From the NCBI GenBank assembly GCA_038373885.1, contig JAWZYV010010204.1, positions 248,001 to 312,000 of the forward strand: DNA of 64,000 bases, written 5' to 3'. The first letter of the stretch is position 1. Each line of letters opens with the position of its first letter. Below are positions 1 through 64,000 of this stretch, piece after piece. The notes below the pieces were generated by a model that did no database searches, was not told the origin of the DNA, and saw only the letters and a program-made list of their open reading frames with translations. The position numbers and the translations under genes were made by a program. This DNA comes from Cheiracanthium punctorium (taxonomy: Eukaryota; Arthropoda; Arachnida; Araneae; Cheiracanthiidae).

Positions 1-605
1 TGCATACAGGCGGCAGAAACAAGTCAGCAACTTGCCGATACGAAAGTAAACAATATTAAAGGTACATGTCAAAAGATTAACAACGTAGCGAGACCATAGG
101 CGTAGAGTTATATGGGCCCGTGGGGCTCGAGCTCCCCCAATAAATTATGAATAGGGGCTGAGCCCACCCAATAATTTACCACTAAATACAGAAAACTAAT
201 TTATACTAACATAAATAAAAGTATTCACGCGATTTACAAACGTTTAAAAAAACCCTTTACTTGTACTTCTAAAAATTTTCTTCTTTTGATTTCAATCATG
301 ATATTGATTGTGACGTCACGTAACACACAATGTCACTGTAAACTGCCCTCGCCAGGCTCTGGTTAATTAAAATCAGATTATGCAATGTAAAATATGAAAT
401 GAAGAAAAGTTCAGATGTGTCTAAAATGCACTATCTCATCGAAAATGTTGTTTTTCCTCCTTTGGATTGTTTACATTGCTTCTTTTTTTAACTTGTAACA
501 TGGTAGGAATATACTAACATGGATACTTACCTTACATTGGTGTAGAATTCTATGGAACCATAGAGCTCGAGCGCCTCCAATAATTTACTCTTATACATAG
601 TAAGT

Positions 606-849
606 CATAGCTGCCAACTACTACGGAATATAATTAACCTCTTTTTGTAAACAGTATATTTTTTAATCAGTTTTTCCAAAATAGTAACCAGCTCACACGC
701 GTAGCACAAAAATTTTGCTATATGTTAAGCGGAAAACATAGCAAACACTTAACACATTCGGCTTAACTATATTTTAAGCAGAAAATATAGCACCACTTTT
801 TCATGTAGAAAAAGTGGTTAATCATATTTCGTAGTAGTTGGCAGCTATG
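606..849. mobile_element. MITE with CATAGCTGCCAAC ends
   Basis: Inverted repeats of about 25 bp begin CATAGCTGCCAACTACTACG on both strands. The direct repeat agtaagt flanks it (599-605, 850-856). The ends resemble the larger element at 52601-53285 (CATACCTGCCAAC), so both probably use one transposase type. There is no coding sequence. Confidence 0.7.
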
Positions 850-871
850 AGTAAGTTATATGTACGTGAAT

Positions 872-1044
872 CAGTGGCGAAGCCAGAAATTTTTCATGGG
901 GGGATATGCCTTCTGCAACTCCCAACTATGTATACGGGTGTATGATAAGGGAGTGAAGAATATACATTCTGTTGTATAGAAAAAAATTCCTCATGGGGGG
1001 AGGTTATATGACCTCCTAACCCCCCCCCCTTGGCTACGCCACTG
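872..1044. mobile_element. hAT MITE with CAGTGGCG-AGCCA ends
   Basis: The left end is CAGTGGCGAAGCCA and the right end reads CAGTGGCGTAGCCA on the other strand. Flanking 8-mers acgtgaat and atgtgaat differ at one base. The interior has poly-G and poly-C blocks next to the ends. A relative lies at 26035-26174. Confidence 0.75.
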
Positions 1045-1152
1045 ATGTGAATATATGTGGTTGTGGGGCCCGGCCCCCCCAATAATTTTGAAAACTTTAC
1101 GCTTATGAGCAAGACAGGTATAACTTTAATTGATACAGCTACTTCCCTAACA

Positions 1153-1452
1153 ACATGGAAGCTAGAATCGAATAGAATAAGCATATCTCGCATGCAAAAG
1201 AAACACATTATATACGTACATTGCATTACAATTCACACGTGCAACAGTTAATTTGCATAAAACAAAGTTCTGACTGGCCAATCAGAGACAAAATGTCTCC
1301 GTTACTATGGAGATATGCTGCGGCGATCACGGCTCATGAGAAAACCGAAAAGAAGAACCGCGGGAGAAAACGTGACGTCACGCGGCGAGTGAAGTTGCCG
1401 ACGACCTTCGGCGAACGCTGGAGAGGGGAAACAAACGCGCGGGAGGCTAGCA
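1153..1452 (-). repeat. Copia B 3' LTR (right part)
   Basis: This is the reverse complement of the LTRs at 1743-2210 and 8566-9033. It starts, on the minus strand, with TGCTAGCC at 1452, after a purine tract. It keeps the palindromic cyclic-AMP-response-type site TGACGTCA (1373-1380) and a CCAAT box. The remainder lies left of the inserted LTR-G. Confidence 0.8.
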
Positions 1453-1737
1453 AGCGGCCCCCTCTCATGCACCGTGATCGCAGTAAAAAAAGTACATTAT
1501 CAAAACATGAAAAAATTCAAAATTACTTTCCCAAAACCTTTACACATTTAAATTCAAAAATACTTTAGTATGTAAATATCAAACGATGCAACACAATATT
1601 ATACAATAAATCTTATTCGACATATTCTGCAGAATTATTTACATATACATATTAAATTTTTTCTTAACACAAACCACAAATATTCTTATGCAAGGAAACA
1701 ATGTATTATACACTTCGTTCAAATATACTCTCACAAA
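1453..1737 (-). other. Copia B 3' untranslated region and polypurine tract
   Basis: On the minus strand this runs from the end of pol to the purine run GAGAGGGGGC just before the 3' LTR (about 1456-1465). It matches 8290-8565 of copy A. Its junction with copy A at 1738-1742 (ACTTA) is one side of the 5-bp target duplication. There is no gene. Confidence 0.7.
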
Positions 1738-1742
1738 ACTTA

Positions 1743-2210
1743 TGCTAGCCTCCCGCGTGTTTGTTTCCCCTCTCCAGCGTTCGCCGAAGGTCGTCGGCGA
1801 CTTCACTCGCCGCGTGATGTCACGTTTTCTCCCGCGGTTCTTCTTTTCGGTTTTCTCATTAGCCGTGATCGCCGCAGCATATCTCCATAGTAACGGAGAC
1901 ATTTTGTTTCTGATTGGCCGGTCAGAACTTTGTTTTATGCAAATTAACTGTTGCACATGTGAATTGTAATGTACGTATATAATGTGGTTCCTTTTGCCTG
2001 CGCGTTATGGCATTTCTATTGCATGCTATTCGATTCTAGCCTCTGTATCTTCTGTGTATGCTAGTTCTGTAAGACGCTCAGCGAGCGTGAATGTATTTGA
2101 ACTTTATAATATTTCTTTTAATTAAGGAACTTTTGGTTTCTTAATGATGTCTCATAATTTCAAGTGTTAAATCACCACTGCTGGCAAAATGCGAATAATA
2201 TCTTCTAAGA
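1743..2210 (+). repeat. Copia A 5' LTR
   Basis: It matches 8566-9033 over its full length and ends just before the primer site. The sequence shows a CCAAT-type box (ATTGG), an octamer-like ATGCAAAT, a TATATAA at about 1976-1982 that could serve as the core promoter, and GC-rich U3-like sequence. The CRE-like site seen in the other LTRs is mutated here (TGATGTCA). Confidence 0.85.
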
Positions 2211-2232
2211 TTTTGGTTATGGGCTGAGCAAT
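2211..2232 (+). other. Copia A primer binding site
   Basis: TTTT then GGTTATGGGC directly follows the 5' LTR. Drosophila copia is known to prime from an internal fragment of initiator tRNA-Met, whose complement starts GGTTATGGGC. The same motif follows the B 5' LTR (minus strand, 22772-22783). Confidence 0.7.
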
Positions 2233-3137
2233 CCCATTGTAAAACTGCTCATTGCTGACTTTTAATAATGACAGCATACGTGCACATTGTCATTTTCAAC
2301 TCAAGCCCAGCCTGTGTTTTCTGTCGTTCGGCGTTACCGAGGTGTCTTCACCGAGGAGTGTAGCGGCGTTATGAAGCAAGTGTTCCGGCTGTAGTGTTTT
2401 TTTTTGTCATCATCCTTGTTGTTGTATTCTACAAGTATCATCTTCTTGTGCCTTCAAGAGTTCCGTCACCAGTCAAGCTTTCGAATCCCCGGTTTAGTGT
2501 TTTGTTTTCAAGCTGGCGTGTTATTCCTTGCGTGGAAATGGACTTTTATTGAGTTGCTTCGACGGGGGCCGAGCATATCGGCGTTTCAGCCAATTTTTAA
2601 AGGAGCTTTTTAGCAGACTATGGAACTTTTCCTTGCAGTAATGTTTCGGTTTCATCAGTATGAAGTAGGGCTCTCCCGTGTTGTAAGTTATACAGTAGAA
2701 GATCGATATACCGCAATTCTATAAACCGCAATTCTCCATAAACCGCATTAACACATTAACACTGCGGATGTAAACAGAGAAAATCACAATTAAGAAATTT
2801 CTACAATCTGCTTTTTTTTTTTTTTTAATTGCTTTCCTGGGGAATTAATTTTGAGACATTAGATAAATCCCACAACATGCCAAGCTTAAAATAAACAATT
2901 ATTCTCCCATGCATGCATTATCAGCATAACAGCTGGCCGGCCGGGTGGAAGAGGAAGGAATGTTTACTTTAATAAAACCACAAACCTCTCCCTTTTTCCC
3001 TCCACTACTGAACCACTCTCTTTCTTCCTCCTCTACCATTGACTTCCCAAACAGACGTTTATTAATTTAGTTATATTTCTCTTTGTAAATTGATTTGTTT
3101 TATATTAAATCGTATGCCGTTACTTGGCTTCCTAAAT

Positions 3138-3355
3138 CATAGGCGTAGCATCACCAAAAGTTTTTTTTTTTTTTTTTTTTAATGTGTGTGCGTGTGGGTG
3201 GGAGAATGCACATAGCATATTCTAAAGTAAAAATAGCCATGTTTCTTTAAGTTTGGCAAGAAGAAAGGTTTTAAAATGAATGGTTTAATGGTTTTCTAAA
3301 CAAAGTTGGGGGGGTTGGCACACGCCCCCGCCCCCTGCCGGACGATATGCTTATG
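3138..3355. mobile_element. Possible hAT-like MITE
   Basis: The ends CATAGGCGTAG and, on the other strand, CATAAGCATA resemble those of 95-1107. The interior has a long T run, poly-G and GC-rich ends. The flanking 8-mers agree poorly, so the boundaries are tentative. Confidence 0.35.
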
Positions 3356-3557
3356 TCTCAATATTGACAGTAAAATACTTTTAAAAAGTCTATGAGAAGT
3401 AGGGGAGTTTTCTCAATGTAACACTATTTTAAAACTGAATTTTGGAACTTAATTTAAGCCATCTTTAGTTAAAATGAAAACTGCTGAACTAATGCATTGT
3501 GCACAAAATGGAAAGTACTCAGTTTGCAAACCTGCATGAAGAAAACATTTTGAATAT

Positions 3558-3857
3558 TTGGTAATGGATGATAAGTCACAAATTGTTAATCATTTGACCA
3601 GTGCTGAAATAATTTCCTCTGTTTCAAAACAAGAGGAAAACAATTCTGAAATAGAATCAAATGCTGGAGAGAAAGTTGAAAAACTTTCAGAATCTGAAGA
3701 AATTTCCATAAGAGATCAATATTTTAAATTCCTAGAAACACAAGACTGCGTAACCAAAGTAAAATTATTACCTGTTCAAAGGCTGCAAGAAAAATTATTT
3801 GTTGAGAGATTGCAAATTCTAAAACAAATCAAAATTAATATATTGTTTAACAAATAA
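3558..3857 (+). pseudogene. Tail of a pogo/Tigger-type transposase (remnant)
   Basis: This 99-codon reading frame lies inside the TA-flanked element. It begins near a TSAEIISSV segment, followed by a glutamate- and serine-rich stretch and a predicted helix at the end. Tigger/Jerky transposases end in an acidic tail that starts with a similar T-x-x-E-I-I motif, so this is probably the C-terminal tail. The CENP-B-type DNA-binding domain and the DDE catalytic core are absent, consistent with an internally deleted element mobilised in trans. The assignment rests on a short motif and composition only. Confidence 0.4.
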
Positions 3858-4166
3858 ACTTTAATGCTTTTGGTAATTTCAATTTATTTATTTTTTCTGT
3901 AAATAAATAAATTCCATTTTTTTGTTTTTTAAAGTAGTATTTGTATTTAAAAAAAGTTTTAAGCATTATATTTATGTGTTCTAGCTATATTTTAATATGT
4001 TTACTAGGGAAGTTTAATGATATAAGTGAATGATCCATATAACGCAAAATTCTATATAATGCAAAACCTTGCGTTTCGAGGTTTGCATTATAAAGATCTT
4101 CTACTGTATTTAAATTTTCATCATATGCATGTGTTTATTATACTTCTTGTAAATTAGTGTTGTAAA

Positions 4167-5093
4167 GTGGTAATAATGTGCTCGCATATTCACGAAAGTC
4201 ACAACAAAATAGAGATGCTTAATGCATCGAACTGGAACACCTGGAAAGATGACATGAAGGTTTTGTTAATGGAAAGGGGAGTTTGGAAATTTATTGATAA
4301 AACTGAACCCGCTTTAGACGATAAAGCTACACAAAAGGAAATACTAGACTACAATTTGCGTAAAGCGAGGGCATATTCGACGATATATCTGGGTGTTAGC
4401 CCTGATCTTCGCTCATTTATATCAATGGTAGATTCGGGTGATGTTGCATGGGACACGCTTAAAAAGCATTTCGAACCCTCTTCTAGAGCTAGAACTATAC
4501 AACTTTTAGATGAATTTTTCTCTCATCGTTATGTTACTGAAGAAGGAATTGGATTATTTGCTGCTAAAGTAAAGAAAACAGTACTTAAATTACGCGACTT
4601 AGGTCACCCTGTTGAGGAGTTATATCAGGGATTTCAGCTCATTCGATATTTAGATTCTAACTTTCAGAATATAGTACAAACGATTTATCGTTGGCCAGAG
4701 AAAGACTTTACCTTTCAGAAAATCTTAGACGAACTACTTGTAGAGGAGGGATGTATTCGTCAAGTGAAGGGGGACACAAATAATTACGAGAGTACTTTGT
4801 TATCCACAACTGTTGAGGACATGCAAAAACATAAAAACGGAAACCCCAACAAGTTAGGTCCCTGCTTCCGGTGTAAAAAATACGGACATGTAATAGCCAA
4901 TTGCAGAGTAAAGCTTAGTTTTAATAGAAGTAAAAGTGGTACAAAACGAAAAGTAAAATCTAGTAATTATTGTGATGTTAAAGTAAACGAAAATCTCCTT
5001 AATGTTGAAGCTAGTAAACCTAATACAGTAATAAACAAAATTTGGGTATTTGATACAGGTGCATCTAATCATTTCTGCAACAACAAAATTTTT
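4167..5093 (+). pseudogene. Copia A gag polyprotein N-terminal part
   Basis: The frame starts MVIMCSHIHESHNKIEML and covers a copia-type Gag capsid region (about residues 15-200, with the NWNTWKDDM motif) and one CCHC zinc knuckle at about residues 233-246 (CFRCKKYGHVIANC). Gag forms the virus-like particle and the knuckle binds element RNA. The protease motif DTGASNHF begins at the very end. A T run at about 5089-5098 shifts the frame, so the last residues before the stop at 5108 are out of frame; copy B keeps the expected frame there. The start is chosen because B has the same ATG (22253, minus strand). Confidence 0.8.
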
Positions 5094-5831
5094 TTTTTCC
5101 ACATATAAACCAGTACAAAACACCACAATGTCTCTCGCGATAGGAAACTTAGAAAGTGAGGTAGAAGGTGTTGGAACTGTAGAATTTGGTGTACGTCTTA
5201 GTGGAAAAGTACATATTATAAAGCTGACGGATGTGATGTACTCACCGAAATTGCGTAGGAATTTGATATCTGGTTTGAAGGTGGAAAGTGCTGGTGCAAA
5301 GTTTATAGGTACAAACGGTAAAATTTGGGTATATAATAAAGCAGGTGAAGCAATTTTTTATGCCAAACGTACCAATGGTCTTTATTTTTTCAAACCCTCG
5401 CACTACCTTAAAAATAAAACTGACGGCAAAAAGGTAGGAAGTAAAATGTATAATCTGTCAACTGAAACAACCAGTGAATTAGCCTTTTGGCACTACAGGT
5501 TTAATCATGCTAATATGGATTATTTAGTGCATAATAGTGTTCATGGATTACCCACGTAAAAATCAATAAAGAATCTTGTACGTCGTGTAAACTAGCTAAA
5601 GCGCGAAGGAAGAGTTTTAAACCTATATTGAATATTAGAACTTCGAAACCGCTTGAATTATTGCATCTTGATGTATGTGGGCCGTTGCCCGTTGCGTCAC
5701 TTGACGGTAGCCAATATTTCTTAACTGTCACTGATGATTATTCTAGGCACGTAACTGTTTTTACTTTGAAGAAAAGTCTGAAGTTTTTTATTGTTTTCAA
5801 AAATACCAAAGACGAATGGAACGGCAATTAA
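5094..5831 (+). pseudogene. Copia A protease to integrase N-terminus (frameshifted)
   Basis: After the T-run frameshift, the reading frame 5050-5559 continues the aspartic protease region into the GAG-pre-integrase zinc-binding domain (HYRFNHANMDYL, then CTSCKLAKARR in the next frame). A one-base deletion in the sequence around 5557 (copy B has an extra T) ends that frame. The segment 5628-5831 carries the start of the integrase core, with the first catalytic aspartate in LHLDVCGPLP and the DDYSRH stretch. A further frame change occurs near 5820. All parts are collinear with copy B, so this is one polyprotein gene broken by single-base indels. Confidence 0.75.
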
Positions 5832-8284
5832 ATTTAAAAATTGTAAATGTGCGTACAGATAATGGAATGGAGTTTTGTAATAAAGACTTTAAAAATTTTC
5901 TTGACAAAGAGGGTATTCATGCCGAAAGAACAAATACTTACACACCAGAACAAAACGGTGTTAGTGAACGGTTTAACTTAACAGCGATGAACGCAGTTAG
6001 GGCTATGCTTCATGCCAGCAGTTTAAGTAATAAATTTTGGGGCGAAGCAATTCAATGCTTCGTACACACTTGGAATCGAATTTGTATTAGAAATAAAGAT
6101 AAAACACCATTCGAACTTTTTACAGGTAGAAAACCAGTAGTCTCTTACTTTAAAATGTTTGGCTGTACAGCCTATGTAAACACACCGAAGAATTTAAGAA
6201 ATAAATTAAGTTTAAAAGCAAAAACCGACATAATGGTAGGGTATGCGTCGGATACTAGAGGTTATCGCATATTTCTTAAAAATGAAAATAAAGTAATAGA
6301 AACATCAAATGTTAAATTTAGTGAGAGAATTGAGTGTGTGGAAGCCGAACTGGAACCCAGTAAGAGTAATAAAAGATTTGTATATTTTCAAAAAAATGAT
6401 ATGGATTTAACCAGTCTTGAGCAAACGCATGGTGAAATCACCCTCCCCCCAGATGAAAACATCGTTTGGATTAGATGTGCTGTTCCACAAAAGGATGAAA
6501 CGCGAGTTGATATTTATTATAACATTGAGGGTAAAAATATGTGTTTAAGATCTGGTAATGAGGTAGAGAAATACTGTAAAGCGCATAACATTAAATTTGA
6601 TAGTAATCTGTTTGATTTTAGTGGTAAGAACACTTATTCAGGAAAAGTGACAGATCAAATAAATTTAGATGAAACAACGGACAATTGTCAACCCAAAGCG
6701 CTTAATATAGAAATAAAAATTCACAGTAATTATAATGAATGTATGTCGTCTGCGGAAGTCGAAAAATGGCAGTGTGCTATGGCCGAAGAATTAAAGATGA
6801 TGCATGCGCGTAATGTGTGGGAACTAGTCCCTAAACCTGATAATAAAAAAATTATAGGGAACCGCTGGGTATATAATTTGAAATGTGATGAAAATAATAG
6901 GATAGTAAAATATAAGGCCAGACTTGTAGTGCAAGGATTCGCGCAATATAGAAACGACACATATGACAAAGTTTTTAGTCCGGTAGTTAATTTTTCATTA
7001 ATCAGACTATTCTTTTCAATTCTTGTATGTTTCTTTAATTGGTGCTACTGTCAAATTGATATTAAATGTGCGTATTTATATGCACCTCTACAGGAAGAAG
7101 TTTACATGTATCAGCCACAGGGATTCAAAGATCCCAACCATCCTGATCACGTTTGCCTACTTAAAAGAGCTTTGTATGGTTTACAGCAGAGCGATAAAGA
7201 ATGGTTTTGTGAACTTGACCGAAGACTAGAAAAATTAAAATTTAAAAGACTAGAATGGAGTAATTGTACATACGTATGTAGTGATAATGTTGTTCTTCTT
7301 GTGTATGTCGATGACATTTTGATTTTTGGAAAAACATTGGACTGCGTTAACCACATTGTAAGTTTGTTCAAAAATGAATTTGATATCACTGTTTTAGGAA
7401 AAACAAAAATGCTTCTAGGAATTGAATTTGAAGAAAAGTTTGGAAGGTTATACATACACCAACACAAGTACATAGATAAAATTTGCGAACAATACAAAAG
7501 TTTTAATTTCCCACTATCAACTCTCCCCATTGTTAAAGGCTGTATCCTGTCAATGACGGACAGTCCTGCATCAGAATCGGAAAGAAATGAAATGTTAAAG
7601 TTACCATATAGAAACGTTGTGGGTTGTTTGTCGTATCTCGCGAACCGTACGAGACCAGACCTTTGTTATGCTGTAAATATTTTAGCACAATTCCAAGAAA
7701 ACCCCGGTGTAAAGCATTGGAACGCATTATTGCGAATATTGGGTTATGTTCAATATACAAGAGATTATAAACTTAATTTGTCAGATGTAACTAATGTAGA
7801 AATTAACTGTTATAGTGATTCAGACTTCGCATCCAATAGAGATGATCGCATTTCTATGGGTGGGATATTGCTGTTCATGAGTAATGCGCCCGTAATTTGG
7901 CGTACGTTCAAACAAAAGTTTGTAAGTCTTTCTACCATGGAATCGGAATTTGTTACTTTAACAGAAGCTTCTAAAGAAGTTAGTTGGATAAAACACATTC
8001 ATTACAATTCATTAATTCATTACATTTATGAATGTAATGAATTGGGAATTGCTGAATTACAATTAAAAGACAATAAGATATTTTGTGACAATGAGGCCGC
8101 GATTAGATATGCAAAATTGCCTATTGAGAACATTCGATCTAAGCACATTGACGTAAAACTACACTTTATAAGGGATTTAGTAAATGATGGACTTTTTGAA
8201 CTTTGATATGTTCATAGTAAAAAGAACTTAGCTGATGTATATACAAAGCCACTCCACAAACATGGACTGAATAAGTTTTGTGAG
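5816..8284 (+). pseudogene. Copia A pol: integrase core, reverse transcriptase, RNase H
   Basis: The open frame 5816-8206 (796 codons) has the second integrase aspartate in VRTDNGMEF, the glutamate in NGVSERFN, a linker, then a copia reverse transcriptase from about residue 330 with the catalytic YVDD box near residue 497. RNase H follows, with DSDFASNRDDR near residue 670 and the SLSTMESEF and DNEAAIRYAK motifs. A TGA at 8204-8206 cuts the protein short; homology continues to about 8284 (NLADVYTKPLH). A short ATTCATTACA-rich insertion near 7995-8030 adds in-frame residues between WIKHI and ECNELG compared with copy B. It would reverse-transcribe and integrate the element, but is dead here. 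Confidence 0.85.
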
Positions 8285-8565
8285 GTTATATTTGAACGAA
8301 GTGTATAATATATTGTTTTCTTGCATAGGAATATTTGTGATTTGTGATTAAAAAAAAAAAAAAAAAAAAAAAATTGTGTTTGTAAATAATTCTGCAGAAT
8401 ACGTCTAATAAGGTTTATTGTATTGTGTTGTATCGTTTAACATATATATACTAAAATGTTTTGAATTTAAATGTACAAAGGTTTTGGGAAAGTAATTTTG
8501 AATTTTTTCATGTTTTGATAATGTACTTTTTTTACTGCGATCACGGTGCATGAGAGGGGGCTGCT
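8285..8565 (+). other. Copia A 3' untranslated region and polypurine tract
   Basis: It contains an A run (about 8350-8373) and ends in the purine tract GAGAGGGGGC (8552-8561), which precedes the 3' LTR by a few bases. It matches the reverse complement of 1453-1737. No gene is seen. Confidence 0.7.
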
Positions 8566-9033
8566 TGCTAGCCTCCCGCGCGTTGTTTTCCCCTCTCCAG
8601 CGTTCATCGAAGGTCGTCGGCGACTTCACTCGCCGCGTGACGTCACGTTTTCTCCCGCGGTTCTTCTTTTCGGTTTTCTCATGAGCCGTGATCGCCGCAG
8701 CATATCTCCATAGTAACGGAGACATTTTGTTTCTGATTGGCCGGTCAGAACTTTGTTTTATGCAAATTAACTGTTGCACATGTGAATTGTAATGTATGTA
8801 TATAATGTGGTTCCTTTTGCCTGTGCGTTATGGCATTTCTATTGCATGCTATTCGATTCTAGCCTCTGTATCTTCTGTGTATGCTAGTTCTTGAAGACGC
8901 TCAGCGAGCGTGAATGTATTTGAACTTTATAATATTTCTTTTAATTAAAGAACTTTTGGTTTCTTAATGATGTCTCATAATTTCAAGTGTTAAATCACCA
9001 CTGCTGGCAAAATCCGAATAATATCTTCTAAGA
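8566..9033 (+). repeat. Copia A 3' LTR
   Basis: It begins TGCTAGCC, ends CTAAGA and has the same length as the 5' LTR. It contains TGACGTCA at 8638-8645 (a consensus CRE/ATF site), ATTGG, ATGCAAAT (8760-8767) and TATATAA (about 8800). These are plausible transcription signals, inferred from motif matches only. Confidence 0.85.
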
Positions 9034-9038
9034 ACTTA

Positions 9039-10280
9039 TTCAGTCCATGTTTGTGAAGTGGCTTCGTAAATACATCAGCTAAGTTCTTTTTACTATGAAT
9101 ATATATAAGTTCAAAAAGTCCATCATTTACTAAATCCCTTATAAAGTGTAGTTTTACATCAATGTGCTTAGATCGAATGTTCTCAATAGGAGATTTTGCA
9201 TATCTAATCGCGGCCTCGTTGTCACAAAATATCTTATTGTCTTTTAATTGTAATTCAGCAATTCCCAATTCTTTACATTCATCTAAGATGTGTTTTATCC
9301 AACTAACCTTTTTGGAAGCTTCCGTTAAAGTAACAAATTCCGATTCCATGGTAGAAAGACTTACGAACTTTTGTTTCAACGTACGCCAAATTACGGGCGC
9401 ATTACTCATGAACAGCAATATCCCACCCATAGAAATGCGATAATCTCTATTGGATGCGAAGTCTGAATCACAATAACAGTTAATTTCTACATTAGTTACA
9501 TCTGACAAATTAAGTTTATAATCTCTTGTACATTGAACATAACCCAATAATCGGAATAATGCGTTCCAATGCTTTACACCGGGGTTTTCTTGGAATTGTG
9601 CCAAAATATTTACAGCATAACAAAGGTCTGGTCTCGTATGATTCGCGAGATACGACAAACATCCCACAACGTTTCTATATGGTAACTTTAACATTTCATT
9701 TCTTTCTGATTCTGATGCAGGACTGTCCGACTTTGACAGGATACAGCCTTTAACAATGGGGAGAGTTGATAGTGGAAAATTAAAACTTTTGTTTTGTTCG
9801 CAAATTTTATATGTACTTGTGTTGATGTATGTATAGCTTTCCAAACTTTCCTTCAAATTCAATTCCTAGAAGCATTTTTGTTTTTCCTAAAACAGTGATA
9901 TCAAATTCATTTTTGAACAAATTTACAATGTGGTTGACGCAATCCAATGTTTTCCCCAAAATTAAAATGTCATCAACATACACGAAGAACAACATTATCA
10001 CTATGTATGTATGTACAATTACTCCATTCTAGCCTTTTAAATTTTAATTTCTCTAGTGTTCTGTCAAATTCACAAAACCATTCTTTACCGCTCTGCCGTA
10101 AACCATACAAAGCTCTTTTAAGTAAGCAAACGTGATCAGGATGGTTGGGATCCTTGAATCCCTGTGGCTGATACATATAAACTTCTTCCTGTAGAGGTGC
10201 ATACAAATATGCACATTTAATATCGATTTGACAGTAACACCAATTAAAGAAACATACAAGAATTGAAAAGAATAGTCTGA
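9039..10280 (-). pseudogene. Copia B reverse transcriptase (C-terminal part) and RNase H
   Basis: On the minus strand from 10280 to 9039 it carries RT segments (QIDIKCAYLYAPLQEEVYM), the YVDDILILG catalytic box near 9970, and RNase H with DSDFASNRDYR, SLSTMESEF and NLADVFTKPLHKHGL. It is about 90% or more like copy A by eye. Frame changes occur near 9830-9990. The end at 9039 is the copia A insertion site (ACTTA); codons read past it would be LTR sequence and are not real. Upstream, the same domain continues at 12547 beyond the piggyBac-like insert. Confidence 0.8.
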
Positions 10281-10284
10281 TTAA

Positions 10285-12542
10285 CCTTTTCGTGCCAACT
10301 GTCACGTATACGTGCCAGTGAGAAACGCACTCAGTTCCCGGCTGACACCATGGCATGCCAGAGCGTTTCCTCGTTCACCCCCACCGTCACACAGTTGTGC
10401 CAGTGTCCTGGAATGTTTTAAAATCTATAACTTTTGGCACAAGATGGCATTGTATGTCCATGTGGTTACAGATACATGTAGATTTGACCTTCTACTCAGA
10501 ATGGGAGTAGCATGACTCGCATACACGTGGTTCTTGATAATACAGTCAACTCCCTCTAATCCTCACTCACTGGGACCAAGGGTTGTGCGGATTACAGGAT
10601 TTTGCGGATTATAGGTCATTTTTTTTTTTGTTTACATTTTTACATTTAGAATTTCCCTTTAAATTATAGTCAATTTACTGTAAACAAATAGGAAATGATG
10701 AAAGAAAATGTATATGCTATTGAATAAAAACACAGTTAAATGTCAATATAAATACAATAAATAATACAATTAAATTTAGAGAATTCTAAAGGACAGATGA
10801 AAGAAAATATTTATACTGCTGAACTAAAACACTATTTTTAATATTAAATACAATTACTAATACAAAATTAAAAGAATAAATTCTCTCTAAATTTTTATTT
10901 ATTTTTCATTTTTTCACACATTGCAGTGATTGTAATTTGTTTAAGAGATTTTAATTTTTCTTCAGAAATTTTGTCCTGAAGCCTTCTAATTGTCAGTAAC
11001 TCTTTGTCACTGACAAATGATTGCTTTTGCAAAATGTTTAAAGGGACCCCAAATCCGGAAGTTTTTCAACAAACAAACATTCTTTTTTTTAAAGGGAAGT
11101 TGTTGTTGTTTTTAATTTCTTTAAAAGACCGTTTTTAACTAAATATATATCTATTATAAAATAAACAAGCTCAATCAGAAAGAGAGGAATTTCACTGGTC
11201 GCTCACGGAGGGGGGGGGGGGGGGGAGGCATGCGGTGCATCATTTGTATATTTGTTATCTCAGTATTACATTAATTTCAGATCTTGCGAGGTAATTTTCG
11301 GTTTCTCGTTATGTAAAAATATTCTATGCTATTATATAAGCTCTAAAGAGGACACTTCACACACTCACGTTCCTCTTCACACACACACGTGCATTACATT
11401 TCAAGTGCTGATGATTCATTATTTCTGCATGTGCTCCTCCGGCAGTTAAATGTAAACAAAGAGAAAGGCCATGTGGTCTGTTTATGCTTTTCTTTCTTTC
11501 TTCCTACAGAACTACAGTTATGTGGAGAAAGTTTTTGTTGCATAATAAATCGCTAGACAGAAGATCAAAAGGTGAGGTAGGGGGAGAATCGGAAAATTGC
11601 GCAACTGTTGTGTCGTCTGCCATATTGCGGTTTGCGTTTAAAGTTAAACATGTTACATATTTTCACCCAATTTTAATTGCAACGGTCAATCTTTAGGATC
11701 GTCTCACCTGTTTTTCTTTCTCATAGAGCAAACGTTTTCATTTTTTTTTTTTTTTTCATTCAGGAAAAGAGTAAAGCGATGTGATTGGACGGTGCATTGC
11801 TTCGGAGTTCGTTATTTACATCCATTCACTGAACACATGCAACTTAGGATATAAGTTTCTGTATGTTTAATTACGTGATAATATGCTCAAATATATGAAA
11901 TTATTTACTTTAAATACCTGTAGAAAATCATTAATAAAAGTCTTTATAACATTCAGCCAATCAAATAACTTCTATAACAGTAATACTACCAGTCAAATGC
12001 TGCTCAAAATGTAAACAAACAAGTTTGTTTACATTTGAAATATATCGCGGATTACAGGCGTTCGCGGATTATAGAGTCGTGGATTAACGGGAGTTGACTG
12101 TATAAACGTAAGTTGAAAGGAATGTTTCTGAATGGTATACTTTATGACGGCTCTATAAATTCATACGTGGTATTTCTTTATAGTAAGCAGGGAGTTTTAT
12201 TTTCGCTACAGCGTTGGGCATTACGGTTTGCAGTCCAGTTTTTAGTGGATAATTAGATCTAGTAGACGTGGATTTTTTCTCATTTTACAGTTAGAATGTC
12301 GAAGCTTCGAAAGTGTTAGAGCTTGAAATAGCAGAAATGGCGCAAATTATTTGAAATTATGAGATATTGATTCTGAAGCAGATTCGGATAGTAGTGATAG
12401 TAACACTATAATATATTCTGATTGTTCTGTTCATGGATTTAGGCTTAATCGCGAAAAACTCTCCGGCCCTGGACAAACATTTGCAAAAGAGAATGCCAGC
12501 CTCAGCGATAACAGCGTGTTTGCGCTTCCCGTCGCGAAAGGG
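10285..12542. mobile_element. PiggyBac-like element in copia B RT
   Basis: TTAA flanks both sides (10281-10284, 12543-12546), and copy A shows the uninterrupted site with a single TTAA. The termini are CCTTTTCGTGCC on the left and, reading inwards on the other strand, CCCTTTCGCGAC on the right, matching the CCC-type ends of piggyBac elements. Element plus one TTAA is 2262 bp, divisible by three, in line with the RT frame being the same on both sides. No intact transposase was recognised. A TA-flanked pogo-like element (10543-12100) is nested in it. Confidence 0.85.
10543..12100. mobile_element. Pogo/Tigger-like element nested in the piggyBac-like element
   Basis: The ends are CAGTCAACTCCCTCTAATCC on the left and, from the right on the other strand, CAGTCAACTCCCGTTAATCC. 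TA flanks both sides (10541-10542, 12101-12102). Sub-terminal GCGGATTA repeats occur near both ends, typical of pogo/Tigger termini. It contains a poly-G run (about 11209-11226) and no recognisable transposase. Confidence 0.85.
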
Positions 12543-12546
12543 TTAA

Positions 12547-13080
12547 TGAAAAATTAACTACTGGACTAAATACTTCGTCATACGTGTCGTTTTTATATTG
12601 CGCAAATCCTTGCGCTACAAGCCTGGCCTTATATTTTACTATCCTATTATTCTCACCACATTTTAAATTATATACCCAGCGGTTCCCTATAATTTACTTA
12701 TCAGGTTTAGGGACTAGTTCCCACACATTGCGTGCATGCATCATCTTTAATTCTTCGGCCATGGCACACTGCCATTTTTCGACTTCCGCAGACGACATAC
12801 ATCCATTATAATTACTGTGAATTTTTATTTCTATATTAAGCGCTTTGGGTTGACAATTGTCCGTTGTTTCATCTAAATTTATTTGATCTGTCACTTTTCC
12901 TGAATAAGTGTTCTTACCACTAAAATCAAACAGATTACTATCAAATTTAATGTTATGCGCTTTACAGTATTTCTCTACCTCATTACCAGATCTTAAACGC
13001 ATATTTTTACCCTCAATGTTATAATAAATATCAACTCGCGTTCCATCCTTTTGTGGAACAGCACGTCTAATCCAAATGAT
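12547..13080 (-). pseudogene. Copia B integrase-RT linker and RT N-terminal part
   Basis: The minus-strand sequence matches copy A 6460-6990: NEVEKYCKAHNIKFD, then KWQCAMAEELKMMHARN and ELVPKP, the start of the copia-type RT domain. It is bounded by the piggyBac-like insert at 12546 and the solo LTR at 13081. Small frame differences occur between 12580 and 12700. Together with 9039-10280 it would form one RT domain. Confidence 0.75.
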
Positions 13081-13085
13081 GTTTT

Positions 13086-13645
13086 TCTTGTGTTAGACTA
13101 CAGAATTGGGTTTTAAAAGAACTACCCATTACAGGTTTAAAAACTAACACTTCTGCAATCTAACATTTAGCAGAGTAAAAGCATTGGCAGTGTAGATTCC
13201 TGCATTTAAACAGACAAGTTTTAGATAAAAGCCTTTTTATTAGCAATATTGATGAATAAATCAAAGGGGAGCAACTGCTCCTCACAGGACAGTCCACACG
13301 ACTGTTTACAACAACAGACATCAGAGAAGAGGCCAAGACTGTCGGTCACATCTTCCTTTTAAACATATAAAATTTACATACTCCGTGCTCGGAAATGAAA
13401 GATGAATGCTAAAAGGAACCAAGGAGAAAAACGAACGCACCAAACCGGCGGGAACCGAACGTTTGCCATGACGCAAGCGTGACGCCATGCATTTCAGCCA
13501 ATGAGAGCAGAAGGTGCGTACAGGCGGCAGAAACAAGTTGGCAACTTGCGGATACGAAAGTAAACAATATTAATGGTACATGTCAAAAGATTAACGACGT
13601 AGCGAGACAGGTATAACTTTAATTGATACAGCTACTTCCCTAACA
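13086..13645 (-). mobile_element. Solo LTR (LTR-G) in copia B integrase-RT linker
   Basis: A TGTTAG...CTAACA unit (13091-13645) is flanked by GTTTT at 13081-13085 and 13646-13650, with five extra bases tcttg at the left. Removing 565 bp (unit, extra bases and one GTTTT) puts the copia frames on either side back in register, which supports these boundaries. AATAAA occurs on the minus strand, so that strand is taken as sense. There is no internal coding region. A second, partial copy forms the left edge of the window. Confidence 0.7.
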
Positions 13646-14640
13646 GTTTTCATCTGGGGGGAGGTTGATTTCACCATGCGTTTGCTCAAGACTGGTTAAA
13701 TCCATATCATTTTTTTGAAAATATACAAATCTTTTATTACTTTTACTGGGTTCCAGTTCGGCTTCCACACACTTAATTCTCTCACTAAATTTAACATTTG
13801 AAGTTTCTATTACTTTATTTTCATTTTTAAGAAATATGCGATAACCTCTAGTATCCGACGCATTCCCTACCATTATGCCGGTTTTTGCTTTTAAACTTAA
13901 TTTATTTCTTAAATTCTTCGGTGTGTTTACATAGGCTGTACAGCCAAACATTTTAAAGTAAGAGACTACTGGTTTTCTACCTGTAAAAAGTTCGAATGGT
14001 GTGTTATCTTTATTTTTATGAAAAATCCGATTCCAAGTGTGTACGAAGCATTGAATTGCTTCGCCCCAAAATTTATTACTTAAACTGCTGGCATGAAGCA
14101 TAGCCCTAACTGCGTTCATCGCTGTTAAGTTAAACCGTTCACTAACACCGTTTTGTTCTGGTGTGTAAGTATTTGTTCTTTCGGCATGAATACCCTCTGT
14201 CAAGAAAATTTTTAAAGTCTTTATTACAAAACTCCATTCCATTATCTGTATGCACATTTACAATTTTTAAATTTAATCGCCATTTCATTCATCTTTGGTA
14301 TTTTTGAAAGCAATAAAAAACTTCAGACTTTTTCTTCAAAGTAAAAACAGTTACGTACCTAGAGTAATCAAGTTAAGAAATATTGGCTACCGTCAAGTGA
14401 CGCAACGGGCAACGGCCCACATACATCAAGATGCAATAATTCAAGCGATTTCGAAGATCTAATATTCGATATAGGTTTAAAGCTCTTCCTTCGCGCTTTA
14501 GCTAGTTTACACGATGTACAAGATTCTTTATTAATTTTTAACGTGGGTAATCCACGAACACTATTATTTTTACTAGTATGCACTAAATAATCCATATTAG
14601 CATGATTAAACCTGTAGTGCCAAAAGGCTAATTCACTGGT
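13646..14640 (-). pseudogene. Copia B integrase
   Basis: Minus strand: the zinc-binding HYRFNHANMDYL / CTSCKLAKARR pair (about 14500-14620), the first aspartate in LHLDVCGPLP (about 14430), then in other frames TDNGMEF-type sequence (about 14240) and the glutamate-bearing NGVSERFN (about 14140), followed by the C-terminal region up to the solo LTR. Two frame changes lie between 14260 and 14400. It is collinear with copy A 5500-6460. It would have inserted the cDNA into the genome; it is inactive because of the frame breaks. Confidence 0.75.
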
Positions 14641-15629
14641 TGTTTCAGTTGACAGATTACATTTTATTTTCTACCTTTTTGCCGTCCGTTTTATCTTTAA
14701 TGTAGGGCGAGGGTTTAAAAAAATAAAGACCATTGGTACGTTTGGCATAAAAAAATCGCTTCACCTGCTTTATTATATACCCAAATTTTACCGTTTGTAC
14801 CTACAAACTTTGCACCAGCACTTTCTACCTTCAAACCAGATATCAAATTCCTCCGCAATTTCGGCAAGTACATCACATCCGTCAGCTTTATAACATGTAC
14901 TTTTCCATTAAGACGTACACCAAACTCTACAGTTCCAACACCTTCTACCTCACTTTCTAAGTTTCCTATAGCGAGAGACATTGTGGTGTTTTGTACTGGT
15001 TTATATGTGGAAAATAAACTTTTGTTGTTGCAGAAATGATTAGATGCACCTGTATCAAATACCCAAATTTTGTTTATTACTGCATTAGGTTTACTAGCTT
15101 CAACATTAAGGAGATTTTTGTTTACCTTAACATCACAATAATTACTAGATTTTACTTTTCGTTTTGTACCACTTTTATTTCTATTAAAACGAAGCTTTAC
15201 TCTGCAATTGGCTATTACATCTCCGTATTTTTTACACCGGAAGCAGAGACCTAACTTGTTGGGTTTTTCGTTTTTATGTTTTTGCGTGTCCTCAACAGTT
15301 GTGGATAACAAAGTACTCTCGTAATTACTTGTGTCCCCCTTCACTTGACGAATGCGTCCCTCCTCTACAAGGAGTTCGTCAAGATTTTCTGAAAGGTATA
15401 GTCTTTCTCTGGCCTACGATAAATCGTTTGTACTATGTTCTGAAAGTTAGAATCTAAATATCGAATGAGCTGAAATCCCTGATATAACTCCTCAACAGGG
15501 TGACCTAAGTCGCGTAATTTAAGTACTGTTTTCTTTACTTTAGCAGCAAATAATCCAATTCCTTCTTCAGCAACATAGCGATGCGAGAAAAATTCATCTA
15601 AAAGTTGTATAGTTCTAGCTCTAGAAGAG
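14641..15629 (-). pseudogene. Copia B gag C-terminus and protease
   Basis: Minus strand from the BEL insertion site. It continues Gag (SSRARTIQLLDE-type sequence, two frame changes near 15340-15400), then the zinc knuckle, which reads CFRCKKYGDVIANC: the third metal ligand, histidine in copy A, is aspartate here. The protease DTGASNHFCNN motif (about 15030-15060) and the following strand-rich region (LISGLKVESAGAKF) are in one frame of 209 codons (14715-15344). The N-terminal half of Gag is on the far side of the BEL element at 21943-22253. Confidence 0.75.
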
Positions 15630-15634
15630 GGTTC

Positions 15635-15912
15635 TATTGGAGTAATTCCTTCTAAACTTCCTTAGTGACTGTGATTTGTCTATAAATGTTCATAAGCATT
15701 CATTCTGGATTAATTTATTATGCTTAATTTACATTTGTACATTTATGACACAGGTTTTAAAGGTTTAGCCGTGTTATTCGGTCGAACATGCCTGTCCGTC
15801 ATTACATCTGGTTCTATCTCTAGTGAAACATACTGAAGTAAACATACTCACCAGTGGCGCTGCAATCGCGCAGAAATTTTCTCTTCCAGGGGGAAAGTCA
15901 CAAGATTCTACA
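15635..15912 (-). repeat. BEL 3' LTR
   Basis: On the minus strand it starts TGTAGAATC and ends CTCCAATA. It is near-identical to 21665-21942. The terminal dinucleotides are TG...TA rather than TG...CA. Confidence 0.88.
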
Positions 15913-16070
15913 TCTTCCCCCCCGATGAAATTAAATTTCATCTAAATACTAAATAAAAAGGTTAAAATACAAATATGAAATAAAATAGTTAAAATACAAA
16001 TAATGAAATAATGGTTACACAAATTAAACTCAAATATATATATAAAACACAATTAAAGTTCGCAGTTCAA
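15913..16070 (-). other. BEL polypurine tract and 3' untranslated region
   Basis: The purine run at 15913-15923 (minus strand GGGGGGGAAGA) abuts the 3' LTR and would prime plus-strand DNA. The rest is AT-rich, with direct repeats of TTAAAATACAAATA, and carries no gene. Confidence 0.65.
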
Positions 16071-16511
16071 TCAGTCTCTTAGCTCTAATGGAAACAGCAA
16101 CTGTACAGGTCTTTTAATTGTTCCTGATTTGATTTTTACGCTGCATGCTCTCACCTTTCCGTCTCTACCTGGAAACACTTCAAGGATTCTACCCATGCTC
16201 CACATGTTTCTGGGTAGCTTAGTGTCTCCCAAAAGTACCACATCACCTTCTTTGAAGTCTCGTGATGCTGCAGCAGAAGGTGCACAATTGGCCGATTTTA
16301 AGTTCATTAAGTATTCTTTTCTCCATCTTTCCCAGTAATGATCCAACAGTCTTTGTCGGTAGTTATAGCGTTTAGTTAATGTCTTTCTGGTTGTCATGAA
16401 GTTTTCATTCAGTTTTACTGGTGGTAATGACGTTACTCGTCTTCCTATTAAAAAATGAGCTGGCGTCAATGGTGATGGTTCTGCAGGATCTTCATATAAA
16501 TATGTGATTGG
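16071..16511 (-). pseudogene. BEL integrase C-terminal part
   Basis: The minus-strand frame shows PITYLYEDPAEPSPLTPAHFLIG, the conserved end of BEL integrases, followed by the C-terminal domain (DUF5641-like) with the segments RRWRKEYL-like, FKEGDVVLLGD and NMWSMGRILEVFPG. It ends at 16071 (LELRD). The frame matches the main pol frame once the 202 bp of MITE plus target duplication are discounted. The methionine at 16547 is inside the MITE and is not a real start. Confidence 0.8.
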
Positions 16512-16705
16512 CAGAGCCTGATTATGACCAACAGGGGCCCCGGGCATTGGTGAATTTGGGGGCCCCCATCTATGAAATTTGTTTTATTTTTCATATAATT
16601 TTGATATGAAAAAGAATATTTCAGAATAACATTCGATATTGGGGGCCCTTTCGAGCCGGGGCCCTGGGCAAAGTCCCGATTTGCCCATGCGATAATAAGG
16701 CTCTG
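16512..16705. mobile_element. 194-bp hAT-like MITE in BEL integrase
   Basis: gtgattgg is repeated exactly on both sides (16504-16511, 16706-16713). The ends are CAGAGCCTGATTAT and, on the other strand, CAGAGCCTTATTAT. The interior is rich in GGGGCCC. Because the BEL element itself is young, this MITE must have moved even more recently. A related sequence is at 51018-51186. Confidence 0.88.
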
Positions 16706-19581
16706 GTGATTGGTCGGGAATTAATTATAGATTCTATCTCTGTTAATATGGTTTCTAGTTCTGCGACAGATAGGGACGATTTTCCGATAACTTTGCGTAG
16801 GATTGTTTTGACTGATCTTACTAATCTCTCCCAGAATCCGCCCCACCAGGGAGCTCTTTCCACTATAAATTTCCAATTTATACCTGTTTTTCCGAAAAAG
16901 TCGCTTACTTCCGATGAATTGATGTAATTCCATATCTCTTTTAAATCAAGGTTTGATCGCTTAAACGTCTTCGCGTTATCGGAGTAGATAGTTGAACACA
17001 ATCCACGTCTGGCGATGAATCTTCGTAAAGCTAATAAGAACGTTTCGGTGGTCAAATTAGATACTAATTCTAAGTGAATTGCACGTGTGACTGCGCATGT
17101 ACACAGTAATATATAATGCTTCCTGTTATCATCTCTTGTAAAGAGGGGACCAGCGAAATCGATTCCTGTGATCTCGAATGGAAAGGATTTCTGGATCCTG
17201 TCCGCTGACAGAGGTGCAATCACTTGTGTACCAGAACGTATTCTAAATCGTTTGCAAGTTAAGCATTTGTTCAAGATAGATTTAACTACTTGTCTTCCTC
17301 TAAGGATCCAAAATTTACTTCTTGCTTCCGCCAAAGTATCAGCTACTCCCGAATGATAGACCTTTAAATGAGCGTTCATTACTAGTAATTCGGTGTATTT
17401 TGACTTGCTGGGAATTATCCATGGATGTTTTTCGTGTAATTCCAGATCGGAGTTTTGCAGTCTTCCGCCTAAGCTTATAATTTCATTCGAATCTAAAATT
17501 GGATTTAAATTGTATAGACATGATGACTTGTCAACTGAATTTCCTTCTTTCAATGAGTTAATCTCACTTTTAAAATGTATTGACTGAGTGTGTGTTACCC
17601 AATAAATTTCAGCGATACGCAGTTCATCTGCAGTTAATGGACCGGATTTTTTGGTATCATTTCTCGCATTGTAAACAAATCTGTTGATCCAAGCAGTGAT
17701 TCGATACATCTTTGACAGTTTACTGTAGTTTTCAATATTTAGGATTGGGTCATCATTAGGTATGGTGTTGCAGACTAACTGATGGCAGGTTTCTATTTTG
17801 ACCGTTTTCTTTTCTGCTAGCACTTCTTCTGATGTTACTTTATCTGCTATGCTTGATGGCCAAAGTTCTTCCGGTAATGCCAACCAGTCTGGTCCTCTGA
17901 ACCACCTGTTACTGTTCTTCAATCTTTGAACTGATTCACCTCTTGTGAGCAAATCTGCAGGGTTTTCTTTTCCTTTACAGTAGTTCCAGTTCTGTGGATC
18001 AGAATTCGTTTTTATTTCGATGACCCTGTTAGCTACAAATGGTTTCCATTCTCTCGAAGTGCCTTTAATCCAGTGCAGAACTATTGACGAATCTGTGTAA
18101 AGATAGATGTTGCATTTCTCTATTTTGAAAATATCTTCAAGGTATTTGGCAATTCTAGCTGCAATTACTGCTCCTAGGAGTTCCAACCTGGGTACGGTCA
18201 GTCGTTTCAATGGGGCGACTCGCGCCTTTGACATTACAAAAGTAGTATTAAATCCCTTCGCATCCCTTTGCCTAAAGTACGCGATTGCGCCGTAAGCCCT
18301 GGGACTGGCGTCTGAGAACACGTGAAGTTGTAGTGCATCCGTATTCATTTGAACTTTGTCTGGAAAGTATCTTCTCTCGACAGAAAGATCTTTAATATCT
18401 TCAATTTCGGAGTACCAGCTGACCCACTTTTCTTGCAATTCTTGAGGAAGTTTCTCATCCCATCTTGTTCCTCTTTCCCACATATCTTGAAGGAGACATT
18501 TTACTCTGATTGTATATGGCGATAAAATTCCCAATGGGTCGAAGATTTTAGCTACTGTTTGTAAAATGAACCGTTTTGTGTTTTTAGCATTCTTAATTGA
18601 GTCTAAGAGGGGATTAATCTCTAATTGTAAAACATCTAATTTGTCATCCCACTTTATTCCTAACACCTTAGATGGCTCTTCATTATCTTCGATCTCCATG
18701 TTATTTTCAGACCAGAGTTTGCTTAAATCTTTGGAATTTGTTCTCCATTTTCTTAATTTCATTCCTGCATCCATTAATAGTTTATCTGCCTTCACTGACA
18801 AATTGTACGCTTCACTGGCATCTTTACCTCCAAAGAATAAATCATCAACGTATAAATTTTTGTCTAACATTTCAACTATCGTTGGTAATTCTGTTTTGTA
18901 TCTTTGTATGTGGTGTTTAATCGTTGCAGCTAAGAGGAAAGGGCTTGAAGTAACTCCAAACGGAACCCTCCTGAATCGGAAAATTTTAATGTTGTTTGTG
19001 TCAAATAAATCTCTATCTGTCCAGAGAAAACGAAGATAATCTCTATCAGAAGGCGCAACTGCAATCTGCAAAAATGCCTTCTCAATGTCCGATGAAAATG
19101 CAATTTTATGTTCTCGAAACTTTAAAATTAAAGTCAATAAATTAGGGTTTAAATTCGGTCCTTGATGTAAATATTCATTTAGGGATTTTTGTTTATTTTC
19201 TTTGGAAGATACATCGTATACAATTCTAACTTTGCTTGTGGTTTTATTTTTTCTAACAACTGCAGAGTGAGGCATATAGTAACAGTTTTCCAATTTTATT
19301 TCAGCATCCTGACATTCCTCTATAATCCCTTCCCTAAGTTGTTCTGAAATAACATTCTTATAATTTTCATGCAGCCAAGTATCTTCTTTTAATCTGTATA
19401 TTAGCTTATTAAACCGACGTTTTGCGAGGTCAAAATTATTATGAGGTACTTGTGCCTCATCCTTCCACGGTAATTTTACCTCGTATCTTCCCTTCTCATA
19501 TTTTATATTTTCCTCAAAGTTTTTTAAGACTTCGTTAGACGCGCATAAATTTTCCTTTTCATTTATGCCTAAAGAATCCAA
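16706..19581 (-). pseudogene. BEL pol: RT, RNase H, integrase
   Basis: About 960 codons are open. Reverse transcriptase occupies roughly residues 100-350, with SSDIEKAFLQI and the catalytic YVDDLFFGG near residue 240. RNase H follows (FSDASPRAYGA, YTDSSIVLHWI, then NPADLLTRG). The integrase has the HHCC zinc domain (about residue 720-790), the first aspartate in GIDFAGPLF, the second in IYSDNAKTF and the APWWGGFWERLVRSVK block that bears the glutamate. The frame runs into the MITE at 16705. It is the same frame as the upstream gag-protease, from which a single TGA (19594-19596) separates it. The methionine at 19581 is probably internal to one polyprotein. Confidence 0.88.
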
Positions 19582-19593
19582 CTCAAAGAACTT

Positions 19594-21070
19594 TCAGAGT
19601 TCATTACATATTTCACTTGATTCTGCTTCGCAACGCATAAACAGAGAATTAATACACTGCTCTGGGGTGTTTATATCTTTCTCAGCCTGTCCCATGACTG
19701 TATATCCAAATACCGTTTCGAGTAGAAGCAGATTGTTTATATTTTGAAGCTTTCCACATGCCACTCGAGCGAAATTATCTATGCCTATTAGAATTCCGAT
19801 CTGACCTTGACCGCGCTTTTCGTAAGCCAGGGGGTAATTTTTCTCTCTCATCAGCTCTCTTGTTTTTTCATTTGGAATTGCCACTGGCGCCGTTGAAATA
19901 ATTTCGGTCTGAAGTGCTTCGATTTCAATCTCCGCTGAGCTCGTGAGATTTCGCAGTAGCAATTTAACTACTTTGTAGGATTTTTTAATTGGTTTAGAAG
20001 AACCAAATGGATAAACACTCAAATTTTCTTCACGAATTATAGGGAGTTTTAGCTCTTTAACTATATTTTCCGAAACGAAACTTCTTTGAGACCCAGTATC
20101 CAACAAAATACGCGCTATTTTCGATTTAGAATTACAATGAATTAATACGTCACAAGTTAATAACAACATATCACTTTCTACTTTCGGTTCGTGTTGATTG
20201 TGAAACATGGTAGTTATTGTAGTTTCGTTGTCGGGTTTAGATTCTAATGTGTCACAGATAGACTTGTGGTGTTTTTTGTTACATTTGGGACATAGTTCAG
20301 CTCTGGAGCGACAGGATTTCACAATATGGGACCTTTTTAAACAGAAATAGCATAAACCCTTACGTTTTAGAATGTTTTTCCTTTCGGATATCTTAAATTT
20401 AGTACAATCATTACTTGTGTGTGTTTCGTTTTCACAATATACACAGGTTTCTCTGGATATGGCGTTCAGTGCAGCTGTAGGGGTTTGAAAGGGTTTAGGT
20501 TTATATTTATGATAGTTATATGAGTTTTCTCTGTTTTTATAGTTGGATATTTTATTGTCGGTATTTTCTCTTGGATTAATTTCGGAATTGTTCGGTTTTG
20601 TCAGATTTTCCGTTCTTTCTCTATTTTCTATTTCCCTTTTAAGGAATGTCATCAAATCCGTTATTTTCTCACTTTCGTTTTGTTTTTCCTGACGGGCAAA
20701 CTCTAAAGCCAAGTCTTTTGGGATTGTTTTTATTAACACCGGAAATAGTAAACATCCATATGTATTGGTTTCAATTCCAAGACTTTCGAGTCCGCGAATT
20801 TGTATTAAACATTCATCGTAAAGTTTTCTTAGACCTTTTAGATCGCTGGACTTTCTAACCGGATTTAAATTAAGTAATTTGTTCATATGAGCATCGATTA
20901 TAATTTCTTTTTTACCGAACCGACTTTCTAAGATGTCTACAGCCTTTTCGTAATTTTCCGAAGTCAAACTTAATCCTTGTATAGCTGTTGCTGCATCGGA
21001 CATCAGAACAGATTTTAGATAATTGAACTTCTCTACATTATTGAGAGTTTTTCTCATGAAATGCTGATTT
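19594..21070 (-). pseudogene. BEL gag and protease
   Basis: Minus strand. It begins within the DUF1759-type Gag capsid region (NNVEKFNYLKSVLMSDAA), then has zinc knuckles CVYCENETHTSNDC and CYFCLKRSHIVKSC and a third, irregular one (CPKCNKKHHKSIC). The aspartic protease (DUF1758-type) follows with LLDTGSQRSFVSE. The frame ends at a TGA (19594) with pol continuing in the same frame. A frameshift near 21050-21070 separates it from the earlier Gag sequence. The apparent start at 21123 reads out-of-frame sequence before that shift. Confidence 0.82.
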
Positions 21071-21537
21071 ATATTGGGCCCAAAAGGAAGGCCAAGAACA
21101 TATATCTCCGTCAAATTGCTCAATGTTCAGTTTTGGTAGTTTAATGCTAGCTTTTCCTGGGGCGTTACTGTTATTAACGTATCCTGTGTTGGAAGTATTT
21201 ACTCCGTTACTTGAGGAGATCATTGCCGGTTGCGTTTTTTCGTTTATGTTTTGTAAACATTTGTTGCTTCTAACTTTGATGCTAATTATTTTTTCGCGAT
21301 ACTATCGCGAGTTTCTATCTCAGTCTCTAACTCTGTAATTTTTATAACAGATTCTATGTCAGTATCAAGTGCAATAAGACTTTTTTCTTTTTCCATTAAC
21401 TGAGCCAATTGTTCTTCAATTGTCAAGGAGTCTATGTCCTCTGTGACTTTTTTAATTTCGGTTTCCAGTTTGTTTATAATTTTAGTTGTTACTGTTCGCA
21501 ATATAGCTCGTGTTTTCTTAAGCTTCTCAAGATCCAT
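21038..21537 (-). pseudogene. BEL gag N-terminus (frameshifted)
   Basis: The minus-strand frame from 21537 (MDLEKLKKTRAIL) runs to 21286 and is a predicted coiled coil rich in E, K and L, as is usual at the start of BEL Gag. A second frame, 21223-21038, carries KLPKLNIEQFDGDICSWPSF, the conserved entry to the capsid domain. So there are two frame changes before the long frame at 21070. The start at 21537 lies about 130 bp after the 5' LTR, a normal leader length. Confidence 0.75.
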
Positions 21538-21639
21538 TTTGTTAATTTTAACAATCAGTTTTTATTTGATAACTTTATTTTCAATAAATCAATAAGTGAG
21601 CAAAGGTTTCACTCACCTTCATCTAAAGTTATCCCGAGT

Positions 21640-21661
21640 ATGGATCGCGGGTGAGGCACCA
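21640..21661 (-). other. BEL primer binding site
   Basis: On the minus strand TGGTGCCTCACCCGCG starts a few bases after the LTR end. TGG complements the CCA tail of a tRNA, so this is the likely primer site; which tRNA is not resolved. Confidence 0.55.
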
Positions 21662-21664
21662 AAA

Positions 21665-21942
21665 TATTGGAGTAATTCCTTCTAAACTTCCTTAGTGACT
21701 GTGATTTGTCTATAAATGTTCATAAGCATTCATTCTGGATTAATTTATTATGCTTAATTTACATTTGTACATTTATGACACAGGTTTTAAAGGTTTAGCC
21801 GTGTTATTCGGTCGAACATGCCTGTCCGTCATTACATCTGGTTCTATCTCTAGTGAAACATACTGAAGTAAACATACTCACCAGTGGTGCTGCAATCGCG
21901 CAGAAATTTCCTCTTCCAGGGGGAAAGTCACAAGATTCTACA
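21665..21942 (-). repeat. BEL 5' LTR
   Basis: It is near-identical to 15635-15912, with two substitutions seen. It is bounded by GGTTC at 21943-21947 and the primer site at about 21640-21661. Confidence 0.88.
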
Positions 21943-22253
21943 GGTTCGAAATGCTTTTTAAGCGCGTCCCATGCAACATCACCCGAATCTACCGTTGATA
22001 TAAGTGAGCGAAGATTAGGGCTAACCCCCAAATATATCATCGAATATGCCCTCACTTTACGCAAATTGTAATCTAGTATTTCCTTTTGTGTAGCTTTATC
22101 ATCTAAAGCGGGTTCAGTTTTATCAATAAATTTCCAGACTCCCCTTTCCATTAACAAAACCTTCATGTCATCTTTCCAGGTGTTCCAGTTCGATGCATTA
22201 ATCATCTCTATTTGGTTGCGACTTTCGTGAATATGGGAGCACATTATTACCAC
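21943..22253 (-). pseudogene. Copia B gag N-terminal part
   Basis: The minus-strand frame from ATG 22253 (MVIMCSHIHESRNQIEM) through NWNTWKDDMKVLL and DVAWDALKKHFEP to the BEL insertion. It is the copia Gag capsid start and matches copy A 4167-4480. Codons after 21943 belong to the BEL LTR. The protein continues at 15629. Confidence 0.82.
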
Positions 22254-22787
22254 TTTACAACACTAATTTACAATAAGTATAATAAACACATGCATATGAT
22301 GAAATTTTAAATATAACTTAACACTCTGGAAAGTCCTACTTCATACTGATGAAACCGAAACATTACTGCAAGGAAAAGTTCCATAGTCTGCTAAAAAGCT
22401 CCTTTAAAGCTTGGCTGAAACGCCGATATGCTCGGCCCCCGTCGAAGCAACTCAATAAACGTCCATTTCCACGCAAGGAATAACACGCCAGCTTGAAAAA
22501 ACACTAAACTGGGGAATCGAAAGCTTGACTGGTGACGGAACTCTTGAAGGCACAAGTGGATAATACTTGTAGAATACGACAGCAAGGATGATGACAAAAA
22601 AACACTAGAGCCGGAACACTTGCTTCATAACGCCGCTACACTCCTCGGCGAAGACACCTCAGTAACGCCGCACCATGGAAAACACCGTCCGGGACTTGAG
22701 TTGAAAATGACAATGCACGTAAGTTGTCATTATTAAAAGTCAGCAATGAGCAGTTTTACAATGGGATTGCTCGGCCCATAACCAAAA
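22254..22787 (-). other. Copia B 5' leader and primer site
   Basis: It matches copy A 2211-2690 plus 4109-4166 and contains the empty site of the pogo-like element (a single TA in ttatattt, near 22315). The minus-strand sequence GGTTATGGGCCGAGC at 22769-22783 is the primer site. Short frames here are leader sequence and not genes. Confidence 0.75.
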
Positions 22788-23027
22788 TCTTAGCAGAAAT
22801 TACATGCATTTTGCCAGCAGTGGTGATTTAACACTTGAAATGATGAGACATCATTAGAAAACTACAAACTCTTTAATTAAAAGAAATATCGTAAAATTTA
22901 AATACATTCACGCTCGCTGAGCGCCTTACAGGGCTAGCATACACAGAAGACATGGAAGCTAGAATAGAATAGAATAAGCATAACTCGCAGGCAAAAGAAA
23001 CACATTATATACGTACATTACATTACA

Positions 23028-26000
23028 CAGGCATGAAAATCTTCCGCTTTTCGGCGGATTTCCGCTTTTTTGTTTTTTTTGGAAGACCTCCACTTTCCGA
23101 AAATGTTTTAAAACCTTTCCGCTTTTTGAAAAAAAAAAACAAAAACAAAAAAAAACAGTGATTACCGAACCTAAAGCAAAACATAGCGGACATAGCAGAG
23201 TAACAAGAGGACGATAATGCGTGCCTGGGATGTACGTTTTCACTGCATCTCGCACTGCGCCTAGACTAAAGTCAGCTAGAGTGCAATGTTACTGATTTCC
23301 TGAGTTGGTAAATTCAAAACTTAGTTCAGAGGGGCAAATTCTTATTTTAGATCTTCGATGTTTCGAAAGGCATCTGATACATAATTATGTACTTGGCGAA
23401 CTACTACACAACAATAATTATCTATCGAGACCTTTCGCCACTGGAAAACCGTTGTCGGTGAGCTATTGTTACTCGCGACGTGTTTTTATTGCTGTTTTGC
23501 GCACTTGATGAATCTATAAATTTTTTTCACGGACACGTACCAGCTTAACTGATACTTCTATTGTGGATTGTTGAGAAAATTGCAGATTTATCGAATATAT
23601 TAGAAAACGTGGATTGAAAACGAAATGTTTGTGGTCATTTTCGGATCCAAAAATTTGCTTGGTTTTGGAAAAATTGTCGGCCGAACGAGAACTTCCAGAC
23701 ATTTTATGAATGCTAAACTGGAATTTTTGTTTAAATAAAGCAAACTGACGGTCTACACGACAAATAAAACTTGTATAAAAGTGCAGCTTTTAGTAATGGT
23801 ATTTAAAATATAAATCTTGTCGTATTCCTTTAGGTCTTCAACATGCAAAGGAAGTAAAATAATTTATGGTAGTTTAAATATACTTTTCTTAAATAAATAA
23901 ATTATTAATAATAATTCCAATAAATAAATACTTCGATATTTATAGCTATTAAAATGTACACGTCTTAATTTTATGCTGAATAAAAGAATAATGCTTTTTT
24001 AAAATGTGAGTTAATGTTAAGAAATCCGTAAGAAAAAGAAAACCAAAATTTGCAGAGTTTTTTTTTTTTTTAAACAGTTATGCGGATTTTACTAAAAATA
24101 TGTACCGTAACTTCGTGAAAAGTTAACTAATGGTAAGACCACGGACGGATTAAAGGGATTTGGGGGGGGGGGGGGAGCGATTACTCCTCCGCTACAGGAA
24201 AAAGAAATTCTATTTTACTTCCATAAACTAGACAAATTTCAAGTAACCGACCATAAAATTGCATTAATCCGTTCTTAGGCAAGATGTATCGCCTCCTTAA
24301 ATAAATAAAAAGATTACTTTTATTAATCATTTATGAAAATGTACATAACCAAGCAAAAAAAAAAGAAAAGAAAAGATCATTACTAATTTTCATGGGTCAA
24401 TCCACATAATACTTAATTTTAAACAACATTCAATTGATACTCTCTCTGAGTTAAAAGTTAACGAAATATGAAATTTAAAAATGCTCTTTATTAAAAATTC
24501 GCGTTCGCAATTGGGAAAAAAAAAAGAAAAAAATTGAGGCGACTAGGCAACACAAGTCATGTCTTAACGTCTCAGCAGAATTCGCTCTCTTGCTTTATTA
24601 GCCAGCTGGCTGAGTGAAGACAAAACAATAACAACCTTCTCGATGTTGACGTGGCGTTGGTACCTCGGTTTGTGAAGGCCCGTTTTCCCCCGTATTACAT
24701 AAATTATTATTATTTTTTTTTTTAAAGCACATTCAAAATTTGGTTCTTCTGCATATCGAACGGAAATATTTCTAAAATGGTTTGACGAAGCTTGTCCGCA
24801 CCTGTAACTACGTCGATGCTTTAAATGACATAATGGGGGGGAAAAAATTCAAATGCTCCCTGCATGCCGACGTGCCGTCACTTCAAGTTCATCTATGTGC
24901 TTTATTTTCTACAGAAATAAATTTGTTAGCATCGGCTTCACTGGAGCTTGCGCGCTAACTACAGATCAAAAAGCAAGATCAATATACTAAATTTTTTTGC
25001 AAAAGAAATTTATTTCAGCCAGATAGTCCGTGTCCTGGAAAAAAATCCCTTTTTGACATGCATAGTCTGCGGACTATACTAGCGAAATTATGGTAACTAA
25101 CTATCCCCGATCTCCGGGTTCCATATTTGCCAACTGAACTTCAATCTATTTGCAGCCTTTTGGTAAATGAATAATTTTAAAAACAAGATGTAAGACAGAG
25201 TTTTTAATACTCTATTGTTAAATTAAAATTTAAGGCATTTTAGTAACTCAACAGAAAAGTATTATTTTCCCCATAATATGTTTATTGATTTCTGAAACAT
25301 TTTCACTTCAATTTTAAAATCAGGAAAATCGCTATTTCGTTTTATTCTCGTGCAGTTTTTTCTTTGGTAATTATTTTTACAGTTAATTTTAAAAGCATAA
25401 TCTTGTGAGTTAGTATTTTGCAGCTAATATAGGAAGGAGCAGAACATAGGTCCCCGTCAAAAGTTCCACTTCTGTGTGCTGATGTGCTGCAAGACTGTTA
25501 AGATTCTAAAATTTTACCTGAGAAAATATTTAGACATTTATTAAAGAATTATTCTTTTTCCAATAAAACAAGAAAACTTCACTTTTATTTTATCATTTGA
25601 ATGCTTATTTTAGAAAATTTCCAATGCCATATGTATAATTTTTCATTCCATTTCTGATCAAAATTAAAAAAAAAAGAAAAAAAAAGATAGGTCTTAAAAT
25701 TTTTGAGAATCAATTTTTTATTTTATTTTCATATCAAAAGAATAATCTGAAATTTGAATGTGAGACTTATGATTTGTTTTGATCTAGGATTTTACGATAT
25801 AGTTTAAGATAATTATTTTAAATAATTATAGCCTGTTTTCTTTTAATAAATATTGTATATCTAAAACTGATTATTAAACATTTACAGTGCATAATTATTT
25901 TCTTCAGGATCACAGTCAATTTGTTTGTGGTTGAAATTTAAATGGTAGAAATTGTTTAGTACACCATTTAGTTTAACAGTAGTTGAATTTAAGCTCACAC

Positions 26001-26292
26001 ATTATTTCCCAGTTCCATGTTTTTGCATTATCAACAGGCGCGTAGCATGGAAAATTTTTCGGGAGGAGATATGAACTTATATGTGTATAAATAGATGGAA
26101 TTTCATCACTAATCCAAACATTTCGGGGGGGGGGGGATATATCCCGATATCTCCCCCCCCTGGCTACGCCCCTGATTATCAACCTTGTTATATATGCCTG
26201 AAAATACGTGCACGTAAATTTTTCAATTTCTTGCTGGAAAATATGGCCACGTGTATTTCCTCTTTTTTGCTCTTCAGCTGTTTTCATGCCTG
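23028..26292. mobile_element. hAT-like element in copia B 5' LTR
   Basis: The ends CAGGCATGAAAA mirror each other. ATTACA is duplicated (23022-23027, 26293-26298) and the intact site is seen in the other LTRs. The target duplication is 6 bp, not the 8 bp usual for hAT. The 3.2-kb interior is AT-rich, with no recognisable transposase; the first 100 bp carry repeats of a TTTCCGCTTTT-like motif. A hAT MITE is nested at 26035-26174. Confidence 0.7.
26035..26174. mobile_element. 140-bp hAT MITE
   Basis: Perfect 8-bp duplication attatcaa (26027-26034, 26175-26182). Ends are CAGGCGCGTAGC and, on the other strand, CAGGGGCGTAGCC. It has internal poly-G and poly-C. It is related to 872-1044. Confidence 0.85.
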
Positions 26293-26639
26293 ATTACAAT
26301 TCACACGTGCAACAGTTAATTTGCATAAAACAAAGTGCTGACCGGCCAATCAGAAACAAAATGTCTCCGTTACTATGGCGATATGCTGCGGCGATTACGG
26401 CTCATGAGAAAACAGTAAAAGAAGAAACGTGGGAGAAAAAGTGACGTCGCCACCGAACTCCGGCGAACGCCGGAGAGGGGAAACAAATGCGCGGGAGGCT
26501 AGCACGTGTATCGTCAAATCGCGAAGGGGATGCAATTTTGCTTTTTGCTCCGTGTATAGGACCGACATCAAAATTGCATATCAAACATAAATAATCTTGC
26601 CGACAAATAATTTTCAGTTGTTGTTGTGTATGATTATGG

Positions 26640-26850
26640 CAATGCTACGCTAGGGCGATCTGCCAGGGGGGTACCTTGGTAGGAGGACTTTCTAAGGGGT
26701 TCTAACATGTATTCACGCTACATCTGGAGAAAACCTACCAAAACTCCGGATCGACAGCCGCGCGATGGGACCCGAACCTGAGACCTTCATACTTCAGCCA
26801 TCTACCATTTTCAGTGGCAGAACCACTTGTGCCATGGTGAGGCCAAATCA
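26640..26850 (-). mobile_element. tRNA-related SINE (probable)
   Basis: On the minus strand an A-box-like TGGCACAAGTGG (about 26823-26834) is followed about 45 bp later by the B-box-like GGTTCGGGTCCC (26767-26778), the spacing of an RNA polymerase III promoter in a tRNA-derived SINE head. The body continues to about 26650. No poly-A tail or target duplication could be fixed. It is not a functional tRNA: no cloverleaf could be drawn. Confidence 0.5.
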
Positions 26851-26939
26851 TTTTCAGATATAGTTTATTTTTTTAAGTTTATATTTCCAAATATGTGCTC
26901 ACATGAAGTATCTGGAAATGATGTTTGCAAGCCAGTAGA

Positions 26940-27337
26940 TGAAGTCAGGGAATGAGCTTCAATCTCAATTTTGCAATTCGCAAATTGATAATTTGCCCGA
27001 GGAAGTTCAATCAGAAGAAAGAATGGACAAAAAATGGGCAAAAAATTGAGATTGAGAAAATTAACAGCTGCTAGGTGGTAATTTAAATATGATCGAATGT
27101 TATGCTAAGCATATTGACTATACCGCACAGTAATGCTGCTTGTGAACGTTTGTTTAGCAGTGTCAAGAAAAATAGAACACAATTTCATATTTTTTGTCTA
27201 ATGAAACTTTGGAAGACATTTTAATTACAAAAAGTAAACTCAAAGGCCATTGCTATGAGCAAGACTTTTTCATGATAAGGATTTCTTAAAAGCAGCCAAA
27301 TCAGCTACTTCAGCTTGCACTCTAAAGATACCAAATA
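26940..27337 (+). pseudogene. hAT transposase C-terminal dimerisation domain (fossil)
   Basis: Around 27109-27180 one frame reads ILTIPHSNAACERLFSSVKK, the most conserved stretch of the hAT C-terminal dimerisation domain. After one frameshift it continues LSNETLEDILITKSKLKG and a basic tail to about 27330. Weak upstream homology (LPEEVQSEERMDKKW in one frame, near 26990-27040) may be the end of the catalytic region. No terminal repeats were found, so the element is truncated. Confidence 0.75.
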
Positions 27338-27837
27338 AATGCCCCTCCTTCCCTATATGTGCATATGTATTAAAAATCGTGTTCTAAATCTGAATAGTAA
27401 TTTTAAAAATTGTGTTTGATTCCATTTTATCTTTAGTAGGCATATTCATTGCATTACTGCGTGACACCGTGGTATTGTAAGATTTTCAAAATTTGCATGT
27501 TGGCAGGTATGCAGATGGCGTCCTGAGGAATGTTTCTCCATTCCATGTCAACCATTTGCCACAGTTCGTCTGATCTTGCCACTAACCCGTTCAGAAGCCG
27601 TTCAATGCCCCTCCTTCCCTATATGTGCATATGTATTAAAAATAGTGTTCTAAATCTGAATAGTAATTTTAAAAATTGTGTTTGATTCCATTTTATCTTT
27701 AGTAGGCATATTCATTGCATTACTGCGTGACACCGTGGTATTGTAAGATTTTCAAAAATTGCATGTTGGCAGGTATGCAGATGGCGTCCTGAGGAATGTT
27801 TCTCCATTCCATGTCAACCATTTGCCACAGTTCGTCT
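27338..27837. repeat. 266-bp-period direct duplication with inverted junction
   Basis: 27338-27571 and 27604-27837 are 234-bp copies with two mismatches. The spacer contains a 20-bp segment (27578-27597) whose exact reverse complement follows the second copy (27836-27855). The duplicated block includes the 3' end of the Tc1-like fossil. Confidence 0.9.
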
Positions 27838-28800
27838 TCTGAACGGGTTAGTGGCTAGGTCTGCAAGTGGCATCCAATCACATCCCAAATGTGTTTGAGT
27901 GGCGACAGATCAGGAGAGTACGGTGGCCAGGGAAGCATCTGTATACCTTGAAAACACGTTGGCTGATGCGAGCAGTGTGCGGTCGAGCATTATCCTGCTG
28001 ATACAGGGCATTGGGAACCGTTTGAAGGTAGGGGAGTGTCATCGGCAGCGCATCATCCACATATCGTTTAACTGTCATAGTGCCCCCAATTTGAACTACA
28101 GGTGACCTGGAGTTATAAGCAATTCCTCCCCAAACCAGGATGCCACGTTGTTGAATGGTGGGGCATTCTACAATTGCTGCCGGATTGGACCTGTTTCCAC
28201 ATTGATGTCATGCTCATACGCGGCAACTATCACTGGAGAAACAGAAGCGTGACTCATCTGAGAACATCACCTTGTGACATTGTCGTCCATGTCGTTCTAG
28301 CCTGGCACGATTGAAGTCGTTGGTAGAACGCATGGGCGCCGGCAGAGTATTTCCCAGGGGGTGCAAAGACTACTCCAGGAGGGGGCAAAGACTACTCCAG
28401 GAGGGGGCAAAGACTACTCAAGAGGGGGCAAAGACTACTTCAACGTATGGTTACCATATTGGAAAGAGCAAAAAAGCAAGGGAAAACACTGCATACAAAA
28501 ATCCAGGGGGGGCATTGGCCCCCCCTTGCCCTATGCTGCCGGCACCCATGTTGGCATCTATGTTGTGCAGCCAATGGCAGTCTTCTTAACGGACACCATG
28601 AGTGCAGGCCACTAGCAAACAATTGACGGGAAATGGTTCTGGTCGATCTAGGAACATCCAAGGTGTCTTGAACATGTCGCAGAATGGAGGTTGTGAAGTA
28701 GCTTGCGGGGCCGCCACTGCTTGTCGGTGGATGCGTCGATCCACATGTGCTGATGTCACTCTGGCTGCACCGGCACCCCTTAAATGTGCCACATTTCCAG
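27510..28800 (-). pseudogene. Tc1/mariner-like transposase (dead)
   Basis: The minus strand, in broken frames, encodes a Tc1-type transposase: N-terminal helix-turn-helix region (about 28790-28620), MFSDESRFCF with the first catalytic aspartate (about 28260), GILVWGGIAY, VKRYVDDALPM, YQQDNARPHTA with the second aspartate (about 28000), and SPDLSPLKHIWD (about 27900). The third catalytic position, normally E or D in the I-E-H-x-W-D context, is lysine here, and there are several frameshifts. A GC-rich MITE (28335-28546) interrupts it. The final part is duplicated (27338-27837). Terminal repeats were not found. Confidence 0.8.
28335..28546. mobile_element. GC-rich MITE with CATG at both ends
   Basis: Ends GGGCGCCGGCAG and, on the other strand, GGGTGCCGGCAG, each preceded by CATG. 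It lies inside the Tc1-like fossil. The CATG may be a 4-bp target duplication or part of the repeat. Inside are about four 22-bp tandem units of the type GGGGGCAAAGACTACT (28354-28441). Confidence 0.65.
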
Positions 28801-30235
28801 TGTTGACTCTAGAAAAATATGGCTGCCGGGGGGGGGGGGGGGGAATTTCAAACAGGGCACCCTATTTTCAGAAAGGGCATTTTGGGGTTACATGAGAATG
28901 TATAGGTAGATAATCATATATAGAAACTGGTTGAAACTATCTAATTCCCGAAACTTTAACATGTAGAGTTGTAATATGTGTTCTGACTTACAATGCATAG
29001 TTTGATTTTTTTCCAATTTGTCTTCCCCCCCCCCCCCCTCCGCCTTCTTTTGGAGAAAAGAGTAGTCCTGTAGAAGTAAGTGTAAGCGAAATAGGAAAAA
29101 TGATTTGTTGATAATATTTTGCACTAAACATGACAAATATGTGAATTAAATCTGTACATAACTAGAAGTTTTTGATTAAAAAAAAGTTTTAATATAAGTA
29201 ATTTTAAATTTTCTGCTTAATTTTTTCTCAAAATTACGTGATGTAGGTGTTTATTATTTATAAGAATACTACATTTATTGAAGAAGGTTTCAGAAATTTT
29301 TAGCCAGACATGATTTGTTAGGCAGTAGGGGCAGGCAGAGGGACTGTTAATTTTTATTCCTCAATTTTATCACACTATCACTACTGGATCACATTCATAT
29401 ACGATATTTCACCTATATCGGTACAAACTTTTGAACAGAAAAGTACTGTCAGTGTAAGTGGATTAGGATAGATGTGTTTAGCATGTAATAAAAATAATAA
29501 AATTTCTGCAGTGCAGGATTTATAAAATTTAATAATATAAATCAGAATTTTATTTAAATTCTTTTGTTCACAATAATTATTGAATGATTGCCAAGGAAAG
29601 AATTTTAAAGTTACTGAATATATACCTTTATCACTATTAGACATTATTTGAAATTGCATCACAACAACTCATCTATCAATTGATAACTATAGAAATTGGG
29701 AAAATTGAATTCAGAACATAGAAAATTGCTAGAATAAATGGCATAATCTTGCAAATTTTGTATTACATCCAATGGTTGGAATGTACAACGCCATACCAAA
29801 TCACTGAAATATATTTGTTCTTCCTCTTTCACTTCTAATTTAATGTTTGCTCATTCATGAAAAGTTAATAAGATTTTTAAAAAGAACTATTCTTTAAAAT
29901 AAATAAAAATAATTACTACATGTAAGTTTTTTAGCAGGTATAAAATAAATACTTTTTTAAACTCGCAGAAATATCCAAAGGTATGAAATAAAGATTAACA
30001 TTTTAAATAATTTATTTTTCATAAAGCTTTATTTTCAATTTTTTGTAACATACTTAAAAAGGTCTCTTTAAAAACACTAAATTTTCTTTCTTTAACCTTG
30101 CTTTAACCTTTTGAAAATGAAAAAAGTATTAATATTTTATTTTAACTTTCAAATGTTTTTTAATCAGCTTAAAATAATTAAAATAATAAAAATAATTAAC
30201 ATCTTGTTGCCAAAAGTACTCGAAGAAATTATATA
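28801..30235. other. AT-rich stretch without genes
   Basis: It holds a poly-G run (28829-28843) and a poly-C run (29026-29038) about 200 bp apart that may mark the ends of an unrecognised MITE, then AT-rich sequence. I see no coding signal. Confidence 0.5.
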
Positions 30236-30239
30236 TTAA

Positions 30240-32483
30240 CCCTCTCGTCACCGAATTATAAAAAATTGGAGAAAAAAAAAAATCTGTCTAGCATTTAATG
30301 CATCTGAAATACTATTATAAATCATGCAAAAATATGTTTTTCTAATGTCGATTAATATTAGATTTTTCTAATATTAATTTCTGCATTTTCGAAGCATTTT
30401 GTTATGCTAAAATTAATTTAAAAGGATGCACATATTAGGTAAAGGTTGAGGAATAAGAAAAAAACTATACTTACCTTAAAAAGAAAAAAAAAGTAAATAT
30501 TTTCTTAATTTTTCTCCTGAAAAAAATGAAGCGAAAACTGTAAAAAATGATCTAAATTGACTAGTACTGCAATCTAGGCACGATTTATGCATCTAGTTAA
30601 GAGCTTCATATACTTTCTACAAGAATTAGAGATGTAATGAATAGGGATTTGGCCAAATACCGAATATTCGGCCAATAGCTTAGGCTGAATACCGAATATT
30701 TGGCACATAGTTTTGGCCGAATATTACATTTTTTTCAGTTTCATTTTAACTGTAAATAAAATATTGCTTTTCAATTTTGTAATTAAATACTAAATAAAGA
30801 TGAATTAAAATTCCCTTTATATTATTTGTAGGTACTTAAAAACACACAACAGTATATTATCTGTAAAACTAATAAAATATTGGTCATGATAAAATATCTT
30901 TTGCAAAGTTAAACACTAATAACAGCATAATGTTGCAAAATACTGTACTAATTCCTGGGTTCGTTGTTCTAAAGTCCAGTCGGTCTAGAAAGTTCTAGAA
31001 AACAGTCCACTTGTTAGGATGGAACATTAACTTTATAGCTTCTAGAACTTCGTCGAACCATCAGCTGTATAAAATTCATAAGCACAATCGGACAGTAATG
31101 TGCTTTTAACCGTCTGCTTAGTACAGAAGTTTTCACAAATGCTGTAATTCTCCCACAAAATAAAACACTTCCACAGGCAGAATTCAGTAGAAATATACGA
31201 AGGATAACAGTAAAAGTCCCTCAACACTCAACAATGAAGAATTTACACACTGCACTTAAAAATCAGCTTCATAAACAAGTGAAAACACCGTTTCTATAGC
31301 TTCAATACGAAGCCTTAAGCTTCACGGACATCTGCTCTTGGCAGAAGCAGGAGCAAGACTAAGACTATCGGGGTAGTATGCTTATATTTGTTGGAGAGGC
31401 AGAAGCTTCATGGAGCTTCCAGAAGAATTTATTTCTCAAAGATTCCACATAAAGCTGGAATTTTGATTAAATCATAGAAGAGAAATATTAAACTATTATG
31501 CATGTTAATGCAGCAAAACTAACTTTACAAGCCCCATTGAGAAAAACGTGCCAAATGACCAAAATGTTGCCAAGCTTGGCGACTTTTGGCGAAATATTGC
31601 CAAATTTAGTGCCAAAAATAAGTCCCGAAAAGTGAAGTTACTGAAGGCCTAGGACCAATATTTTTCTAGATTTCTAGGAACGACATAGAAATCAGTTGGA
31701 AACCCAAACCTCCATATCTCCCACTCTAGTTGACCAATTTTGATGCAACAAAAAGCACATTTTAACTATTTGAAGCGTAGAATACGAATTTTAAACACAC
31801 GAATAGCAGGTTGCCCAAAAATTCATACCAATAATTATATTTTTAGACATTCATAATTTAATAAATATGCTATGGTAAATGTCATTAATCTGGTAACTAT
31901 ACATAATCGCATCACATTTTGGGTTTTACAGACTCTGAGCAAAACATATTAAGCAGCTTTTCAAAATTATGTTTGTAATTAAGGATCTGAAAAAATTCCT
32001 TCTACGCCCACCCAATAAAGAAATTAGAAAATCAAGTCAAGTAGTGTCACCAAGTAGAAAAGTCTGCATTTCAGTAATATTATTAATGCGTTAGATTATA
32101 TTTCATTGAGCTTAAAATTCAATGACTTAGGATATTTTATTATATGAGATTAACTGATTGAAGTATAACTAAGCAGTATTATTTCTAAATGTATTAAAAA
32201 AATATTTTTCTCTCTTTTTTTCTGAAATTATTCAGCCGAATATGTAGCAATATTCGGCCGAATACCTGTTCAGTATTTGGCCAATTGGGTATTTGGCTTA
32301 CTGAATATTCGGCAAAACAGCCAAATAGGCCGAATAGTGGCCGAATATTCGTTAAATCACTAGAATTCATGATATTGATATCACTGAAAGAAAAAAAATA
32401 CTAAATTTAAATTCAATTGTTTTCTCTCTAAATATTGCTATTTGAAGTAGGAGCCTCAGATGAGGTTCAGGGTGACGAGAGGG
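30240..32483. mobile_element. PiggyBac-like non-autonomous element
   Basis: TTAA at 30236-30239 and 32484-32487 flanks perfect 13-bp inverted repeats CCCTCTCGTCACC. No transposase is seen. A hAT-like element (30627-32362) makes up most of its length, so the original insert was about 0.5 kb. Confidence 0.88.
30627..32362. mobile_element. hAT-like element with CGAATATTCGGCC ends
   Basis: Termini TAGAGATGTAATGAATA on the left and, on the other strand, TAGTGATTTAACGAATA, followed on each side by several overlapping GAATATTCGGCC/GGCCGAATA motifs. The boundary and target duplication are uncertain: a shared AGAATT is possible. The interior has no recognisable gene. Confidence 0.6.
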
Positions 32484-32489
32484 TTAAAA

Positions 32490-32688
32490 AATCTTCCAGA
32501 ATTATTTTGATTGTTTTTGTTTTTTTTAAGTCTTTAAAAACTGAAAATAAGCTTAAATTGATGACAGTTTGTTTTATGAATAACCTAGCTGTTAGCTTAT
32601 GACAAAGTTTGTTTTCTTAAGACATCCTTTTCCAGAACTAGCTATCTTTTGCTTTTAACTTTTTTTCTTCATTCATTAAAATGTTGAG

Positions 32689-32721
<33 letters not shown>

Positions 32722-33755
32722 CAGAATATATATAATATGAATATTTAGAATACCAAATCTTGTCAATAGTCTGATTTACTAAATTCTGCAGTTACTCCAC
32801 TTTTATATAATTAAAACTGTGGCGTAATAAGCGGGGGGGGGGGGGGGGGGCAAGATTAAAAAGAAATTTGGCGGCTGGCAGGACACTTAAAAATAATATG
32901 GTGGAAAACTAAAGGACCGAAGTAGGGGGACAGAATGCTGAAACTTGGGGCGGCAAACTGATGCCCCAAAGGACTGCACCGGGCACCAATAACCCTAGCG
33001 CTAGACTGCTAAAGCAACAGATCATTATTATGCTCTTTTTTTGGCTAAAGCATAATGTGTTTCAATTGCTATATTTGTAAAACATCACAAATCATGCAAT
33101 TTTCAGATCGATTTGAGTGGATAAAGCCCCTGAACATGGTAGACGTCTGAAGTGTTGAAGTGCAGTTGCGCGACTGTCGGTCTGGAGTTTGTCGTTAGAA
33201 CTCTTTCAAAAGTCATCCAACTAAGGCACCTCTCTTAGGACATATCCCTTATCTAGGCTTGCCATAACAAGCAAATCCTGCAGAATTTTCGAATCGCTAA
33301 ATGTCGTTTTGCTATGGTATACTTTCTGTATCATCTGTAATTATATATGGTTAGTAAATAACTGTTATAGATTAAGAATAATATGTACTAAGAAAGCCAA
33401 TTAAGGGGAAATAAAGAAAACTTGCTAGTGTGCAAAACTATTGAAAACACAGAGAAGAGCAATAACTATATACAGCTAGCGACGAACTCTGGAATAATGA
33501 TTGTTTGATAATTCGTGACTACATATTTATCAAACGTAGCTACTGATATTTGAGGATTGACAGATGGAATCTGAAATTTTTAGATAACTTTAGAAAATTT
33601 TGAATTTCCCAACCGTATTTTCTTCCCCCAACTCCTAAGTTAAATGCTCACGTAGTTCTGCCCAGCCAATCGGGCTTCTCACTGAGTCAGCAAAAACAAA
33701 ACGTACTAGAGAGGCCCCTTTTCGGGTTACTCGGCTCATGTAAATGAAAACAAAG
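32490..33755. other. Intergenic or intronic AT-rich sequence
   Basis: It contains an A run (about 32693-32720) and a G run (about 32833-32850). The G run opens a moderately GC-rich block to about 33000 that may be an old MITE. No gene seen. Confidence 0.45.
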
Positions 33756-33760
33756 ACAAT

Positions 33761-34134
33761 CAGGGTTCGTATGCCTCAGGGAAAACCGGGAAAACTCGGG
33801 GGAATTTTTTTATAACTAATTATCTCAGTGAAAACTCAGGGAAAAGGTACTTATTTGTATTAGTGGTAATATTTTATTGCTTATTTTCTTCCCAGTTCTA
33901 GTTAAGTTTCACCATGCTGTATGAGGAACATTTTATTCAATACTTTTAGTAATATCTGTTTATGAATATGTAGCTAGTTCAAAGTATTAAGTACATAAAT
34001 GTTAATTAGTTATTTGGAATACTGATCATTACCTTTTATTTATGCTTGCGATAAACCTGGAAATATGTAGGAATGTGTCTGGAAAACCTGGAAAACTCAG
34101 GGAATTTAATTTCAATAAATGAGTATGAACCCTG
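33761..34134. mobile_element. hAT-like MITE with CAGGGTTCGTA ends
   Basis: Left end CAGGGTTCGTA and right end CAGGGTTCATA on the other strand, with CTCAGGGAA / GGAAAACTC sub-repeats inside. ACAAT is duplicated (33756-33760, 34135-34139). It shares its end type with the larger element at 46384. Confidence 0.8.
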
Positions 34135-34139
34135 ACAAT

Positions 34140-35184
34140 GAAGAAGGCAGTAACAGTATTTCGATCTTAAAGAATAGAATATTTGAAAAAGGCATTTGTG
34201 GGAAAGATCAGATTTCATAGATGGTTTTCGAAAAAGGGCCACTTTCAATCGAACCTATTTTTATGATAGAGTTATTGAACGCAATCATATTTCTGTGAAG
34301 GGGCTGTTTCAATTAACGTATTTTCGTGATGGGCCGCAAATGGTATGTAGGAAATCAAGTGGTGATTGTTGACGAATAATAATAAAAATATAAAAGCAGG
34401 AGGGTGCAGAAAGAAAAGAAATAGGGCTGCCGGGCACTAAAAAGATGATAAAAGGGCCGCTGGGCACTGCACCCTGCAAAATCAATCTAGAGTCAGCACT
34501 AATTTCCTTGTTTCAACCATCTTCGCCACAGCCGGTCGGCTGCCCAATTTTAAAACACTAAAGGACAATTTTTTTGTATAGATATCAGAATGGATAAACC
34601 AAGTAAGTGCTCTTTTTTTTCAATTTGACAAATTTAAAACAAAGTAACACTTTCAACAATTTTGCCGGAAAGTGAATGATAAGTCTAAAGACTTAATTGA
34701 TAATAACGAATCAATAGAAAGCTTTTAAGAATAGATTCATTGGTAAGAATATTGTAAGTTTTCATAATTGTTTGATGAACACAAAGAAAATGGAAATGGT
34801 TGCTTAGCCAAATTTTGTTTTATTCCTATTACTCCTTTTTTACAAAATTGTGAAATTCTTGTGATAAGCAATACCTGTCTTAATTGAAAAATATGCTTTT
34901 TGAAATGAGAACATTTCTTTTGAGACTTGCATAAGTAAGAGGTGCTTTCTTACTGAAGCACATAAATGAATAAGAATTAAATTGTTGTCCTTTGTCCTGG
35001 TCGGGACCGCATTAAAAATGCATATGAACAAGAGTGTGTATAAGCGCAAGTTCTCTTTTAGTTTAACAACCATTAAAAAAGTTATGAAATTTAATCTTTT
35101 GTACAAGAGCATGCATACAGATAATTATTGTAATTTTTTGTTTATTAATTTTTTTGAGTGAATTTGTTTCTTTTTTCTATTTAG
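34140..35184. other. Intron upstream of the ARL8 exon
   Basis: AT-rich; no exon of ARL8 or another gene was recognised. A GC-richer block with AAAGGGCCGCTGGGCACTG near 34400-34480 looks like transposon debris. A pyrimidine-rich tract ending TTTAG (35165-35184) is the splice acceptor of the exon at 35185. Confidence 0.5.
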
Positions 35185-35265
35185 TCTGGACAATTTTGTG
35201 ATGATATGATACCAACAGTGGGCTTCAACATGCGAAAAGTTATGAGAGGAAACGTCACCATTAAG
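35185..35265 (+). CDS. Arl8: ARL8 (Arf-like GTPase 8), internal exon
   Basis: These 27 codons read [20 protein letters not shown] and then RGNVTIK. This is the effector-loop (switch I) segment of ARL8, corresponding to about residues 42-68 of the ~186-residue animal protein; the threonine in IPTVGFN is the conserved Mg2+-binding switch I residue. ARL8 sits on lysosomes and recruits kinesin and HOPS-type tethering factors. The exon has a pyrimidine-rich acceptor ending in TTTAG and a GT donor at 35266, both in phase 0. It joins in frame to the exon at 62767. The P-loop exon should lie upstream but was not found in the window. Sequence conservation against an otherwise decayed background argues the gene is functional. 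Confidence 0.93.
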
Positions 35266-35843
35266 GTAACTTTTATATAGGGTTACGATTACTTAACTAA
35301 TTGTAAACTGATTGGTCAACTATAATTTTAATCAGATTAAATAAATCTTAATTAATAATTTCAATCATTAGTTTCTCTCCTGGATTTTCAGGAAAACTCC
35401 CAAGTTTGGTCATTTCCCCTGATCTCCCAGAGTTTCCATCAAAAATCTCCTAATTTTAAATCTAAATTTTGATATAAATCCTCAAAATTTATTAGATTTT
35501 TTGGAAATTTTTCATTTACCAGGATAGGGTAAAAAAATGCCAGACACAAGCTTAGGGGGATGTTTGCAATTCTGAAATTTCCAGATTTTTTTTTTTTTTT
35601 TTTAAATAAGATCTGTGAGCTGATATGCCATTTGGATGTGACAATTCATCAGTCATGACTTGAAAACAGAAAGGTGTGGCTAAGTGCATTAAAGATAAGA
35701 ACTCTGATATATTTATCATGGACTGCTACTGTCATCTGATACATATAGCAGCTCAAAATGCTGTTTCAAAATTGTCATATTCCATAGATGAACTCTTGAT
35801 ATATACTTTTCTTTCAACAAGAGCACTAAATGATAACAAACAG

Positions 35844-36731
35844 CAGTGGCGGCTCGTGATGAAAAAAACAGGTGAAGAGCTTGATACCAAAACATTATGA
35901 AAAACACCTGATGCAACCATTAAGCATGGTAATTGGGCAGTGACACAGACTTTCTGCGGAAACTTTTTATCTTTCAGTGATGTATTAATTCCTAATGCCT
36001 CCATTATTCAACCACGAGAAAGAACATCTCTTATCGTCATCATTCCACCAACTTAACGGTGTTTGTAATACATTACAGACTATATCATTTACAGGAAACA
36101 TAATGAAGGTGAATAAACAGAAAAGAAACTAACTATTATTATGATTAAAATTAACACAAGAAGAAATTCTAAAATTTTTCAAAAGACAGCAGTAAAAATC
36201 TCATGTGTCAAAATCTCAAGCAGATCACGTGGTTTCATTTTCCTACACAAATTTGTTCTTTGAGATGCACTAGGCTGGGTTTTCTCTCACTTGATGAGAC
36301 AGACAGTTTTTGGAGGGATCTCTTCACCTGATAGAAAGAAAAGCTGTAAAACTGAATGAAGCGTCTGAGGTTACCATGGCAACCCCCCAATAAGTGCAGT
36401 AGAAGAGAGAATTTTTCATTAGCACTTCACAACTCGCCCCGTCAAAACCCACATACCACGTGACTCTAACAATCGACCAATCGTGACACAAGTCTTTGAA
36501 ATTTTCTTTGGCCAAGGGAAGGGAATGGGAAGGTGGTTTGGCTTCACTGCTTAGCTAACATGTTTTAGCACACAGTCTTATGGCAATTGGGCTTCCATCA
36601 GAATTTTAAGTGTATTCTTACAGAATAAACTTGAAAAAGGATTATTGCTTGCTTATGTTAAACAATTTTTTGTTACTTACAATACTTGGTGAAGAGGCAC
36701 TTCACCTACTTCACCTGAAAAGGCGCCACTG
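35844..36731. mobile_element. hAT element, non-autonomous, 888 bp
   Basis: Ends CAGTGGCGGCTCGTG and, from the right, CAGTGGCGCCTTTTC; both ends carry CAGGTGAAG a little further in. 8-bp flanks acaaacag (35836-35843) and acaaacac (36732-36739) agree at 7 of 8. No transposase. It interrupts the hAT fossil and belongs to the same end-family as 61857-62546. Confidence 0.8.
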
Positions 36732-37074
36732 ACAAACACTCAAATGTTTCCAAGGATTATGTGGTGTTGAATCAAGAAAATTATTAAACATTCAGTGACT
36801 TGTTGGTTATCACTGAAAAGTGTAATTAAACTCTTTTGGAGCAGTGGGAACCACTTGCACGATTCTTTAAAGATGAAAAACATCCACCACATACACAAAA
36901 AAGGGTTGAAGGAAATCAGTCTTAAGACACTACAAGTGTGGTGTTTCCCTCTCACCACAGCCGTGAAATTTCGAATTAAAAAAAAACCAAAATTTCTGTA
37001 AAGGAAAGACCTGTAAAGACTAAAGAACCTCATGGAAAAAATAGCATTGTGTTCAAAAATCCTAAAAAGTTGAA

Positions 37075-38950
37075 CAATAACCCAAAAGGGTTCACCTTGC
37101 CTCGGGAGTGTGTGTGAGTTATAATAAATAAGCACAGAACACAGTAAAATTTGATCACCAAGGAAATTTATTTAAATATATTACTCAAAGATCAGGGCAG
37201 GATACACATCAAAATTAACAAAATACAGTTGAACGCCAGAAATCCGCACACCTTCTCTAATATAAATAATGAAATTTGCAGTATTCCACCAATGAAGAAA
37301 TTGTTGAAAAGTTTCTTGAATCCAGATAAATATGATTCTGATGATGATCTAAAACTTGGATCATCATCAGAACATCATCTTGGATCATCATCCTGCTTAA
37401 TCCTAATAATAATAATAAAATCCATTTGATAAAAGTTTAAAGTTAAGAAAAGAATACCCTAAATTTTTACAACAGCTAAGCTCTATAACAAAACAAAAAT
37501 TAATCATAATTCTGTTGAAAATTTCTGATGAAAATGTGCAGTTTAAACAGTTATTGTTTAAACTGCATATTTAAACAGTTATACAATTTGCAAAATTAAA
37601 TAAATAAAAGAAGGAAAGAAACAAAGTAGAAAAAAAATATTTTAAAAACAAATCACCATAGATTCAAAATTAGAGAAAGGAAATTTTGAAACCATTTGCT
37701 TTGCTAGTCTTCATGTAATTTCTTTTTTCTCCTATGCTTTTGTATTTAAAGTGAAAATATAAATGAAATACTTTTGACTGTGTTTTATTTCATTGTAATT
37801 GTATTCTCCTTTTCTTAAGCTGAAATGTAATAGGATTTATCTTTTATGGCCTGAAATCTGCAAAATCCTAAAATCTGCACAAGCCTTGGTCCCAAGCTGT
37901 GTGGATTTCTGGCTCTCTACTGTAAATCATTTTTAAGCAGTGCTGAGGAAATTAGCTTCATAATTACTTTGACATATTATTTAACATATCCTGCTTCATT
38001 GACTAACAGTTTGAAATAAGGTGATATTCTGGGTACCCAAAATTAAACCTATTTTTCTTTTACTTTGAAACAATCGGTAAAATAGAAATAACTGTGAAAA
38101 TAAAAAAGAATCGTGCCTTGGCATAAAAATTCTGCAAAATGTCAAAGAAAAAACAAAAACGAATTAAAATAAGTGAATTAATTAAAATAATAAGGGGGGG
38201 GAAGAAAAGATGGTGGCAAGGAAAATCTAGCCGAAGAAAAAAATGGAGAAACTGCATCAAGGACGGCCATTTTGAATGGGAAAAAACAACAAAACAACAA
38301 CGAAGTGCATCAGACGTAATGAAGATCTTTAAAATTTTTGTAGGAGATAGCTAGTAGTCTGATACAACCCTGGGTAAAGTTAGGAGTTGAAAATTAAAAC
38401 GGAAGTGGGTAAAAATAATTAGAAACTGGACTTAAACAAAAGGTTGAGAATATTACTGCAGAAAACATGTTAAGCTATTGAGAAAAACGTTCTAATTCGC
38501 AGAAAAGCAGCAGAAGTTACCAGAAAATTAAATTTACACCTCCGGAGATGGAGAAAAACAAGGAACATAATAAATTTAAATCAAAAAAGGTAATTAATTA
38601 GGAAAACAAATAAGAAAGTGTAATTAGCTGTAATTAAAGAACAATACTATTGACATTTTTAAAAGAGAAGTCAGTCAGACCATTATATCTCATGACTTAA
38701 TGTACTTAAATTATACAAGCATCAATTACTAAAATTAGAATGTAAACATGACAGTTGAATTAATTAGATAAAAAAAAGGTGACTGCATAGGTTTATTTAA
38801 ACATCCCCCCCAAAAAAAACCACGCAAGTAAAAAAGAAAAAGGATAATCAGACTTCTGAACAGCTTCACTTTCTTGATTCTAGTAATAGTATGAAACAGA
38901 ATCGCGAGCATGATTTGAATGACTTTATTGGAGAATGTAGTAAAAAACAA
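37075..38950. repeat. Dispersed repeat X, copy 1
   Basis: The start (aacccaaaagggttcaccttgcc, about 37078-37170) matches 59337-59430, and the segment 38236-38560 (GGCCATTTTGAATGGG..., GGAGATAGCTAG, TTTACACCTCCGGAG) matches 58805-59110 and 61085-61390. It lies within the hAT fossil, so it is a mobile unit. The class is unknown. A Tigger-like element is nested at 37226-37922. Confidence 0.6.
37226..37922. mobile_element. Pogo/Tigger-like element, 697 bp
   Basis: TA flanks (37224-37225, 37923-37924). Ends CAGTTGAACGCCAGAAATCC and, on the other strand, CAGTAGAGAGCCAGAAATCC. A short reading frame inside (to 37429) ends in an acidic, aspartate- and serine-rich stretch (DKYDSDDDLKLGSSS), as at the end of Tigger transposases. 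The catalytic core is absent. Confidence 0.8.
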
Positions 38951-39581
38951 AAGATCAAAAAAAGAAGAATGAGCCTCAAAACCATTTATGCAGACTATAC
39001 AATTCTATTCATGATCTCAAGGTAAAAATATAGCCTTTTCTTAAAAAAATGTTTTACCAGTTTTTACTGGAACTAATTAATGTTTAATGTCAAGTGTTTC
39101 ATTTATTCATAATCTTAGAAGAATACTTCTTGATCTTCTGTCTGAAATATATGTAAGATATCTGAAACCCACTGCTATTTCCAGTGCTAAAGAAATCTTG
39201 TCAGTGAATGTTGAACTTAAAAATAATCGTAAAGATACCATAGTAATCGGCAATGAAGCTAGATCACCCATTTTTTCTTCAGATTTTAAAGCACTTAAGA
39301 GTGAAGACGATGTGAGATACTTTTTTAAAAAGTCAGATTTGTACATAACATCAGTAAAATACATTATTTCAAAATTTGACCTAACAAATCCTTTGTTAGA
39401 ATTAGCCAAAGTAGCTAATGTGGCAATTGGGAAGTCTACCATTTTCTCATCTTACTTTTTCCTTGTTGAAGTTTCACAGTATATTTGATGAAACACACTT
39501 TGACATCATTGAAGCTCAATTTTTCCAATATCAGATTGAAGATTTCAATGATGAGATTTTAAATTGCGAATGCATTAATGG

Positions 39582-42391
39582 CAGTGCCAATCCTAGCGGG
39601 GGGGTTAGATGGTGCACCGCACATGGGCGGCCAAACTTAAGGGGCGGCGAAATGATTATCAACCAACATAAAAAAATAATGACCTTTATATAATTTTTTT
39701 CTAAGATCTAACTCTACTAATTTGACTGAATGCAAAGATGTTCGCCACGACAGCAGTGCAAAAACACAAGCAACAGAAGAGCCAAACGACAGTTTGGATT
39801 CACCTCCCGATAATGTAATTTTTTCTTCGAATGAGACCGTGGTTTTGGATAATTAGACATAGAATCTGATCTTGCAGTGGCTCATCCTGGAACATCCAAA
39901 GAAAACACAACCTCTGGTTTTACTGTCAGTGATGCTGGTACTTGGCCTTCCAAATTAACTTTAAGAACTATTGAACTTTTAATTGAGACGGAATTTATGT
40001 CTGAAAGTGAAAATTTTAAATTTCTTACAAGTGAAACTGGTAGACGATTTAGTTATTCGTATGTTTACAACTCATTGAAAAATGGTGAAAAAGTTAGACG
40101 AACATGGCTTTTATATTCTGTTTCATTAGATGCCGCATTTTGCGTTCCATGCAAATTATTTGGAGGGTTTGAAGGAGAAAATATTCAGCTTATTAGTCTT
40201 GGTTATAGGGATTGGCAACATTGCTCTGACTATTTTTCTAGACACGAGTATAGTGCAAAACATATGAAATGTGTTAAGACTTTTTGGGAGCTCAAAACAC
40301 GGCTAAGCAACAATAGCACAATAGAGAACAACAAAATTTCTTTTCTTTGGAAAAGAAACGATGGAGAGCAATTATCGAACGAATGATTGCTATTGTGCAA
40401 TATTTGGCTAGCCAGAACTTAGCTTTTAGAGGTAGTAGTTCAAACCTATACGAAAAAAACAATGGAAACTTTAAAAGCGGTGGAAATGATAGCCAAATTC
40501 GATCCTGTTTTACTTGAACCTATAAATAATGTCCAAAACTCTAAGGATAAAAATACCCGCATGCCCTATTATTTTTCAAACAACATTTTCAAAATGAAAT
40601 TATTGCACTTTTAGCTGATTCTACTAAAAAACAGATTATAAAAATAATACAGATATTTTTCTGTTGTACTGGACAGCACACCGGACATTAGCCACACTGA
40701 ATAAAAAACCTTTATAATTCGATGCGTGAACATGTCAGATAGCAAATCAGTCATTTCCGAATATTTTGTTGGATTTTACCCAATTAAGGATACTACAGGG
40801 GAAGGTTTGTTAAATTTTGTGTTAGATGATGTACTTCCTAGTTTAAATCTAGATGTTCAAAACATTCGGGAATGAGGATACAATAATGGTGCCAACATGC
40901 ACAGAAAAAATATAGGTCTACAAAAAAGACTGTTAGATATTAATTCTAGGGCATTTTTTATACCATGCGCGGCACATTGTATGAACTTAGTAATTAATGA
41001 CACTGCTAAATCAAGTGAAGAGATTGCAATTTATTTTTATGTTATTCAAGAATTATACAACTATTTTTCAGCTTCGATATACAGATGGGATATTTTAAAG
41101 AATGCAATTACAAACTTTTATTTAAAGCCGCTAAACGAGACTCGCTGGGAGAGTTGAATACTTGCATTACGACGACCATTGCAAACAGATCTTTAAAATA
41201 TCCTTGTTGCGTTGAATCAACTTTCACATGAAGCAAAAGATCGTGTAGCAAAGCTAAAAGCTAAATCTCTAATGGAAACAATTTGTTCATTCAAATTTAT
41301 ATGTTCAGTAATGATTTGGCATGATTTGCTAGAAAGAATAAATATTGTTTCAAAAATGTTGCAGCAATCGAACATATATTTAACAGAATCTGTCGAAGCA
41401 TTAAGAAATTTAAAAACATATTTAATTTTGAAAAGAAATGACGAAAGCTTTGTCACATTTATCAATCAATCGTCTATTATTGCACAGGAAATTAATGTAG
41501 AGCCCGAATTTCCTGAAATTCGTGAAAGAAAAAACCTCGTATGTTTCTCTACGAATCACATGATGAAGATGTTACAGACTCCGAAAAAAAGTTTAAGCTT
41601 AATTTTTGATTTCAAATTTTGGATATTTCCATCAATTCAGTAGGTGAACGTTTCGATTTGGTGGAAGGCTGTTTCTCAATATTCAGTTTCTTACTAACGT
41701 TTAAATCTGAAGATAGTGACAATTTGAAAAAAAGTTGTATGGATTTGGACATTAAACTACAAATAAATAAAGATGGAAAAATAGAAAGGGACTTAGACGG
41801 TACAGAATTGCACAGTGAAATGCAGTTGCAATTCTATGTTTTCGAGATCTGTTTCCAAATATTTGCCGGTTAAAGCCATTAGAAATTTTGGAATCATATA
41901 TTAAGTCAAGATTTAACATCATATTTTCCCTATTTATCTATAGCACTCAGAATATTTTTGACTATACCAATCAGTGTTGCTTCAGGTGAAAGAAGCTTTC
42001 CAAAATTAAGTTTGATTAAAAATTACTTAAGATCTACAATCTCACAAGAAATGCTTACGAATTTGGCTATTATTTCAATTCAAAGTGATATCTGTGAGGC
42101 GATAGACATTTCAAGTGTTATAGATGAATTTGCCTGTAAGAAAGCTCGAAAAATATTGTTATAATTTTTTGAAAGATCAAAAATACTTATTTTAGTTGTA
42201 GATTGTATTTTTCTGAAAATAAAATACGATCTTTAACTTGATTTTCATCCATTCCATACTTTTTACACTTAAATACATTTTTTAAAAAAGTGTTTGATAG
42301 TAATTTATTTAAACATTTTGTTGGTTTGTAAGAAAAGGGGTGGCCAATTTTAATTTGCACGTGGGCAGCCGAAGGTCTAGGATCGGCACTG
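39582..42391 (+). mobile_element. hAT element with degenerate transposase
   Basis: A perfect 8-bp target duplication attaatgg (39574-39581, 42392-42399). Ends CAGTGCCAATCCTAG and, on the other strand, CAGTGCCGATCCTAG. It carries a full-length but broken transposase gene (39877-42164). It split the older hAT fossil. Confidence 0.92.
39877..42164 (+). pseudogene. hAT transposase (zinc finger MYM/TTF-type family), broken
   Basis: In order: a TTF-type zinc finger region (39900-40300) with GRRFSYSYVYNSLKNGEKVRR, FCVPCKLFGG and RHEYSAKHMKCVKTFW; the catalytic region in pieces, including PCAAHCMNLVINDTAKSS (about 40970) and NETRWES (41140); an insertion-domain-like helical part (41212-41640); and a C-terminal hAT dimerisation domain IPISVASGERSFPKLSLIKNYLRST (in shorter pieces, 41964-42160). 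This layout matches animal proteins annotated as zinc finger MYM-type 1/5-like, which derive from hAT transposases. At least three stops or frameshifts (near 40384, 40876, 41157, 41640) inactivate it. The start codon is uncertain because coding homology may begin earlier, near 39730. Confidence 0.82.
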
Positions 42392-42689
42392 ATTAATGGC
42401 ATAAAATTTCACAGCTGAAATGTGCCAATGGTGAATTTAAATATGATATGTTATCAAAAATTAGGAAAACCATATTGGTTATACCTCATAGTAAGGCTGA
42501 AGAGTAAAGAATCTTCAGCATTTCTCAGAATAAACCTTAATAAATATCGCCCTAATCTGTCCAGTAATACACTGTGAGATGCAGTTCTTGAAAAAGTGAG
42601 TACATTATCAAAAAATGAACAGTCAGTGCTACAGTTCAAATTTTTCTAAGGATATGCTAATAAAATTAAAATCTGCTACTTGCAATTCT

Positions 42690-43300
42690 CTTAAATAATT
42701 AGTTTGAAATGTTTTACTTAATTTTTAAGTATTAATCATGTTCATAAGGAAAGAGTGATTTTTTTTTTCCTTCTAAACATAAGAAAATAATTGAAATAAG
42801 CCCATATGATTAATGTGCTCTGGTATTTATCTGCTAATGTCAATTTTGTACCATTTTATGTTTTCTTGTTTTTTGTGTGTGTGTAATTTAGCTCAGTTTT
42901 CAAATTAAGGATGATATGCACTTCTACTGTAATGTGTGACATATTTGTACAGAGCTAAAGTCTAGTGGGAAAGAACTCAATCAATCTGATATTGGAAAAA
43001 CTTTGATTTTCATTTGTTAAATAATTAGTTTGAAATATTTTACATAATTTTAATTACAAATATTGCTGATAAGGAAAATGTTTTTTTTCTAAACATTTTC
43101 AAGGAAATAATTTGAATAAACACTTACAATTTATGTGCTTTGATATAGTAATTACTTTTACTAATATTACTTTTATAACATTTTTAAGTTTTTCATCTTG
43201 TAATTTAGACTATCTGTTTGTTTAGTTCTAATCTTAAGAATGTGACCTGCAATTCCACTCTGCGTATTACATTTGCATTCAGTTGAGATCTAAATAAGAA
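42690..43300. repeat. Two-copy degenerate tandem repeat
   Basis: 42690-42960 and 43020-43290 share TTAAATAATTAGTTTGAAAT, CTTCTAAACAT-like, AATTGAAATAAGC-like and other blocks in the same order at a period of about 330 bp. It abuts the left inverted repeat of the nuclease element. No coding. Confidence 0.55.
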
Positions 43301-43307
43301 AGGACTC

Positions 43308-43777
43308 ATAGTCCAGTCATCTTAGTAGTTTAACCTCGGAATTTGAGATACCCTGCTATAAACTTGTATAAACTTTTATTTTGACATCCTAAAACTTGTC
43401 TAAAAACCTGCGTATGGTAGGGTGTCCGCATCTGTCAAAATTTAAGGTCAAAGGTCACAAAAATCGATTTTTTCCACATTTTTCGCAAATATCTCGTTTC
43501 CTATGGGGTTTACGCTATTTGTATGTAATAATAATATTGTAGAGGATAAAATTCTCTACAACTTTTGTACCAAAAGTTTTTTTATATGTTGAATCGTTTT
43601 CAAGATAGTTCAATACTGCATGCTCACTACTTTCTATGTAGAGTACCATTTAAGGTCAACCGGTAGTCCAGATCAAAAACACGTGTCATAAGGTTATAAA
43701 TTATTGATAAATATATACTTATAAATAATTTTAATTTTTTTGTAAATATTACATTATAATTAATAACTTTTTTCATT
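43308..43777. repeat. Left long inverted repeat of the nuclease element
   Basis: Shared blocks with the right repeat include GGTAGGGTGTCCGCATCTG, TTTGACATCCTAAAACTTGT-type sequence, TTGTAGAGGATAAAATTCTC and TAAATATTACATTATAATTA. Divergence is about 10% by eye. Confidence 0.7.
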
Positions 43778-43957
43778 ACGTATTTATTTTTAATTAAGTA
43801 TCAATTTATTTAATCACACTTACCTGCTCATGTACTTATAAAATTATTAAGTTAAATATTAAATTATACTTTAATTTTAATCAAAGTTATACTAATTACT
43901 TAAGTAAAAAGAAAAGAAATAAATGAATAATAATTATAAGAACTAAAAGTTCTAATT

Positions 43958-45117
43958 TTAACTTTCTTCTTCTTCATCATCATTGTCTTCCGGTTGCTGC
44001 AGAATTTCAGCTTCCTCTTCATTATCATCTTCAAAGACATTTGTCTCCAGGTCTTTCATTATTTCAGGTTCAAACGTTCCATCTTCATTGGCATCACTCT
44101 GAAATGGCAAAGCATTAAGACAAGCTTGCCCATTACACTGGCCATTAGCTAAATACCACTGCAACTCAGATTTCCTGTGTCCACATTGCGAACCACAACC
44201 ATTCTTGCAGTTGTAGAATATTGTGCTTAGCAATTCCTTTGGAGCAGGTGGTGAAATTGTCGTGATAGGCTCCAGGAATTCGTTACACATTGTCCAACCC
44301 CATTCCTGGAGTTCCAAATCATTCCCTAACCAAGTTTGAACTTGATAATAAATACGATTAAAATGTTGGTGAGCTGCTACACTTGTTGGTGGAATATTTG
44401 ATAACTGCACAGGTTTATTTAGTTTTGTTGACTTGACATACTGGGCGTAACGAAGATGATCGATACTGTCCACAGATTTCGGAACATTATAGACTGCCAA
44501 CAAGGTTTCATTCCATTCTCAAATAATCCTTGTACCAGAAAGTTTTCTTCTTCAAATGCTGCAGCAAATTGATCCAAATTCGGTAGTTTCTCAAATGTTC
44601 TTAAAAAAGTTTTTCCCTTTTTTTTAAAGAGTGCAGACGTTGTATCACATCCACTTAATGCGTGCAGAAACAAAATGTGTCTTTTAGAATTAGGATATTT
44701 ATCAAAGCTTTTGGAGGAGTATATTTCAGTTTTTACATTCCCTTTGTCAACTTTTTAAAAGAAAATTTCTTGTTAGTAAGATAGAGTACGCCTAATTAAA
44801 ATGATAAGTAAATCTATATCTTCTCCTATCATAACTGCTGTTTTTTCATGTTTCGATTCTTCAATACCTGTTTCAATGATATAAACATCCGCATCATCTC
44901 TGTTTTGTAGAGATGTTAACAGTTTGTAATTTCTCACTAAGCATATTAATTAGCTTCTCTTTATTACTTCGATTTGATAGGAATTTTTCTTGGCTAATTG
45001 GTACAACCATTGTATCGTCGAAACAGACGTATGTTTTTGAACGTGCAGCAGTCCTTCTCAGCTGCTCTATTGCTTTCGTGAAAGAATTTAAAAGCTTACG
45101 GTTTTTAAAGATGTACT
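43958..45117 (-). pseudogene. FEN/XPG-like (PIN-fold) nuclease-type protein of unknown family
   Basis: Minus strand, frames joined by at least three shifts (near 44895, 44760, 44505). From the N-terminal side: YVCFDDTMVVPISQEKFLSN (a likely first acidic pair), RDDADVYIIETGIEES, VMIGEDIDLLIILI, then HILFLHALSGCDTTSALFKK. FEN1, EXO1 and XPG nucleases share an E/S-D-x-D-L-L motif and an LSGCDY motif that bear active-site aspartates, so these two segments in this order suggest that fold. A long C-terminal part (VQTWLGNDLELQEWGW, PAPKELLSTIFYNC) ends in a cysteine- and histidine-rich cluster (CKNGCGSQCGHRK, CNGQACLN) and an acidic tail. I know similar unnamed proteins are repeated in arthropod genomes. 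Function is inferred, not shown. Confidence 0.55.
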
Positions 45118-45330
45118 AACTTATTTTCTACTTAAAATGTAATTAGCGTAAATGAGAATATAATTAAAATGTAGTTAAAGCATTTCTTTTAATAATTTTT
45201 TAATTGCATGAATAGGTTATAAGTGTTATTGAATAGATAGATTACTAATTAATGAAAAAAGTTATTAATTATAATGTAATATTTACAGAAAAATTAATTA
45301 TTTATAAGTATACATTTATCAATAATTTAT

Positions 45331-45778
45331 AGGGATCGACCGATAGTATCGGCGCCGATACCTCCTATTTTTTTAGGTATCGGTATCGGTTCTTTCGATT
45401 CTAAAAGTATCGGGAAAGTATCGGTTTCTGTTGCTTTCATCCATTTTCGCCGATACTTTTCAACCGATACTTCGCTTTTCAGAAGAAAAACACGCAGGCG
45501 CATCACCATTCTAGAATCTTTATTTTGGTAATGAGATGAGAGGTGTCGTTTCATTGGCACATTTGTTTGCACGAGTGTTTACGAACTGTGTTAATTCTAA
45601 CCATCGCTTAATGGATGTCGTATCACCAAGTGTGGTCGAAATTATGGACGAAGAATCGTTAGATGACAGTTTAACTAGACAATCGTCTATTCGTCTAAAT
45701 TATTTTGAATTGGTGCTCAACACTAAAAACACCACCTGCAAGGATTGCAAAAAACAAATGTCGAGAGGTAGGCTATAA
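45331..45778 (+). mobile_element. 5' fragment of a hAT element with BED zinc finger
   Basis: The left end AGGGATCGACCGATA and the repeated TATCGGTATCGG motifs look like a hAT terminus. Inside, the frame 45642-45775 reads MDEESLDDSLTRQSSIRLNY and FELVLNTKNTTCKDCKKQMS, the start of a BED-type zinc finger (C-x2-C after an aromatic F) used in DNA binding. The frame stops just after a GTAGG that could be a splice donor. The rest of the transposase and the right terminus are missing, so this is a truncated copy. It abuts the right inner repeat of the nuclease element exactly. Confidence 0.55.
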
Positions 45779-45914
45779 TGTTATCAGTTTTATAAACGTT
45801 TATTTTCTCACTGTGTGGACTCGTAAGAGAGTTAATTCATATATATACACACTCAAGTGAATCTCCCTATAACGACTGAAAAAACACTCAAAATACTGGT
45901 GTTAAACGATAAAA

Positions 45915-46085
45915 TAAATAAAAAACTTTGTAAAAAACACACATAAGAAGTAAAAGGAAAGAGGATACGCGTTTCGTTCAAAAATTGTTTTGAACTTCCT
46001 TCCGTTCAAAAACAATTTTTGAACGAAACGCGTATCCTCTTTCCTTTTACTTCTTATGTGTGTTTTTTACAAAGTTTTTTATTTA
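45915..46085. repeat. Near-perfect palindrome, arms of about 81 bp
   Basis: 45915-45995 and 46004-46085 are reverse complements with one extra base in the right arm, separated by 8 bases (ttccttcc). The arms include CGCGTTTCGTTCAAAAATTG. A transcript would fold into a long hairpin. Confidence 0.92.
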
Positions 46086-46176
46086 CTTTCTCCCTATAAC
46101 GAATTCGCTCGTTAAAAAATTCTCTCGAATTCCAGTTAAAAAATCGCTATAGAGAAAATTTCGTTGTACAGAGATA

Positions 46177-46374
46177 AGAGCTTTTTGCAGTTATTTCAGC
46201 AAATATTACAAACATTTTAATTAATTCGCTATTTAAAAGTATTAAATTATGACATTAAAAATAAATTGGTATTTATTATAAATTTGTTAAACTTACGGTT
46301 TCTTACTTTTCATTGTATAAATGAAATGTTCAAAAGTAAAGACAATCCACGAATTTCGAGAATAAAATATGTAA
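46177..46374. repeat. 198-bp direct repeat, left copy
   Basis: It is identical at every position to 50620-50817. The pair brackets the hAT element at 46384-50619. Confidence 0.95.
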
Positions 46375-46948
46375 TGCACTTACCAGGGTTCGTACACCTC
46401 CTGGAAATCCTTAAAAACTCCTGGATTTCGATTTAAAAAATTAAGGGCCCTGGAAAACTCCTGGATTTTACTAATTTTTCTGTAGACTCCTGAAATTTCA
46501 GTACTGACTCCTGGAAATATTGTTTATTTTAGTTTTCTTTCTAGTATTTAAAGTGCAAAAAAAATTTTCGTAAGTGCGATCTGCTGAAAATTTTTTTCCG
46601 ACTCGTGTTTCAAGTGTAATAATCTGCCGCCATGTTTATTGACGTTCCTGCCTTGGACTTAGTAATCACTTCGCTTCGCTGTAGATATTCGTCCCTGCTC
46701 TCCCCATATCCAATAATATCGTTCCTGAACTAGCCTCGTTGGTGTTCTCAAACTCTCTTAACGCTTACGTCACTGCGAAAGTATCTCGTGATTGGTGTAT
46801 GAGCTATATGCTCTTATCTCTTCTTTGGTACACGGATCACGGATACGTGCTTGTTCTGTTTGCGGCGGTGTATTGGAAATAATCGTTCGCGTGTGACAGT
46901 AAAATTTTAAACCATCCTGAGATTTTCATCCTTTTCAATTGCCTAAAG

Positions 46949-49112
46949 ATGCCAGGTGGAAAATGCGTTTTTAATGATGCTTGGTTAGAAAAGGAGGAAT
47001 ATAAAATGTGGCTCCGACGATCATTGCAAAGTTTTGAAGCAAAATGTTGTTTATGCGATAAGTGTTTTGATATTTCGAATATGGGAGAAGCTGCAATCAA
47101 AAGTCACTGTTAAGGGAAAAAACATGAATCGATCGTAACTCTACAAAAAAGAGACAATCGAACTTAATTATTTTGACAGCGGAAGTTCACCGACAGTTTC
47201 ATCCATTCAGCAGAATCTTTAGACTGTAAATCCATCTTCACTTGATAATTCAATAATGAAAAACAATGCCCAGCTGAAAGCAGAAATACTTTGGACTTTA
47301 AAAGTGATAAGCAGTTCCTATTCTTTTAGATCATGTGAAAAATCCAAATTACTGTTTCAAAGGATGTTCCCGGACAGTGAAATAGCTAAAACTTTCTCTT
47401 GTGGGGAATCAAAGGCTGCTTATTTAACAGTTTTTGGCCTTAAGCCATACTTTCTGGATTTGTTAAAAGAAAAAGCAAGTAAAGAGGATGCATTTGCTTT
47501 ACTTTTTGATGAGTCTTAATATGGAAAACCAGTGTAAACAGTTGGACTGTTTAATAAGGTTTTGGAATGAACAAAAAGTTTCATCGCGATATTATTCATC
47601 GGACTTTTTGGGCCAAGCAACGGCAGATGTGCTATATGAAAAAATTTCTGAAAAATATATGACATTGGGATTTAGCAAGCTATTACAGCTGTCGGTGTAT
47701 GGTCCTAATGTGAATTGGAGTGTCTGTGAAAAAATAAATGCTCATCTTAAGCAGAATACTAATACACTATTAGTAAATGTGGGTAGTTGCAGCTTACACA
47801 TTTTGCACAATGCATATCGTGCAGGGTGCACAGCATTTCCAGAAGTGGAAGAAATGGCTTCATCACTACACCAGTTTTTTATAAATTCTCCTGCTAGGAG
47901 GGACGATTATTTAACCCTAGATCCTGATGCAAAATATCCTGAAAAACTATATAAGCACAGGTGGCTTGAAAATGTCAGCGTGCTGAAGAGTGTTAGAAAT
48001 CTTACCCACCATGAAAAAGTACTGTGAAAAAGTTAGAGAAAAAATTCCCTAATCCAAAAACAAAAAGTTTTAAAAACATAGAAACATGCTTAAAAGATAA
48101 ATTATTTGAAGTCAAATGCAATTTTTTCATTTATATTGCAGGAGAAATAGAGCCGTATTTAACCCTCTATCAAACAGATTGGCCAATGCTACCTTTTTTA
48201 GCCGGTGATTTAAAAATACTTTTAAAATCACTCCTAAAAAGGTTTTTAAAAGATGAACTGTTTGAAGGCTTGTCTGTAGTAAAGTTGTTAAATATTGATA
48301 TAGAAGATGAAAATAATTATAAAGATGCATCAGAAATTGATGTAGGGTTTGTAGCAAAAAAAAAAAAAAAAAAAAACGATTAAAGATTTAACTAAGAAAA
48401 AGTCTATATCTGATAAAGAGGCAATGCTGTTCTACTTGAATTGTAGACTTTTTTTTACAAAACTTAAGAGGGCACTTATCTTTTAACTTTTTGGTTAAGT
48501 ATGATGTGGTTAATAATATTTCATGTCTTGATCCCAGATTACTAATTAAAAACAGAGAGAATAACAAAGTCAAGTTTAACAATCTGTTATTGCATTTAAC
48601 AAATTGTAAAAAAATCAATGACAATATTTGTGATAATATTCTTAAGGAATATGAATTATTCATCGAAGAGTTTCACTCAATGGATATTGAAGTACAGTTT
48701 AAAAGCTGTTTAGAAAATTATTTTGATCCGGCTGTAGACCGACTAGATGTGTTTTTTCAGTTTCTTAGCCAAAAATGTAAATTATAAGAATTTGTGGAGT
48801 ATCATAAAACTACTATTGTTATTATCTCATGGGCAGGCTTCTGTGGAAAGAGGATTTTCTGCAAATAAAAGGCTGATGGTGGAGAATCTATCTGAGCAGA
48901 CTATTATAGCAAAGCGTTTTATAGACGACCACATTAAAAGTGTTGGTGGATTGGAAAGTGTTGATATTACAAAAAAATTATTGATATCCGCTGCAGGAGC
49001 AAGGCAGAAGTATTCGTTATATCTAGAAGATAGAAAAAAAGTTGTTAAAGTAACAGAGAAGAGGAAATTAGTTTTGGATAATTTAGATGAATTTAAAAAA
49101 AAAGATGTATAG
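46949..49112 (+). pseudogene. hAT-like transposase, broken
   Basis: The first segment (ATG 46949 to stop 47113) is a BED-like zinc finger: CVFNDAWLEKEEY, CCLCDKCFDISNMGEAAIKSH. The catalytic region follows in frames 47256-47519 and 47488-48027: FSCGESKAAYLTVFGLKPYF, DAFALLFDES, RYYSSDFLGQATADVLYE, VYGPNVNWSVCEKINAHL, CSLHILHNAYRAGC, SPARRDDYLTL and HRWLENVSV. 48024-48480 continues with a helical region, and the C-terminal dimerisation segment SHGQASVERGFSANKRLMVE lies at 48830-48900. Frameshifts near 47500, 48025, 48380 and 48780 inactivate it. The family is a hAT-like group common in invertebrates; it is assigned from the C-terminal E-R-x-F-S motif. Confidence 0.75.
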
Positions 49113-49129
49113 AGAAAGACATTGAAGAG

Positions 49130-50440
49130 TTAAGCAAATCATCAATTACTTTTGCTGAACAAGCAGAAGAAACAGGAAAATTATCTTTAATTTCGAAATC
49201 TAATACTCTCCGACGGAGGGCGGAAGAGAAAAAAAATCATCTCAAAAAATTAGATTTAGAGATAGAGGAAAAATGTTTAGCTTTAAAAGATATAGATAGT
49301 TAATACTAATTGCCTTTTGAATAATTATTATACTTTGAATACTTTTGCTTTTGAATAATTTGCTTGTTACATTCATTGCAATAAATATTTATTGACTTTA
49401 AAAAGAAATGTTTTATGTTTCTATCTGGTCTAGTCAATTTTTTTAAATACATGAAATGATTGTAAAATTTACACTAGTAATGCTACTAATTTAGTTTTTC
49501 CCCCCTGTACTTTTAGTTTGGCACACAACATAGCAAAAAAAGATTTAAAAAAGGCTTTGCATTATATTCTAGAATATATAAAAATATGTTGTTATATTGC
49601 GTGGAGATCATACTTAGGGACATTTATGGGACTATATTCTGTATGCAGTGCTGTTTACATTTTGATGTTTGTTTACATGTTTGGTTCTGGCACCATCGTG
49701 GGCGATGCTCAGCGGGAGTGAAATACCCTGCCAATGGTTATTAGGCTGGCAACCATAAAAAAGTGTACATCGTCAGTTTGGGAATTTGAAATTGTTTTAT
49801 GTTATGGATGGAAGGGAATGAAATGTGTTTTGTTATTGTATGAAAAGAAAGTGTGTGTTTTTTAGAAATAGGGTTTGAATATAAAGCTAAATAAAAGAAA
49901 GCATGTTGGTTTTACGTTATCGGCCGGTGTTAGTGTTTGTTAGAAATACAGTGTCAATATAAAAGTAAATAAAAGAAAGCATGCTGGTGTTACGTTATAA
50001 GCCGGTGGGTGTTAGGGACATTTCTGAGTAGTTAATTAAAAAATAAATAAAGGTAAGTGCTTTTTTTAACGAATCTTTGCAATTTATAAGGTTTTTAATG
50101 TGAATTTTAAATTGATGTTTTTATGTTATCATAACTGCTATTTATGTACTATTCTAGTCATACTGACTTTATATGAGGTGTACAACTAGGTTGTTTAATC
50201 CACCGATGTTGTTTTGAGTTGAAAACGGGCCAGTGTTTGTTTGCCCAGTTTACATTAGCTGTACAACAAAGTTGCTTAATCCACTATAGTTAAAAAACGG
50301 TCGACCGTTTGCTCATTTTAAATTGCCTGTTACTGAATTTGCTGATGTTTTTTAGCTTAAATATGGACGGTGTATTTTGTTTTAATGTTTTTGTTAGTGG
50401 AATATTGTGCAATTTTAATGTGTTAAAATACTTTGCTGAT
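49130..50440 (+). other. 3' part of the hAT-like element, no further gene
   Basis: It holds a short lysine/glutamate-rich continuation to about 49300, then AT-rich sequence with a repeated AAATAAAAGAAAGCATG motif (about 49890 and 49970) and a 22-bp inverted repeat near 50455-50503 (CGAGAGTCACTGG / CCAGCGACTCTCG). Confidence 0.45.
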
Positions 50441-50619
50441 CGTGCAAATTGGTTGGCGAGAGTCACTGGGGCTTGGTAACCACCAAGCTCCAGCGACTCT
50501 CGCCTTGTTTACATGGGGTGTGCACCGGCTTGTATGATTTTACCCATTTATGTATACTCCTGGAAAAATTATATTTTCTCCTGGAAAACTCCTTAAAAAC
50601 TCCTGGAATTCATACTTCC

Positions 50620-50817
50620 AGAGCTTTTTGCAGTTATTTCAGCAAATATTACAAACATTTTAATTAATTCGCTATTTAAAAGTATTAAATTATGACATTA
50701 AAAATAAATTGGTATTTATTATAAATTTGTTAAACTTACGGTTTCTTACTTTTCATTGTATAAATGAAATGTTCAAAAGTAAAGACAATCCACGAATTTC
50801 GAGAATAAAATATGTAA
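50620..50817. repeat. 198-bp direct repeat, right copy
   Basis: Identical to 46177-46374. It continues into unique Tigger-like sequence at 50818, which suggests it is the original position. Confidence 0.95.
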
Positions 50818-51017
50818 ACTTACGTTTATTTTACTTCAAAATTCCGTTATTTTACATTGTTTTGCATTCTGGGATTTTAAATTTTCATAAAAATATTCAC
50901 ATTTAAAAGTCCGCTGAAAATAGAATGAGGCACATTTTCTTCCATTTGGAACCTCTTTTTAATGGTTTTGAAAGTTTGAAGCATTAAAGTTTGATGTGGT
51001 TTTGGTCATGAAGCGCA

Positions 51018-51186
51018 TGGCCTTTTGGGAAATCGGGACTTTGCCCAGGGCCCCCAATTTTAAATGTTTTTCCTGAAATATTCTTTTTTATATAAAAATT
51101 TTATAAAAAATATAACAATTTTCATAGATTAGGGGCCCCCAAATCTATCAATGCCTGGTGCCCCTGTTGAACATAATCGGGCGCTG
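51018..51186. mobile_element. MITE related to the 194-bp MITE in BEL
   Basis: It shares AAATCGGGACTTTGCCCAGG, the poly-G/GGGCCCC blocks and the end motif (CAGCGCCCGATTATG on the minus strand) with 16512-16705. The left end is degenerate and no target duplication is clear. Confidence 0.6.
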
Positions 51187-51479
51187 GTGAGGTGTCTTCA
51201 TTATCGGAGTGAGTTTCACTTTCCTGACCTCCATTTTTATCAACTGTTACTCTTCCACTAAGGGGTCTGTTCGAAAATTAAAATTTTCTTCAAAACTAAC
51301 AAAAAAAAAAAAAAAAAATCAAAGGTAAATCTGAAATATTCGCTATGGGAAGATAACCTCTTTATTATATGGAGAATGTTTATAGTGTTATTTAAGCCTG
51401 AAAGCTACGTTTCTATGAAAAATTTCATTATAGGGAGAAATTCATTGTAAGGAGACTTTGTTATAATGAGATTCTACTG

Positions 51480-52150
51480 TATATATAGGCTTTTGATATC
51501 GTTGGAGAAAGTCTAGCTCCAGGTATAGATTTCACGCTTAAGAGACATGCTTTAAATTTTTATTTAAAAAAAATTGGCACAAGGACATCCCTATGCAAAT
51601 ATCTTTCCCTCGTTTAAATTTTTTCCCTATGCAAATATCTATCATAGTCTCGCACTAACTGGCAGATATAAAAAGGCATCACAAAGTTACTTTTAGCTGT
51701 TCTGTCTCTGAAAGCTCCTCCCGCAGCTTCTGTGATGCGTGTTAAGAGATTGAGCCATGAACCATATGGTTCAACTGATGTGATTCAATGAGAACCGGAT
51801 CGGGGATCCTTGTGATCCGTGCTGATGTATCCAGACGATTCAGTGTGATGTGTTTTTTGAATCTGAATAGATTGCTGCTGGCGACTTGTCTTCTAGAAAT
51901 CTTGTTTTTTTGTGCTACTAAATGAATGCTGTTTAATGTGCTGTGTCTTCATCGTCTCATGTGACCTGTGTAAGTCTACCATAGTCATCCTTGTTCTAAT
52001 AAACTACAGTAAAGGTACCCACTTGTCTTTCTTGTCTAAAACACATATTCAAACACAAGAACTTCTACTGTGCAACTCAAGTTAAATGAATTTCAACTCT
52101 GCCTAAACTTTATTCTACAGACAAAAATCAAGTAACTATTTAATCAGTCA
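51480..52150 (+). repeat. Possible solo LTR
   Basis: It has a TATA-like ATATAAAAAGG at about 51667-51677, GC-rich sequence downstream, and AATAAA at about 51998-52003, in the order expected for U3-R of an LTR. The ends and target duplication were not found, so this is only a suggestion. Confidence 0.3.
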
Positions 52151-52159
52151 ATGACTTCC

Positions 52160-52497
52160 AATTTTGAAATAATTTGTTTGTTGAATAGTTTAATATAATT
52201 TTTCAACAACGTACAAAAAAACTTTTGGCATAAAAGTTGTAGAGAATTTTATCCTCTACAATATTGGTAATACATACAAATAGCGTAAACCCATAGGAAA
52301 TGAGATATTTGCAAACAATTTAGAAAAAATCTATTTTTCTGACCTTTGACCGTAAATTTTGACAGATGCGGACACCCTACCATTTGCAGGTTTTCAGACA
52401 AGTTTTAGGATGTCAAAATAAGTTTATACAAGTTTATAGCTGGGTATCTCGAATTCAGAGATTCTTACCTTATTTTGACTAAGATAACTGGACTATA
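52160..52497. repeat. Right long inverted repeat of the nuclease element, outer part
   Basis: Reverse complement of about 43308-43640; the inner part is at 45251-45330. Confidence 0.7.
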
Positions 52498-52600
52498 AAT
52501 CAGTCTGTTATCAGTAAACGTTTTTGCCTTTTTTGTATTAAAATTTTATATTTGCTTAAATATCATTTGTTTGACAGTATTATATTGCAACTTCATATTG

Positions 52601-53285
52601 CATACCTGCCAACTTTTACGGATTATCCGTAAAATATACGGATTTTAGTGTTAATTTACTGATGTACGGATATGACGAGTCATTTTACGGATTGTTTGGC
52701 GATTTTCGAAGTTCTCAATATTTTTCAGTGCAATCTTTTTCCATCCGTCCAGAGAATATATACTTTCCCTTCAACACTCGTTTATTTAAATGTCCAATAC
52801 CGTAAGAATAAAAATTGATTCTTATTTTGATTTTAAATGTAATTTTTTACCTCCCCTCCCCCTCATCTCTCGAAGAAACCAATAAAGGAAAAAAAAAGCA
52901 GCATTGAATAGGGCAGGATCTTTTTCCATCCCTCTTGAGAGTAAATATTTTTCCTTTAGTACTCTTTCATTTAAAGCTCCAATTCCGTAAGAATAAAAAG
53001 TTATTCCTATTTTAAATTTTTAACCCTCCCCCCACCGGAAATCAGTCAGGAAGGAAAAAAAAACTTCATTAAGTAGAGCAGGTTCAGTTGTAAATGAAAA
53101 TGATATTAAAGAGCATTAATAAATTAAAGAGCATTTTGACAATAAATAAACTTAGTTTAACAAGTGGTAACAAGAGCACTAGTTATTAACAAAAAATGAA
53201 CTTAGTTTTACTGATGTGAGATGGGAATTTACTGAAATGAGTACAAGATTTTACTGATGTTAATTTTCCCAGGTTGGCAGGTATG
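52601..53285. mobile_element. Element with CATACCTGCCAAC ends
   Basis: Perfect 13-bp inverted ends. ATATTG is duplicated (52595-52600, 53286-53291). The interior holds two diverged copies of a block containing CCGTAAGAATAAAAA and repeated TTTACTGATGT motifs. There is no transposase. A 6-bp duplication is unusual for hAT; the superfamily is left open. Confidence 0.75.
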
Positions 53286-53291
53286 ATATTG

Positions 53292-54480
53292 ATTTTAGAC
53301 AAGTGCTTTTGAGAGTATACTTCTGATTTTTGTGTATTGAAATTGTACATTTAATTATCATTTGTTTGCCAATATTAGCAAAAACTTTTTATATATTTGT
53401 ATATGTACAGAATCATGATTGTTACTTCATATTAATTTTAGTCAAGTGCTTTTGAAAGTATAACCATTAAAAAAGATTGTTTCATTAACATTTTGTTTCT
53501 TTTTCATGACTTTCTTTTTCGATTTACCTCAAATTTCTATAATTATATTTTTAAAGAGTAAGTAAATTCAAAGTGGATTAGTAAGTTTCAGTAATAAATT
53601 TATTTTAACTTTTATGAGACAAATGCATGCTGATTCATTTTTAAAAGTCAATATTATTTTGCATATTTCCCTCCTCTTTTATATGTCTATTTGGTTCTCA
53701 AATTTGTAATATTATGATTCAGTTTCTTTTTTTGTGGTTGATTATTTGATTTGATTAAAGATTATTGATTGATTAAATTAATCTTTAATCAAGTGATTGA
53801 TTTGATTAAAATGAGAGTATAATGCATAAGGGTGGGATCTGAAAGAATATTTGTAAAAACCATTCAAAAGTATAGTTTGAAAAAAAAATATGACTCCTGA
53901 AATGTACTTAATTTAAATTCTGAAGGATGTCCAAAACTCCTGAAATTTAATCACTTTTCTCCTGGTGTCATCTTTACGCTGTAGTCATCTCTATGCTAGC
54001 CACTGTCAAAAATGGCGTGTATTGTATGCAATTATTGGAGCATCAGGATGGTGGTCACATTGAACCACATTTGTAAGTTGATGTAATAAGTGCTTTTCAT
54101 TGATATTCAGTGTGTTGTTAATTACTGTTTCCATTGGCAATTAAGTATCCCTTTTTTCATACATTGTGCATTTATAGCACAAGAATTTTTCCTATTGCCG
54201 ATTTTTGGTACTATAATTTTTTTTCTCTACAATCTGTTATTCAAGCATTTCATCTACACTCAGTAAAATCTTTTAATCTCTCACAACAGTATTTGATTTC
54301 TTGGTATAATATTACCATGCACTTTTGTATTATTCGAATATTATATCTGTATAAGTGGGTCACATGAAGAACTTTTATAATACTGTAGTGTTTATCTCCA
54401 CTACAGCTGAGATCTTTAGAAAATGTATAGCTTTGAAAAGAATATGCTGGTAAAAAGAATTGCATTGTGTTTTGGACCTA
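53292..54480. other. AT-rich intron sequence
   Basis: A diverged tandem repeat spans the inserted element: 52510-52600 plus 53290-53330 resembles 53335-53470 (ATCATTTGTTTG, TTACTTCATATT, AGTCAAGTGCTTTTGA). No gene is seen. Confidence 0.45.
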
Positions 54481-54732
54481 GAAAGAACATAATAACCCAG
54501 AAAGATCACTTTGCCAGGTTTGTGTGGGTGAAACAAAATAATACACCAAATCATAAATGATCCTCAAAGAATGTTTATTGAACTTAGCATACGTCAAAAG
54601 ATAGGGGGGTGTTACTCAACATAAAAAATAGTAAATATTAAAGTAATTCCTGATTTAGGCAGCGTAAAAGTCAGTTAGACGTAGAACACAACATTGGCTC
54701 TAGCATAGAACATTGAGAAGATAAAGACAGTA

Positions 54733-56195
54733 CCGTAATTTATGGAAGAAACGCTGTGGCGTTTATGAGTTTAAAAGTTCAAAAATAGTAAGTGCGGCGT
54801 TTCTACCGGGTGTGGCGTTTACAATATTTTTAATTTTTTTTAGCCGATCTTCAACGAAAAATCGAAAAATTCGTTTAGTGATAATTTTCTCATAAGATGG
54901 CGTCACCACCACGTACTCTTTAGCTTGCACAGATCACAGCATTGCGAATCAGAATGCGAATCTACCCCCATAGAAAAGAGGTTTAATCTTTGATTCAGTT
55001 TTGGAGAAAGTCAGAGTGCCCTGAGATGGGTCCATGTCCGGTGCTCTGAAGTGGATGGCTTCATACATCTAACCAATGTCTCCTCAATTAAGTAAAAAGA
55101 AAAAAAAATAGAAGTAAATCTTTTACATCTACATTTTAGAATTAAATTTTAATGAAAGATTAAATATATATTTTGAAGGGTTAAAGTTCTGTAAAATACC
55201 GCAAAAGTGCACTACACTCTATTAAATGCACCTGTTTTTCACATGAACCTCTATTGTTATAAGATACTGAATTTCAGCCAAAATTAGTCTATGTTGCGCC
55301 CGGTGTGAGTTTAACCCTTCCCCCACCCCTCCCCCCCCCAAAACAAAAGTTTATCTAAAAGTTTTTTTTTTTTTTTTTTTTTTAATCGTCGTGTGGCTTT
55401 GCGCCCTGTGCAGGAAAACTCTTATCGAATAAACACTGCCAACTAATTGGTATGCTCAAGAAATGCTGAATGCTTTTAAAATAAATCCCAATGTTATAAA
55501 TATCAAAAATAATAAATAAATAGAACAATCAAGTGTTGTTACACAACATTCAGTTTAAAACAACAATTTGCTGAAGCAAGCTCATTACGTAATCAACAGC
55601 TGGCCATCCGCGGGGGGAAAATGTTTACTTTTAACTGGAGCCTCTTCTCACACATCGATTGCGGTTTTCATTTTAATGGTGCCTGGTAGTCTGTCCGAAA
55701 TTTGTGCGGATGCAAGAAGGTTTTTAGAAGTTATTTTTTTATTTCTATAAATTCGCCTTTGTGAATATGAACATTGATATCTGATTATTTGAAAATAGAA
55801 ATCGTAAGCTTCGTAAAATAGTGGTAAATACTTTAAAACATTCTATGGGAAGGGGGAGAAAAAAGATTTTTTTTTTTTACCGTTTATCCAATTTCTCCCG
55901 AAATATATCCGATCAACTTAATAGCTTTTCTAATAAATTAGGTCTAATAAGTAATGCAACATATTTTTTATTTATTTATTTATTTTTTGTTAATTAAGAA
56001 ATTATCTTAGAAATTGAATTTTATCTGGCATTGACTTCTTCTGACCACGATCACCCCCCCCCCCCCCCCAACCAACAATCGCGGCTGCGGCGTTTATGCC
56101 GGGTGCGGCGTTTCTGATGATTTTCTAGCTAACTAAGCTCATTTTCGTGGGTACGGCGTTTATGCCGGGTGCGGCGTTTCTTCCATAAATTACGG
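54733..56195. mobile_element. TA-flanked element with repeated GCGGCGTTT termini
   Basis: Ends CCGTAATTTATGGAAGAAACG on both strands (one base short at either side of the quoted string), flanked by TA (54731-54732, 56196-56197). Each end carries two tandem CGGCGTTTATGCCGGGTG-like units. The interior contains T and C runs and no transposase. The Tc1/mariner/pogo group is inferred from the TA target. Confidence 0.75.
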
Positions 56196-56340
56196 TAATT
56201 GATTCTGGGTACCCATTATCATAATTAGATGAACAAATTGTATATAACTATGTAAAACATGTCTCGGCAATTCTCAAAATTTTCATAACCTCTCAATTCA
56301 TAAATTTACTTTGAAAACAGTAAAAGATGCTATATATATA

Positions 56341-57763
56341 CAGTATTGGACCCTTTATCCGGAATTCCGAAAACCGGAAAGTTCCAAAAACTGGCACTTT
56401 CCCCAATTTCAGTTTTTTTTTTAAAGGCTCACTGATCTAGATACCATATTTTTTTTCCCTCTACGTAAAATCTCAACTATTAGGCATTCAAGTAACCGGA
56501 AAATTTCGGCTCCACAACAATGCAATTTTTCTCCCCAGCAATGCAATGGTATTATTGCCTTGTAACACTGCAATATAAACGAATATTATCATAAATACAA
56601 TTTAAAACTTTGTTAAAAACACACAATTAAAAATAGATCAGTATGCACGTGTGTACCGATCTATTTTTATTTATGAGTGTTTTTCAACATGCATTGATTA
56701 ACATTCCAAAACATTTCCGATTAGATCCCCCCCCCCCCTCTTTAACAGCTTTGTCGACAAACATTTTTTTTTTTTTTTTAACAAGCTTAACTATATGGAA
56801 TTTTCACTTATCCGGCATTCGCATTTCCCTTGCTTTCCGGATAGTTGAGCTTTTACTTATTTAAATTGTGCCCCTGTGTCCTTTTAATTAAACAGTTTTT
56901 CGTTTTCCTGTTATGGGTTACGTTACAGCTGCGTGTGTTAGGGAGAAAGCAGGCGGGTTATTTCTCTATTTCGGCGTGCCTCAGATTGTCTCGATATTTT
57001 TGTGGGGAACATTGAAACAGCTAAAGATTAATGAAATGTTCAAACAAAATAAAAAATAAATGTTTAAATGTTAGCTTTTCTCCTCTCAAAATTGTATATG
57101 ATCTAATTGTACGGTCTCGTTTATTTAATTTTGTTTCGTAATAGTGGGCATTTTCTCAACGTATTTTCGTAATTAAAGCTGAAAATTTGAGCTGCTTTAT
57201 GGGAAGCTCCAATTACGGAAGCCAATACTTCCGACAGAGATTTCACTAGTTATACACATATTTTTTTCAATTAGTATTTTTTCTTCAATATTTAACCATA
57301 TTTTAAAAGGGCTGCAACTGATTTTAATTGTCATCACAATGATGTTATCAAGGGAGCAAGTGAGATATATTGTTTTTGGCCATCATGTAAGCTATATAAT
57401 GTCTACCGTCTTTCCAAATGTGGAGACGAGCGTGCGTAGCGGCGGGAGCGGGGACCATGGTTCTCTCCCGTAGCGACGGTTTTGCATATCTGACAGAATA
57501 CGTGGATACCGCGATTCGCAGCATTAAAGTTTTATTTTACAGTAAGTTTTGATAAATTTAATTATTTTTATTTTAAAAGCCTTACTATTTACATAATTAT
57601 ATGCAGTAATTATCATAAAAGCTACTTGTACTTAAAGACCGGTTCTTTTTTAATTGTACTGTGCACAAAGGGTTAATTTTTCGGCAGCGACCCGAAAACC
57701 GGCAAATTCCATAAACCGGAATGAGGTCGGTCCCGAGGTTGCCGGATAAAAGGTCCCATACTG
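56341..57763. mobile_element. Pogo/Tigger-like element with TATCCGG ends
   Basis: TA flanks (56339-56340, 57764-57765). Ends CAGTATTGGACCCTTTATCC and, on the other strand, CAGTATGGGACCTTTTATCC, with further CCGGAAAAC-type repeats inside. A (TA)n tract extends from the right flank. There is no transposase. Confidence 0.85.
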
Positions 57764-58114
57764 TATATATATATATATATATATATATTTTTGGTTGGAA
57801 GGTCATTAGGAAAAATTAATTATTAGTATTATTTGCATTGTCTATTAAGTTTCACCAAAAGAAAAAAAACAGAAATGCATTACATCATCTAGAAATCTTC
57901 ACTTCAAGAATAAAAAGGGTTAACAAACAAAAAAGTCTAGGAAGTCCTTGGACCTTTGGCATCTCTGCTTCATCATGAAAAGAAGAACCAAAAAAAATGG
58001 AATTGGCTCACCCAAAAGAAATTCTTACTGCGGACACTCTGGTTGATTACTCGTGGCTAGTTTGGCGGTGACTGCAGGAACTTAGAAGCCTCATTGGCAC
58101 ACCAAATGATTGTA

Positions 58115-58280
58115 GACAGCCAGGAAATGTTGAATCTGAATGTCACTCCATGATGGCGCTAGGCACAGCCAAAGACAGCCAGGAAATGTTGAATCTTAAA
58201 TGTCACTCCATGAAGGTGCTGGGCACAGCCAAAAATGGCTAGAAAATGTTGAACCTTTAATGTCATTCCATGCTGGCGAA
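58115..58280. repeat. Tandem repeat, about 59-60 bp, nearly three units
   Basis: Units start GACAGCCAGGAAATGTTGAA at 58115 and 58174, then a diverged one at about 58234. Each has TGTCACTCCATGA and GGCACAGCC. Confidence 0.85.
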
Positions 58281-59329
58281 AAGATTGCAAGGCTGCGCTA
58301 AGGTGGGGGTTCCATGCTAACTGAAAGAAGTAAAAAAAAAAAAAAAAAAAAAAAAAGGGGGCACGCGTGGGTGCATTCAGCCCCAAAAGAAATTATTAAT
58401 GGTGATACTGGTATAAAAAAGGAAAATGATTCCTTAGATGATGGAAAAAAAAAAATGTTTTAGGCCCACTAGCCAATCTCTGCAAAAATCACATCTTAAT
58501 ATGAGCATTGACTGCCACTTGTTTGCAGTGAAGTTTGAGCCTCTTGTGGAGAGTGCAGATACACACGTCAGTCCCGCAGTCTCTCGCCTCTGAATGATCC
58601 CAACCCAAGTGCTTTTTCCCCCTCCTCAAAAGCGACGCCTTTCAGAGCCACCAATCAGCACGCTCCCGAAACCTAGAATGTTCTTGATTGTCTAACATGA
58701 GCCAATCAGAGAACATGCGGCCAACAAGCAGTATAATCTCATCGGGTAGGAGAAGATGACAAAGAAAAATAACGATGCAAAAATCTTAACGTTAAAAATT
58801 GAGAGATAGCCGCCATATCGAATGGAAAAAATAATAAAACAACAACGAAGTACATCAAAAACATAATGAAAAGCTTTAACATTTTTGTGGGAGATAACTA
58901 ACAAACTGATACAATTCTGGAAAAAGTTAGGAGCTCAAAATTGAGCTCCTAACTCCCTCGGAAGTGGGTGAAAATGATTAAAATCCAGACTTAAACAAAA
59001 GTTCAGAGTATTACTGCAGATTACAAGTTAAGCTATTGAGAAAAACGTGATAGTTAGCAAAAAACAGCAGAAGTTACAAGAAAATTAGATTTACACCTCC
59101 GAAGATCAATAAAACTAGTACATAATTAATTTAAAGCAAAAAGTAATTATTTAGGAAAACATTATTAAAAAGGGTAATTAGTTGAAATCAAAGAACAATA
59201 CTATTTGTAGTATTTTGCTACTACTGCTGTGAAAAATAGTTTAGCAAGGTTAAAATTTAGATTTCAAATTAAGCAAGTTACCAAAACAGAATTAAGATTT
59301 GACCATGCGTTGTGACTGCAGTAGTTAGT

Positions 59330-61610
59330 TAAATAACCCAAAGTTCTCAGCCTTGCCTGAAGTGTGTGTTAGAAGTGTGGTAAAATAAACACAGAGACAT
59401 TGCATTTGATCACCAAAATACAAATTTTATTCAACAATAATAGGGTTAAACAACTAGTGGCCTCACGACATCAGTATTTCAAGAAATAAAAGTAAGTAAA
59501 ACACTGCGCAGGGGTATTACAGCGCGTGGTAGTAATGCACAAAAAACAATGATATTAGAGTGCCTTAGTTTCCCATTAATAGCCCTTGGAAATTGAAAAG
59601 TAAAAAAAAAAATAAAATAAAAGGTAATGCTTAATTAAAATTGTCATGACAAAAGTAGCTCGATTTGGATCCAAAACTTAAGTTAAAAGGCTTTGCTGCA
59701 GCATAAAAAAAATTTTATCCAATCAAAAAGAAAAGAAAAATTTGGGGAAACAAGTCCCCACCTTCTCCAAGCCACACATGGCATCTAATGAAAATCCCAC
59801 ACAAAATCCTTAACTGTTACTTGAAACCCCACTTTTACAATCCAACAGATGAGCTTAAATAGTTAACAAAATAAATAAAAAGGGAACTTTGCAATTTTGA
59901 CACCAAAGGGTGCAGCAAGTTCATTGATATGCAGAACAACTCAAACAAGTAATTACAGAGATTAGCATTGGCAAAGCAAGAAAATTAAAACAGATTTTAT
60001 GACCCTCCAAAATTAGCTAGGTAAGGAAAAAACACAGCATCAACAATTATCATTTAACAAAAAAAAAATTTAAACATGGCATTACTGGTAAGTTATACAA
60101 CAGGTTACTACTTGAAGAGAAGAATCTTTTAGCTTTACCATCTTGTTTTAAATCCCCCCCCCCCCATTAAACATAACAAGTTCCTTAAAAAAGATGAGAG
60201 TTCTAGCACGGTTTGAAGCATGATGACGCTGTGATCCAGCTTATCGCGGAGAATTTATAGCATAAGGATGATAGAGGAAAAAGAATCAGAGCGATCTCAC
60301 CCATGAATCCAGTGGCAGGCCTGGTCTCGGCGTTTCAGGGAACTGACGGTCGGACGCTGGTGGCTCCCAGAGCCGGCATCTTGGTCTCTCCTTGGAAAGG
60401 AACACGGACTTACGGCCGGCACAATCAGGCGTCGGAGATCTCGCGGTCCACTCGGAGCATTCTAAGTAGCACTAGCGGCTCCCGGTCCGGGGGATGATGA
60501 ACACAGTGCAGGCGATTGAAACGGGACGTCGAAACTGGTAATTGTTCTCCGTCAAACAGGGTGTGGGGGGGCCTTAAGCCCAATTTAACATCAAAAAGGA
60601 GGGGAAGCATATTGGCAGTGAAGGTGACGCATCGGCAAGGTGGACAAATAGAGGCAGTCGGCAAAAAACCCGAACATGTTATAAATGAAGTGGGGCAACC
60701 GGGAGTTTACGCACAAAAAAAAACAAAAAAAAATTTATACGGTGATCTTTGAGTAGCTGGCCCTCTGGCCTACGTGCTAGCAATCACATCATGAACTTCC
60801 GCTACGGGACGACAATAATGCCGGGCTGGACCTCTAGTCTGCGAGCGTAGACTCCACAAGTCAATTCGTCCTAGCAGCACCACGTCAGCTCTCAGAATGA
60901 CGCTTTCTGCCCCTCGCGTGAGGAGCTTCGCCGAGACGCTGACCCCGGGGACCAATCAGAGCGCGCCATCTCAGCCGGGAAACTTCGAGAACATTCGATT
61001 GTCGGGGGAAGGAAGAGAGGAAAGAAAAAATGGCGGCCAGCAACTTCTACACGCGGGAAAGAAACGAACATGGCCGAGAAGAAACGCAGGCAAGATCGGC
61101 CATCTTGAAATGGGAAAAAAAAACTTAATTGATCAAAAAGGCATTAAAAACGTTATTAAATTTCCTAAAATTTTAGCGGGAGATAGCTAATCGTCTGAGA
61201 CAACCCTGGGTAAAATTTGGAGTAAAAATTTAAATTAGAAGTGAGTAAAAATAATTAAAAACCGGACATGAACAAGAGATATTGCAAGAAATGAGTTAGG
61301 CTATTGAAGAGAGAGGGAAACGTAATAGTCAGCAGAAAATTGACAGAATTTACATGATAATTAAATTTACACCTCCGGAGACAGGGCAAACAAAGGCAGA
61401 ATTAATTTAAAGAAAAGGTCATTATTTAGAAAGTCCCAACAAAAAAAAGAGGTAATTAGTAGTAATTTAAAAAGACAAGCTATTGAGCTATACAAGAAGA
61501 GTCACCCAGACCATTATATCTCCTGACAAAGGGTATTTAAATTAAACTTCCAAGTTAATTACAAGCATTAGAAATTAAATAATTAATGGTTAAAACAATT
61601 AAAATAAAAA
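59330..61610. repeat. Dispersed repeat X, copy 3, with GC-rich core
   Basis: The left end (59337-59430) matches 37078-37170 and the right part (61085-61390) matches the other two copies. The core 60230-61110 is unusually GC-rich for this window, with ATTGG/CCAAT boxes and ATGGCGGCC-type sequence. Short frames there (for example minus strand 60425-60664) are not recognised proteins. The core could be the promoter region of a retroelement; this is a guess. Confidence 0.5.
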
Positions 61611-61856
61611 TTACTGCATTTGATTTGTAAAAACATTATCCCCCAAAAACAATACAACATATTGTCATTTAAAAAAAGTCACTCAGACCATTATCTTTCA
61701 TGATTTTAAAGTACTTAAATTACAAATCAGCTTCATTAATTATACTTCAGAACATAATATTAGAAAAGTAAATTAATGAATGATTAGAATGTCACAACTT
61801 GGGTTTATGTAAAGAACAATACCACAATATGTCAGAAAATTGTAGATGCATACATT

Positions 61857-62546
61857 CAGTGGCAGCTCGTGGGTTATTTAAATGGAAGTACACAAAACAA
61901 ATTTCAAAAATTAAATGCACAAATATGACATAACTTAAAAGTTGAAGTATATTTGTGCTTTCAGCAGTTAAAGGAAAACAATGCATGCAACTTAAAGGTA
62001 ATCTCTAGTCTTACATTTTCTCATCTGGCTAAGTTTTAGCAAAGTGTTGGCTTGAGTAATTTTATATCAATTTTTCTTTCCAATGTCGAAAAATGCAACT
62101 GCTTTAGCTCCAAATTACTTATTTTACTGCCATCGTAATTATTTACACTAGTTTGTAAAAAATATTATACTGAAAAATGATGAAAATTATAAGTAAATGA
62201 AAAAAAAAATGGATTAACTAACTGAACATAACAAACCAAGGGAGAATTAGGAAGAGATAACTGGAAGATCAGAAAGTGGTTTAGAAGGGCATTTCTTCAA
62301 TTGCATCTGCGATTGAGGGAAGACATATTTTCTGCTGTAGTAACGTGCAATACAGTATGTTAAATATGATAAGCATGTTTATAATAGTGTGTGTGTGTGT
62401 AGGGGGGGGGTGTAGAAAAACTCACATTTTAATATACAAAATCTAGAAATGTAGTTAATATTTTTAAAAATTAAATTTGTTAATGTGTTTATTTGTTCCT
62501 TTGGGGGTTCACGTGCTCATGTGCTCAAGTAGTGGAGCGGCCACTG
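61857..62546. mobile_element. hAT non-autonomous element, 690 bp
   Basis: Ends CAGTGGCAGCTCGTGGG and, on the other strand, CAGTGGCCGCTCC. Flanking catacatt (61849-61856) and catacact (62547-62554) agree at 7 of 8. It ends about 220 bp before the ARL8 exon. It contains a (GT)n and a G run (62390-62409). No transposase. Confidence 0.8.
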
Positions 62547-62766
62547 CATACACTTGTGCTTTGCTGAACAAAGTGATGAGATCACTTGCTTCCATTCAAT
62601 CTCTTTCTTTGCTAGTTGCCTTGTGCCTTCCTGTGCTCTCTCTTTCCCTGCAAGACCTAATGCATGACCAAAATAAAATCACTTGGAAGTGAAGAACAAC
62701 TTTAGTAGATTGTATTTTAATTTGCAGTTCAGTGCATTTTTTCTTTACATTTTTCTGTTTTTGCAG

Positions 62767-62840
62767 ATATGGGATATTGGTGGTCAACCAAGGTTTAGAA
62801 GCATGTGGGAACGTTATTGCAGAGGTGTTAATGCTATTGT
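62767..62840 (+). CDS. Arl8: ARL8 (Arf-like GTPase 8), internal exon
   Basis: The 74-bp exon reads [20 protein letters not shown] then VNAIV, ending two bases into a codon. It is the switch II segment of ARL8 (about residues 69-93), with the G3 motif WDIGGQ that contacts the gamma phosphate and Mg2+. It follows an acceptor TTTTTGCAG and is followed by a strong donor GTAAGT (62841). It joins in frame and without gap to the exon at 35185-35265. The next exon should start with one base completing the codon and then YMVDAAD-type sequence, and was not found before 64000. Confidence 0.95.
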
Positions 62841-62906
62841 GTAAGTACTTTTTATAAAGAGCTGCTTAGCTGATTTTATTTTGTCCTTTAAATGAATTGC
62901 ATTTTA

Positions 62907-63058
62907 CCGTATTGGCCTGAATGTAACACGACACCGAAATTTTTCAAGATAATTAGAAAAATCCTATATTAGACCTTGAATTTAGTGTGAGTCAGGTTTT
63001 TTTTACAGGAAATGATCAGTGAAAAAACTTCTTGTATATTCGGGCTAGTATAGTATGG
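62907..63058. mobile_element. 152-bp TA-flanked MITE
   Basis: Ends CCGTATTGGCCTGAATGTA and, on the other strand, CCATACTATACTAGCCCGAA, flanked by TA (62905-62906, 63059-63060). It resembles end sequences in 54733-56195 only at CCGTA. No coding. Confidence 0.6.
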
Positions 63059-63689
63059 TACAGGTTTAGTTAACAGGCAAAGTAGATTTTTTTCTTTCTT
63101 CCTTCATCAACAGCATCAATAATCTTCTTCTCTGCTATTGAGAATGTATTGCATTTGCATTTCATCGCTATTATTCTCAATGATAGAAATCAGCACCATA
63201 CGATAAACTATGCAAAAGTGAAAAGGAGTAGAGTGTCATATCTTGTCCAGTTCTTTCAGCATGTGAGAAATGAGATTGCATTCTAGACGGTCAGTAATTC
63301 CGAGAAACTAACTCATTTCGCTAAAGATACCAGGTGGCTTAAAGGACGGACTTAAGGGTTGGAATCCAGACTGGTGACTTTCAAACAAAGGATCTGGCAT
63401 AAGAGGCTTCATTGCACCCTGTTCAATAATGCACAATAGGAAAGGGAGTTCATAAGGATATGGCAGTTATGTTTGCTAAAAGTTTTTCAAGACCTGTAGG
63501 TTGGAGAGAAGGAAGAAATGTTCAGTTGAGAGAAAATTAGAGTTATCAAGAGTAAAGAAAAAAACGTAAAGAGATAAAATTTCATTCAATGAGTATAATG
63601 AAGGTGCAAGAAATAAAATCTTTTTTTGAGATAACGAAAAAATAGTTATCAAAGTTCAAGTAATTGAGAGTGTACTGTACAAGGTGTTT

Positions 63690-63790
63690 ATGGAATAATT
63701 GAAGAAGTAAACAAAATTCGGAGTAAAATTGAGGCTGTAAAAAGTGAAGTACAAGAGAAGGTTGAAGAAGCAAGGAGCAAAATATAAGGA
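63690..63790 (+). pseudogene. Coiled-coil fragment, possibly retrotransposon Gag
   Basis: One frame reads VNKIRSKIEAVKSEVQEKVE and EARSKI before a stop, a heptad-like K/E/V pattern. LTR retrotransposon Gag proteins in arthropods often start with such coiled coils, but nothing else of a retroelement is seen nearby. Origin uncertain. Confidence 0.25.
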
Positions 63791-64000
63791 CAGATGAGAG
63801 ATATTGAAAAGAGACTATGATCTTGTGACCAAGCCAAACAGTATCCTGATAATTAGAGAAATTCTGAATTTTAGACCAACGGTTAAACATGACATTGGAC
63901 GGCCAAACATCTTGGACAATTTTCAAGACTTGTTTTGAGATTGTGAACTCTATGAATAGATAGACGGACAGCTTTAATTCCAGACAACTTATATCCTGCC

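Follow-up and report, generated by a model that had tools for sequence, protein, structure and literature searches.

Organization of the element and its terminal inverted repeats

Within the 64-kb stretch of DNA analysed here (the window), the remnant of a nuclease gene lies on the minus strand between terminal inverted repeats (TIRs). Self-comparison of the window revealed inverted arms at 43335–43591 and 52460–52207 (90.7% identity, 257 bp, E 3.5e-93), and the outermost 19 bases, 43308–43326 and 52496–52478, pair as well (94.7%). A second inverted pair, 43695–43778 and 45250–45331 (95% identical), immediately brackets the gene remnant. Both pairs are one TIR of approximately 470 bp, whole on the left and in two parts on the right. 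The left TIR, located on the 3' side of the gene, spans 43309–43777 with the terminus TAGTCCAGTCATCTT; the right TIR consists of an inner part at 45250–45331 and an outer part at 52207–52495, the latter traced by the inverted-arm comparison and ending in ...CTGGACTA. Comparison of the ends of 16 elements placed the element terminus, TAGTCCAG, at base 43309 rather than 43308, because the preceding base differs from copy to copy. Each TIR arm also carries a near-palindrome, TGTAGAGRATWWWATYCTCTACA (43538–43560 and 52238–52260), for which 100 shuffled versions of the window gave a mean of 0 matches. Two TIR patterns searched in viral contigs gave no match there.

The right arm is interrupted by approximately 6.9 kb of other DNA that separates 45250–45331 from 52207–52495, and 43592–43694 in the left arm, about 103 bp, lacks a counterpart on the right. 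The first-pass annotation had described a 9.2-kb element with one gene, flanked by inverted repeats of about 470 bp. The repeat length stands, as genome matches end mostly at query base 466–470, but the right arm proved discontinuous; since it is split by about 6.9 kb, the proposed 9.2-kb element is an element of about 2.5 kb plus inserted DNA.

Taken alone, the window with its two nested inverted pairs might be read as one element inside another: a gene-bearing one with 84-bp repeats (43695–45331) within a non-coding TIR element (43309–52495). Elsewhere in the genome, however, the 470-bp unit comprises both the outer and the inner part and stands at each end around the gene, and the inner arm of the window ends where the other DNA starts. 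Contradicted by the collinear 470-bp arms at other loci, this arrangement is scarcely credible and was dropped.

The DNA inside the right TIR (45332–52206), defined by its junctions, ORFs and Pfam matches, has the left edge GGGATCGACCGATA..., which we take to be a hAT-like terminus, followed by hAT-like coding pieces and other repeats. Broken pieces of a hAT-like transposase, distributed over several frames, lie at 47256–49112 on the plus strand. Their best Pfam match was Dimer_Tnp_hAT with an E-value of 0.15, below the curated cut-off, and they contain the motif HGQASVERGFS, presumably hAT-like. The right TIR being split by 6.9 kb with these pieces, the nuclease gene is therefore not alone between the repeats, contrary to the initial description of a single gene. 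Target duplications of hAT elements are 8 bp long. The likeness to hAT elements is confined to the presence of hAT-like pieces within the same stretch; these are part of the inserted DNA and not of the TIR element, whose family displayed an 8-bp duplication at 0 of 27 loci. A perfect 198-bp direct repeat (46177–46374 and 50620–50817) flanks the hAT-like stretch and is much longer than a hAT target duplication. Also within the inserted DNA is an 84-nt inverted repeat (45908–45991 and 46009–46092, 98%) with a 17-nt loop.

The gene remnant encodes part of a FEN/XPG-type nuclease

Based on tblastn, six-frame reading and a stop count, the FEN/XPG nuclease and Cys-rich gene remnant (43991–45076, minus strand) corresponds to residues 276–641 of the relative P0001, a protein of 650 aa, and runs through three frames with two in-frame stops. 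The window gene lacks the first 275 residues of P0001, including the VIDGG and VFDGY aspartates, two active-site residues, and everything upstream of them. Its minus-strand frames do contain GEDIDLL, LSGCD and the Cys-rich C-terminus, as had been noticed from the letters.

A PDB profile search gave three matches at E ≤ 10, each of them Exonuclease 1, with a best E-value of only 0.017. Foldseek against the PDB was clearer: the best 50 matches listed were all FEN/XPG/EXO1/Rad2 or XRN/Rat1 nucleases, and the 50 listed in the VIA structure list belonged to the FEN/XPG group. These fold matches, which support the proposed FEN/XPG-type nuclease together with the profile matches, concern the FEN domain of relatives and not other parts of the protein. 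The acidic residues in the alignment of relatives follow the order known from EXO1/FEN1/XPG nucleases, as also seen in the EXO1 profile alignment. The fold and the acidic active-site set of a FEN/XPG nuclease were both found in relatives; the PIN/FEN acidic cluster is present in the family, but two of its residues are absent from the window copy. Pfam searches with ten relatives returned only matches below the cut-off, namely XPG_N (two proteins, E 0.12), PIN_4, NYN_YacP and unrelated names, and the two gene pieces of the window gave none. Relatives were sought in viral contigs and prokaryote genomes, and none was found in them.

Fold and acidic-residue order are common to the element's nuclease and EXO1, FEN1, XPG and GEN1. 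In contrast to these enzymes, with which it is 12–18% identical in the structural alignments shown, the element nuclease has a conserved region fused N-terminally as well as a Cys-rich end, and is transposon-borne.

Copies in the genome and target-site duplications

The genome (2.53 Gb, 15171 contigs) was searched with 43308–43777. Of 174 candidates 40 were scored; the numbers of copies given here are therefore minima, biased in favour of copies that resemble the left TIR of the window. The 41 matches listed comprise the window, 39 near-full-length matches (at least 39 beyond the window, that is) and one short partial match. Nearly all of the 39 extend from query base 1–3 to 466–470, while two end at 452 and 457. 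They correspond to 36 elements, hence at least 36 besides the window, and the sequence of all 36 was read. In 35 of these the TIR is present at both ends and the pair brackets the gene, whereas locus L040 has one TIR and the gene is absent. At loci chosen by TIR, this agrees with the first-pass proposal that the nuclease gene is part of a TIR element. Stops occur in all 36 gene copies counted, namely these 35 and that of the window, with 1 to 12 in each. The nuclease half, whole or for the most part, is kept at 35 of the 36 TIR-chosen loci; an N-terminal probe (P0027 residues 41–375) matched at none of them. Further genome searches with the family protein sequence gave 121 and 113 matches.

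Both outermost ends were readable at 27 of the 36 loci. A target duplication of 3 bp was observed at 19 of these and one of 4 bp at two, with none at the other six; duplications of 5 or 8 bp did not occur among the 27, and the window copy has no duplication at its ends. As a control, the flanks were re-paired 2000 times. The 3-bp count then averaged 1.5 with a maximum of 6, and the 4-bp count 0.2 with a maximum of 3, so only the 3-bp count beats chance by itself. Aligning the element edges, as had been suggested at first, thus disclosed a target duplication of 3 bp.

Deletion classes, decay and a longer copy

The first matched residue of 35 copies and the window falls into three classes, near residues 114 (12 copies), 145 (17) and 275 (7), and 29 of the 36 start exactly at 114 (11), 145 (14) or 275 (4). 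Sequence upstream of the start is common to the members of a class, with the exception of L035, which differs farther upstream, and classes 114 and 275 have the same 5' leader. The deletions look as though they were made from one fixed left end. The leader up to the breakpoint is also common to classes 114 and 275 (L013, L018–L020, L045 and L014–L016) and a longer copy, C8574.

In this longer copy the left TIR is complete (88.5%), and the gene can be followed from a point upstream of P0001 residue 1 as far as approximately residue 401, the end of its first stretch; one in-frame stop and one frame break interrupt it. Neither the right TIR nor more gene sequence was found in the next 1900 bases. 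Among the matches listed, three other places in the genome correspond to the same upstream part, P0027 residues 282–390.

Pairwise medians were 0.66–0.78 for dN/dS and 0.16–0.31 for dS. The data fit copies that had been shortened before they spread and that decayed long ago, and a dN/dS below 1 leaves room for possible constraint on the FEN half, at least in source copies. Non-autonomous derivatives usually lack most of the coding sequence. Retention of the nuclease half, together with the leader common to two deletion classes and C8574, may reflect history (few founders), search bias, or a need for the 3' half in movement.

Could the FEN/XPG and Cys-rich protein itself move the element, FEN-only elements being autonomous and the flap nuclease serving both excision and insertion? 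The FEN half at 35 of 36 TIR-chosen loci and the N-terminal probe at 0 of 36 would agree with this, as would dN/dS medians below 1 and the repeated classes, which mean that shortened, FEN-bearing forms were amplified. Yet every one of the 36 gene copies counted contains stops, several copies start at residue 275 and so lack two FEN-core aspartates, and a longer form with the same left TIR exists (C8574). Moreover, we know of no strand joining by FEN-type enzymes, and we regard such a mover as very improbable. It is only slightly less doubtful that the shortened FEN-bearing elements were amplified because the FEN product or sequence aids their own movement, either by assisting a transposase supplied in trans or by moving the element itself. 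The dozens of copies in this genome, with their repeated deletion classes and clear duplications, make it easier to ask which half of the protein is required. A FEN half sufficient by itself would amount to a new enzymatic chemistry of transposition, but the evidence favours derivatives of a known kind that arose by deletion.

A putative DDE-like layout upstream of the nuclease in longer relatives

A genome copy found by N-terminal protein match and not by TIR (C9746) contains, in order, QYVADNAD...NTLDGNNTLHIMG, IVTFDQPLY and GGFHLLMSFLG, with one in-frame stop, and matches P0021 at 52% identity over residues 2–158. Its match lies near 44.9 kb of C9746, and the same N-terminal search also matched C8401 near 108 kb. 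The part after GGFHLLMSFLG, with D(M/I)xIEQ, is joined to the FEN domain in the fragments P0027, P0084, P0085 and P0106 as well as in the C8574 copy. Judged from these motifs, the upstream region of longer relatives would have a DDE-like layout. Pfam searches with N-terminal pieces returned weak unrelated names only and no transposase, comparison of the region with PDB sequences gave nothing better than E 1.5, and the structure model obtained for it in the spider protein P0027 was of unusably low quality (pLDDT 43). A complete DDE-like and FEN gene joined to these TIRs was not found among the copies read. The initial statement that no known transposase domain is present holds for Pfam, but longer relatives carry this putative DDE-like layout upstream.

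Relationship to AcademX and proposed mechanism

The nuclease of AcademX transposons is taken to be of the XPG type, accompanied by a Cys8 zinc finger. The AcademX lineage of Academ DNA transposons reportedly goes back to Kapitonov and Jurka in 2010 and Kojima in 2020. Academ is a DNA transposon superfamily in Repbase (PMC4455052; PMC5753468), and most DNA transposon superfamilies encode a DDE transposase (PMC5753468). According to PMC10045372, AcademX makes duplications of 3 or 4 bp and AcademH of 9 or 10 bp, lengths related to the encoded nuclease and helicase, respectively. A whole-word literature search found no paper linking Academ, XPG and transposon, and PMC8969392, PMC5718144 and PMC7805219 do not mention Academ.

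By description, the family shares with AcademX its nature as a nuclease-encoding DNA transposon with 3- or 4-bp duplications. Duplications of 3 bp (19/27 loci) and 4 bp (2/27) are present in the family, the window copy being without one; the FEN/XPG fold and residues are present in relatives, the window copy being broken; and both TIRs are present at 35 of 36 loci. The copies read here differ from AcademX in lacking the N-terminal half. AcademH, the other lineage of the superfamily named in PMC10045372, differs from the element in encoding a helicase and in its duplications of 9–10 bp. Since duplication length and nuclease both fit AcademX, the element probably belongs there, and the window element is probably a dead, non-autonomous copy of a cut-and-paste DNA transposon of this kind, shortened by internal deletion.

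The lack of a Pfam transposase match would also suit a cut-and-paste element from some other superfamily, named or not, whose FEN nuclease was gained independently of AcademX. We consider this unlikely, as both the length of the duplications and the presence of a nuclease agree with the account of AcademX in PMC10045372. The new transposition type suggested by the first-pass annotation is unsupported: AcademX, with a nuclease and 3–4 bp duplications, is already published (PMC10045372), longer relatives have an upstream conserved region, and the TIR-bracketed copies look internally deleted. That first reading is partly supported as a whole and mostly fails as interpretation; there is probably no new way of jumping here.

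What was observed are the TIRs and the 3-bp duplication, the FEN fold in relatives, the deletion classes and the decay; DDE catalysis, a role for the nuclease and mobilisation in trans are proposed for the AcademX-kind element. An intact relative would probably encode one long protein composed of a DDE-like transposase half, a FEN/XPG flap-nuclease domain and a Cys-rich (zinc) end. The transposase half would bind the TIRs of about 470 bp, then cut and join with a 3-bp, rarely 4-bp, stagger, while the FEN domain may trim 5' flaps or strand ends from excision or insertion. The N-terminal half is missing from the window copy and from the sister copies read here, all of them probably mobilised in trans by longer copies. 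Once inserted, the window copy decayed, and its right TIR received other elements.

Other repeats in the window

The window also contains the coding sequence of a Copia-type LTR retrotransposon (4167–8206; RVT_2, E 9.8e-61), as well as inverted and rearranged Copia-related pieces within 9033–15912 and 21665–23029. Frames of a BEL/Pao-type retrotransposon occupy 16621–21123 on the minus strand (Peptidase_A17, E 2.7e-51; DUF1759, E 2.5e-26). A close direct duplication of 234 bp, 99% identical, is located at 27338–27571 and 27604–27837.
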